A stretch of DNA of 43,193 nucleotides from Pseudomonadota bacterium. Lineage in GTDB: Bacteria; Pseudomonadota; Gammaproteobacteria; Acidiferrobacterales; Acidiferrobacteraceae. The notes below the pieces were generated by a model, which had not been told where the DNA came from, ran no database searches, and worked only from the letters and a program-made list of their open reading frames with translations. Location: NCBI GenBank assembly GCA_021794595.1, contig JAJYQN010000088.1, positions 1 through 43,193 on the forward strand, read 5' to 3'. A program made the position numbers and the translations under genes. This document shows positions 1-43,193 of the stretch, piece by piece (the first letter of the stretch is position 1; each line of letters starts with the position of its first letter).

Positions 1-413
1 CCTTAAGCGGCGCGGGTCTTGCCGCCCCGCAAATCGGGGTCCCGCTGCGCGTAGTCATTTTTGGGGTGCACGCCAACCCGCGCTATCCGCAGGTGGCCGA
101 GGTTCCCGACACGGTTCTTGTGAACCCAGTCATTGAACCCCTAGGCGAAGACCAGGAAGAGGGCTGGGAAGGGTGTCTCAGCGTGCCTGGGATGCGCGGT
201 CTAGTCCCGCGCTATCGCCGTATCCGCTATAGGGGCTTTGATATCGATGGCGCCCCTATCGTGCGCGAGGCCGAGGGCTTTCATGCCCGGGTCGTGCAAC
301 ATGAATGCGACCACTTAGACGGCATCCTCTATCCTTTACGCATTCATGATCTCAAGTTCTTCGGCTATGAGGCGACCTTATTTCCCGAGGGTTACAGCCT
401 ACCGGACTCCTAA
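1..413 (+). CDS. def: peptide deformylase, 5' end outside window
   Basis: Removes the N-formyl group from nascent proteins in the cytosol, using a metal ion. The frame is open from base 3, so the N-terminus lies outside the window; about 136 residues are visible. All three family motifs are present in order: [15 protein letters not shown] (metal-binding Cys) and QHECDHLDG (two metal-binding His and the catalytic Glu). The C-terminus ends normally at a TAA. The usual partner fmt could lie off the left edge or be absent; downstream there is only the toxin-remnant island. Identification is firm from the motifs. Confidence 0.95.
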
Positions 414-489
414 AAGCTCTCAAAGTCCGCTTAATTACGTTGAGAATTATCGTTGGCAGCGGCGCCTGAGGTATGTCCCCGCTGCAAAT

Positions 490-678
490 GCTCAAGCCTT
501 ACGATCGCCCTTCAGTGACTGGAGTCGGTTCCCTGGCAAATCAAGATCAAGCAGTGATGTTGCCGCATCGAGTTGATCGAGACGCTGTTCCGCTTTTCGT
601 GCGAAATCGCTGAAAGCCTTGACTCGCTTTCCTTCCGCAAACGACCGAGTCCACCTGATCTCAATGGCTCTGTATCAT
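490..678 (-). pseudogene. decayed HigB-type (RelE superfamily) toxin gene
   Basis: Read leftwards, an ATG at 678 has a GAGG ribosome site eight bases upstream and opens with MIQS, as HigB toxins do, but stops after five codons. In another frame, about 664 to 492, the rest of the N-terminal and central part is readable: RSFAEGKRVKAF, LDQLDAATSLLDLDLPGNRL and SLKGDRK, which is the HigB core (Leu-x2-Leu-Asp-Ala-Ala and Gly-Asn-Arg-Leu-x3-Lys-Gly-Asp). A TGA at 492-494 and a further frame change remove the C-terminal part, where family members have a YSI/WRI segment. No HigA antitoxin follows before def ends at 413. The early frameshift, internal stop and missing C-terminus make this a remnant of a host-inhibition-of-growth mRNA interferase. 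Recognition is by eye. Confidence 0.6.
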
Positions 679-757
679 TCGGGTAACCTCTATAGGGAGA
701 TACGTGGTACGTAAAGCATATCTATGATTGGCGACTACTGCACTGAGGGTGTTTTCT

Positions 758-1021
758 GGTACCAGTCAACCCGCAGGCACCCGTCAAAGGCCCTAATGCC
801 TGCGCCGAAGACCTTCTGCGCCAAGACGCGTGAAAGCAGAAGGTAACGGTCCGGCACCCCTCTTGTCTTCAGTCGTCAAACTCTGAACGAGTGTGGTGAT
901 CGCCTCTATACGTTCATCCGGACCACTCCAGTCCGCGGTCACCCGTAAGCCCTGTGGTCCATCAAGCCGTGCAGATTGCATGAGGGTAATAAGGCGCGTG
1001 GGGTCAAGCGTGGGCTTTGCC
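758..1021 (-). repeat. second copy of the mfd 3' end (partial duplication)
   Basis: This 264-bp stretch matches 2437-2712, the last part of mfd plus 35 bp beyond its stop, in the same orientation. I count five base differences and one 12-bp in-frame deletion in this copy (after base 966, the segment that reads as ataccgcttggg in the other copy). The mfd stop is TAG here instead of TAA. The copy still encodes about 60 C-terminal Mfd residues but has no start region. It is therefore a displaced or imported tail of mfd. Both copies begin at the same base (GGTACCAGTC) and end at the same point (GGGCTTTGCC). Confidence 0.95.
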
Positions 1022-1094
1022 GCAGGAGGTAATCGCGCAAAGTATGCTGCCCCGCCCTTTTTGTGGACAGGATGTCCTATTGGTTTTGCCGGCG

Positions 1095-1502
1095 CTATCC
1101 TGGTTGGGACCGGATCTCGTTTAGGAGGTCTGGGTGATTCTCGAGCAGCTTAAAAAGTTGTACCAGTGCCAGCGGCGGCTTGGTCTTGCCATTTTCATAA
1201 CGCGAGAAGGCATTGGTGCCGCCCCCAAAGATCTCGGCGGCCTCACGCTGATCCAGGTCGAGCTTCTTGCGCACCATCGCGATGTACTTCGGGTCAACGA
1301 AGGCTGCGTTCACCTCGCGCTGGAATTGTCCCAGTAAGGCGCTATAGCGGTCACCCTGGTAGCGGTCCAGAATAGCCTCGCCGCACGCCGGACAGAACTC
1401 GCCCGTCACCGCCGGGATAGTCGTCGTCTCCCCCTTGTAGGTGTAGGGTAGGTCGCGCGTATCGGGGATCAGCTCCGCGCCGCCGCATACGGGACATTTC
1501 AT
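1095..1502 (-). CDS. mqsA: MqsA antitoxin (zinc domain plus HTH)
   Basis: Antitoxin and autorepressor of the MqsR mRNA interferase, 135 residues, close to E. coli MqsA (131). The N-terminal zinc domain carries CPVCGG and FCPACGE, the two Cys pairs that bind zinc. The C-terminal helix-turn-helix carries KKLDLDQREAAEIFGGG and NAFSRYENG, nearly identical to the E. coli DNA-binding domain, and the protein ends with LLNEIRS. ATG 1502 gives the MKCPVC start of the family with AAGGAG eight bases upstream. An in-frame ATG at 1508 overlaps the mqsR stop as ATGA and cannot be excluded. It follows mqsR in the same operon. Confidence 0.95.
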   Translation of the reverse strand: MKCPVCGGAELIPDTRDLPYTYKGETTTIPAVTGEFCPACGEAILDRYQGDRYSALLGQFQREVNAAFVDPKYIAMVRKKLDLDQREAAEIFGGGTNAFSRYENGKTKPPLALVQLFKLLENHPDLLNEIRSQPG

Positions 1503-1504
1503 CG

Positions 1505-1804
1505 TCATAGCTCCTTGAACGATACGATCAACACATCGTTGATCACTGTGAGTTTCAGGTACACGTCCCCCGCCGGCGTACTGGGCCGATAAACGTCCTG
1601 CCAAATCCTGTGATCCGCGTGGGTCGTCATGCTCTTAGTGAAATCCCCGGGTGTTAGCGCCGTGACCACGGCACACATACCAGCCAAATCTAAAATACCG
1701 AGGCTCCGCGCGCCCTGAAAGGCGCTCGCGGTGGCGCGGACCTTGTCCGCTGCGATCAAGGCTTTGACTATGCTCAGCGGACAGTGCGGGACGCGCTTCC
1801 CCAT
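1505..1804 (-). CDS. mqsR: MqsR toxin, GCU-specific mRNA interferase
   Basis: Ribosome-independent endoribonuclease; E. coli MqsR cleaves mRNA mainly at GCU and is linked to persistence and biofilm. The 99-residue protein has the family length (98) and conserved segments: MGKRVPHCPLSIVKALI at the start, DFTKSMTTHADH, IWQDVYRP and a C-terminal TVINDVLIVSFKE. The catalytic-site Lys, Tyr and Arg lie in these segments, so it looks intact. As in E. coli, the toxin gene precedes the antitoxin, the reverse of most type II systems. The stop overlaps or abuts the mqsA start. No clear ribosome-binding site precedes the ATG. Confidence 0.95.
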   Translation of the reverse strand: MGKRVPHCPLSIVKALIAADKVRATASAFQGARSLGILDLAGMCAVVTALTPGDFTKSMTTHADHRIWQDVYRPSTPAGDVYLKLTVINDVLIVSFKEL

Positions 1805-1840
1805 AACAGTCTATGCTAACCTATTAGGCATATTTGGCAA
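1802..1840 (-). promoter_or_regulatory. mqsRA promoter with MqsA-type operator
   Basis: On the minus strand a -35-like TTGCCA (1840-1835) and a -10-like TAGCAT (1818-1813) are 16 bp apart. Between them, at 1818-1830, lies the plus-strand sequence AACCT-ATT-AGGCA. The E. coli MqsA operator is AACCT-N(2-4)-AGGTT, so one half-site is perfect and the other has three of five bases. The predicted transcript start is only a few bases upstream of the mqsR ATG, so the toxin mRNA may be nearly leaderless. The position of the operator inside the promoter fits autorepression by MqsA. Confidence 0.45.
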
Positions 1841-1864
1841 GTCGGTTATATTGGTATAGGGGTT

Positions 1865-2436
1865 CAGCCTACCAAGGTCGCAGTTGATTGCGCCTCCTGG
1901 CCGGTCAAAGCGAAGTTAGGCCCAGGTTTGCGGCGATTGGGGGGCCTGGCAGGATCGCATTCAGGGTTACGCAAAACGCAAGGTCCTGAAGGCCCCAAAA
2001 ACCGGTGGCAGTCGACCCGTTTGGAGGCTGTCTTCACGTCGAGTGGGACCCTTGAGCGGCGGTCACGCCGCTTGGGCCGAGTGCCGTTCTTTATGGATTT
2101 CTTAGAGGTCACCGGTGTGGTCGATGCGTGGGGCAAAGTCACCCGTTTTCGATGGCGGCGTGGCCGGTGAAGTCGCCCATGCGCATGCTCACCATGAGGC
2201 CATGAGATCGAAGGAGGGGTCAAGTGTCGTGCGCGCAGTAGCGGCGGCCCCTGGTCGGGCGTGGGTGTGACGCCCGTGGCCGCCTGCGCCAGAGCGTCAT
2301 ACGCAGGGTGTCACAGGTGACCGCCCACTGCCCGCTCCGCCATCGCCAAAGTGCAAGAGCTAGGGACGGCCTTGGCGCGCACTGTCGTTCGGTGGGTACC
2401 GTAGTGGCGATCGCTTACGCCTAAGTCTCTTTGCGC
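1865..2436. other. 572 bp without a recognisable gene, inside the mfd-repeat island
   Basis: No convincing gene on either strand. The best candidate is a plus-strand frame at 1928-2170 whose second half (GRVPFFMDFLEVTGVVDAW) vaguely resembles the N-terminal region of some insertion-sequence transposases, but it ends at 2170 and I cannot place the family. It may be debris of the event that brought mqsRA between the two mfd tails. The stretch ends exactly where the second mfd repeat begins. Confidence 0.4.
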
Positions 2437-2712
2437 GGTACCAGTCAACCCGCAGGCACCCGTCAAAGGCCTTAATGCCGGCGCCGAAGACCTTCTGCGC
2501 CAAGACGCGTGAAAGCAGAAGGTAACGGTGCGGCACCCCTCTTGTCTTCAGTCGTCAAACTCTGAACGAGTGTGGTGATCGCCTCTATACGTTCATCCGG
2601 ATCACTCCAGTCCGCGGTCACCCGTAAGCCCTGTGGTCCATCAAGCCGATACCGCTTGGGTGCAGACTGCATGAGGGTAATAAGGCGCGTGGGGTCAAGC
2701 GTGGGCTTTGCC
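2437..2712 (-). repeat. mfd 3' end, copy joined to the intact gene
   Basis: Partner of the repeat at 758-1021. This 276-bp copy contains the 12 bp missing from the other and is continuous with the complete mfd gene. The repeats are in direct orientation and enclose about 1.4 kb that contains mqsRA. Because both copies share 35 bp beyond the stop codon, the duplicated unit was a piece of chromosome and not just coding sequence. Confidence 0.95.
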
Positions 2713-5700
2713 ACAAACTGAAGCCGCGCGCCTTTGGGCCCGGCATCGATGCGCGCGACGCCAAGGGCATGCGCGAGCTTACGTAACCGCGCCAAACGAA
2801 ACAGGCGAAGGGCGGCGCGCGGCGGAGGCCCGAAGCGGTCGATGATCTCGCCGGCGAGATCATCCCATTCGGCGTCCGAACTCGCGTTGGCAATGCGTTT
2901 GTAAAACACCAAGCGAATATGCGGATCTGGACAATAGTCCTCGGGTAGGAGGGCTGCTACATGTAGATCGATATCCGTCGCGCGCGACAGTAAGGCCTCG
3001 TCGTCCAAGTCTTTACCGGCCTTGAGGCTTGTCACCGCGCGCTCCAAGAGCTCGCTATAGAGAGTGAAACCCACCTCGTCGATTTGGCCGCTCTGCGATT
3101 CGCCTAAAAGCTCGCCGGCCCCGCGGATCTCGAGGTCGTGCGAGGCCAGAGCGAAGCCGACCCCGAGGTCCTCTAGGGAGGCGATGGCGTCTAGCCGTTT
3201 CCTGGCATCTGCTGTGAGCGCGCTTGCCTCGGGTGTCAGCAGATAGGCGTAGGCGCGGTGGTGCGAGCGTCCAACGCGTCCGCGCAGCTGATGGAGCTGT
3301 GCCAACCCAAAGCGGTCCGCGCGTTCGATAATGATCGTGTTGGCGGTCGGGACATCGATGCCGGTCTCTATGATGGTGCTACAGAGCAGGATATGGAAGC
3401 GTTGGTGGTAGAAATCGAGCATGACCCGCTCAAGCTCGCGTTCCGGCATTTGCCCGTGGGCCATGCGGATGTCGATCTCGGGGAGCAAGGCCTTCAGCTC
3501 GTGCGCCCGCCGTTCCATAGACCGCACGTCGTTGTGTAAAAAGTAGATCTGGCCGCCCCGGCGCATTTCGCGCAGACAGGCCTCGCGAATCAGGTCGGTA
3601 TTCCACTGGGTGACGAAGGTCTTTATGGAGAGCCGGTCTTGCGGCGGGGTCCCGATTAAAGACACGTCACGTAGGCTTGCAAGCGCCATATTGAGGGTGC
3701 GTGGGAGAGGCGTTGCTGTCAGTGTCAATATGTCGACGTGGGCGCGCAGGGCCTTCATGCGCTCCTTTTGGCGTACCCCGAAGCGATGCTCTTCGTCTAC
3801 GATCACAAGCCCTAAGGCCTTAAAGCGCACATCGTCTTGGAGTAGGCGGTGGGTCCCTATGATGATATCGACCTTGCCTTGGGCGATACGCTCGATTGCC
3901 TGCTCGATTTCCGAGCGTGTGCGAAAGCGCGATAGGATCTCGATCTCGACCGGAAGGTCGGCGAACCGATCCCGAAAGTTTTGGTAGTGCTGCTGGGCAA
4001 GCAGCGTCGTCGGGACCAAGACTGCTACCTGCTTTTGGTCATGAACCGCGAGAAAGGTGGCCCGCATCGCGACTTCAGTCTTGCCGAAACCGACGTCCCC
4101 GCAGACCAGGCGATCCATGGGGCGGGGGCTTTCCATATCGCTCAACACCTCCGCTATGACGCGCGTTTGATCGGGCGTCTCCTCGAACGGGAAGGCCTCG
4201 GCGAACCGCTCATAGGCCTCGTCGCGGGCCGCAAACGCATGTCCGGGTCGGGCGGCCCGGCGGGCGTAGATTTCAAGGAGTTCGGCGGCCGCGTCGCGGG
4301 CCTTCTCCTGGGCGCGGCGCTTCGCCTTGTCCCAGGCCTCATGGCCGAGTTTATGAAGCGGGGCCTTGTCGGGATCGGTGCCGGTGTAACGTCCCATCAA
4401 GTGGAGGTCGGTCACCGGCAGATAGAGCTTGTCGCCTCCGGCATACTCGAGCGCCAAGAACTCGCTCTCGATGTCTGTGACCGTCAGTCGCACGAGGCCT
4501 AGATAGCGGCCAACGCCATGGTCTTCGTGTACCACCGGATCGCCGACTTTGAGTTCACCGAGCCCGCGCAGGACGAGTTGCTGGTCGCGCGGCTTGACCC
4601 GGCGGCGGCGTTGCTGGGCCCGCTCGCCGTAGAGTTGCGACTCGACTATGACGCTCAAAGCCGGACTGTCGAGCAAAAGCCCGCGATCGAGGGGGGCTGT
4701 CATGAGACCGAGCGGTTCCCGGCCGGTTACGAACTCGGTCCACGATGACAGGCTGTGCGGCGGGTGCCCGTGGGCCGTGAGGAGCTGACGCAAGGACTCG
4801 CGCCGGCCGGCAGTCTCGGCCACCAGCAGGATCCGTCGCCCAGGGGTCTTTACGTAGGCCAGGAGCGCATGGTTGGATTCCGCGGCGTGGCTTTCTTGCG
4901 GCAAAGTCGGCGGCTCGTGGGTCGCGAAATGGCGTACGGTCCCCGGACCCTCGCCGAGCGAGATTTGCAGGAATGGCGTGATGCGCGCCTCCAGATCTTT
5001 GGCTGTGAGAAAGAGCCGCTCCGGAGAGAGCGCCGGGCGCTCGATGTGGCCGCGGGCCGCCTCGTAACGTTCTCGCGCCTCGTGCTCGAAGCGCTGCGTT
5101 TGATCGCGCGCCCCTTCGGTAAAGAAGAGGGTGGCGTGCGGCGGAAGGTAATCGATGAAGCTCGCTGTCTCGGAGAAAAACAGCGGCAGGTAATACTCTA
5201 TGCCCGGTGGGCTTATGCCCTCGCTTACGTCGCGATAGATCAGGCTTGCGCGCGGATCGCCGGTGAACGCGGCCCGGTATTGGGCGCGGAAGGTCTGGAT
5301 GGCCTCCGCGGTGAGCGGGTGTTCGCGCGCTGGCAGGATGCGAATCTCCGGTAGGATCTGGTCGGATCGCTGGGTATCGGGATCGAAGGTTCTGATGGAT
5401 TCGATCGCATCGTCGAAGAGGTCGATGCGAAAGGCGTTCTTTGTGCCCATGGGATAGACATCGATAATGCCCCCGCGCACCGCGAACTCGCCGGCCTCCA
5501 CGACCTGCCCGACTGAATGATAGGCGGCCTGCACAAGGCGTTCGCGAAAGCGATCGATTTCGAGACGATCCCCGACCTTTAGGACAAAGCTGTGTCCCAA
5601 GAGGTGCGAGGCTGGTGGCAGGAAGTGCATGAGGGTAGAGGCGGCGATGAGCACAAGCCCGCGAGTGAGATGCGGGAGCACGGCGAGTGTGGCGAGTCGC

Positions 5701-5996
5701 TCGGACACGATGTCGGGGTGTGGCGAGAATGCGTCATAGGGTAGACATTCCCAGTCAGGGAATGTCAATACAGGCGGTCCGTCGGCGTCGAGGTAGAAAT
5801 GCAACTCATCCTCAAGACGTTCGCGGCTACGCACGTCTGGGGTCACGACGATCAAGAGACGATCGGCACGGGCCGCTTGGGCCAACGCGAGCCCGCGCGC
5901 GCTACCATGCAGATGCCACCATTGCTCGTGGCCGGATGGGACCGGCGGGGCAAGCGGCGAGTAGAGGCGGGTCTCGGTAGGCGTTGTCTGGGTCAT
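2472..5996 (-). CDS. mfd: transcription-repair coupling factor Mfd
   Basis: ATP-dependent translocase that pushes stalled RNA polymerase off DNA lesions and recruits UvrA. At 1174 residues from ATG 5996 it is close to E. coli Mfd (1148). In order it has an N-terminal UvrB-like region (FPDWECLPYDAFSPH), a CarD-like RNA-polymerase interaction domain (LVLRGLGELKVGDPVVHEDHGVG), and RecG-type motor domains with Walker A GDVGFGKTE near residue 633, DEEHRFGV, TATPLPRTLNMAL and GRVGRSHHRAY. A C-terminal TRCF domain follows. An in-frame ATG at 6092 exists, but it lies in the divergent promoter region and adds sequence unlike the family. The last 60 codons and 35 bp of downstream DNA are duplicated at 758-1021. 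The stop is TAA. Confidence 0.97.
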   Translation of the reverse strand: MTQTTPTETRLYSPLAPPVPSGHEQWWHLHGSARGLALAQAARADRLLIVVTPDVRSRERLEDELHFYLDADGPPVLTFPDWECLPYDAFSPHPDIVSERLATLAVLPHLTRGLVLIAASTLMHFLPPASHLLGHSFVLKVGDRLEIDRFRERLVQAAYHSVGQVVEAGEFAVRGGIIDVYPMGTKNAFRIDLFDDAIESIRTFDPDTQRSDQILPEIRILPAREHPLTAEAIQTFRAQYRAAFTGDPRASLIYRDVSEGISPPGIEYYLPLFFSETASFIDYLPPHATLFFTEGARDQTQRFEHEARERYEAARGHIERPALSPERLFLTAKDLEARITPFLQISLGEGPGTVRHFATHEPPTLPQESHAAESNHALLAYVKTPGRRILLVAETAGRRESLRQLLTAHGHPPHSLSSWTEFVTGREPLGLMTAPLDRGLLLDSPALSVIVESQLYGERAQQRRRRVKPRDQQLVLRGLGELKVGDPVVHEDHGVGRYLGLVRLTVTDIESEFLALEYAGGDKLYLPVTDLHLMGRYTGTDPDKAPLHKLGHEAWDKAKRRAQEKARDAAAELLEIYARRAARPGHAFAARDEAYERFAEAFPFEETPDQTRVIAEVLSDMESPRPMDRLVCGDVGFGKTEVAMRATFLAVHDQKQVAVLVPTTLLAQQHYQNFRDRFADLPVEIEILSRFRTRSEIEQAIERIAQGKVDIIIGTHRLLQDDVRFKALGLVIVDEEHRFGVRQKERMKALRAHVDILTLTATPLPRTLNMALASLRDVSLIGTPPQDRLSIKTFVTQWNTDLIREACLREMRRGGQIYFLHNDVRSMERRAHELKALLPEIDIRMAHGQMPERELERVMLDFYHQRFHILLCSTIIETGIDVPTANTIIIERADRFGLAQLHQLRGRVGRSHHRAYAYLLTPEASALTADARKRLDAIASLEDLGVGFALASHDLEIRGAGELLGESQSGQIDEVGFTLYSELLERAVTSLKAGKDLDDEALLSRATDIDLHVAALLPEDYCPDPHIRLVFYKRIANASSDAEWDDLAGEIIDRFGPPPRAALRLFRLARLRKLAHALGVARIDAGPKGARLQFVAKPTLDPTRLITLMQSAPKRYRLDGPQGLRVTADWSDPDERIEAITTLVQSLTTEDKRGAAPLPSAFTRLGAEGLRRRH

Positions 5997-6042
5997 AGGG
6001 TGGGCATTGTAATCGAATGTCCAGAGGAGCGAGAGCTTCGCA

Positions 6043-6100
6043 TTGTCGGAGCTAGTCCTTAGGGGCATAATGACACTGGCCCCAGGCGCCAAGGAGGAGG
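6043..6100 (+). promoter_or_regulatory. probable sigma-70 promoter and ribosome site for carD-ispD-ispF
   Basis: TTGTCG (6043-6048) and CATAAT (6066-6071) are separated by exactly 17 bp, and a strong AAGGAGGAGG ribosome-binding site (6091-6100) follows just before the GTG start of the CarD-type gene. The whole 107-bp gap between the divergent mfd and carD is short enough that the two promoters must lie close together or overlap. On the minus strand TACAAT (6011-6006) is a possible -10 for mfd, but I see no good -35 for it. Confidence 0.5.
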
Positions 6101-6103
6101 CTC

Positions 6104-6604
6104 GTGCGGAAGACAGAATTCAAGGTTGGGCAAGACGTGTTTTACCCTACGGCCGGAGTCGGTGTCATAGAGGCGGTGGAAGAGCTTATCTTTGGGGCTG
6201 AACATGAGCTGTGTTACGTCATTGGCGTCCCCCAGAACCACATCACGATCAGGGTCCCCAAAGAAAAGGCCTTAAGTAATGGCTTGCGACCGCTTTTGCC
6301 GAATAAGGAGATCAAGGATCTGCTACGGGTTTTAGGCGAGAAGAGCTCCGAGCGTCCCGTTGGCCACTGGGCGGACCATTACAAGGAGCTCGAACGTCGC
6401 ATTCAGTCCGGCTCCTGCCTTGAGGTGGGTGCTGCGGTACGCGATCTGACACGTCTTAAGGCCTGCCATGGCCTGTCGTTCGAGGAGGCCCGATTGTTGG
6501 AGCTCGCCTCGGGCTATTTGGTGAGAGAAGTGGCGGTCGTCGAAGGCATCCCGCTGGAAGCGGCCCGCGACGTGATCCAATCATCAATCGCGCTTGGCAC
6601 CTAG
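6104..6604 (+). CDS. CarD/CdnL-family RNA polymerase-binding regulator
   Basis: CarD-family proteins bind the RNA polymerase beta subunit through a Tudor-like domain and stabilise open promoter complexes. The 166-residue protein opens with FKVGQDVFYPTAGVGVIEAV, the family's typical N-terminal strand pattern (residues 6-25). A mainly helical C-terminal half follows, with LERRIQSGSCLEVGAAVRDL and LARLLEL-like segments. The same fold occurs inside Mfd, transcribed divergently next door, so both neighbours contact RNA polymerase. GTG is chosen as start because AAGGAGGAGG sits three bases upstream. The gene ends where ispD begins and probably heads a carD-ispD-ispF operon. Confidence 0.9.
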   Translation: MRKTEFKVGQDVFYPTAGVGVIEAVEELIFGAEHELCYVIGVPQNHITIRVPKEKALSNGLRPLLPNKEIKDLLRVLGEKSSERPVGHWADHYKELERRIQSGSCLEVGAAVRDLTRLKACHGLSFEEARLLELASGYLVREVAVVEGIPLEAARDVIQSSIALGT

Positions 6605-6611
6605 ACCTTTG

Positions 6612-7322
6612 GTGCGGACCTGGGTGGTCGTACCAGCGGCAGGGCGCGGCCTGCGTTTTGGATCGGCGCTCCCCAAGCAGTACTTGCCGCTGGCTGGTGC
6701 TACGGTACTGGCCCACACCTTGAGACGGCTCGATGATTTGGGCTGCCTTGGGATAGCGATTGGCTTGGCGGCCGATGACGTGTACTGGCCCACCTATCGC
6801 CCCGCGCTGACTACCCCGCTCATCCCCTTCGAGGGCGGCGCCGAGCGCGCTGTCACCGTTTTGAGGGGGCTTGTCGCTTTGCGTGACAAGGCGCGACCCG
6901 ACGACCTTGTGTTTGTGCACGATGCCGCCCGTCCCTGTGTGCGCCGTGAAGATCTCGAACGGCTGCGGGCGGTAGCGGGATCGGCCGCCGATGGAGCACT
7001 CTTGGCGCGGCCGGTAGCCGATACCGTCAAACGCGAAGGAGCGAAGGGCTTTGTGTCCGACACCTTGGATCGGCGGGGTTTGTGGTTGGCCCAGACCCCG
7101 CAGGTGTTCGCTTATGCGCGCCTGCATGAGGCCTTGAGCCAGGCCTTGGCGGCCGACGCCCTCATCACAGATGAGGCCTCCGCGATAGAGTATCTCGGGG
7201 GTAAGCCGCAACTTGTAATCGGGAGTCCAGACAATATCAAAATCACACTGCCTGAGGATCTCGCTTTGGCCGAGCTCTATTTGATGCGCAAGGAACTTTA
7301 CGGGGGGATGGTATGCGAATAG
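6612..7322 (+). CDS. ispD: 2-C-methyl-D-erythritol 4-phosphate cytidylyltransferase
   Basis: Third step of the non-mevalonate isoprenoid pathway: CTP plus MEP gives CDP-ME. The nucleotide-binding start [14 protein letters not shown] with PKQYLPL, then VHDAARPCV, the DTVKRE segment, TPQVF and TDEASA are all present in the family order. GTG 6612 gives 236 residues, the same as E. coli IspD. TTG codons at 6609 and 6594 are alternatives, the latter overlapping carD. No strong ribosome site is visible, so translation is probably coupled to carD. The 3' end overlaps ispF by 10 bp. Confidence 0.95.
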
Positions 7323-7769
7323 GGCAGGGCTTCGATGCCCACGGTCTTGTCGAGGGCCGCCCCCTCGTTCTCGGCGGCGTCACGATTCCTTATTCGCGGG
7401 GGCTCGCCGGGCACTCCGATGCCGACGTCTTGATGCATGCCGTGACCAGTGCGTGCTTGGGGGCCGCGGCCCTCGGTGACCTTGGACGACACTTTCCGGC
7501 CAGCGATGCGCGCTATAAGGGTTGCGATAGCCGGGTGTTGTTAAGGGCCGCGGTCCAGATGCTCAAAGAGCGCGGCTTTCGGGTCGTGAACATGGATGCC
7601 ACGATAGTGGCGGAGGCCCCGCGGCTCGCACCCCACGTGGGCCAGATGATGGCGCATCTGGCGGCCGATCTTGAGGTCGCACTCGATGCCGTCAACGTGA
7701 AGGCGACGACGACCGAGGGCATGGGCTACACCGGGCGTAGCGAGGGCATGAGTGCTCACGCCATCGTTC

Positions 7770-7780
<11 letters not shown>
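7313..7780 (+). CDS. ispF: 2-C-methyl-D-erythritol 2,4-cyclodiphosphate synthase
   Basis: Fifth step of the same pathway: cyclises CDP-ME 2-phosphate with release of CMP, as a trimer with an active-site metal. At 155 residues it has the normal family length. Metal ligands are visible as Asp8 and His10 in GQGFDAH and His42 in [11 protein letters not shown]. The C-terminal [15 protein letters not shown] is the family signature. It overlaps the 3' end of ispD by 10 bp, showing operon coupling. Its last 11 bases overlap the 3' end of the convergent smr gene, leaving no room for a separate terminator. Confidence 0.97.
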
Positions 7781-9354
<1,574 letters not shown>

Positions 9355-9394
9355 TTAGCCAAAGGCCGTTAAACTGGGCGGCATGGGAGACATC

Positions 9395-10456
9395 ATGCGT
9401 ATTGGTGTACCAAAGGAAGTGAAGCCATGGGAGGCGCGAGTAGCGCTCGTACCCCATGCGGTCGCGGCCCTGATTCAGGCCGGTCACAATGTCTATATCG
9501 AGACGGGGGCCGGGCAGGGAAGCGGATTTGCGGATGAAGAATACGCGGCCCACGGGGCCCGTATCATGCCCGATGCCGAGGCCCTCTATGGCGCCGCACA
9601 ACTGATCGTGAAGGTCAAAGAGCCGGTCGCCTCCGAATATGCACTCCTTCATGCCGATCATATTCTGTTCTCCTATCTGCATCTGGCTGCCAATCGACCC
9701 TTGGCCCAGGCCCTTCAAAAGGCCCAGCTCACCGCGATCGCCTTCGAGACCGTTGTTCAGGACGGGGCCTTACCGTTATTGGCCCCTATGAGCGATATCG
9801 CAGGACGCCTCGCGGTCCAGATCGGCGGTCATCTCTTGCACGCCCCGTCTGGCGGCAGGGGAGTTTTGTTGGGTGGTTTGGCCGGGACTGAGCGCGGGCA
9901 CGTGGTAGTGATCGGTGCGGGCGAGGCCGGCGGCAATGCCGTGCGGCTCGCAGCGGCCCTGGGGGCCCAGGTCACGGTTTTTGATAAGGTCCGCGCGCGT
10001 CTTAGCGCCATGGTCGCGGTGGGACCGAACGTCACGGCCTTGCCCGCCTACGAGGAGACGATTGCCCACGCCGTTCATGACGCGGACCTCGTCATCGGCG
10101 CCGTGCTTATCGCCGGGGCCCGGGCCCCGCGGGTCGTGACCCGGCCTATGGTCGCCGGGATGCGCCCGGGCGCGGTACTCATCGATATCGCCATAGATCA
10201 AGGGGGGTGCATCGAGACCATGCGCCCCACCGATTATGGGGCCCCGACCTATGTCGACGAAGGGGTGGTGCATTTTGGGGTCACCAATATGCCGGGCGCG
10301 GTTCCGCGTACCGCCTCGCAGGCCTTGTCGTCGGTGCTGCTCCCTTATGTGCAGATCGTAGCGAGCGCGGGGGTCGACGATAAGAGACTGACCGGTGGTT
10401 TGAACGTGCGCGCAGGAAGCATCACCCATGAAGCGGTGGCGGCGGCCTTGACCTAA
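9395..10456 (+). CDS. ald: alanine dehydrogenase
   Basis: NAD-dependent reversible deamination of L-alanine to pyruvate and ammonia. The 353-residue protein starts MRIGVPKEVKPWEARVAL, the family N-terminus with the substrate-binding Arg and Lys. It carries KVKEP, an S/T-rich FSYLHLAANR segment with the catalytic-region His, PMSDIAGRLA, and the Rossmann motif VVIGAGEAGGNAVRLA near residue 170. ATG 9395 has GGGAGA four bases upstream; ATG 9383 is a less likely alternative. It diverges from trxB and lies 40 bp upstream of ftsK, with which it may be co-transcribed. Confidence 0.95.
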   Translation: MRIGVPKEVKPWEARVALVPHAVAALIQAGHNVYIETGAGQGSGFADEEYAAHGARIMPDAEALYGAAQLIVKVKEPVASEYALLHADHILFSYLHLAANRPLAQALQKAQLTAIAFETVVQDGALPLLAPMSDIAGRLAVQIGGHLLHAPSGGRGVLLGGLAGTERGHVVVIGAGEAGGNAVRLAAALGAQVTVFDKVRARLSAMVAVGPNVTALPAYEETIAHAVHDADLVIGAVLIAGARAPRVVTRPMVAGMRPGAVLIDIAIDQGGCIETMRPTDYGAPTYVDEGVVHFGVTNMPGAVPRTASQALSSVLLPYVQIVASAGVDDKRLTGGLNVRAGSITHEAVAAALT

Positions 10457-10496
10457 ATGATGGTGAACCGATCCAAAGGATTGTGGGATATGGCTT

Positions 10497-12752
10497 ATGG
10501 CTCAGGCTCAATTTAAGCGGGCCCGCGCGCCGCTCGCGCCGGCTGGCCGGCGCATCATCCGCGAAGCGCTGTTATTTATCGTCCTTGCGGTCGCCCTCTA
10601 CATTATCCTGGCGCTTGTGACCTTTCATGCCTCCGATCCGAGCTGGTCGCACAGCGGCGACGGCACGGTACGCAATAGCGGAGGCGTGGTCGGGGCGTGG
10701 TTGTCCGATCTTTTACTTACGCTTCTTGGTCTTCCCGCCTACGTCATCCCGATCTTGATCGGCTGGAGCGGCGTGCGCTTGCTGCGGCCGCGGCTGTCGC
10801 TCTCCGACCGACCCCGTAAAGTGGTGGTCTTAGGGCAGGTACTGGCGTTTTTGGGGGCCTGCGGGCTCGCGAGCCTCGATTTCCGGGGACCGACCCTGTT
10901 GCCGTTTCGGGCCGGTGGCCTGATAGGGGGTTTCGTGGCGGGCGCCTTGTCGCGGACGATTAATCCGGTGGGCGCCACTTTGTTGCTCTTGGCCTTGTTC
11001 CTTGCCGGATTCACCTTGGCCACCGGCCTTTCCTGGCTTGGCGTGATGGATTGGCTCGGAGAGGCTGCCCTTGAGGGGGTCGCTAGGCTGCGTTTTTTCG
11101 TGGGTCGGATGCGCGATTCCTGGCGCGGTCGTAAGGCGCGTCAAGTGCGCGAGGAAACGGTGGAGAAGGGTCGACGGGTCTTAAAGCGGCAAGCGCCGCC
11201 ACGGATCGAGCCTGCGATCGAGCCGGCCGAGAGTCCGCGCGCGGTGCGCGAACGCCAGACGAGCTTCCTCGATCCGCCGAACCCGGGTCTCCCGGCCTTG
11301 TCCTTGTTAGATGAACCCTCGGGCGAAAAGGCAAGTTTTTCCGAGGAGTCGCTGCACGCTATGTCGCGGCTTTTGGAAAAGAAGTTGTTGGACTTTCATG
11401 TCGAGGTCAAGGTCGAGGCGGTGCACCCGGGGCCTGTGATTACGCGCTTTGAGATCGAGCCCGCGCCGGGCGTCAAGGCCAGTCAAATCACGACCCTTCA
11501 GCGGGACTTGGCGCGGGCGTTGTCGGTGGTGAGCGTGCGGGTGGTCGAGAATATTCCGGGCAAGGCCTTCGTGGGTCTCGAGATCCCAAACGAGCGGCGC
11601 GAGATCGTGCGGCTACGCGAGATTCTGTCCTCGAGCGCCTATGAGGCCGTGCATTCCCCTCTGGCCTTGGCCTTGGGTAAAGACATCAGCGGCCAGGCCG
11701 TGGTCACGGATCTGGCGCGTATGCCCCACCTCCTGATTGCTGGGACCACGGGTTCTGGCAAATCGGTGTGCCTGAATGCCTTAATCTTGAGTTTTGTGTT
11801 CAAGTCGACGCCGGCCGACGTGCGTCTGATTTTGATCGACCCCAAAATGTTGGAATTGGCCGTATACGACGGCCTTCCACACCTTTTGGCGCCGGTCGTG
11901 ACCGATATGAAACAGGCCGCTCAGGCCTTGCGCTGGTGCATAGGAGAGATGGATAGGCGCTATAAGGCCATGGCCGCGCTCGGTGTACGCAATTTGGCCG
12001 GCTACAATAAGCGCTATGACGAGGCCCATGCGCGCGGCGAGATCCTAAACGATCCCCAAGCCCCGCCGGGCGAGGTGCGGGAATTGGGGCGGCTGCCCTA
12101 TATCGTGATCGTCATAGACGAGTTGGCCGACCTTATGATGGTGGTCGGTAAGAAGGTCGAGGAGCTGATCGCGCGGCTCGCGCAAAAGGCCCGAGCGGCG
12201 GGCCTCCATCTGGTGCTGGCGACCCAGCGGCCGTCCGTTGATGTCATCACCGGTCTTATCAAGGCCAATATCCCGGCTCGCATCGCCTTCCAAGTGTCGG
12301 CCAAGGTCGACTCGCGGACGGTGCTCGATCAAATGGGGGCCGAGCAATTACTAGGGCATGGCGATATGCTGTTTTTGCAGGCTGGGACCGGCTTTCCGCT
12401 GCGCATTCACGGGGCATTCGTGGCCGATGCCGAGGTGCACAAGGTGGTGGAGGCCTTGAAGCGGACCGGTCCGGCCGTCTATGACGAGCGGATTTTCGCC
12501 AGTGAGGATGCGGGCGACGGCTCGTCAGAGGAGTCCGGAGACGGGGGCGAGGCCGACGAGCTCTACGACGAGGCCTTGCGGATCGTGACCGAGACCCGCC
12601 GGGCCTCGGTGTCGGGGGTCCAGAGGCGTCTGCGCATAGGCTACAACCGCGCGGCCCGACTGATCGAACAAATGGAGCGATCGGGTGTGGTCGGTCCCTT
12701 GCAGTCAAACGGCAGTCGTGAGGTCATAGCGCCCCCTCCGCCGGAGACCTAG
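10497..12752 (+). CDS. ftsK: DNA translocase FtsK
   Basis: Couples chromosome dimer resolution to cell division by pumping DNA through the septum. It is 751 residues, a compact FtsK with a short linker. The N-terminal 170 residues contain four or five membrane segments. The linker is charged (about 200-290). The motor has Walker A GTTGSGKS at about 416-423 and Walker [12 protein letters not shown] at about 538-548, and the C-terminal winged-helix gamma domain ([20 protein letters not shown]) reads KOPS DNA. ATG 10497 follows GTGGGA. An internal 40-bp segment (11381-11420) recurs exactly at 16300-16339 in the island downstream. Confidence 0.97.
11381..11420 (+). repeat. 40-bp segment of ftsK duplicated at 16300-16339
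   Basis: Encodes [13 protein letters not shown] of FtsK, in the alpha domain ahead of the Walker A motif. The identical 40 bases occur 4.9 kb downstream in the same orientation, where they are joined to a truncated zeta-toxin gene. Bases on either side do not match, so the repeat ends are sharp. Confidence 0.97.
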
Positions 12753-12953
12753 AGGCCGTACTTTCTTCCCGCGGAAGACAGGCAGACGTCTCGGGCGCCG
12801 GATCTTGCTATTGAGCGATGGGGCCTGGTAGGCGGACCGACTCGGTCGCCCTATCCGCGTCTCGCTACATCCTTCTTAATTAAGTGGTCCGATGCGGGCG
12901 GTCCGCTAGCCAGCACTAGGCGTGCCTTGCCTACGGGAGCCGTTGGGTGTGCC

Positions 12954-13589
12954 CTAGGGCCCGCACTCCGTAGCGACGAATGTAAAATGTTCTAGCACCA
13001 GATGAACGCTCGTGTAGGGATTAAGGGCCGTGTCCGCGCCGCGAAGGGCGAGCCAGCGCGCGTTCTCAACGGCCTGAGCCATACGGCTCATGAGGTGTTG
13101 GGCGGCGCCCTCCGGCTTCTCGTAGTGCGGCAGGTGACGGTGGACCCGTGCCGTCACCTGTGCGCAGTCATCGAAGGGGGCATCCGTTTTTTCAAAGTGC
13201 AGGAGAACCCAGACCTCGAAGCACGGAACGGAAATAGCTTCTCTGATAGGGAGGGGTTTCGTTTTGCGATTAGCTAGGGTCCTAATTTTATCGCGTGCTC
13301 GGGCAAAACTTTCGTGATCATCCCGATCAAAAACACAAAAAATATGGTCAAATCCACCCGGTTCCCGGCTTTTCTTTTCGGCCCATTCCACCACCCCGAT
13401 GGGCGCCGAGCCCTTGGTATTTTTGGCTACAAAGACTTCCGTTGTCGTAAGGCGATGACGGACTTTCGCCGCCTCGAAATAGAGCCGCTCGGTTTCCCCT
13501 TCGCACACAATCAGCGTCAGCGACCGGGGATGTTTGCGCCCTGGTCGACGTTGAAATGACCGATTTCCGCGTAGCGGCAGCTGGGCCAT
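12954..13589 (-). CDS. rloB: RloB-family TOPRIM-like protein of an ATPase-nuclease defence pair
   Basis: 211 residues. LTLIVCEGETERLYFEA (about 24-40) places the TOPRIM-type glutamate at Glu30, and FCVFDRDDHESF (about 84-95) supplies the Asp-x-Asp metal site. CFEVWVLLHFE follows, also typical of RloB. RloB is the second gene of RloAB and of AbiL-type abortive infection systems, where it is thought to act as a nuclease controlled by the ATPase. It starts three bases after the stop of the ATPase gene, so the two are co-translated. It is intact; a decayed second copy lies at about 15060-15340. Confidence 0.88.
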   Translation of the reverse strand: MAQLPLRGNRSFQRRPGRKHPRSLTLIVCEGETERLYFEAAKVRHRLTTTEVFVAKNTKGSAPIGVVEWAEKKSREPGGFDHIFCVFDRDDHESFARARDKIRTLANRKTKPLPIREAISVPCFEVWVLLHFEKTDAPFDDCAQVTARVHRHLPHYEKPEGAAQHLMSRMAQAVENARWLALRGADTALNPYTSVHLVLEHFTFVATECGP

Positions 13590-13592
13590 GGA

Positions 13593-14891
13593 TCAGGTTC
13601 CGAGCGTACCAATAAATGGAATAGCACCGTAACGGCCCTTCAAGTAACCACGTTCTAGGGCCTCGTCTTTTCGCGGTGAGTATTCGAGTAGCGAGTAAAA
13701 GTGTGACGATTGCTCTGGGTCTTTTTCCACAAACCAGATCTGGTCGCGTCGGAGCATGTTGGTGTCGAGAAGGGTCGTGTCGTGAGTCGTAAAAACCAAC
13801 TGAGCGTTTTGTGTATTGTCCGCATTCTGAAAAAGACCCACCAAAAATCGGGTCAGGTGGGGATGGAGGCTGCGATCCAGCTCGTCGACTAAGAGCGTTG
13901 CGCCCCATTCTAGCGCCCGCAGCCAGCCGCCGATAAATTCGAACAACTTCTTGGTGCCATCGGATTCGTCTGCCATGAGGTCGAATGGCACCTCCTCTTT
14001 TGTGTCTGGCCGGGTATGCCACGCCAGAAAGCGAAGACGTTTAGGTACGGCCTTGCCCGAAGAAACCATGACATTTACAAAGGGGGCGCTAGATGCCGTG
14101 AAACCATCGGACGCGGAGAATGACGGCATGTCTTCCTCGCGCAGTTCCAGCCGGTCTATGCTGATATCGGCGGCCCGCAGGAAGCGCGCCACTTGGTTTT
14201 GGCCGCGCGACTCGCGTAGAAGGTTAATGCTGAGATGGGGATTCCAGTTGACGCCGGTACCGGGGATCAAGACGATGAGCTTTTGTGTGAGCCACGCGAA
14301 AACGGGTTTCAGTTGCTCGTTGTTGAGCTGAATGGCTGTGGAGATAAACAGAGCATTCGGACGCGTAAACTCTTGCCACACTTTGCGCTCGGCACGATCG
14401 GCCTTGAAGCGGGGACCGAACCACCATTCGTAAGTCTCCTTTCCCTTCACGTATTCGCGCTCAAACCAACGCTGGGGGCGACCCTGCGGGTAGGCCACCA
14501 GCCATTCCTTGTGTACGCGCTCGGCGCTCACTAGGCATCCGTAGTGATAGCGAACCCCCTCGTCCGCTATAAAGATGATCTCGAACTCAGAGGGCTCTTC
14601 AGGGGAAGTTTTAGAGAGCAAAAAGGGAGTCACGGGCAGGCGCTGACCCTCTTGAGTGCCCGTCGCTGAGTTCTGTACGAGGTACTGTAGGGTATGGAGC
14701 GCGCGCAGGAGATTGCTCTTGCCGGCGGCGTTGGGCCCGTAAACGACCGCTGACCGGAGCAGGCGAAGCGCCTTGTCCTTGTCGGTAAAGACGTTGCCCG
14801 CGAGATGCTTCGAGTCCGGGCTTGCCACCAGACTCAGGGTTTGTCGGGCCCGGACAGACCGGAAATTCGCGAGGCTGAACTCAACCAACAT
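13593..14891 (-). CDS. AAA ATPase (RloA/AbiLi-like) of the RloB pair
   Basis: 432 residues, ABC/SMC-like overcoming-lysogenisation type ATPase of the AAA_15/AAA_21 group. It starts with LANFRSVRARQTLSL, has Walker A YGPNAAGKSNLL at about 51-62, a middle region with the insertion typical of these proteins, then LMADESDGTKKLFEF (signature-like), LLVDELDRSLHPHL (Walker B) and VFTTHDTTLL (switch His). Directly followed by rloB. Known relatives (RloA, AbiLi, PARIS AriA) detect phage components and release or activate the partner nuclease. The trigger here is unknown. ATG 14891 has a GAGG about nine bases upstream and an AT-rich promoter region beyond. Confidence 0.88.
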   Translation of the reverse strand: MLVEFSLANFRSVRARQTLSLVASPDSKHLAGNVFTDKDKALRLLRSAVVYGPNAAGKSNLLRALHTLQYLVQNSATGTQEGQRLPVTPFLLSKTSPEEPSEFEIIFIADEGVRYHYGCLVSAERVHKEWLVAYPQGRPQRWFEREYVKGKETYEWWFGPRFKADRAERKVWQEFTRPNALFISTAIQLNNEQLKPVFAWLTQKLIVLIPGTGVNWNPHLSINLLRESRGQNQVARFLRAADISIDRLELREEDMPSFSASDGFTASSAPFVNVMVSSGKAVPKRLRFLAWHTRPDTKEEVPFDLMADESDGTKKLFEFIGGWLRALEWGATLLVDELDRSLHPHLTRFLVGLFQNADNTQNAQLVFTTHDTTLLDTNMLRRDQIWFVEKDPEQSSHFYSLLEYSPRKDEALERGYLKGRYGAIPFIGTLGT

Positions 14892-14960
14892 AGCGGCAGG
14901 CCTCTAGTAAAATAATGATAGGCGCATATTCACGAGTATTCTGCGATTATACTATATAAA
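14892..14960 (-). promoter_or_regulatory. promoter region of the ATPase-rloB operon
   Basis: The DNA upstream of the ATPase start turns markedly AT-rich compared with its surroundings. On the minus strand a perfect -10 TATAAT lies at 14951-14946, which would start transcription about 48 bases before the ATG. The -35 position is poor (CCTATT), so an activator or a UP-like AT tract may contribute. Low GC here may also mark DNA acquired from elsewhere. Confidence 0.45.
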
Positions 14961-15059
14961 TTCACGTAATAGGCTATTTTATATCTCATATATGCGAAAA
15001 AAATGCAAATTATTAATTCTGAGACCATGCATCTGGTGGCCAGACCTCGTAAGCCGAGC

Positions 15060-15340
15060 TCCGATCAGAAGGTGTTGGATAGTTGTGGCGTCCGCCTTGT
15101 CGTAGTGAGGCAGGTGACTACGGACCCGCGTCATGACCTTTGTGCAGTCATCGAAATGGCCATTCGTTTTTTCGAAGTGCAGGAGAATCCAGACCTCGAA
15201 GCATGCGATGGAAATGGCTTCCATAATGGGGAGGGGCTTCGTCTTTCGGTGGGCCAAGGTCTTAATTTTAGCCCGGGCTCGGGTAAAACTTTCGTGATGG
15301 TCCTGATCAAAGACGCAAAAAATTCGGCAAGGGCCTGACG
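15060..15340 (-). pseudogene. decayed second rloB copy
   Basis: Read leftwards, this stretch encodes RIFCVFDQDHHESFTRAR, KTLAHRKTKPLPI and CFEVWILLHFEKTNGHFDDC, collinear with residues about 83-165 of the intact RloB at 12954-13589. DNA similarity is also evident. The first 80 residues, including the TOPRIM glutamate, and roughly the last 45 residues are missing. No start codon with a ribosome site precedes the conserved part. It is a remnant of a related but distinct rloB, not an exact duplicate, since many codons differ. Confidence 0.85.
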
Positions 15341-15608
15341 GAGGGCGCTCATGTGACGTCTCCTGGCCATCGTCGTCACGATGCGCCGCAGGAGAAATAC
15401 AAATGGGCAGCATAGGAAAAGTTGGCACTGTCTAGTGATCAGCAACACAGCCTCACGCCCGCTGCAGGCGCCCGCAAGCAGGAATCACGGCGCGCAGCCG
15501 CCGATGGGCGGTTTGAGTATGCCGTGCGCGATATGGTGGATGACCCCCATAAAGTCAATCAACTTCATGGTATGTGGTACATAGAGCATAGGTCGGGCGC
15601 GGGAATTC
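15341..15608. other. spacer with no assigned gene
   Basis: No recognisable gene. A plus-strand frame (15422-15649) contains FEYAVRDMVDDPHKVNQLHGMWYIEH, which looks more protein-like than random, but it lacks a ribosome site and runs into the VapC coding region on the other strand. It may be a fragment of an unknown gene. Confidence 0.3.
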
Positions 15609-16250
15609 TCAGAGTTCCGCGGCTTCCACCGAGGAGGAGTAGGTGCTAAGCATCGCGTCGGTGGTCAGGAAACGCAGCCCCTCGGACAACGACTGGGCCA
15701 CTAGCATGCGATCAAAGGGGTCCCGATGCAGTAGCGGCAGACCGGATAGCCGAAATATATGGGCCGGGGTAATGTCGAGTAGGGCGAAACCAGTCTCCTG
15801 GGCCAGGGTATGCACATTTTCGGCCGCAAAATCAAAATCGGCGCGGCGTAGAGCTTGCTTTATAGCAACTTCCCAAAGGCTCGCAACACTGAACAGTACT
15901 CGGTTGGCCCCGTTAGCTACGCGCTCGATGGTATTTTTCGGGAGGCGCTCAGGTTCCATGAGGAAACACAACAGTACGTTGGTGTCGAGCAGGATCGGCT
16001 CGACTGTCATTCCGAGCGCGCCTTCAAAGAGGCGGATAATCTCCGCGCTCCCCTGCTTGTCGAAATCATCCGGAATGTGGAAGCGTCCAGCACCTAAACC
16101 TATAGGCCGATGCTTCTGCCGAGATTCTAGGGGGACCAGTCGCGCCACGGGATTGCCATCCTTAAGTATGGTAATCTCCTCGCCTTTGGCGGCTCGCTCC
16201 ACTAAATGCGCGAGCCCAGCCCCGGCATCGATGAGGTTCACGGTACTCAT
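15609..16250 (-). CDS. VapB-VapC toxin-antitoxin fused in one reading frame
   Basis: One 213-residue frame combines two proteins normally encoded separately. Residues 1-80 are a Phd/YefM-type antitoxin (VNLIDAGAGLAHLVERAAKGE, ITILKDGNPVARLVPL). Residues 81-213 are a PIN-domain ribonuclease with acidic residues Asp89 (LLDTNVLL), Glu127 (SLWEVAIK), Asp177 and Asp180 (HRDPFDRML), and a TTDAML ending. The join is FEGALG-MTVEP: the antitoxin stop is absent and the usual VapC start, ATG 16010, is in frame. Either a true fusion is made or VapC is also translated from the internal ATG, ahead of which GAAGG is about ten bases away. ATG 16250 has AAGGGGG nine bases upstream. Confidence 0.85.
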   Translation of the reverse strand: MSTVNLIDAGAGLAHLVERAAKGEEITILKDGNPVARLVPLESRQKHRPIGLGAGRFHIPDDFDKQGSAEIIRLFEGALGMTVEPILLDTNVLLCFLMEPERLPKNTIERVANGANRVLFSVASLWEVAIKQALRRADFDFAAENVHTLAQETGFALLDITPAHIFRLSGLPLLHRDPFDRMLVAQSLSEGLRFLTTDAMLSTYSSSVEAAEL

Positions 16251-16299
16251 GATGGCATACCCCCTTGTCACGAGGCAGTATACCACAGAAAAACCAGAG

Positions 16300-16339
16300 G
16301 AAGTTGTTGGACTTTCATGTCGAGGTCAAGGTCGAGGCG
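16300..16339 (+). repeat. exact 40-bp copy of an internal ftsK segment
   Basis: Identical to ftsK bases 11381-11420 and in the same orientation. It lies 50 bp upstream of the fused vapBC gene and ends exactly where the truncated zeta-toxin sequence begins. This marks a recombination junction. Forty identical bases in a GC-rich genome would not arise by chance. Confidence 0.95.
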
Positions 16340-16430
16340 ATACGACCGGGATGCGCGGCGACAGCCAGCGATCTGCAAGGACGGTCTTGCCGGCGCCGTT
16401 CGGGCCGGCGACGATCCAGAGTTGCGGCAT
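16326..16430 (-). pseudogene. zeta-toxin-type kinase gene, cut off after its Walker A region
   Basis: From ATG 16430 the minus strand encodes MPQLWIVAGPNGAGKTVLAD and then RWLSPRIPVV, the N-terminus of zeta-toxin-family kinases, which phosphorylate UDP-N-acetylamino sugars and block wall synthesis. After about 30 residues the frame enters the 40-bp ftsK segment at 16339 and stops at a TGA at 16328-16326. The P-loop GPNGAGKT remains but the catalytic and substrate-binding parts are gone. Its start overlaps the stop of the upstream small gene (TGATG), the layout of an antitoxin-toxin operon. Confidence 0.8.
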
Positions 16431-16669
16431 CAGATATCCCGAATGACGGATACTTCGCCGTTGGCGCTAACCGATACCAGTTGCTTGCGGCCATCCGGAT
16501 ACTTCTTCACCAGACCTTCCGGGAAACGCGCATCGCCGTAGTAAATCGGGCGGCCGGCATCGAGATGCTGCTGGGCCGCCTGGCCGTCGTCGCTCGTCAT
16601 CGCCCGCTCGAACTCCGGCGAGGCGAGGAAGGATTCGGCTTGTCTTTGCGATGGCGTTGCTGTGGGCAT
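16430..16669 (-). CDS. small protein upstream of zeta toxin, probable antitoxin
   Basis: 79 residues, no named domain that I recognise. Composition is charged, with an N-terminal SQRQAESFLASPEFERAM segment and a C-terminal half RPIYYGDARFPEGLVKKYPDG that looks like a small beta domain (…LVSVSANGEVSVIRD). ATG 16669 has a strong AGGAGG four bases upstream. It overlaps the start of the zeta-like gene by one base, so it very likely encoded the antitoxin or chaperone for that toxin. With the toxin truncated, it is now an orphan. Function is inferred from position only. Confidence 0.65.
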   Translation of the reverse strand: MPTATPSQRQAESFLASPEFERAMTSDDGQAAQQHLDAGRPIYYGDARFPEGLVKKYPDGRKQLVSVSANGEVSVIRDI

Positions 16670-16705
16670 ATGGCCTCCTACTTTTGAATGAAATTGCACT
16701 CACCG

Positions 16706-16827
16706 CAATCATATGTTCCGGTTTCAGGATGCGGGCGCACTCAATCCCCGTCAATCACTGCTTCCGGTTTCGCCATGCCGTGTCGTAGCGACCGAAAAGA
16801 GTGAAACCAATCACAATTTCCGGATAC
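16706..16827. mobile_element. three spaced repeats resembling an IS21-family end (remnant)
   Basis: The motif CAATCA-N4-TTCCGG occurs three times in the same orientation, at 16706, 16752 and 16808, the first two continuing with TTTC and, a few bases later, ATGC. Several spaced copies of a roughly 20-bp transposase-binding repeat are characteristic of IS21-family termini. No IstA or IstB coding sequence is present, so only an end would remain. I cannot define the tip or a target duplication from sequence alone. Confidence 0.4.
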
Positions 16828-17197
16828 CAAAAAATGAAAGGCGGTGGGGCCATTGGTCATCCCCGACGGCAAGCGTACGCTGGCGCTCAGGGCGTCCTGT
16901 ATCCATAAGTCTCCCGCGCGCCCTCGATCTTGACGTAGCTCATGATCTCACAGCGACAAGAGGCTTGCGGTCGTCCTGTGGGCTGGTCCTGTGTTTTCCG
17001 GCCCTCCTCATGGATGGGTCAGGACACGGGGTTGTCTGTCGCAGGCCCCCTGGTTCGCTAATGGGGTTTCCCTGGTGCCGCAAGATGAAAAGCTGGGCAA
17101 AACGGGCGCGATGGGGCCAAGGTGGGTTAAGATTTCGGATCAAACCCACTAAGTGGGCGCCGCGGTGTCAGGGCGCGGCCTCCAGGAGAACTCTTGA
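16828..17197. other. gene-free stretch upstream of lolA
   Basis: No convincing gene on either strand, although a 162-codon plus-strand frame (16713-17201) is open across it; that frame runs through the terminal repeats and lacks protein-like character. Just ahead of lolA are two overlapping inverted repeats: GTGGGTT (17122-17128) with AACCCAC (17143-17149), and CCCACT-A-AGTGGG (17145-17157). They share bases and cannot form together in RNA. A lolA promoter probably lies here but I cannot define it. Confidence 0.4.
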
Positions 17198-17803
17198 ATG
17201 ATGCGTCGTATCGGACTTGTGCTGGTGTTAGGGATCATGCCGATGTCGGCAGGCGCGCGTGACCTGTCGCGCTTTTTTTCTGAGGTACACACGCTAAAGG
17301 CCCGGTTCACCCAGGTCGTGCGCGATCGTCATGGGGCCTTGGTGAGCCGCGGCCAGGGTCGACTGTGGCTTAAGCGCCCTGGGGAGTTCCGTTGGGACTA
17401 TAAGACCCCCTACCACGAGCAGATCGTTGGCCACGGCTCGGGTGTTTGGATCTATGACCCGGGGCTTGCCCAAGCGACCCGTTATAGCTTGAATCAAGCC
17501 TTGGGGCGCACCCCTGCACTCTTGCTAGCGGGTCGTGGGCACTTAAGCCGACTCTTTATCATCCAGCATCTGCCCCATCGCCAGGGACTGACCTGGATCA
17601 AGTTGAAGCCCCGCCTCCACGGCCAAGGATTTCGGTGGATCCGGATCGGCTATAAGGCCGTGCGTATCCAACGCATCGTGTTGCGCGATACCTTGGATCA
17701 GACGACCACCATCGATTTGCGGGATAGTCAGTTGAACCAAGCGCTGCCGGCGGCCCTGTTCCGATTTCAGGCCCCGCCGCACACCGCGATCGTCCGCGAA
17801 TAG
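17198..17803 (+). CDS. lolA: outer-membrane lipoprotein carrier LolA
   Basis: Periplasmic chaperone that takes lipoproteins from LolCDE to LolB. 201 residues with a signal peptide ending near MSAGA-RDLSRF (about residue 21). The family pattern is clear: LKARFTQVVRDRHG, SRGQGRLWLKRPGEFRWDY and GSGVWIYDPGLAQAT. AGGAG lies upstream of the ATG pair at 17198/17201. It abuts rarA, whose start overlaps its stop by one base, the usual gammaproteobacterial order ftsK-lolA-rarA, here split from ftsK by the 4.4-kb island. Confidence 0.93.
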   Translation: MMRRIGLVLVLGIMPMSAGARDLSRFFSEVHTLKARFTQVVRDRHGALVSRGQGRLWLKRPGEFRWDYKTPYHEQIVGHGSGVWIYDPGLAQATRYSLNQALGRTPALLLAGRGHLSRLFIIQHLPHRQGLTWIKLKPRLHGQGFRWIRIGYKAVRIQRIVLRDTLDQTTTIDLRDSQLNQALPAALFRFQAPPHTAIVRE

Positions 17804-19086
17804 TGGCAGCCCCGCTCGCCGAACGCATGCGCCCTCAGGTCCTGGCCGACTTCGTCGGACAGGCTGAGTTACTGGCCCCCAGCGCCCCGTTGCGCGTCGC
17901 CTATGAACGCGGGCACCCCTATCCCGCCATCTTGTATGGTCCGCCCGGGACCGGAAAGACCACCCTGGCGCGGCTCTTGGCCCAAGCGCCGGGTCATCGT
18001 TTCCTGGCCTTAAGCGCGCTGACGAGTGGTGTGCGCGAACTGAAGGCCTTGGAAGACGAAGGGCGCGAGGCTGAGACTCAAGGCCTGCGTTTGGTTGCCT
18101 TTATCGATGAGATCCACCGCTATAGCCGGGCCCAACAAGATGCGCTTTTGGGGCCGCTCGAACAGGGCATCGTGGTCTTGATTGGGGCTACGACCGAGAA
18201 CCCGGCCTTTGCTCTGAGTTCGGCCTTGTTGTCGCGAGTCCGCTTGCATGGGCTTAAGGCCCTGACCCAAGAGGAATTGATCCAGCTTTTGGGTCGCGCC
18301 CTGGCCTCGCCGGTCGGCCTCGGGGGCGAGTTCGAGTGTTCATCTGCGGATCTCGCGCTTTTAGCCGAGCTCGCTGATGGTGATGGGCGGCGGGCGTTGG
18401 CGCTCTTCGAGTTGGCCGCCGATCTTGCCGCGAGCGAGGGGGTGACAACAATAGACGCGGCCCTGATCCAGCGGGCCGCGGGCGGGCGCTATCGGCGCTT
18501 CGATAAGGGTGGAGACCTTTTGTATGACCAGATCTCGGCGCTCCATAAGGCAGTACGTGGCTCCTCTCCGGATGCCGCCCTCTATTGGCTCGTTCGTCTC
18601 TTGGATGGGGGGTGTGATCCGCGCTATGTGGCGCGCAGGCTTGTGCGCGCGGCCAGCGAAGATATAGGTAACGCCGATCCAAGGGCCTTGACGATCGCGC
18701 TCGATGCCTGGCAGGCCTTCGATCGTCTCGGAAGCCCCGAGGGGGAACTTATGCTGGCGCAAGCCGCGCTGTATCTGGCCTCGGCCCCCAAGAGTAACGC
18801 CGCGTACAAGGCCCTGCAGGCCGCGCAGCGGGATGTCGCGACGCAGGGCACAAGACCGGTACCGAACCATTTGCGTAATGCCCCGACCACCCATGCCCGT
18901 TCCTTAGGTCATGGCCGCGACTATCGTTATCCCCACGATGAACCCGAGGCCTATGCGGCGGGCGTCTCCTATTTTCCGGACGGGATGACGCCCTCTCGTT
19001 ACTACGAGCCGACCGACAGGGGGCTCGAGGCGCGGATCGCCGAACGCCTGGCGCGCTTACGTCTACGCGACGAAAAGAAGGACTGA
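17803..19086 (+). CDS. rarA: replication-associated recombination protein A
   Basis: AAA+ clamp-loader-like ATPase acting at stalled replication forks (MgsA/WHIP family). 427 residues. Walker A GPPGTGKTT at 46-54, Walker B with IDEIHR at 101-106, sensor 1 IGATTENP at 127-134, and the family C-terminal tetramerisation part with YHYPHD-like and YFPDGM segments. The GTG start overlaps the lolA TAG by one base, and no separate ribosome site is needed. RNYRYPHDEP-type residues near the C-terminus and the length fit the family. Confidence 0.95.
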   Translation: MAAPLAERMRPQVLADFVGQAELLAPSAPLRVAYERGHPYPAILYGPPGTGKTTLARLLAQAPGHRFLALSALTSGVRELKALEDEGREAETQGLRLVAFIDEIHRYSRAQQDALLGPLEQGIVVLIGATTENPAFALSSALLSRVRLHGLKALTQEELIQLLGRALASPVGLGGEFECSSADLALLAELADGDGRRALALFELAADLAASEGVTTIDAALIQRAAGGRYRRFDKGGDLLYDQISALHKAVRGSSPDAALYWLVRLLDGGCDPRYVARRLVRAASEDIGNADPRALTIALDAWQAFDRLGSPEGELMLAQAALYLASAPKSNAAYKALQAAQRDVATQGTRPVPNHLRNAPTTHARSLGHGRDYRYPHDEPEAYAAGVSYFPDGMTPSRYYEPTDRGLEARIAERLARLRLRDEKKD

Positions 19087-19132
19087 AGTCGGATTGATTG
19101 CGGAGCGCTCTCGGCGCTAAATCGCGCCGACT
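19087..19132. terminator. inverted repeats between rarA and the EPS locus
   Basis: TCGGCGC (19111-19117) and GCGCCGA (19124-19130) form a perfect 7-bp stem with a six-base loop. AGTCGG (19087-19092) and CCGACT (19127-19132) form a competing longer-range pair. There is no T run, so this could be a weak terminator after rarA, an operator or a leader structure for the EPS transcript. The gap to the first EPS gene is only 67 bp. Confidence 0.35.
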
Positions 19133-19153
19133 GAGCCGTTACAAGGACGTAAC

Positions 19154-20542
19154 ATGATCCGCATATTTAGGCATTATTTGCCCAAGGGTTTATTGATCCT
19201 TGGTCTCTCGGAGATGTTGGTTTTGTGGGGCGCCCTTTATGCCGGGGTCCTCCTGCGGTCGGGGTCCTCCAGCACCGCCCTCTACGCCCATACGATGTCC
19301 AACGGGAAGGCGTTTTTGTTCATCGTTGTCATGTTGACGGTGATGACCGCCTTCGGCCTCTATCAGCGGGACCTGAAAGAGGGGCAGTGGGGCTACTTTC
19401 CGCGCCTTTTAGTTAGCCTCTCCTTGGGCTTTATCGTCTTTTGCTTATCTGTGCCCCTGGTTCCTTCGCTCATACTGCCGCCACCTACCTTGGCCTATGT
19501 GGTCTTGGTCGCCTTGTGCGGCACCATGCTGACGCGGCTTTTATATATCGCGATCGTTGGCAGGGCCGCCATCAATCGCCAGGTCCTGGTGCTGGGAACG
19601 GGGCGCCGGGCGCGCGCCGTCCAAGCGCTTGCCAAGGGCACGCCCGGTCATCCGGGCTTTCATGTCGTGGGGTTTGTGGCTTGTGGCGATAAGGAGGACG
19701 GGCAGGGGGGGCAGGTTTTGCGCCACCACAGGTCCTTGTCCGTATTGGCTAAAGATAATCGTGTGACAGAAATCGTAGTGGGCAGTCGGGATCGCCGTAT
19801 GACGCTTCCCATCAATGAGCTTCTGGAGTGCAAGCTCTCCGGGGTGCGGGTGATGGATCTCACCACGTTCTTCGAGCGCGAGAGCGGCCGCATTGAACTC
19901 GAGTCCTTGAATACGAGCTGGCTCGTCTTTGCCGATGGGTTTCAGCAAAGCCTGCTGAAGACCTGGGTAAAGCGGGCCTTTGATATCGTGGCGAGCACGG
20001 TTCTTCTGATCCTGTGCCTGCCGGTGATGGCGCTGACCGCCCTCTTGATTAAGCTCGAAGACAATGGTCCGGTGTTTTACCGCCAGGATCGCGTCGGGCA
20101 AGGCAATCGGCCGTTTGCCTTGCTCAAGTTTCGCAGTATGCGCGTGAATGCGGAAAAGGACGGCGCCCCCCAATGGGCCGCCAAGAACGACCAGCGGGTG
20201 ACGAGGCTCGGCGGCTTCATGCGCAAGGTTCGGATCGACGAATTGCCCCAGGCCTTCAACGTCTTGCGCGGCGACATGAGTTTCGTGGGCCCCAGGCCCG
20301 AACGCCCGTTTTTCGTCAACCAATTGACCGAATCGATCCCCTACTATAGCTATCGCCATACCATAAAGCCCGGGATCACCGGCTGGGCGCAGGTGCGCTA
20401 TCCCTATGGGGCCTCGGTCGAGGACGCAGTCGAGAAGCTCAAATACGACCTTTACTACGTAAAAAACAATTCCCTTTTTCTGGACCTCATTATCCTCTTT
20501 CAAACCCTCCAGGTACTCATTTTTCAGGATGGCGCGCGTTAG
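19154..20542 (+). CDS. undecaprenyl-phosphate sugar-1-phosphate transferase (EPS initiation)
   Basis: Starts the repeat unit by moving a sugar phosphate onto the lipid carrier. 462 residues. The N-terminal half has four membrane helices and a CoA-binding-like domain (VLVLGTGRRARAV). The C-terminal half is a bacterial sugar transferase: KRAFDIVASTVLLILCLPVMA, FYRQDRVGQGNRPF, LLKFRSMR, DELPQAFNVLRGDMSFVGPRPE and GITGWAQVRYPYGAS. This arrangement matches the subfamily found in exosortase A/PEP-CTERM EPS loci. It is the first gene of the locus, ATG 19154 with AAGGA upstream. The sugar transferred cannot be read from sequence. Confidence 0.9.
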   Translation: MIRIFRHYLPKGLLILGLSEMLVLWGALYAGVLLRSGSSSTALYAHTMSNGKAFLFIVVMLTVMTAFGLYQRDLKEGQWGYFPRLLVSLSLGFIVFCLSVPLVPSLILPPPTLAYVVLVALCGTMLTRLLYIAIVGRAAINRQVLVLGTGRRARAVQALAKGTPGHPGFHVVGFVACGDKEDGQGGQVLRHHRSLSVLAKDNRVTEIVVGSRDRRMTLPINELLECKLSGVRVMDLTTFFERESGRIELESLNTSWLVFADGFQQSLLKTWVKRAFDIVASTVLLILCLPVMALTALLIKLEDNGPVFYRQDRVGQGNRPFALLKFRSMRVNAEKDGAPQWAAKNDQRVTRLGGFMRKVRIDELPQAFNVLRGDMSFVGPRPERPFFVNQLTESIPYYSYRHTIKPGITGWAQVRYPYGASVEDAVEKLKYDLYYVKNNSLFLDLIILFQTLQVLIFQDGAR

Positions 20543-20656
20543 ATATTGAGATGTAAGAGGGTCCTGCGGGCGGACCAAGGTCGGATATAAGCGATGAGCC
20601 CGTAGCGTTATGGTTGAGTTGCTCTCACAAGGAAGATAGACCCAAGGATGAAACAC

Positions 20657-21286
20657 ATGAAGCTGAAGCCACTAGTCGCAGTCCTCGCACTGGCCGGTCT
20701 GAGCGCTTGCGCAGAGACCCCCATGCGACCCTCACAGACCTTATCGGCGCATGCGTCTCAGGCGGCGCTTGCAAAGACCCCCCATTACCGTTTAGCGGTA
20801 GCAGACGTGGTCGAGATCTCGGTTTGGCACAACAAGCGCCTGTCGGAGACCGTGCCCGTGCGCCCGGACGGGCGGATATCGATGCCTCTGATCGGCTCGG
20901 TGGCGGTCGCCGGACACACGGCCTCGGGCGTTGCCCACACCATTACGCACAAGCTCGACTACTACGTCCGTGATCCGCAGGTCACTGTGATCGTAAAGAA
21001 GGTGGTGGCCGATAGTTACGAGGATCGGGTCCGGGTCACGGGGGCGGTCCAGCATCCGGCGTCGCTGCAGTTCGAGCCGGGAATGACCGTCCTCGATGCG
21101 GTGTTGGACGCAGGCGGGGTGAACTCGTTTGCGGCCGCTAATGACACCGAGATCCATCGCCAGGTGGGCCACGCCGAGCGCGTCATCCATGTGAAGCTTG
21201 GCAACATTTTGAGCGAGGGACACCTGGGGACCAATTATCGTCTCCGTCCGGGTGACATCGTCACGGTCCCGCAACGCCTCTTTTAG
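20657..21286 (+). CDS. Wza-like polysaccharide export lipoprotein
   Basis: Outer-membrane export channel component. 209 residues from ATG 20657, with a lipobox LSAC whose Cys18 would be lipidated. A Poly_export domain follows (YRLAVADVVEISVWHN, VRPDGRISMPLIGSV), then an SLBB-like domain (VRVTGAVQHPAS, YRLRPGDIVTVP). It is shorter than E. coli Wza and resembles the compact form found in exosortase-associated loci. ATG 20657 is favoured because AAGGA lies eight bases upstream; ATG 20648 is an alternative. It lies between the initiating transferase and the chain-length gene. Confidence 0.9.
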   Translation: MKLKPLVAVLALAGLSACAETPMRPSQTLSAHASQAALAKTPHYRLAVADVVEISVWHNKRLSETVPVRPDGRISMPLIGSVAVAGHTASGVAHTITHKLDYYVRDPQVTVIVKKVVADSYEDRVRVTGAVQHPASLQFEPGMTVLDAVLDAGGVNSFAAANDTEIHRQVGHAERVIHVKLGNILSEGHLGTNYRLRPGDIVTVPQRLF

Positions 21287-21313
21287 TCACGCCACCCAAG
21301 GAAGGGATACTGT

Positions 21314-22843
21314 ATGAGACTCACTTTCGAGCAGAACGCTCACATTCTCGGTAAGGAGGCGTTTTCGCATCGCCGCTTCGTTGCCGGGACTTTTATTGCG
21401 GTGACGGCTATCGCCACCATGACTGGCCTTCTCTGGCCAAAAACCTACCAGTCGACGTCCATGATACTGGTGAACAACAAGCGTCTGATCGATCCGCTCA
21501 TCAAGGGAGCGGCCTTCCAGCCGGACGTAGGCCAGCAACGCGCCAAGATCGCGCAGGATTTGATTACCAGTCGCGAGGTCCTGGTTCCGGCCATGACCAA
21601 GGCCGGCTTCTTCAAGAAGAACATGTCCGCCGGCAGAAAAGCGGAGCTCGTGAAGTCGGTACGCGCTAACGCCGCGGTCATGGATCTCGGCAAAAACCTG
21701 ATCAGCGTCTCGTTCAAGGACCGTAACCCGACGCGCGCCTACCACCTCACGCAAGCGGTGGTCAACCAGTTCATAGGCCAAGATCGCTTATCGGCCATGC
21801 AGCAGGCACAAAGCGCCTACTCGTTCCTCAATCAAGAGGTGGCGTCTTATCGGCATCGCTTAACGAGCGAGGCGGGCGAGATCAAAAAGCTCAAGGCCAA
21901 TACGCTTGATGCGAACCAGACCTATGCTCGTTATGAGCGCCGGCGCATTTCCCGTCTCCGCGCGGCCTACGACAAGAGCCGGATCGAGTTGAAGGAAGAT
22001 CAAGGCCGGGTACTTGTCCTTGAGCAGGAACTGACCGGTCACGGCCAGAACAATTCGATCCTGGCCCAAGAAGGCCTTGACCGTTCACGGCTCATCGCCG
22101 ACGAGGCCCAGCTCCAGAAGCTCGGTCTTTATTACCGCCGGACGTATCCTGGAATCCAGGTGTTGAGCGCCGAGGTCAAGACTTTGCGGGCCAAGCTCGC
22201 GGCGCTCACGGCCAAGGAAAAGGCCCTTCACCCCGGCAGCCAACCTTTTGCCTTCGCGGTCGGCTCGGGACGCTTCTTCCAGAAGCTCGAGCATGAGTTA
22301 GACAACACCCAGGCGCGGGTGGCGACCTTACAGGCCGAGGCCGCCGAGACCCAGCTGCTCTTAAAGTCGCAGATGGCTAATCTTCGCGATTCGCAGGGCT
22401 CGTCGGCGGTGTCGACCTTGTTGCGCAACTACAACGTGAATCAAGAGACCCTGAACGGGCTTTTGAAGCGTCGCGAACAGGCCCGTGTGTCCCTCAATCT
22501 GAATAAGCAGCGGCAATCGCTTTCGTTCCGAGTCTATGAGCCGGCCAACCTTCCGGCCGAGCCTATAGGACCGCCGTTTGCCCTCTTTGTGATTGGCGGC
22601 ATCGTGCTGGGCCTCGTGTTGCCGTTCGGTCTGCTCTATGGCCGGACGCAGATGGATGCCCGGGTACGCGCCGAGGCTGTCATACCGGAGACCCTGAACC
22701 TTCCCCTGCTTGCGGTGGTGCCCCATCTTTATGCACCGAGCGAGTCGCTGACCGCGCGCCGTAGCGTGCATTGGCTCGGGGTCTTGGTGTTCAGTGTGTT
22801 GTTTATCGCCGTCAGTATTGTCCTATCGGGTAGGAATATATGA
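21314..22843 (+). CDS. Wzz-family chain-length determinant
   Basis: Inner-membrane polysaccharide co-polymerase that sets chain length and contacts export proteins. 509 residues. One membrane helix near residues 25-43, a long periplasmic part rich in coiled coil (about 150-410), a proline-rich segment (ANLPAEPIGPP) before a second helix at about 420-440, and an extra hydrophobic helix at the very C-terminus (about 485-503). No tyrosine-kinase domain is fused. The stop overlaps the next gene as ATGA, so this and the CpsD-like protein are translated together, the usual split Wzc arrangement. Confidence 0.9.
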   Translation: MRLTFEQNAHILGKEAFSHRRFVAGTFIAVTAIATMTGLLWPKTYQSTSMILVNNKRLIDPLIKGAAFQPDVGQQRAKIAQDLITSREVLVPAMTKAGFFKKNMSAGRKAELVKSVRANAAVMDLGKNLISVSFKDRNPTRAYHLTQAVVNQFIGQDRLSAMQQAQSAYSFLNQEVASYRHRLTSEAGEIKKLKANTLDANQTYARYERRRISRLRAAYDKSRIELKEDQGRVLVLEQELTGHGQNNSILAQEGLDRSRLIADEAQLQKLGLYYRRTYPGIQVLSAEVKTLRAKLAALTAKEKALHPGSQPFAFAVGSGRFFQKLEHELDNTQARVATLQAEAAETQLLLKSQMANLRDSQGSSAVSTLLRNYNVNQETLNGLLKRREQARVSLNLNKQRQSLSFRVYEPANLPAEPIGPPFALFVIGGIVLGLVLPFGLLYGRTQMDARVRAEAVIPETLNLPLLAVVPHLYAPSESLTARRSVHWLGVLVFSVLFIAVSIVLSGRNI

Positions 22844-23679
22844 GCAAAGTCGAGAAAGCATTGCAGAAAGCGCGGGCCTTGGACGAGTTGGCGCAGCCGA
22901 TCCCTACAACGGCATCGGCTGTCGCCCAGGAAAAGCCGCTCGCCATCACGAACGGCGATCTGGCCGCCTATACCGCGCAGATCCCTCGGATGTCGCAAAA
23001 GTTCCAACTGGAGCGCTCCGACCTCGGAGAAGCGAAGATCATCTACCAAGAGATGGAGGATGCGCGAGTGGTGGAGTCATTCCGACATATGCGAACACAT
23101 ATCCTGCAAAACGCTGGTCCGAGCAATTGTGTGGTCCTTGTCACCTCGGTCGTTCCTGACGGCGGGGCGAGTTTTGTGGCGCTGAATCTCGCTGCCGCCT
23201 TCGCCTTCGACGAGAGCAAGACCGCGCTGCTCATAGATTGCCGCCTGCGGGATCCGAAACAGGATCGATTGGTGGGTGCCGATATCCATTATGGGCTCAC
23301 CGATTACCTGGAGGCCGAGGACGTGGGTGTTTCGCAAATCATTCATGAAGGTGGTCTCCCGCGCTTTAGGCTCATTCCCGCCGGCCACAGGAGCGACTCC
23401 GGCACCGAGCACTTGAACTCTCGCCGGATGCGGGAGCTCATTAACCATCTGAAGGAGCGCTATCCAGACCGCTACATCATCCTTGATGCGGCATCACCCA
23501 TGGAATCGGCCGATGCCGCGGTGTTGGCGGAGCTGGCCGACTTCGTGCTCCTGGTGGTGCCGTACGGCAAGGCCACCGAGTCTCAGATCTGGGGCGCCGC
23601 AAAATCCATAGATGAGCAAAAGTTTCTCGGCGTGGTCTTTAACGACGAGCCGCAGCCCCGTCGCGTCATCTGGAATTAA
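22840..23679 (+). CDS. CpsD/CapB-like partner of Wzz with degenerate P-loop
   Basis: 279 residues, homologous to cytoplasmic bacterial tyrosine kinases that control EPS polymerisation. The kinase core is recognisable (ESFRHMRTHIL, VLVTSVVPDGGASFVALNLAAAFAF in two parts, TALLIDCRLRDP, YIILDAASP), but the P-loop reads PDGGASF where active kinases have GxGKT/S, so the lysine is gone. Walker A' has Cys-Arg where Wzc-type enzymes have Cys-Asp. There is also no C-terminal tyrosine cluster; the protein ends RRVIWN. It is therefore probably a non-catalytic regulator. The frame and codon use are otherwise normal, which argues against decay. Confidence 0.82.
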   Translation: MSKVEKALQKARALDELAQPIPTTASAVAQEKPLAITNGDLAAYTAQIPRMSQKFQLERSDLGEAKIIYQEMEDARVVESFRHMRTHILQNAGPSNCVVLVTSVVPDGGASFVALNLAAAFAFDESKTALLIDCRLRDPKQDRLVGADIHYGLTDYLEAEDVGVSQIIHEGGLPRFRLIPAGHRSDSGTEHLNSRRMRELINHLKERYPDRYIILDAASPMESADAAVLAELADFVLLVVPYGKATESQIWGAAKSIDEQKFLGVVFNDEPQPRRVIWN

Positions 23680-23682
23680 AGC

Positions 23683-25074
23683 GTGCGTAACTCAAATAAA
23701 GTGGCCCGCATCGTGAGGATGCTGGGCGTGGGCTCCTGCGCTCTCGCGGTCTTCTGTGCCAGAGCGCAGGCCTCTCACATTGAATACGGGGTCGGCTACG
23801 ACGGGATATTTACCAACAATATCTACAGACAGTCGACCAACAAGCAACGGGAGTTCATCAATGAGCCGCGCGCGCTCTTCTCTTACCAGAAGCACAGCCG
23901 GCGTATTGATACCCACTTGGACCTGGAGGCCATAGGACGCCAGTTCATGTACGGGACCTACCCCAACGATGTGTTGTTTGGGGTAAATTCTCTGACCCAC
24001 ATCGTGGTCTTGCCGAAGGCGTTTAGCCTGTCCGAGCGCGATATCTTCACGCAGGCGCCGATCGATCCGCGGTTTGTGATGCAGCCGACGAATCTCCAGA
24101 ACACCAACGCGTTTTCGGCGGGCCCAAACTTCTCCTGGTATCTGGACCCGATAGACGCCTTTAAGGTCGATTTGCGCTATCGGAACTTTTATTACCAGAA
24201 GGAGCCTTCTACATTCCCGACCACGTACTCGACAAGCAATTACCGGTTCGTGGCCGAGACCCGTTTTGTGCATGCCTTTAGCCGCCGTACCAAGGCGTCC
24301 ATAAACTATGTGCCGTCCGAGGTGTTTTATCGAAACACGGTCGTGAACCCGGATTACCGGCGCCAGGACGTCTACGTCGGTCTTGACACGCGCTTTGGGA
24401 ACGCCGGGTTGACCGCGGACGGCGGTCGGACGCGTATCGAGCAAACGGGCCGCCCGGGAACGCTCTCCGGGACCCTGGCGAGGCTCGCCCTGGATGACCG
24501 CTTAGGCCCCCGTTCACGGGTTGTTTTGGCGGCCGATCGTAGCTATGGCGACGCTGGGCGCTATGCGCTCCAGGAGGCCCCGGCCCAGAATCTCTTGGTC
24601 CCGGTCGCGACCAATCCCTCGCAGATCATAGGCGGCGGCCTATACTACGGGCGCATGGCGAGCGTGGGCTACGAATATCGGCGGGCCTATGGCACGGATC
24701 GCATCAATGCCTTCTGGCAGCATCTCCACTATTTGACGGCGACCTTGAGTCAACAGCTCGAGGGCGGGGTCTTTAATCTGGGCTACGATTTTTCAGACCG
24801 GTTCACGGACTCGATTTTCGGGGATTACGTTAAGGTCCATTACTTCAATTTCAATGCTGACACCAGGGATTTTGGTGGGGGCATGCGCCTGCGTTATCGC
24901 CTGTCGCCGGATCTCAGTGTGAGTCTCGAAGGCATGTATGACCGCGGCTTGAGTACGGACTCCGCGCTCGCGTATAGCGAGTGGCGGGCCATCATCGGGG
25001 TCTCGTATCTGACGAACCCGAACCGTATGCGCACCGATCCGTTCGTCCATTACACCAACACCGTGTTCTATTAG
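23683..25074 (+). CDS. outer-membrane beta-barrel protein of the EPS locus
   Basis: 463 residues. An N-terminal signal peptide (VRMLGVGSCALAVFCARAQA) with likely cleavage before SHIEYG is followed by a long run of alternating, aromatic-rich strands (for example YGVGYDGIFTNNIYR, FKVDLRYRNFYYQK, YFNFNADTRDFGGGMRLRYRL). The C-terminus FVHYTNTVFY ends in an aromatic residue, as barrel proteins do. It matches the large beta-barrel that follows the tyrosine kinase in exosortase-type EPS loci, where its role in export is suspected but not proven. GTG 23683 is the only plausible start, three bases after the previous stop. Confidence 0.82.
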   Translation: MRNSNKVARIVRMLGVGSCALAVFCARAQASHIEYGVGYDGIFTNNIYRQSTNKQREFINEPRALFSYQKHSRRIDTHLDLEAIGRQFMYGTYPNDVLFGVNSLTHIVVLPKAFSLSERDIFTQAPIDPRFVMQPTNLQNTNAFSAGPNFSWYLDPIDAFKVDLRYRNFYYQKEPSTFPTTYSTSNYRFVAETRFVHAFSRRTKASINYVPSEVFYRNTVVNPDYRRQDVYVGLDTRFGNAGLTADGGRTRIEQTGRPGTLSGTLARLALDDRLGPRSRVVLAADRSYGDAGRYALQEAPAQNLLVPVATNPSQIIGGGLYYGRMASVGYEYRRAYGTDRINAFWQHLHYLTATLSQQLEGGVFNLGYDFSDRFTDSIFGDYVKVHYFNFNADTRDFGGGMRLRYRLSPDLSVSLEGMYDRGLSTDSALAYSEWRAIIGVSYLTNPNRMRTDPFVHYTNTVFY

Positions 25075-25076
25075 CC

Positions 25077-26165
25077 ATGTATCTAGACTACTTCAAACTC
25101 AAGGAACACCCGTTTCAGATCACACCAGACTCGGACTTCCTTTATATGAGCGCGGCGCATTCGCGGGCCAAGGCCTATATGGACTATAGCATCCGCAACC
25201 GCGATGGGTTCGTGATCATTACCGGTGAAGTGGGCGCCGGAAAGACGACGCTTATCCGTAAGCTCCTATCGGAGTTCGATGACAACGTCGTGGTGGCAAA
25301 GATTTTTCAGACGCAACTCGACGAAATCCAGTTCCTGCAGGCGGTACTCGTCGAATTCGGACTGAATCCCTTTAACGCCGGAAAGGTAGAGCTCATGGAC
25401 ATGCTCTCGTCGTTTCTGGTCGAGAGCTTCGTGAAGCGTAAGCAACTGGTCTTGATCGTCGATGAGGCCCAAAACCTGAATCGACGGGTGCTTGAGGAGA
25501 TCCGGATGTTGTCTGGCCTCGAGACCCAGAAGCAGAAGATCCTGCACGTCATTTTGGTCGGCCAGCCGGAGTTGAACGAGACCCTCGATGCCCCGGGTCT
25601 TGAGCAACTAACCCAGCGTGTCAGGCTCAGATTCCACATTGCGGCCCTGACCGAGGCTGAGGCCGCAGACTATATTTATCATCGTCTCCGGGTGGCCGGC
25701 GCCAAGGACGCCGAGTCGTTATTCTCCCGCGACGCCATCCCGATCATATATGAATACACAGGCGGTATACCGCGCTTGATGAATACCTTGTGCGACACGG
25801 CCATGACCTGCGCCTTTGCGGATGATGCCACGGTGGTCGATGAGTCGGTAGTGAAGTCGGCGGTGTTGGAGTTGCAATGGAAGCCATTCAATACCCGGAG
25901 TCGACAAGCGGCCAGGATCCAGGCGATAGCGCCTTCGACCAGCGCCCCGTCTTCGTTTGGGGTAGCCGATGTCGAGCAATTGTCTCAGGCGCTTGCGGCC
26001 ATAGAGCCGCGTCTGGATGGGATCGAGGCGCTTTTGCGAACCATGGTGACCATCCTGCAAAGGCGAAATCGGATTTCCTTGCGACTCGGCGAACACCAAG
26101 TCACGCAAATCTTGAAGCAGGTCAGCGCCGAACTGGGAAAGCTACAGGCCCATCACGAGGCTTAA
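25077..26165 (+). CDS. ExeA/GspA-like AAA ATPase of the EPS locus
   Basis: 362 residues. The N-terminus MYLDYFKLKEHPFQITPD is the hallmark of ExeA-type ATPases. Walker A GEVGAGKT lies at 50-57 and Walker B LIVDEAQNL at 126-134, with GGIPRLMN as the sensor 2 segment. The C-terminal 100 residues are low-complexity and helical and lack the peptidoglycan-binding domain of ExeA. This form is the usual ATPase encoded after the beta-barrel in exosortase-associated EPS clusters; its exact job there is unknown. It starts two bases after the barrel gene stop. An upstream in-frame start would only read back into the barrel gene. Confidence 0.88.
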   Translation: MYLDYFKLKEHPFQITPDSDFLYMSAAHSRAKAYMDYSIRNRDGFVIITGEVGAGKTTLIRKLLSEFDDNVVVAKIFQTQLDEIQFLQAVLVEFGLNPFNAGKVELMDMLSSFLVESFVKRKQLVLIVDEAQNLNRRVLEEIRMLSGLETQKQKILHVILVGQPELNETLDAPGLEQLTQRVRLRFHIAALTEAEAADYIYHRLRVAGAKDAESLFSRDAIPIIYEYTGGIPRLMNTLCDTAMTCAFADDATVVDESVVKSAVLELQWKPFNTRSRQAARIQAIAPSTSAPSSFGVADVEQLSQALAAIEPRLDGIEALLRTMVTILQRRNRISLRLGEHQVTQILKQVSAELGKLQAHHEA

Positions 26166-26176
26166 GAGGGGCAGTT

Positions 26177-28150
26177 ATGTGTGGAATAGCGGGGATACTG
26201 GCATTTCCGGGGGGCGAGCGCCCAATGGCTACGGAAGTGGAGGCGATGGTACGGCGTATTCAGCATCGCGGACCGGATGGCCAGGGCTTCTATGTGGATA
26301 CGTTCGCCTGCCTTGGTCATGCTCGTCTCAGCATTATCGACCTCACCGGGGGCACTCAGCCCCTGGCCAACGAGGATCGGACCATTTGGGTGACCTTCAA
26401 TGGCGAGATATTCAATTATATCGAGCTGAGACGCCATCTCAAAAAGCGCGGCCATGCCTTTTCCACTCAAAGCGATACCGAGGTCATAGTCCATCTCTAC
26501 GAGGAGTATGGCCTCGATTTCCCGAGTCACCTAAACGGCCAGTTTGCGATCGCCCTGTGGGATAGCGTGCGTGGGCGCCTAGTTCTCGCTCGCGATCAGG
26601 CCGGCATTCGCCCGCTGTTCTTTTACTCGGGCCGCCAGCGGCTCTACTTCGGGTCTGAGGTGAAGGCGATCTTCGCCTGCCCAGAGGTTCCTCGGTCGTT
26701 GAATTGGGCGGGCGTGGCCCAGATCTTCACCTACTGGGGCGCCCCCGGCGCGGATACCGTCTTTCAGGGCATAGAAAGTGTGGCACCCGGTTGCACGGTG
26801 GTGTTCGATAAGCACGGCGCACGCCAAGACCGGCGCTATTGGGACTGGGACTTTCCCTCCCATTCGGCGGTCGACACGCGCAGTTTTCAGGAATGTCTCG
26901 AAGGCTTGGACGAGGTACTCGGAGGCGCTGTCGGCCGCCAAGTGCGTTCGGACGTGCCGGTCGGCGCCTACATCAGCGGGGGCTTGGATTCGGCCATGAT
27001 CATATCCTACCTGGCGCGTGTTTTGCCCGGTCCGATACCGACGTTCTCGCTCCGGTTTGCTGATCGTGAGTTCGACGAAGGGCCCTATCAAAAGGCAGTG
27101 GTGCAGAAATTCGGGACAGTACACACCGAGGTTACGGCCAGCACGAGCGAAATCGGCCGGGCCTTTCCACAGGCGGTTTGGCACGCGGAAAGCCCGCTTC
27201 TGCGCACCGCCCCCGTGCCGATGATGTTGCTCGCCCAGTGCGTGCGCACCCATGGTATCAAAGTGGTCCTGACCGGCGAGGGCGCTGACGAGACCCTGGC
27301 CGGCTACGACCTTTTCCGCGAGGCCCGCGTCCGCAGGTTTTGGGCCCGGGTTCCGGGCTCCCGGATGCGCCCAGCGCTCTTGTCTCGCTTATATCCGTAC
27401 TTGAGCGCATCGCCGGCGGCCTCGGCCGCCTATGCCCAGCGGTTCTTCGGGCAAGAGCTGGAGTCGGCCAATCGACCGGGCTTTGGTCATTGGCCGCGCT
27501 GGCAGACGACCCGTCGCGCGATGCAGTTCTTGAATCCCGACCTCAGGGCCTCCCTGGAGTTTGACTACAAGGCCGCGGCCGAGGCGCTGTTGCCCCATGA
27601 CCACGAGCGTTGGAACGCCTTGAGCGTCGATCAGTATATAGAGGCCCATACCCTCTTATCGGGTTACCTTTTGAGCTCGCAAGGCGACCGTATGGCTCTT
27701 GCCCATAGCGTCGAGACCCGGGTCCCGTTTTTGGATCTCAAGGTCATGGAGTACGCCAATCGTCTCCCGGCGCGCTACAAGCTGATGGGCCTTAAGGAGA
27801 AATACATCCTTAAGGCTCTGGGCCGCGGTCGGATACCGGACGCCGTGTGCGCCCGCCCGAAACAACCCTACCGCGCGCCGGACAGCCAGAGCTTTTTCCA
27901 TAAAGGCGTACCCGATCCGCGCGTAGCCGCGGCTTTTGAAAAAAAGCGACTGCTGGAAGTCGGATATTTCGATGCTGAGTCCGCCTGTAAGCTCTTCGAT
28001 AAATGCCGGCGCGGAAGGGCCATAGGGTTTGCGGACAACATGGCCTTCGTCGGGATTTATTCCACCATGCTAGTCCACGAACAGTTCGTGGAAGGGCGAG
28101 GTGCAGAGTCCGGGGTACAGGACGTACTACCGGAAGCCAGGGTCGGCTAG
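26177..28150 (+). CDS. AsnB-type glutamine amidotransferase (EPS locus)
   Basis: 657 residues, two domains. Residues 1 to about 210 are a class II glutaminase with nucleophile Cys2 (MCGIAGIL), RGPDGQGFY, LGHARLSIID and FNGEIFNY. The rest is an asparagine-synthetase-like ATP pyrophosphatase with SGGLDS at about 267-272, LTGEGADE and SVETRVPFLD. Relatives in exosortase A-associated loci are called amidotransferase 1; they are thought to form an amide on a sugar acid or other acyl acceptor, releasing AMP and pyrophosphate. ATG 26177 has GAGGGG five bases upstream. The acyl-AMP ligase, ACP and NadE-like genes follow directly, suggesting a shared pathway. Confidence 0.9.
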   Translation: MCGIAGILAFPGGERPMATEVEAMVRRIQHRGPDGQGFYVDTFACLGHARLSIIDLTGGTQPLANEDRTIWVTFNGEIFNYIELRRHLKKRGHAFSTQSDTEVIVHLYEEYGLDFPSHLNGQFAIALWDSVRGRLVLARDQAGIRPLFFYSGRQRLYFGSEVKAIFACPEVPRSLNWAGVAQIFTYWGAPGADTVFQGIESVAPGCTVVFDKHGARQDRRYWDWDFPSHSAVDTRSFQECLEGLDEVLGGAVGRQVRSDVPVGAYISGGLDSAMIISYLARVLPGPIPTFSLRFADREFDEGPYQKAVVQKFGTVHTEVTASTSEIGRAFPQAVWHAESPLLRTAPVPMMLLAQCVRTHGIKVVLTGEGADETLAGYDLFREARVRRFWARVPGSRMRPALLSRLYPYLSASPAASAAYAQRFFGQELESANRPGFGHWPRWQTTRRAMQFLNPDLRASLEFDYKAAAEALLPHDHERWNALSVDQYIEAHTLLSGYLLSSQGDRMALAHSVETRVPFLDLKVMEYANRLPARYKLMGLKEKYILKALGRGRIPDAVCARPKQPYRAPDSQSFFHKGVPDPRVAAAFEKKRLLEVGYFDAESACKLFDKCRRGRAIGFADNMAFVGIYSTMLVHEQFVEGRGAESGVQDVLPEARVG

Positions 28151-28167
28151 AACGTAAGGGAGTAGGT

Positions 28168-29742
28168 ATGTTGTTGTATGAGTTGTTAGACGAGAAGGCC
28201 TCCGCTCAACCCGCTGCCGAAGCTTTGGTGGCGGATGGACGCCACTTGACGTATCAAGATATCAAAGACCGCAGCGACGAACTCGCCAGGGGCTTGGTGG
28301 AGGGCGGGGTTGGGCGCGGTGACCGAGTTGCGATCTTTATGGATAACTCGCCTGAGATGGTGGCTGCCCTCTACGGCGTCTTGAAGGCCGGGGCGATCTT
28401 CGTGCCGGTCAACCCGCTGACAAAGTCGGAAAAACTCGGATTTATCCTCAAGGATTGCGAGGCTAAGGCGCTTATCAGTGATGGTCATCTGCGCCCGGTC
28501 TATAACGCGGCCCTTGCGATCTATCGGCCCTCGCTTGTGGTCTTGAATGCGCCAACGGCAGCGGACGAGGGCCTATCCTATCGGACGTTCCCGCGGGAGA
28601 CCTCATCAAAAGGGCGACCCGAGGTGGCGATCATTGACCAAGACTTGGCCGCCATCATTTATACCTCGGGGTCGACCGGGGAACCGAAGGGCGTGATGTT
28701 AACGCACCATAACATGGTGAGCGCCGCCCGTTCGGTTTCCCAATATCTAGGGCTTGCCTCGTGCGACCGTATCCTCTGTTGCCTGCCGCTCGCCTTCGAC
28801 TACGGGCTCTATCAGGTACTGATGGCCTTCATGACCGGGGGCTGCGTCATTCTCGAGCGTTCGTTCGCGTTTCCGGCAGCGGTTGTCAAGGTGATGGCCG
28901 CCGAACGGGTCACGGTATTACCTGGGGTCCCAACCATATTCTCTATTCTTTTGGGTCACGAGGGCATATTTTCGGCCTACGATTGCCGTGCGGTGCGCAT
29001 GATCACGAATACCGCCGCAAGTCTGCCCCCCCAGCATATCGAGCGTCTGCGGGCGCGCTTCCCTCAGGCCCAGATCTTCTCCATGTATGGGCTTACCGAG
29101 TGTAAGCGCGTCACCTATCTGCCGCCGGAGGAACTCGCGACAAGGCCTACCAGCGTCGGGCGCGGCATGCCGAACGAAGAGGTGTATCTCGTGGATCCCG
29201 AGGGGCGGCGGCTTCCGCCGGGCTCAGTGGGCGAGCTTGTCATTCGTGGCAGCCACGTCATGCGCGGCTATTGGCGACGCCCCGAGGAAACAGCGAAGCG
29301 TTTGAAGGCCGGCCCTTATCCGGGCGAAATGGTGCTGTACTCGGGCGACATTTTCCATATGGACGAGGATGGCTATCTCTACTTCATCGGGCGTTCGGAC
29401 GACATCATCAAAAGCCGCGGTGAGAAGGTGAGCCCGAAAGAGGTCGAAAACGTGCTTTATGCTCTTGCGCAGGTCGCGGAGGCCGCGGTCATCGGCGTAG
29501 ACGACGAGGTCTTGGGGCAGGCCGTGCACGCCTTTGTCGTCCTCCAGGATGATGCCGGCATGAGCGAACGCGAGATCATTCGTCACTGTTACACGCATAT
29601 GGAAAGCTACATGGTACCAAAGGCTGTGCATATCGTGGCGTCGCTGCCGAAGACCGATACCGGAAAGATCAGGAAGTCCGGTTTGGCGTCTCTTGCGCGC
29701 GGCAGGGTTTCAGAAAATTCAGGAATTCTACGGGCAGTATAA
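28168..29742 (+). CDS. acyl-AMP ligase (ANL superfamily) of the EPS locus
   Basis: 524 residues. ATP-binding YTSGSTGEPKG at about 165-175, a middle MYGLTECKR motif, the hinge region YSGDIFHMDEDGYLYFIGR and the catalytic lysine in KTDTGKIRKS. These enzymes activate a carboxylic acid as the adenylate and load it on CoA or, as suggested by the ACP encoded next, on a carrier protein. Closest known setting is the exosortase A-associated ligase. The substrate is unknown; the ligase has no obvious amino-acid specificity code that I can read. ATG 28168 has GGGAG upstream. Confidence 0.9.
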   Translation: MLLYELLDEKASAQPAAEALVADGRHLTYQDIKDRSDELARGLVEGGVGRGDRVAIFMDNSPEMVAALYGVLKAGAIFVPVNPLTKSEKLGFILKDCEAKALISDGHLRPVYNAALAIYRPSLVVLNAPTAADEGLSYRTFPRETSSKGRPEVAIIDQDLAAIIYTSGSTGEPKGVMLTHHNMVSAARSVSQYLGLASCDRILCCLPLAFDYGLYQVLMAFMTGGCVILERSFAFPAAVVKVMAAERVTVLPGVPTIFSILLGHEGIFSAYDCRAVRMITNTAASLPPQHIERLRARFPQAQIFSMYGLTECKRVTYLPPEELATRPTSVGRGMPNEEVYLVDPEGRRLPPGSVGELVIRGSHVMRGYWRRPEETAKRLKAGPYPGEMVLYSGDIFHMDEDGYLYFIGRSDDIIKSRGEKVSPKEVENVLYALAQVAEAAVIGVDDEVLGQAVHAFVVLQDDAGMSEREIIRHCYTHMESYMVPKAVHIVASLPKTDTGKIRKSGLASLARGRVSENSGILRAV

Positions 29743-29773
29743 CAACTTCTTAGGAAGAGCGGGAGCAAACGAA

Positions 29774-30046
29774 ATGAAAAACGTAAGGGACCAGGTCAGG
29801 AACTACATTTCTGATAACTTTCTTATGGGATTACAAGACGCGGCCATTACGGATCATGCATCGTTTTTGGACCTGGGGATTATCGATTCGACTGGCGTTA
29901 TAGAGCTTATCGCGTTTCTCGAGGAGACCTACGGCATCCGGGTTGAAGACGCGGAAATGGTTCCCGATAACCTCGATAGCCTCGAGGCCATAGATAAGTA
30001 CGTAGCGCGGAAGACATTTTCCTGCGCTTCGTCCATGACTGCGTAG
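29774..30046 (+). CDS. acyl carrier protein
   Basis: 90 residues, acidic. The phosphopantetheine site is Ser39 in DLGIIDSTGVIEL, the carrier-protein DSxG motif, followed by a helix (IELIAFLEETYG) as in ACPs. It lies between an acyl-AMP ligase and a NadE-like gene, so it probably carries the acyl group that the ligase activates. ATG 29774 has a GGGAG about ten bases upstream. The C-terminus (KTFSCASSMTA) is atypical and may be a tail. It is not the fatty-acid synthesis ACP, which sits elsewhere in proteobacterial genomes. Confidence 0.88.
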   Translation: MKNVRDQVRNYISDNFLMGLQDAAITDHASFLDLGIIDSTGVIELIAFLEETYGIRVEDAEMVPDNLDSLEAIDKYVARKTFSCASSMTA

Positions 30047-30049
30047 GAG

Positions 30050-31033
30050 ATGGATGTGCAACCGGTAAAAGAATTGGCGGTGGATTCGCTCCTGGCTATG
30101 GATTATGACCATGCCATACGTAACATAGCGCGGCAGTTCAAGGAGACAGTGGTAAGGTTTAGGAGGCGCGGTGCGATCGTGGCCGTGTCCGGCGGAGTGG
30201 ATAGCGCGGTGTGCTGCGCATTGGCGGCGCAGGCCCTGGGGAGCCGGCGGGTTCTGGCGCTGCTGCTTCCCGAGAAGGAATCATCCCCGAATTCGGAACG
30301 GCTCGCCCTTGAGGTCGTAAAGACCCTAGGCGTGCCTTATGAACGCCAAGACATCACCGGAGCGCTCGAGTCTCTCGGCTGTTATGAAAGGCGCGACGCG
30401 GCGATCCGCGCCGTGATCCCAGCTTACGGTCCCGGTTGGCGCAATAAGCTTGCTATCGCAGGTGGGTTGTCGGGCCAGTTCAATCACTTTTATTTGATCG
30501 CCGCCGATCCGAACGGTGAGCGTGTCGAGCGCCGTCTGGGTCTTAAGGAATACCTTCAGATCGTCGCCGCGACCAATTTCAAACAGCGGACCAGAAAGAA
30601 TGTCGAGTATTACCACGCGGACCGCTTGAACTATGTCGTGGTAGGGACGCCCAATAAGCTCGAGTACGACCAGGGGTTTTTCGTCAAGAACGGAGACGGC
30701 GCGGCCGACATCAAACCCATCGCCCATTTGTACAAGACCCAGGTGTACGGTTTGGCCCGCCATATGCGTCTCCCTCAGGAGATCATAGACTCGACCCCGA
30801 CCAGCGACACATACAGCCTTCCGCAAGAGCAGGAATCCTTTTATTTCGCTCTTCCCTATGGGGATTTGGACGTCGCGCTCCTGTATCTGGAGAACGGGCG
30901 CACGGCGGCCGAGCTCGCCACGGCGATCGGGGTCGACGAACTTACCGCGGCGCGAGTCTATGCCGACATAGTGGCCAAGCGCCGAAGTACTCGTTACTTG
31001 CACGAGTCGCCCGTGTTGTTGCAGGGCGCGTGA
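30050..31033 (+). CDS. NadE-like ATP-pyrophosphatase in the EPS cassette
   Basis: 327 residues. The ATP-pyrophosphatase P-loop SGGVDS is at 47-52, and the NAD-synthetase segments are clear: GTPNKLEYDQGFFVKNGDG, DIKPIAHLYKTQVYGLAR and TPTSDTYSLPQEQ. There is no glutaminase domain, so ammonia must come from elsewhere; the amidotransferase upstream is a candidate. True NadE makes NAD from deamido-NAD, but its place after ligase and ACP suggests a different carboxylate. A second, housekeeping nadE would test this. ATG 30050 touches the GGAG; GTG 30056 has better spacing and may be the true start. Confidence 0.82.
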   Translation: MDVQPVKELAVDSLLAMDYDHAIRNIARQFKETVVRFRRRGAIVAVSGGVDSAVCCALAAQALGSRRVLALLLPEKESSPNSERLALEVVKTLGVPYERQDITGALESLGCYERRDAAIRAVIPAYGPGWRNKLAIAGGLSGQFNHFYLIAADPNGERVERRLGLKEYLQIVAATNFKQRTRKNVEYYHADRLNYVVVGTPNKLEYDQGFFVKNGDGAADIKPIAHLYKTQVYGLARHMRLPQEIIDSTPTSDTYSLPQEQESFYFALPYGDLDVALLYLENGRTAAELATAIGVDELTAARVYADIVAKRRSTRYLHESPVLLQGA

Positions 31034-31043
31034 GGGGTTGTGT

Positions 31044-31646
31044 ATGCGTTATGAAGTCAAGGCGGTGGCGGTTTTAGTTGCACACCTTGTGACGTGGCCG
31101 TTTACGGTGCCGGCGCTGATTGCTTACCGGGTATTCCAGTCAGAGCGGTTCTTTGACTTCTCCGCCAAGTTTCTGAGTCTCTTGCCTGGCCGCGTGGGGC
31201 AACTGGTGCGGGCCTCGTTTTATATGCAGACCCTCAGTCGTTGTCATTACGACATCGCGGTCGGCTTCGGTTCGTTCTTTTCGCACCCCAGCGCCGAGGT
31301 TGGCCGCAGCGTCGGGATCGGAAGCTTTTCGATTATCGGAACGGCACGATTGGACGACGATGTGATGGTGGCGAGCCGAGTGTCGGTTCTGAGTGGCAAG
31401 TACCACCACGGAGGGGGCCGTCGCGGCCGCGTAATGCGCGTGAATCAGCTTGAGCTCCAAAAAGTTCATGTCGGAGAAGGCAGCTGGCTCGGCGAGGGTT
31501 CTCTTATCATGGCCGATGTCGGGCGGCATTGTATCATTTCGGCCGGGAGCGTGGTGACTAAGGCTGTGCCGGACGATGCCACGGCGATCGGCAATCCCGC
31601 CCGGTTCCTACGTTACGCGGATAAACAAGAAGCAGCTGCGGTTTAG
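31044..31646 (+). CDS. hexapeptide-repeat acyltransferase 1
   Basis: 200 residues. An N-terminal hydrophobic helix (VAVLVAHLVTWPFTVPALIA) anchors it to the membrane; the rest is a left-handed beta-helix of hexapeptide repeats (IGSFSIIGTARLDDDVMVASRV, VGEGSWLGEGSLIMADVGRHCIISAGSVVTKAVPD) ending in the AIGNPAR motif common to sugar acetyltransferases. It may transfer acetyl, or the acyl group made by the preceding cassette, to the polysaccharide. ATG 31044 has GAGGGG six bases upstream; a TTG at 31038 is less likely. Confidence 0.85.
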   Translation: MRYEVKAVAVLVAHLVTWPFTVPALIAYRVFQSERFFDFSAKFLSLLPGRVGQLVRASFYMQTLSRCHYDIAVGFGSFFSHPSAEVGRSVGIGSFSIIGTARLDDDVMVASRVSVLSGKYHHGGGRRGRVMRVNQLELQKVHVGEGSWLGEGSLIMADVGRHCIISAGSVVTKAVPDDATAIGNPARFLRYADKQEAAAV

Positions 31647-31694
31647 ATGGGGTTGTGCCATGGACAGGCGATACGTGAAGGTGGGTAGCGGGCA

Positions 31695-33116
31695 ATGCGC
31701 GCGCGGGGTCTTGCGCTCCGGCGCCTCGGCTCAGAAGCCGGTGGGGCGGGCGTGACTCTCAAGGAGATCATACGCTACGCGGGTACGCTCTATGGCGCCA
31801 ATGTGGCGGCCTCGTTCGTGACCTTCGGCCTCACTATCCTGATCAGTCGCGATATCTCGCGCACCGATCTCGGGATCTATGGGCTGTTCCAGGCCTACTT
31901 CCTCTTTGGTGCCTATGCCTCGGGGTTTGGGCTGGCGCCAGCCACGGTCAAGTGGGTGGCAAGCGGCGCGGTCGACGATGGTGAGTTCCTGACGTTCATT
32001 CTGACCCGGTTGGGGGCTATCGCGTTGCTCTTGTATGTCGGGGCTTTCGCGGCCTATTTCCTGCACATGCCCATTTTGGCCGCCGCCCTTGTGGCCCTGC
32101 CGCCTTATCAGGCCTTCAATATTGCCTTAAGCGCCGCGCGAGCGCGCCTCTGGCGTCGGCGGGAGGCGGCGCTTTTGGTGGTGGCCTCGCTTACCACCTC
32201 GGCCTGGATATTCGGGTTTTTGTTTGTCGGCCACACCTATTGGGCCCCGGTGGCAGGACAGGTCTTAGGCGCCTATACGACAGCGCTTGTGGTCATTGCC
32301 TACGGCCTTCGCCAAAAGCGCCTGCGACTCAAGTGGCCAGGTGCCTGGAGGCGGGCGTTTTGGCGGACCGCGTTACCTGTATTTCTTGGTTCGTCGGTGT
32401 TTGCGATAGGTGAACTCGCCGACCGGCTGGTCATAGGACATGTGCTGGGTCTGCCGAGCCTTGGTATCTATGTCATGGCCCTGACCTTGTTTAACGTCCT
32501 CAATAAGCCCGTCCATATGTTGTCGCGCGTTTTGCTGTCGCATTTCTCGCAACTGAACGATGGTCATGGGCACGCAAAGGCGCCCGAAATCGTTCGTTTG
32601 AACTTGGCGGTCCTTCCGCTCATGGGCCTTACGGCCGCGGCGGTTCTGCCATGGGTAATCCCACAGCTTCTCAATCGCAACTTTACGCTTGCCTTTCCGG
32701 TGTTTGCGGTCCTGACGGTGGTGATACTCATAAAGGCGGTCGAGCTCGTGCATTCAAGTCTCGCCGTAGCTCAGGATTCGGCCGGAAGCAATATGCGCGC
32801 CCAAATAGCGGCCCTATTGGCGTACGCGGCCGTGGTGTTTGTATTGGCCGAAAGGTTCGGTTTGATCGGGGTCGCTTGGGCCATCGTTTTACGGTGGACG
32901 GTGTTGGCGCTTGTCCAGCGTTTCGATATGAGGCGCCGCGGGGTCGATGCCCTACCGGCCAGCCTTTTGATACGGGCCGCGGTGGCTTACCTCGCGGCCT
33001 TGTCGTTTTTTACCATCGCGCCTTGGTTTATGGGTATTGCCTACTTGATAGCGGGTGCGGCCCTGCGCCTTTGGGCGGCACCGCGATCATGGCGACTAGC
33101 TGCGCGGCGGACCTGA
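31695..33116 (+). CDS. Wzx-type polysaccharide flippase
   Basis: 473 residues, with about 12-14 predicted membrane helices spread along the protein, beginning with IIRYAGTLYGANVAASFVTFG and LFQAYFLFGAYASGFGLA. The pattern and the TRLGA, GVAWAIVLRWTVLA type segments fit the MOP/Wzx superfamily, which flips lipid-linked repeat units across the inner membrane. ATG 31695 has only a weak ribosome site. GTG 31752 (VTLKEIIRY) removes 19 polar residues, has a G-rich site upstream and may be the real start, giving 454 residues. Confidence 0.85.
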   Translation: MRARGLALRRLGSEAGGAGVTLKEIIRYAGTLYGANVAASFVTFGLTILISRDISRTDLGIYGLFQAYFLFGAYASGFGLAPATVKWVASGAVDDGEFLTFILTRLGAIALLLYVGAFAAYFLHMPILAAALVALPPYQAFNIALSAARARLWRRREAALLVVASLTTSAWIFGFLFVGHTYWAPVAGQVLGAYTTALVVIAYGLRQKRLRLKWPGAWRRAFWRTALPVFLGSSVFAIGELADRLVIGHVLGLPSLGIYVMALTLFNVLNKPVHMLSRVLLSHFSQLNDGHGHAKAPEIVRLNLAVLPLMGLTAAAVLPWVIPQLLNRNFTLAFPVFAVLTVVILIKAVELVHSSLAVAQDSAGSNMRAQIAALLAYAAVVFVLAERFGLIGVAWAIVLRWTVLALVQRFDMRRRGVDALPASLLIRAAVAYLAALSFFTIAPWFMGIAYLIAGAALRLWAAPRSWRLAARRT

Positions 33117-33141
33117 AAGCAACTTTACGGAGGGACACGGA

Positions 33142-34413
33142 ATGTTGATGCCACAGACGGCAAGGATGAGGGCGCAGGGGCCCAGCGGTTCTAAACCCTG
33201 GAGCGGAACGCGAATGGTCGAGACGCCGCTTGCCAACCGATTGACGCTCGCGTCGATGTTCGTGTTTTTGGCAAAGGTCGGGAATCTCCCGCATCTCGGC
33301 CATTTCGAGATCGGGAAGGTGTTGGTCGGGCTATCGGTTCTCGCCTTGCTCTTTGAGGGCGGGGGATGGAAAGAAGGGGTGTTCGGGCATCGGGTCATGC
33401 GCCCCTATCTTGGGCTATTTTTCATGGGCCTCATTACGATCCCGCTCGCGGTATGGCCAGGCGGTAGCGCACGCTTCCTATTCGGAAACTATTTAAAGGA
33501 CATGGTGCTCGTCGTTTTGCTGATCGTAACCACCAGGACGCCGCAGGATCTTCGGCGGCTCTTGTGGACGGTGATCATAAACACCCTCATCCTTGATCTC
33601 GTTCTTCTGCACTACGGTATCCATAAGATCACGATCGTAAAGCTCGGTAAGAACGAGATCGCGATGACATCGGTCATTGCCCTAGGCCTTCTGTTGGGTC
33701 TGCCGACCGCCGGGCTCGGCAAGCTATTTAAGTGGGCGGCCGGCATCATGCTGGTCTATGCGGTCTTCATGAGTGTGTCGCGCGGGAGCTACTTAGGGGT
33801 GTCTTTGGTGCTGACGCTCTTTATGTACTTCCGTTTTGGCAATCGCACAGCGCTTGCGATCCTTGGGGTAATGGTGTTCGCGGTGGGCGTGTACGCCTTC
33901 GGGCCGCCGCGGGTCCATCATACGATCAATACCCTCATTCATATTCAGAACGACTACAACCTGACGGCCCGCACTGGGCGCATAGCGATATGGAAGCGGG
34001 GAGTAAAGATCGTCGAGGCGCATCCACTCGGGGTCGGTATGCGCAACTTCCCGATTGCCGAAGGCCATTTGGTCGAAGACGTGATCGGCGAACGGTGGAT
34101 GGATGCCCATAACGCCCTGCTCGAGGTCACAGCGGAGCTTGGCATATTGGGTGGCCTCGTCTTTCTGACGCTATTAAAGCGTGGCATGCAGACCGCCAAC
34201 AAGCTTCGCAAGCAGAAGAACCTACCGGAGCTATCGGCGATCGGGCTTTCGGCGGTGCTGGCGCTGCTTGGGTATTTCTTGACCGCCTCGTTCCTGTCGG
34301 AGGCCTACGCGGTCATTTTGTACATCCTTATGGCCATTATCATTTCTTCAGATCGTGTTTATACCTACATGCTTGCGAGGGAAAAAGATGTCATATCTGG
34401 ACAAGGTGCGTAG
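33142..34413 (+). CDS. O-antigen ligase/polymerase family protein (Wzy-type)
   Basis: 423 residues, about ten membrane helices and one larger periplasmic loop. That loop holds the conserved segment TARTGRIAIWKRGVKIVEAHPLGVG (in two parts) and DAHNALLEVTAELGILGG, the Wzy_C family signature with His-Asn. Such proteins polymerise repeat units or ligate polymers. Since the neighbouring gene is a flippase and a Wzz protein is present, polymerase is more likely. ATG 33142 has GGAGG upstream. The 3' end overlaps the next gene by 26 bp. Confidence 0.87.
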   Translation: MLMPQTARMRAQGPSGSKPWSGTRMVETPLANRLTLASMFVFLAKVGNLPHLGHFEIGKVLVGLSVLALLFEGGGWKEGVFGHRVMRPYLGLFFMGLITIPLAVWPGGSARFLFGNYLKDMVLVVLLIVTTRTPQDLRRLLWTVIINTLILDLVLLHYGIHKITIVKLGKNEIAMTSVIALGLLLGLPTAGLGKLFKWAAGIMLVYAVFMSVSRGSYLGVSLVLTLFMYFRFGNRTALAILGVMVFAVGVYAFGPPRVHHTINTLIHIQNDYNLTARTGRIAIWKRGVKIVEAHPLGVGMRNFPIAEGHLVEDVIGERWMDAHNALLEVTAELGILGGLVFLTLLKRGMQTANKLRKQKNLPELSAIGLSAVLALLGYFLTASFLSEAYAVILYILMAIIISSDRVYTYMLAREKDVISGQGA

Positions 34414-35113
34414 GCGTGAGGGACGGATCGCCGATGCCCTCTATCGCAGCTACAAGCGGATGCAGAGGGTGAACGTTCCATCTATCCCGTTTATCTACGG
34501 CGCTTTGGCGAAGGAAAGGGCGTTGCGTAGGCATATGGGCGGTTGGATTCGGCGGAAGTTTTATGACGAGCCGCTGTTCCGCCGCCAGTGCCGATCCTGC
34601 GGTCGTGGACTCTGCCTGTTTGATGGCATTCCCTCGATATGGGGCGGGCTTGAGGTCGAGGTCGGTGAGGACGTCGTGATGCATGGGACGTCGACGCTGG
34701 TGGGCGCCAAGGTGTTCGACAGGCCCCGATTGATCATAGGAGATCGGAGCCATTGTGGGTCGTATTTTTCGGTCTCGGTCGGTGCCGATGTCGTGATCGG
34801 GTCGGATGTGTTGATCGCGAACAGGGTGACGCTCTTCGCCTACGATAACCATCCCATAGATCCGGTCGCGCGCCGTGCGGGGGAGCCGGCCGATCCCGCG
34901 AGCAGTCGTCCGATCGTGATCGGCAACAATGCCTGGATCTGCATGGGTGCGATTATTCTGAAAGGAGTGACAATCGGAGAGAACGCCATAGTCGCCGCTG
35001 GCGCCGTTGTCGTGGAGGATGTTCCGCCCAATAGCATAGTTGGTGGTAACCCGGCGCGGGTCTTGTCGCGCTCCAGCGGGAAGCCCCGTCATGCCCGATC
35101 GGCTACGGTGTAG
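34388..35113 (+). CDS. hexapeptide-repeat acyltransferase 2
   Basis: 241 residues, a soluble left-handed beta-helix transferase. The first 90 residues are polar and contain CRSCGRGLC, a Cys-rich patch of unknown use. The helix follows with repeats (VGADVVIGSDVLIANRVTLFAYDNHP, IGNNAWICMGAIILKGVTIGENAIVAAGAVV in parts) and closes with IVGGNPARVL. The DNHP motif holds the catalytic His of the maltose/galactoside acetyltransferase type. ATG 34388 has GAGGG six bases upstream and overlaps the polymerase gene. It is the second such enzyme in the locus. Confidence 0.88.
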   Translation: MSYLDKVRRREGRIADALYRSYKRMQRVNVPSIPFIYGALAKERALRRHMGGWIRRKFYDEPLFRRQCRSCGRGLCLFDGIPSIWGGLEVEVGEDVVMHGTSTLVGAKVFDRPRLIIGDRSHCGSYFSVSVGADVVIGSDVLIANRVTLFAYDNHPIDPVARRAGEPADPASSRPIVIGNNAWICMGAIILKGVTIGENAIVAAGAVVVEDVPPNSIVGGNPARVLSRSSGKPRHARSATV

Positions 35114-35114
35114 G

Positions 35115-36269
35115 ATGAGTGTGCCGGTCTTTGCTCACTATCCGCGCATAGGCTCCTTGCCGCGCATCGTAGTGCTGATATCGACGCGCATCGTGGGCGG
35201 TCCGGCTAAGGGTCTGCTTCAGGTGATACCGGAGCTAAATCGCCGCGGCCACTTTGAAATCGTGCTCTGTACGTTCGCGAATGTCGGCGAGAGACCGTCG
35301 CCGTTTTTGCTTGCGTGTCGCGAACGCGGTATCCGAGTCGTGGTGTTGACGCAGAAGTTTCACTTAGACCCGGCGCCGCTTAGGGTCTTACGGGGCCTGC
35401 TTGAACCTCCCGGCAGCCTTTTACAGACCCACGGTTACAAGGAGGCGGTCTTCGGGGCCGCCTTACGGCGACTTACCGGCCGTCCGTGGGTCGCTTTTCA
35501 TCACGGAACGACCGAGGAGAACCTCAAGGTCCGGCTTTATCATCGCCTCAATAAGGTCTTGACGCAGCGGGCCGACGCTATTGTGTCGGTATCCCGCGAA
35601 TTGGCCGATAGGACCGTGGCCCCCCGCCATAGGGCCAAACTCACCATCATCGAGAATGCCGTCGAGTCGGCGCCGTCGGCGGCCCTCGTACGGACCAGGA
35701 CCTTGCGTGACAAGTGGGCCGCCAAGGGTTGCGTGATGGGTTGCATAGGGCGCTTGAGTCGTGAGAAGGGTCAGGCGCTCTTGATCGAGGCCGGAGGTCG
35801 GCTTGTTCGCCAGGGTGCCGTTTTTACTATCGTTTTTGTGGGTGATGGACCCGAGCGCGAGTCCTTGGTCGAGAAGGCGCAGGCCTCCGGTATCGGATCG
35901 CATGTCCGGTTTTTGGGTCACGTCAAGAACCCAAGCGAGATCTACGCCAATCTTGATATGTTGGTCTTGCCGTCCTTCAAGGAGGGTATGCCGAACGTGA
36001 TTTTGGAGGCGATGCAGTGGCAGCTTCCCATAGTCTCAACCAGCGTCGGCGCCGTCCCCGAGATGCTGGTCCACGGCGTGTCCGGGCTTTTGGTGCGGCC
36101 GGGAGACGCCATGGCCATGGCGCGTGCGATCGCGGCCCTGATGGGCGACCGGGAGAAGGCGATGCGCATGGGTGCTAAGGCCCGTGCGGCACTCTATCCG
36201 CGTTTTTCTCCAGAAAAGCGCGTGGAGCGGTTCGAGACGCTGTATAGACGGGTATTGGAGTCCTTATGA
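35115..36269 (+). CDS. GT4-type glycosyltransferase 1
   Basis: 384 residues, GT-B fold. The C-terminal domain has GCIGRLSREKGQALLIEA, FVGDGPERESLVEKA and the family motif EGMPNVILEAMQWQLPIVST (Glu-x7-Glu), followed by GVSGLLVRPGD. It starts one base after the preceding stop and ends with an ATGA overlap into the next gene. It probably adds a sugar to the lipid-linked repeat unit at the cytoplasmic face. The donor and acceptor cannot be read. Confidence 0.92.
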   Translation: MSVPVFAHYPRIGSLPRIVVLISTRIVGGPAKGLLQVIPELNRRGHFEIVLCTFANVGERPSPFLLACRERGIRVVVLTQKFHLDPAPLRVLRGLLEPPGSLLQTHGYKEAVFGAALRRLTGRPWVAFHHGTTEENLKVRLYHRLNKVLTQRADAIVSVSRELADRTVAPRHRAKLTIIENAVESAPSAALVRTRTLRDKWAAKGCVMGCIGRLSREKGQALLIEAGGRLVRQGAVFTIVFVGDGPERESLVEKAQASGIGSHVRFLGHVKNPSEIYANLDMLVLPSFKEGMPNVILEAMQWQLPIVSTSVGAVPEMLVHGVSGLLVRPGDAMAMARAIAALMGDREKAMRMGAKARAALYPRFSPEKRVERFETLYRRVLESL

Positions 36270-37390
36270 TCGTGGTGTTTTTCGTCTCATTTCTATTTGT
36301 AGGCTACACCTATATCGGTTATCCCTTTTTGCTGTGGCTCAGCGCCCGTCTCAAGGGCGATGGACGGCATCATCAATGGCGATCCGGGCTCCCGCGGGTA
36401 GCGGTAGTCATTCCAGCGTACAACGAACAGTCGGTCATCGCCGAGAAGCTGCGTCTCGTGCTTGCCTCGCGTTATCCGGCGGACCTCTTGCGGGTGGTGG
36501 TGGTTTCGGACGGTTCCTCGGACGAGACCTTGGCGCGCGCTAAGGCCATAGTCGATCCACGGCTGCTCGTGGTCGGTAAAACCACGAGGTCTGGAAAGAT
36601 GGCGACCGTGAACTATGCCATGAGCCTTGTGGAAGAACCGATCGTCATCATGACCGATGCTGGCGAGATGTTTGACGAAGACACCGTACCGCGTCTCGTC
36701 GCGCGATTCGCCGATCCGCTCATGGGGGCCGTGTCGGGCGAGTTGGGGCTTGTGTCTTTACAGACGGGCTTTAGCCGCACCCTGGGATTTTATTGGCGCT
36801 ATGAGAAGGCGATTAGGTCCTGGGAGGCGGATATCGGCTCCGTGGTCGGGGTGACGGGTCCCGTGTATGCCATTCGCCGCGAGTTGTTTCGGCCCATGCC
36901 GATCGATACCATTCTTGACGATCTCGCCGTACCCCTTGAGGTCATAAGCCAAGGCTATCGCGTGGGTTACGAACGCCGAGCCTTTGCCTTCGAGCGCGCC
37001 ACTCAGACAAGTGGCCACGAGTTCATCCGCAAGCGTCGCACCTTGGCTGGGAATTATCAGGCCATAGCACGCTACTGGCGCTTACTCTTGCCGGGGAGCC
37101 CGATTGCGTGGCAGTTTTGGTCGCATAAGGTCTTTCGCCTGCTCGTCCCCTATGCCTTGGTCGGCATATTGGCCGGGAGCTTTGCCCTACCGGGCTTGGT
37201 GCGCCTCTTTGTCCTTGCGGCCCAAGTCGGATTTTATGGTCTGGCGGCCTTTGCCGCCTTGTCGCGCGGCTCCAAAAGGCCCTGGCTTACCGTTCCCTAC
37301 ACCTTCTGTGTCTTGAATTGGGCGGCCGTCGCAGGATCCTATTACTATCTAGCCGGACGATTGACGGTCCGTTGGGAGAAGGTCAAGTGA
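36266..37390 (+). CDS. GT2-type glycosyltransferase
   Basis: 374 residues. An N-terminal membrane helix precedes a GT-A domain with VVIPAYNEQSVI, VSDGSSDET and MTDAGEMFDED, where Asp-Ala-Gly replaces the usual Asp-x-Asp metal site. The later DDLAVPLEV and RKRRTLAGNY segments are typical of processive-type GT2 enzymes. Two or three helices follow at the C-terminus, so it is membrane-bound. ATG 36266 overlaps the previous stop, and its stop overlaps the next start as GTGA, so all three are coupled. Confidence 0.9.
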   Translation: MIVVFFVSFLFVGYTYIGYPFLLWLSARLKGDGRHHQWRSGLPRVAVVIPAYNEQSVIAEKLRLVLASRYPADLLRVVVVSDGSSDETLARAKAIVDPRLLVVGKTTRSGKMATVNYAMSLVEEPIVIMTDAGEMFDEDTVPRLVARFADPLMGAVSGELGLVSLQTGFSRTLGFYWRYEKAIRSWEADIGSVVGVTGPVYAIRRELFRPMPIDTILDDLAVPLEVISQGYRVGYERRAFAFERATQTSGHEFIRKRRTLAGNYQAIARYWRLLLPGSPIAWQFWSHKVFRLLVPYALVGILAGSFALPGLVRLFVLAAQVGFYGLAAFAALSRGSKRPWLTVPYTFCVLNWAAVAGSYYYLAGRLTVRWEKVK

Positions 37391-38598
37391 CGGCCTGCGC
37401 CCCTTATGTTTTTGTCGCGGTGGGGCCCGATTGGGGGCGTCACCCCTGCAGTTTGTCACATGTCTTGAGCGTGATGGTGCGCACCCATCCAGTGATTTGG
37501 GTAAATAGCATAGCCCAGCGCGCCCCGCGCTTGTCGCGCCAGGATTTATTACGAGCCGTGAATAAGGCCGTGGCCTCGTTTCGGACGCCGCGCTCACCGT
37601 CCTATTCCGGGCCACTCGTCGTTCATCCGCGGGCCGTTCCCTACCATCAATTCGCCCCGGTGCGGTCGATGAACGGTTGGTTGCTGACGCGCCAACTGCG
37701 GCCGGTCATGGCGCGCTTTCCGGACCATAAGGTCGTCTTGGTGGCGACCAACCCGGCAGCCGTGGCGCTTGCCAATAGTTTACGTCCGCAGGCCACGATT
37801 TATTTCTGCATGGACGACTATGCCCGGATGCAGGACTCCGATGCGCACTTGATCGAGGTCTGTGAAAGACTGATGTTGGCGCGGGCCGATGCGACCATCG
37901 TGACCTCTAAGACCTTGGTGGAAAGCAAAAGCTATCGCGGCAAGGTGCCGGTTTATCTCCCGCAGGGGGTGGACGCGGGGCATTTCGCCACTCCAGGCCC
38001 TATCCCGGACAAGATGGCGCACATCCCAAGACCCATCATCGGTTTCCAGGGGATTATCGGGCCACGCGTGGACCTTGAGCTATTGGAAAAGATCGCACGG
38101 CGTTTTCCCGCGGCCTCCCTGGTCACGGTCGGCAAGGAGGAGGTGGACATGACGCGCTTGAAGCAATTGCCCAATGTCTACGCCCTGGGAGAGGTGAAGT
38201 ATGAAGCCTTGCCGTCCTGGATTCAGGCCTTCGATATCGGGCTTGTCGCCTATCGGTACGACGGCCATACCGCGAGCGTGAACCCACTCAAACTCCTCGA
38301 ATATCTCGCGCTGGGGCAAGAGGTGGTGTCGGTGCAGTTGCCGGAGCTTGAGCAGCATCGCGAGTTTGTCCATCTGGCGCCCGACCACGACAGCTATTTG
38401 GCGATGCTTGCCAAGGTGCTGGCTCGCTACCCGTTTAGCCAGACCGAGAAGGCCCAGAGGCGAGCTTACGCCGGACGTCACTCGTGGGAGGAGCGCGCCG
38501 AGCGCTTCCGGGAGCTCAGCGATAGACTTTTAGGTGAGACAAGAAAGGGTGCTTCCATCATCAACGGTGCCTCCGGTTCTCGGGCGCAAAGGACGTAG
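37387..38598 (+). CDS. GT4/TuaH-like glycosyltransferase 2
   Basis: 403 residues, GT-B fold, divergent. Recognisable parts are IYFCMDDYARMQD, a VYLPQGVDAGHF linker, PIIGFQGIIGPRVDLELLEKIA and SVNPLKLLEYLALGQEVVS. This pattern is like TuaH and related putative sugar transferases of EPS clusters. GTG 37387 overlaps the preceding TGA. The C-terminus is short and charged. Function as a glycosyltransferase is well supported, the linkage is not. Confidence 0.82.
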   Translation: MTACAPYVFVAVGPDWGRHPCSLSHVLSVMVRTHPVIWVNSIAQRAPRLSRQDLLRAVNKAVASFRTPRSPSYSGPLVVHPRAVPYHQFAPVRSMNGWLLTRQLRPVMARFPDHKVVLVATNPAAVALANSLRPQATIYFCMDDYARMQDSDAHLIEVCERLMLARADATIVTSKTLVESKSYRGKVPVYLPQGVDAGHFATPGPIPDKMAHIPRPIIGFQGIIGPRVDLELLEKIARRFPAASLVTVGKEEVDMTRLKQLPNVYALGEVKYEALPSWIQAFDIGLVAYRYDGHTASVNPLKLLEYLALGQEVVSVQLPELEQHREFVHLAPDHDSYLAMLAKVLARYPFSQTEKAQRRAYAGRHSWEERAERFRELSDRLLGETRKGASIINGASGSRAQRT

Positions 38599-38600
38599 AT

Positions 38601-39368
38601 ATGACGGTCATCTTTATGCATCACGACATCATCGATCAGGATCTCAAAAAAAAGAGCGGCTTTTACGGGGCCGGAGCCGAGGTTTACAAGGTCTCTGTCG
38701 GGATCTTTCGCGAGCAGTTAGCGGGGCTTGCGGCCGCGTTCCCGGGCCAGGCGCCGGCGCTCGACGGCAAGGCGCCTTTTGCTTTTACTTTCGATGACGG
38801 CGGCGTGTCGGCGACCGAGAGCGTGGCGGGGCTATTGTCTGAGCACGGTTGGTCCGGCCACTTCTTCGTTGTGACGGGCTTTATCGGCATGCCGGGCTTC
38901 GTGTCGGCGTCGGGGCTGCGGGCGCTGAAGGCTAGTGGCCACGGAATCGGGACCCACACCGTAAGCCACCCGCATCGCCTCCAGGCTTTGCCGTACGCGC
39001 AGATCAAGCGCGAATGGGCCGAAAGTCGCGCGCGCCTCCAAGATCTTTTGGGTTGCGATGTCACGAGCGGATCGGTGCCGGGGGGTTTTTGCAATAGACC
39101 GGTGCGCGAGGCCGCCATCGAGGCCGGGTTGACGCTCCTCATGACTTCAGAACCTACCACCCGGTGTTATGCCACAGCGGAGGTTACCGTATGCGGGCGC
39201 TTTGCGGTGTTGGGACGAGACGAACCGAAGGCCGCGGTAGCCTTGGCAAAGCGGGCTCACGCGCGTCGCATCAAGGCCTTGCGCTGGCACACCCTGTCGG
39301 TGGCAAAGAGCGCTTTGGGGCCGGTCTATCCCGCGGTGCGGGAAGGGCTCTTGCGCTTACGTGCTTAA
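38601..39368 (+). CDS. polysaccharide deacetylase (NodB family)
   Basis: 255 residues. The NodB motifs are complete: TFDDGGVSAT with Asp65 and Asp66, and GTHTVSHPHRL with metal-binding His119 and His123, plus PGGFCNRPVREAA. It has no signal peptide, so it would act in the cytoplasm or at its inner face, deacetylating an N-acetyl sugar in a precursor; secretion by another route is possible. ATG 38601 follows the previous stop by two bases. It is a plausible counterpart of the deacetylase gene in exosortase-type loci, though of a different subfamily. Confidence 0.88.
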   Translation: MTVIFMHHDIIDQDLKKKSGFYGAGAEVYKVSVGIFREQLAGLAAAFPGQAPALDGKAPFAFTFDDGGVSATESVAGLLSEHGWSGHFFVVTGFIGMPGFVSASGLRALKASGHGIGTHTVSHPHRLQALPYAQIKREWAESRARLQDLLGCDVTSGSVPGGFCNRPVREAAIEAGLTLLMTSEPTTRCYATAEVTVCGRFAVLGRDEPKAAVALAKRAHARRIKALRWHTLSVAKSALGPVYPAVREGLLRLRA

Positions 39369-39378
39369 AAGAGGGCTT

Positions 39379-40488
39379 ATGAAACGACGCGAACTGGTGG
39401 TTGAGGTGATTTATGCGCCTCTTGTGGGCGGGTCTGAGACCCTGGCGTTCAACCTCTGTAAGGAATGGCAGGCGGTCGGGATCAAGACGCGCATCTGTTG
39501 CTTGTACGAACGAACCGGGGCGCTCACCAAGGCCTTTGAGGAGGCCGATATTGCCTACGATCTTTTGGATATCGGCGGCCATGGGCTTCTGGGTCGCTGG
39601 GCGCGCGCCACGCGCTACTTCCTGAAGACCCGCCCGACAGCCATTCATGTCCACCATTTGGGGTCCTTGGTCAATGTGCTCGTGCCAGCCTACCTGACCG
39701 GATGCTTTAATATCGTCTACACCGAGCATTCCGCCTATTCCATCGCTCGCACCAGATGGATGCGCCGGGCGCTTCCGGTCATGAGCCGGCTCGTAAAGCG
39801 TTTCACCTGCGTGTCGCGAAACCTGGCCGAGTTCTTCGAGACTCTGGGCGTGCCTTTGAGCCGGGTCATTACCATCTATAACGGCGTCGACACCGAGCGC
39901 TACAAGCCCGGCGCTCCGCGCGCCGAGTTCTGCCCGGTGGTCCGTATCGGCGCAGTCGGCCGTCTCGTGGCGGAGAAGGACTATCCGACACTACTTGCGG
40001 CCTTGGCGATCCTAAAGAGCGAGAATATCCGTTTTTTTGCCGAGATCGCGGGGGATGGTCCTTTGGCCGAGGACTTGAAGGCGCGCGCCAAGGCCCTTGA
40101 TCTGCATGACGTCTTGGCCTTCCGGGGCTCGTGCGAAAACGTTCCGGCGTTCTTGCGCGAGCTCGATATTTACGTTTTAAGCTCCCGCCACGAGGGTCTT
40201 CCCATCGCGGTGCTGGAGGCTATGGCCACTGCCTTGCCGGTGGTGGCGACCCGCATCACCGCAATCCCCGAGGTGGTCGAGGATGGCCGTACCGGCATAC
40301 TCGTGCCCCCCGGAGACCCTCAGGCTATGGCGCGGGCCATTCGCGAATTGGCGAAAGACTGGCGCCGGCGGCGGGTCATAGGCGAGGCGGCGATGATCGA
40401 GGTGCGCAAGAAATATACCATCGCGAGCACGAGCCGGTCGTATGCCGCAGAACTCGGGGTTAAGGAAAAAAAGAGGCTAGCGGTATGA
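39379..40488 (+). CDS. GT4-type glycosyltransferase 3
   Basis: 369 residues. VIYAPLVGGSETLAFNL opens the N-terminal GT-B domain; the C-terminal domain has IGAVGRLVAEKDYPTLLAA, EIAGDGPLAEDL and EGLPIAVLEAMATALPVVAT, followed by GRTGILVPPGD. ATG 39379 has GAGGG just upstream; GTG 39361 would overlap the deacetylase end. It overlaps the next gene by 4 bp. It is a separate enzyme from the GT4 gene at 35115, with different sequence throughout. Confidence 0.92.
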   Translation: MKRRELVVEVIYAPLVGGSETLAFNLCKEWQAVGIKTRICCLYERTGALTKAFEEADIAYDLLDIGGHGLLGRWARATRYFLKTRPTAIHVHHLGSLVNVLVPAYLTGCFNIVYTEHSAYSIARTRWMRRALPVMSRLVKRFTCVSRNLAEFFETLGVPLSRVITIYNGVDTERYKPGAPRAEFCPVVRIGAVGRLVAEKDYPTLLAALAILKSENIRFFAEIAGDGPLAEDLKARAKALDLHDVLAFRGSCENVPAFLRELDIYVLSSRHEGLPIAVLEAMATALPVVATRITAIPEVVEDGRTGILVPPGDPQAMARAIRELAKDWRRRRVIGEAAMIEVRKKYTIASTSRSYAAELGVKEKKRLAV

Positions 40489-42194
40489 AGAGATTGTGGG
40501 CAGGGTTCGTGGTCTTGTGCTGGGCGATTATGCCCGCGCACGCGCATGTATCGGTGTGGTTGAGCCATAGCACCCATAAGATCCGTCCCGGGGCGCCGGC
40601 TGGGGTGCGTTCTGGTATTCGGCTTTTTGCGGCCCGCGGGGAGTATGTCGCCTACCAAATCTCGGTACGTGCGAGCCAGGCAAGTCGCGTGCTTCGTATC
40701 GTCCCGACGCCGCTTGAGGATCGCGCCTTTGCTATCGGCCGTTGGCAGATGACGGTGTATCGCGAGGCCTTTATCGACATTGTGCATCCGACCAATGTGG
40801 ACTCGAAGCTCGGCCTTTGGCCAGACGCGCTCATTCCGACGGTCGACAACTATTACCATGAGCGACGCAACGCCTTGCCGTGGCCCGTAGCCGCTCATTT
40901 CACCCAGACCTTTTGGGTCGATGTCTATGTGCCAAGGACGGCCGGTGCCGGGATTTACCATGGCAAAGTCACGGTGTTTACGCGCACCCACGGGCGCACG
41001 CGCGTCCGCATCCTGAACGTGACCTTGCGGGTATTGCCGTTTGCAATCCCGGCCACCTCCTCGTTGCCGTCGAGCTTCGGATTTGATGGTGCCCCTTTGT
41101 CTCTGGTGTTTCGGGGCCACTATGGGCGTTTGTCGAACGCCCAACTCATTCACTTGACGCAGCTTTTTAATATCGCCGCCTTGCGTGATCGCATCGCCTT
41201 GAGCGGCGGCTCAGGGATACCGGCCCCTATGCGCGAGGTGCACGGTCATCTCAAGATAAACTGGCACAATTACGACCAAGAGGTCCGGCCGTTTGTCACC
41301 GGCTGCAAGGCCGTTCACGGGGCCCATTGGCGCATCACCGATGTGCGCTGGCTGACCCATGTCTTCTATCACAAGATGCCGCCTCATGAGCAGGCCCAGT
41401 ACTTCCGCGCCTGGGTGCGGCACTTTCATAAAGAGCATTGGCACGTGCCGCTCTACGCCTTGACCGTCGACGAACCCCATAGCCACCTTCAATTTACGAC
41501 CGCCAATCGCCGTGCCGCCATCATGCGCCGCCTGACTCATGGGGTGCTCCCGCTCGTCACGACCAATCACGTCCGGAGACTCGATCTGAAGGACTACGGT
41601 ATTCTTTGTCCCGTCATCAATAACGTGGAGGGCCTCGATAACATCAACCATCGCCCGGAACTAGGACGCTACGCGCGCCGCTACCATATGAAGCTCTGGT
41701 GGTATCAGTCGTGTATGAGCCACGGCTGCTGGGTCGTCGGCGGTCGCAGTAGCCTCGGGTGGCCGAGCTACATGATAGATCAGCCGGCCATATATAACCG
41801 CATTATGCCGTGGCTTACATGGAAATATCACATGCAGGGAGAGCTTTACTACGATACCGATATCGGTTTTAGCATGGGAAGAAAAAACCCATGGAAGGAT
41901 CAGTATCACTTTGGCGGGAATGGGGATGGAACGCTTTTTTATCCCGGAACGCCAGCTGTGATCGGGGGAAGCAAGGACATTCCTATCCAAAGCCTACGGC
42001 TTATGATGATCCGCGCTGGCTATCAGGACTATGAATACTTGCATCTTGCCTCCCGGCTTTATGGGCGCCCCGCGGTTATGAAGGTCATAGATGGCGCCAT
42101 TCGGTCGACTCACGACTGGACGAAAAGTCCTGCGGTCTTACGTGCCTTGAAGTGGAGACTCGCCATGATGATCTCCCGAAAGACTCACCCATAA
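40485..42194 (+). CDS. secreted DUF4091 (GH123-like) protein
   Basis: 569 residues with a signal peptide ending PAHA-HVSVW (about residue 20), so periplasmic or secreted. An N-terminal beta-sandwich region precedes a TIM-barrel-like region with ALTVDEPHSH (Asp329-Glu330), where GH123-type enzymes keep their Asp-Glu pair. The DUF4091 part follows: GELYYDTDIGF, GGNGDGTLFYPG, SLRLMMIRAGYQDYEYL. As the last gene of the EPS operon it may trim or hydrolyse the polysaccharide; substrate is unknown and activity unproven. Composition is rich in His and Arg. Overlaps the preceding gene by ATGA. Confidence 0.85.
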   Translation: MKRLWAGFVVLCWAIMPAHAHVSVWLSHSTHKIRPGAPAGVRSGIRLFAARGEYVAYQISVRASQASRVLRIVPTPLEDRAFAIGRWQMTVYREAFIDIVHPTNVDSKLGLWPDALIPTVDNYYHERRNALPWPVAAHFTQTFWVDVYVPRTAGAGIYHGKVTVFTRTHGRTRVRILNVTLRVLPFAIPATSSLPSSFGFDGAPLSLVFRGHYGRLSNAQLIHLTQLFNIAALRDRIALSGGSGIPAPMREVHGHLKINWHNYDQEVRPFVTGCKAVHGAHWRITDVRWLTHVFYHKMPPHEQAQYFRAWVRHFHKEHWHVPLYALTVDEPHSHLQFTTANRRAAIMRRLTHGVLPLVTTNHVRRLDLKDYGILCPVINNVEGLDNINHRPELGRYARRYHMKLWWYQSCMSHGCWVVGGRSSLGWPSYMIDQPAIYNRIMPWLTWKYHMQGELYYDTDIGFSMGRKNPWKDQYHFGGNGDGTLFYPGTPAVIGGSKDIPIQSLRLMMIRAGYQDYEYLHLASRLYGRPAVMKVIDGAIRSTHDWTKSPAVLRALKWRLAMMISRKTHP

Positions 42195-42197
42195 GTT

Positions 42198-42224
42198 CCG
42201 GGGCTGGGGCCTCAAGAGCCCCGG
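42198..42224 (+). terminator. hairpin after the EPS operon
   Basis: CCGGGGCT (42198-42205) and AGCCCCGG (42217-42224) form a perfect 8-bp GC-rich stem with an 11-base loop, four bases after the stop of the last EPS gene. There is no clear T run after it, so it may act as a weak terminator or as an RNA-end stabiliser. Its position argues that the EPS transcript ends here. Confidence 0.55.
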
Positions 42225-42611
42225 TCCTCGGCCAATTACCTTTAGAGTGACGCAAGGCATCGAATGTTATATTTGCGCCTAAAAGACCCAAGGCCCGGTG
42301 CGCGTTGGCGAGGGTTCTTTGGGTTTTCGCGTCCGGCTTCGTCCGAGTGGACCGTCGGTGAGTGCTGTTGTGGCGGCTTGGCCCGCCGTCTGGATGAGGC
42401 CTCGGCTGACAAGGGTTGCTCGTCTTCGAGGGGCGGCGTTTGTCGCTAAATCAAGGCCCGTAATCCGCTCACGTCACGGCCGCGCAGCTGGTGTCGTTTT
42501 CGTGTCCTTCCTCTAACCCTGCCGGACCTTACTGCGGGTCCGTCGTGCTCAACTTCTGAAGGTGAGGAAAGGACACAGCTCGCGCACGCTTGTCTACTGA
42601 AGGGTGCGGCG
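42225..42611. other. spacer after the EPS locus
   Basis: No gene that I can support. The plus-strand frame of the DUF3800 fragment is open from 42450, but its first 40 codons do not look like the N-terminus of that family, and other short frames (42264-42449 and 42298-42516) have no ribosome site or recognisable domain. An N-terminal DUF3800 part may have been lost here. Confidence 0.35.
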
Positions 42612-43193
42612 GTGAAGGGTGATGGCGGGGATAGCGGTGTAACGCGCGCCGAGTTGACGGCGTTAGGACAAGCGAAGATTGCGTTCGTCGAGCACATATT
42701 GGAGCTTTGCGCACAGTATCGGGTGCATGTCTTTGCGAGCGTTGTGGATCGGGATGCGCTCCGCCCTCGTGGGGATTTCATGCGTAAGGATTATGCGTAT
42801 TTGTTCGAGCGTTACTTCTATTTTCTAGATGAGCAACCCGTGCATCAGCTTGGCTTCGTTGTCTTTGACGAATTAGAGCGGGCGCTATGCCATATCTTGA
42901 TAGACCAGATGGGCAGATATTTCCGCGAGACGATCAAGGGTCGTATGCGGGCAGGACGAGTTATACCGGAGCCACTCTTTGTGCATAGCCATCTCACGAC
43001 TGCCATCCAGGTAGCGGACATCGTGGCCTACTTGATCGCGTGGGGAGTGCGGGTGGGCGGAATGACGAGGCCGTCGAGGACGGAGCTCTCGCATCTCTCA
43101 GAACGAGTCAGCCAGCTTCGTTACCGGACCATTCGCGATGGGGAACATGTCATCTGGAGTATTGCGGTGATCGATGATCTGCGCCCGAGGGAC
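42612..43193 (+). CDS. DUF3800 protein, N-terminus unclear, runs off window
   Basis: The plus-strand frame beginning at positions divisible by three is open from 42450 to the window edge. From about 42580 it shows DUF3800 character: VHVFASVVDRDAL, YLFERYFYFLDE, and the family's best signature VHSHLTTAIQVADIVAYLI. Family members are uncharacterised, RNase H-like by fold prediction, and often occur in mobile or defence regions. The typical N-terminal Asp-containing strand (YxDESG-like) is not found upstream in any frame, so the gene is either 5'-truncated or starts at an unusual codon; GTG 42612 is listed only as the first plausible one. The 3' end lies outside. Confidence 0.7.
   Translation, partial: MKGDGGDSGVTRAELTALGQAKIAFVEHILELCAQYRVHVFASVVDRDALRPRGDFMRKDYAYLFERYFYFLDEQPVHQLGFVVFDELERALCHILIDQMGRYFRETIKGRMRAGRVIPEPLFVHSHLTTAIQVADIVAYLIAWGVRVGGMTRPSRTELSHLSERVSQLRYRTIRDGEHVIWSIAVIDDLRPRD

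Follow-up and report, generated by a model that had tools for sequence, protein, structure and literature searches.

The locus raises the question of why a gene that public records annotate as NAD(+) synthase lies in a row with genes for an amidotransferase, an acid-activating ligase, a carrier protein and an acyltransferase. Analysis of the open reading frames of the window (the whole stretch of DNA analysed, 43,193 nucleotides), together with family matches, located these genes on the + strand at 26177-31646 and bore out the first-pass annotation, which had described five adjacent co-directional genes of these types. The first (26177..28150) encodes an AsnB-type glutamine amidotransferase/ATP-pyrophosphatase of 657 aa (TIGR01536, 477 bits), in which a Cys2 nucleophile, an SGGLDS loop and a GEGADE motif were named by reading; of the 36 sequences in the alignment, 34 have Cys as their second residue and the other two are gapped there. 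The second (28168..29742) encodes an adenylate-forming ligase of 524 aa (Pfam AMP-binding, 343 bits), and the third (29774..30046) an acyl/peptidyl carrier protein (ACP) of 90 aa with a PP-binding match, in which the DSTG site is intact as earlier claimed, with Ser39 kept in 39/39 aligned sequences. The fourth gene (30050..31033) encodes a NadE-like ATP-pyrophosphatase of 327 aa belonging to NCBIfam NF002048 (PRK00876), and the fifth (31038..31646) a left-handed beta-helix (hexapeptide) acyltransferase with one Hexapep match, a candidate for the transfer step. A membrane anchor, as earlier ascribed to this acyltransferase, is plausible: the highest Kyte-Doolittle mean over 19 residues is 1.92, for the segment starting at residue 10. 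Its frame starts with TTG at 31038 and has an in-frame ATG at 31044; the gaps along the row are 17, 31, 3 and 10 bases, the last measured to ATG 31044.

The row is situated in the middle of an exopolysaccharide (EPS) locus. Upstream on the + strand, positions 19154..25074 carry EPS assembly genes for an undecaprenyl-phosphate sugar transferase and for Wza-like, Wzc-like, CpsD-like and outer-membrane proteins, named by reading the sequence and the gene order; within them, 21314-22843 gave a weak GNVR match (21.5 versus 27.7 bits, Pfam), and the Pfam scan returned no match for 23683-25074. The next gene (25074..26165, +) encodes an XrtA-type EPS-associated ATPase. Downstream, family matches identified a flippase (Polysacc_synt_3) and a Wzy_C/O-antigen ligase-type protein (31695..34413, +), and glycosyltransferases were assigned by reading. 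Profile matches identified a polysaccharide deacetylase (38601..39368, +), which might provide a sugar with a free amine, and a GH123-like protein (40485..42194, +), of an N-acetylhexosaminidase-type family, which is a hint of HexNAc in the polymer. Nine related loci among named genomes, with NadE-like identities of 74-91%, represent the same locus over the extent of the sequence fetched; each of the nine comes from a MAG, one of them carrying the label Acidiferrobacteraceae.

Comparison with 30 distant loci, comprising every match from the class and phylum searches except the window's own, revealed which of the five genes form a conserved unit. AsnB, ligase, ACP and NadE-like genes occur all together, on the same strand and within 6 kb, in 24 of these loci, which are not independent, as several come from the same family (f219, f216, f79). 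Counted singly from the NadE-like gene over the same distance and strand, the ACP is present in 29/30, the ligase in 26/30 and AsnB in 26/30, as scored by BLAST at E 0.001 on mechanical stop-to-stop frames, by which genes may be missed. The control consisted of canonical-NadE neighbourhoods from 20 of the 31 subfamily-bearing genomes; NadE itself was found in 20/20, and homologues of AsnB, the ligase, the ACP, the window acyltransferase (LbH1) or a PrmC-like methyltransferase in 0/20. The gene row is thus beyond chance. Four gene orders were observed (AsnB-ACP-ligase-NadE-like, AsnB-ligase-ACP-NadE-like, NadE-like-AsnB-ligase-ACP and ACP-ligase-NadE-like-AsnB), indicating that the grouping is retained through rearrangement; the apparent order AsnB-ACP-NadE-like-ligase in L074 arises artificially from a long frame that overlaps, and the coordinates put its NadE-like gene after the ligase. 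The exceptions are L054 and L056, with AsnB, ACP and NadE-like genes and no ligase within 6 kb; L061, where the ACP is the only one of the three near the NadE-like gene; L071 and L055 (the latter near a contig end), where AsnB is absent; and L064, a lone fragment. The genomes of L054, L056 and L061 have ligase homologues elsewhere, at 33-40% identity.

The acyltransferase behaves differently from the first four genes. A homologue of LbH1 directly follows the NadE-like gene in only 4/30 loci (L054, L056, L062 and L063), and a looser hexapeptide profile matches anywhere in 7/30 fetched stretches. A GNAT-family gene follows instead in Azospirillum, the GNAT matches being below cut-off with one just over it, and no acyltransferase was recognised directly adjoining the rhizobial four-gene sets. 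The earlier view of five genes as a set is therefore upheld in that they belong together (24/30 versus 0/20) and narrowed in its extent: the conserved unit runs from AsnB to the NadE-like gene, four genes in all, with the acyltransferase as one optional partner among several.

The fourth gene might simply encode an extra NAD synthetase, as its annotation in public records implies. The protein matches NF002048 with 438.6 bits (cut-off 313) and passes the general nadE model TIGR00552 with 142.5 bits (cut-off 63.65), so that family membership leaves NAD synthesis possible; it stays below the equivalog cut-offs of PRK13980 (170.6 versus 255 bits) and PRK00768 (82.2 versus 250 bits). Pfam gives NAD_synthase only, in agreement with the earlier description of a second ATP-pyrophosphatase without a glutaminase of its own. 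Many NadE positions are retained, and structure comparison ranked NadE and an NMN synthetase highest, GMP synthetases appearing from rank 38. Against this reading, another NadE is present in 31/31 subfamily-bearing genomes searched, the window's own among them, matching over its full length in 29 and partially in two (G072 and G518), where it lies within frames of 695-826 aa. The check for a second nadE proposed with the first-pass annotation thus shows that its genome does not depend on the NadE-like gene as sole NAD synthetase; in the window's own genome the second NadE lies at C8:40899-41645, within a 601-aa frame. The neighbourhood of ACP, ligase and AsnB, which canonical NadE genes lack, also argues against an extra NAD synthetase, as do an insert and a C-terminal signature that set the protein apart. 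We consider that reading very improbable, and the NadE-like protein, although named NAD synthase in databases, is probably not one.

Analysis of the NadE-like alignment indicated that the catalytic apparatus is conserved. The ATP loop SGGxDS is kept in 39/39 sequences, and Asn176, Lys178, Arg180, Glu205, Lys213, Asp216 and Asp220 are kept in 38-39/39; going by NadE structures, retained residues would surround the carboxylate to be amidated. Retention of the loop and of these seven residues suggests that amide-forming chemistry is likely kept. The 22 positions tested are invariant or changed in 1/39, except for Cys111 (34/39) and Phe266 (36/39, with Tyr in 3), and much of the GFFxKxGDGxAD region is retained; the 36- and 39-sequence alignments used here take in the window and its nine close relatives. 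The protein thus has the fold, the ATP loop and several further residues in common with canonical NadE and the NMN synthetase (3fiu), but it differs from canonical NadE in four respects: an identity of 23-28% to the canonical NadE of 20 bearing genomes, a family-specific insert, a C-terminal signature of its own (DTYS..Q.Q..FYFALPY), and a biosynthetic operon context. The insert spans residues ~111-168 (GCY...YLQIVAAT) and is a conserved segment of 44-49 residues; the stretch corresponding to residues 108-172 measures 65-66 residues in 12/12 aligned family members and 17-21 in 15/15 other NadE proteins. The predicted structure, built with 10 close sequences at a moderate mean pLDDT of 70.7 and values <50 at 202-218 and 250-267, forms the insert from a helix (111-122) and three strands. 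We tentatively propose, as a possibility rather than an expectation, that NF002048 proteins are not NAD synthetases but carrier-protein-dependent amide synthetases of NadE fold, whose helix-plus-meander insert would recognise an acyl-ACP, so that the tethered acid is amidated. They would then be central to a pathway, widespread and so far undescribed, that yields glycan substituents bearing an amide, which some lineages N-methylate.

The ligase and the ACP bear on the nature of the acid. The ligase narrowly misses the cut-off of TIGR01733, the model for amino-acid adenylation (310.8 versus 317.4 bits), and its best solved relatives are NRPS amino-acid adenylation domains, LgrA and 3wvn, the latter presumably VinN; those of the ACP are peptidyl carrier proteins. 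Arg314 of the ligase is invariant in 36/36 aligned sequences, comprising the window, 9 close and 26 distant ones. Asp211 corresponds in the family alignment to an Asp of the homologue L067, and this Asp is matched to the FD motif when L067 is aligned with LgrA. As we assume that the Asp at this position binds the substrate amine, Asp211 is a candidate amine-binding residue, judged from the alignments. It is Asp in 21/36 sequences; 11 of the 26 distant ligases have it, and Gly, Ser or Ala stands in the other 15. This variability implies that the substrates differ between ligases or are not always amino acids, and it weakens the notion of the ligase as an amino-acid activator throughout the family. 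In the vicenistatin pathway, VinN loads 3-methylaspartate on VinL, and the next step is carried out by the PLP decarboxylase VinO (PMC11284099). VinN/VinL and the present module are alike in that a stand-alone adenylation enzyme of amino-acid type works with a separate carrier, and differ in what follows, the decarboxylase VinO in vicenistatin and amide synthetases instead in the module operon. A TIGR03099-type decarboxylase was not seen as a partner among the 31 genomes; at E 1e-60 this model matched in 14/31, and the one match that passes the cut-off lies ~39 kb from the module.

Taken together, these features lead us to lean towards a reading in which the four-enzyme module assembles, on a carrier protein of its own, an acyl group that bears a carboxamide and is here passed to the polysaccharide by the acyltransferase; we infer each chemical step, the step order and the substrate. 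The ligase would adenylate an acid and load it on Ser39 of the ACP; since the ligase of this genome looks amino-acid adenylating, the acid is perhaps an amino acid. The NadE-like enzyme would use ammonia and ATP to turn another carboxylate of this building block into an amide; AsnB would also amidate it, in a glutamine-dependent manner, or supply the nitrogen. An N5-glutamine-methyltransferase-like enzyme may methylate the amide in some lineages. Finally, the hexapeptide acyltransferase would transfer the group to the polysaccharide, plausibly onto an amine (amino sugar) freed by the deacetylase, a homologue of which was found in 9/30 distant loci, plus one in the window. A comparable known system is the tetronate pathway of Vibrio cholerae O1, in which a ligase, an ACP and a hexapeptide (LbH) acyltransferase provide a sugar of the O antigen with its N-acyl substituent; these three components are in common, whereas the amidotransferase and the NadE-like enzyme are the module's only, and we know of neither in the tetronate pathway.

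The methylation step is suggested by an additional partner. A gene for a PrmC/HemK-like methyltransferase with an NPPY motif lies near the module in 8/30 loci and also in Mesorhizobium ciceri, and in L052 and L055 it sits between the ligase and the NadE-like gene. All eight genomes with such a copy have a separate PrmC above the model cut-off (in G187 only over positions 2-223 of 253), and the module copies are below the PrmC cut-off, matching from model position 23-53 onwards. The PrmC family methylates the side-chain amide of glutamine, so a PrmC-like partner suggests, as an independent hint, a carboxamide on the product. The window locus has no PrmC-like gene, and the two matches in its genome are on other contigs (C74 and C62).

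AsnB admits a different assignment. WbpS-type enzymes are thought to amidate the uronic acid of a polymer, and two decorations might accordingly meet in one locus, with AsnB amidating a polymer uronic acid and the ligase, ACP, NadE-like enzyme and acyltransferase adding another group. In favour of such a division, L055, L061, L064 and L071 have no AsnB within 6 kb, and AsnB-type genes occur in other EPS clusters: in the text searched, Rubrivivax psc1 has three wbpS-like genes, two of them marked as transposon-hit, with no mention of a NAD synthetase (PMC3684757), and the searched text on a Thauera EPS cluster likewise has one AsnB-type gene and no such mention (PMC4784049). However, AsnB accompanies the ACP, the ligase and the NadE-like gene in the 24 complete loci, and it is also part of the rhizobial sets outside an evident EPS locus. 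Furthermore, among the six gene pairs the correlation of pairwise identities is highest between AsnB and the NadE-like gene (r 0.82, with no correction for relatedness). We regard two separate decorations as unlikely and retain AsnB within the carrier-based module.

The destination of the product was considered from the genomic contexts of the family. A homologue of CpsD, Wzc, Wza or an initiating transferase is present in the fetched stretch of 17/30 distant loci, and the four genes of Azospirillum thermophilum have glycosyltransferases, a deacetylase and an O-antigen ligase gene as neighbours. In contrast, an asnB-acp-ligase-nadE row with no evident EPS locus is present on rhizobial plasmids, namely in S. 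meliloti RCAM1750, in Mesorhizobium ciceri and on two plasmids of Shinella, although M. ciceri has a glycosyltransferase gene ~2.8 kb away; one further gene precedes the row in the Shinella sets. The EPS-decorating role proposed earlier is therefore supported by context in the window and in part of the family only. The rhizobial sets could instead mean that the product is a lipid or small molecule unattached to any polysaccharide, the EPS location of the module in the window being incidental. The ACP offers some support to this alternative, its best NCBIfam matches being the OlsHI carrier of ornithine lipids and AmcB, a cispentacin carrier, with scores that stay far under the cut-offs. Thioesterase-type neighbours in 5/30 loci point the same way; in the two of them that were scanned, L065 and L070, AMP-binding and thioesterase regions occur in proteins of 918 and 930 aa beside the module, an arrangement as in peptide assembly that fits peptide-like chemistry as well as a small molecule. 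The EPS genes in more than half of the distant loci, the setting of the window module and the A. thermophilum set speak against an incidental location, and we judge an unattached product quite unlikely.

The first-pass annotation had also associated parts of the set with exosortase loci, but the set is not tied to exosortase. Searches with PF09721 at E 0.01 gave no match in the window's own genome (~92% complete), and an exosortase is present in 14/31 subfamily-bearing genomes; five of the 31 (G332, G014, G301, G307 and G077) have it on the same contig, ~11-15 kb from the NadE-like gene. An exosortase-specific module is ruled out by these counts. The resemblance to the XrtA/PEP-CTERM EPS genes (TIGR03108, TIGR03098 and TIGR03015) lies in the same kinds of gene within an EPS locus. 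The window proteins nevertheless score below these models' cut-offs (TIGR03108, 402 versus 817 bits; TIGR03098, to which the ligase comes near, 490 versus 592; TIGR03015, matched by the upstream ATPase, 312 versus 324.5), a NadE-like gene is not among this model set, and no exosortase was found in the window genome.

Carrier-protein-based acyl decoration is of a known kind, whereas its NadE-fold partner is not described in the open-access literature searched, in which no description of the four-gene set or its chemistry was found, supplementary files being outside the scope. NF002048 members are named NAD(+) synthase in public genomes, including that of the model symbiont Sinorhizobium meliloti. 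Should the proposal be true, this routine annotation would be wrong in every subfamily-bearing genome, a carrier protein would join the substrates of the NadE fold, and a laboratory strain would make it possible to test the chemistry behind a class of EPS substituents, the S. meliloti gene set being short and open to deletion one gene at a time.

The subfamily is sparse. At E 1e-60 it was found in 18/369 genomes of the class and 15/398 of the phylum, the own genome being counted in both; only Methanosarcina acetivorans has it among 14 named control genomes. Of 13 other genomes of the same genus, 10 have it. The search of phages gave no match for the NadE-like protein, and 116 of 72,556 plasmid records contained it, 76 of these 116 being from Sinorhizobium.

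Several further genes accompany the module of asnB-type, ligase, ACP and NadE-like genes in the neighbourhoods fetched around other NadE-like genes. Proteins of ~350–410 aa neighbour the module in L053 (4267–5325), L073 (4636–5859, family F22), L103 (4030–5139) and L101 (10051–11166), and they are possibly unnamed module partners: a Pfam scan of the four returned zero matches, as did an NCBIfam scan of those in L103 and L101. Thioesterase-type profile matches were found in five of the 30 loci, including two AMP-binding and thioesterase proteins adjoining the NadE-like gene (918 aa, L065:2359–5115, plus strand; 930 aa, L070:10459–13251, minus strand). L067 has a 379-aa thioesterase-domain protein (8466–9605, plus strand). 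An additional PrmC-like methyltransferase gene adjoins the module in L052 (8640–9536), L055 (2393–3553), L101 (11163–11888) and six further loci. The NadE-like copy in L064 (10010–10525) is solitary and broken by an internal stop, with no ACP, ligase or AsnB gene found near it, and the genome that holds it also contains a canonical NadE.

In the window itself, at 12954–14891 and 14979–15428 on the minus strand, PADLOC assigned a pair of AAA ATPase and RloB genes to AbiLi/AbiLii (325 and 91 bits), a candidate anti-phage system; a second, partial RloB-like frame adjoins the pair. Also on the minus strand lie a gene for an MqsA-type antitoxin (1095–1604; Pfam, 211 bits) and a frame (15609–16286) that matches both a PIN toxin domain and a Phd/YefM antitoxin domain, the latter at 28.7 bits, below the cut-off of 29.8.
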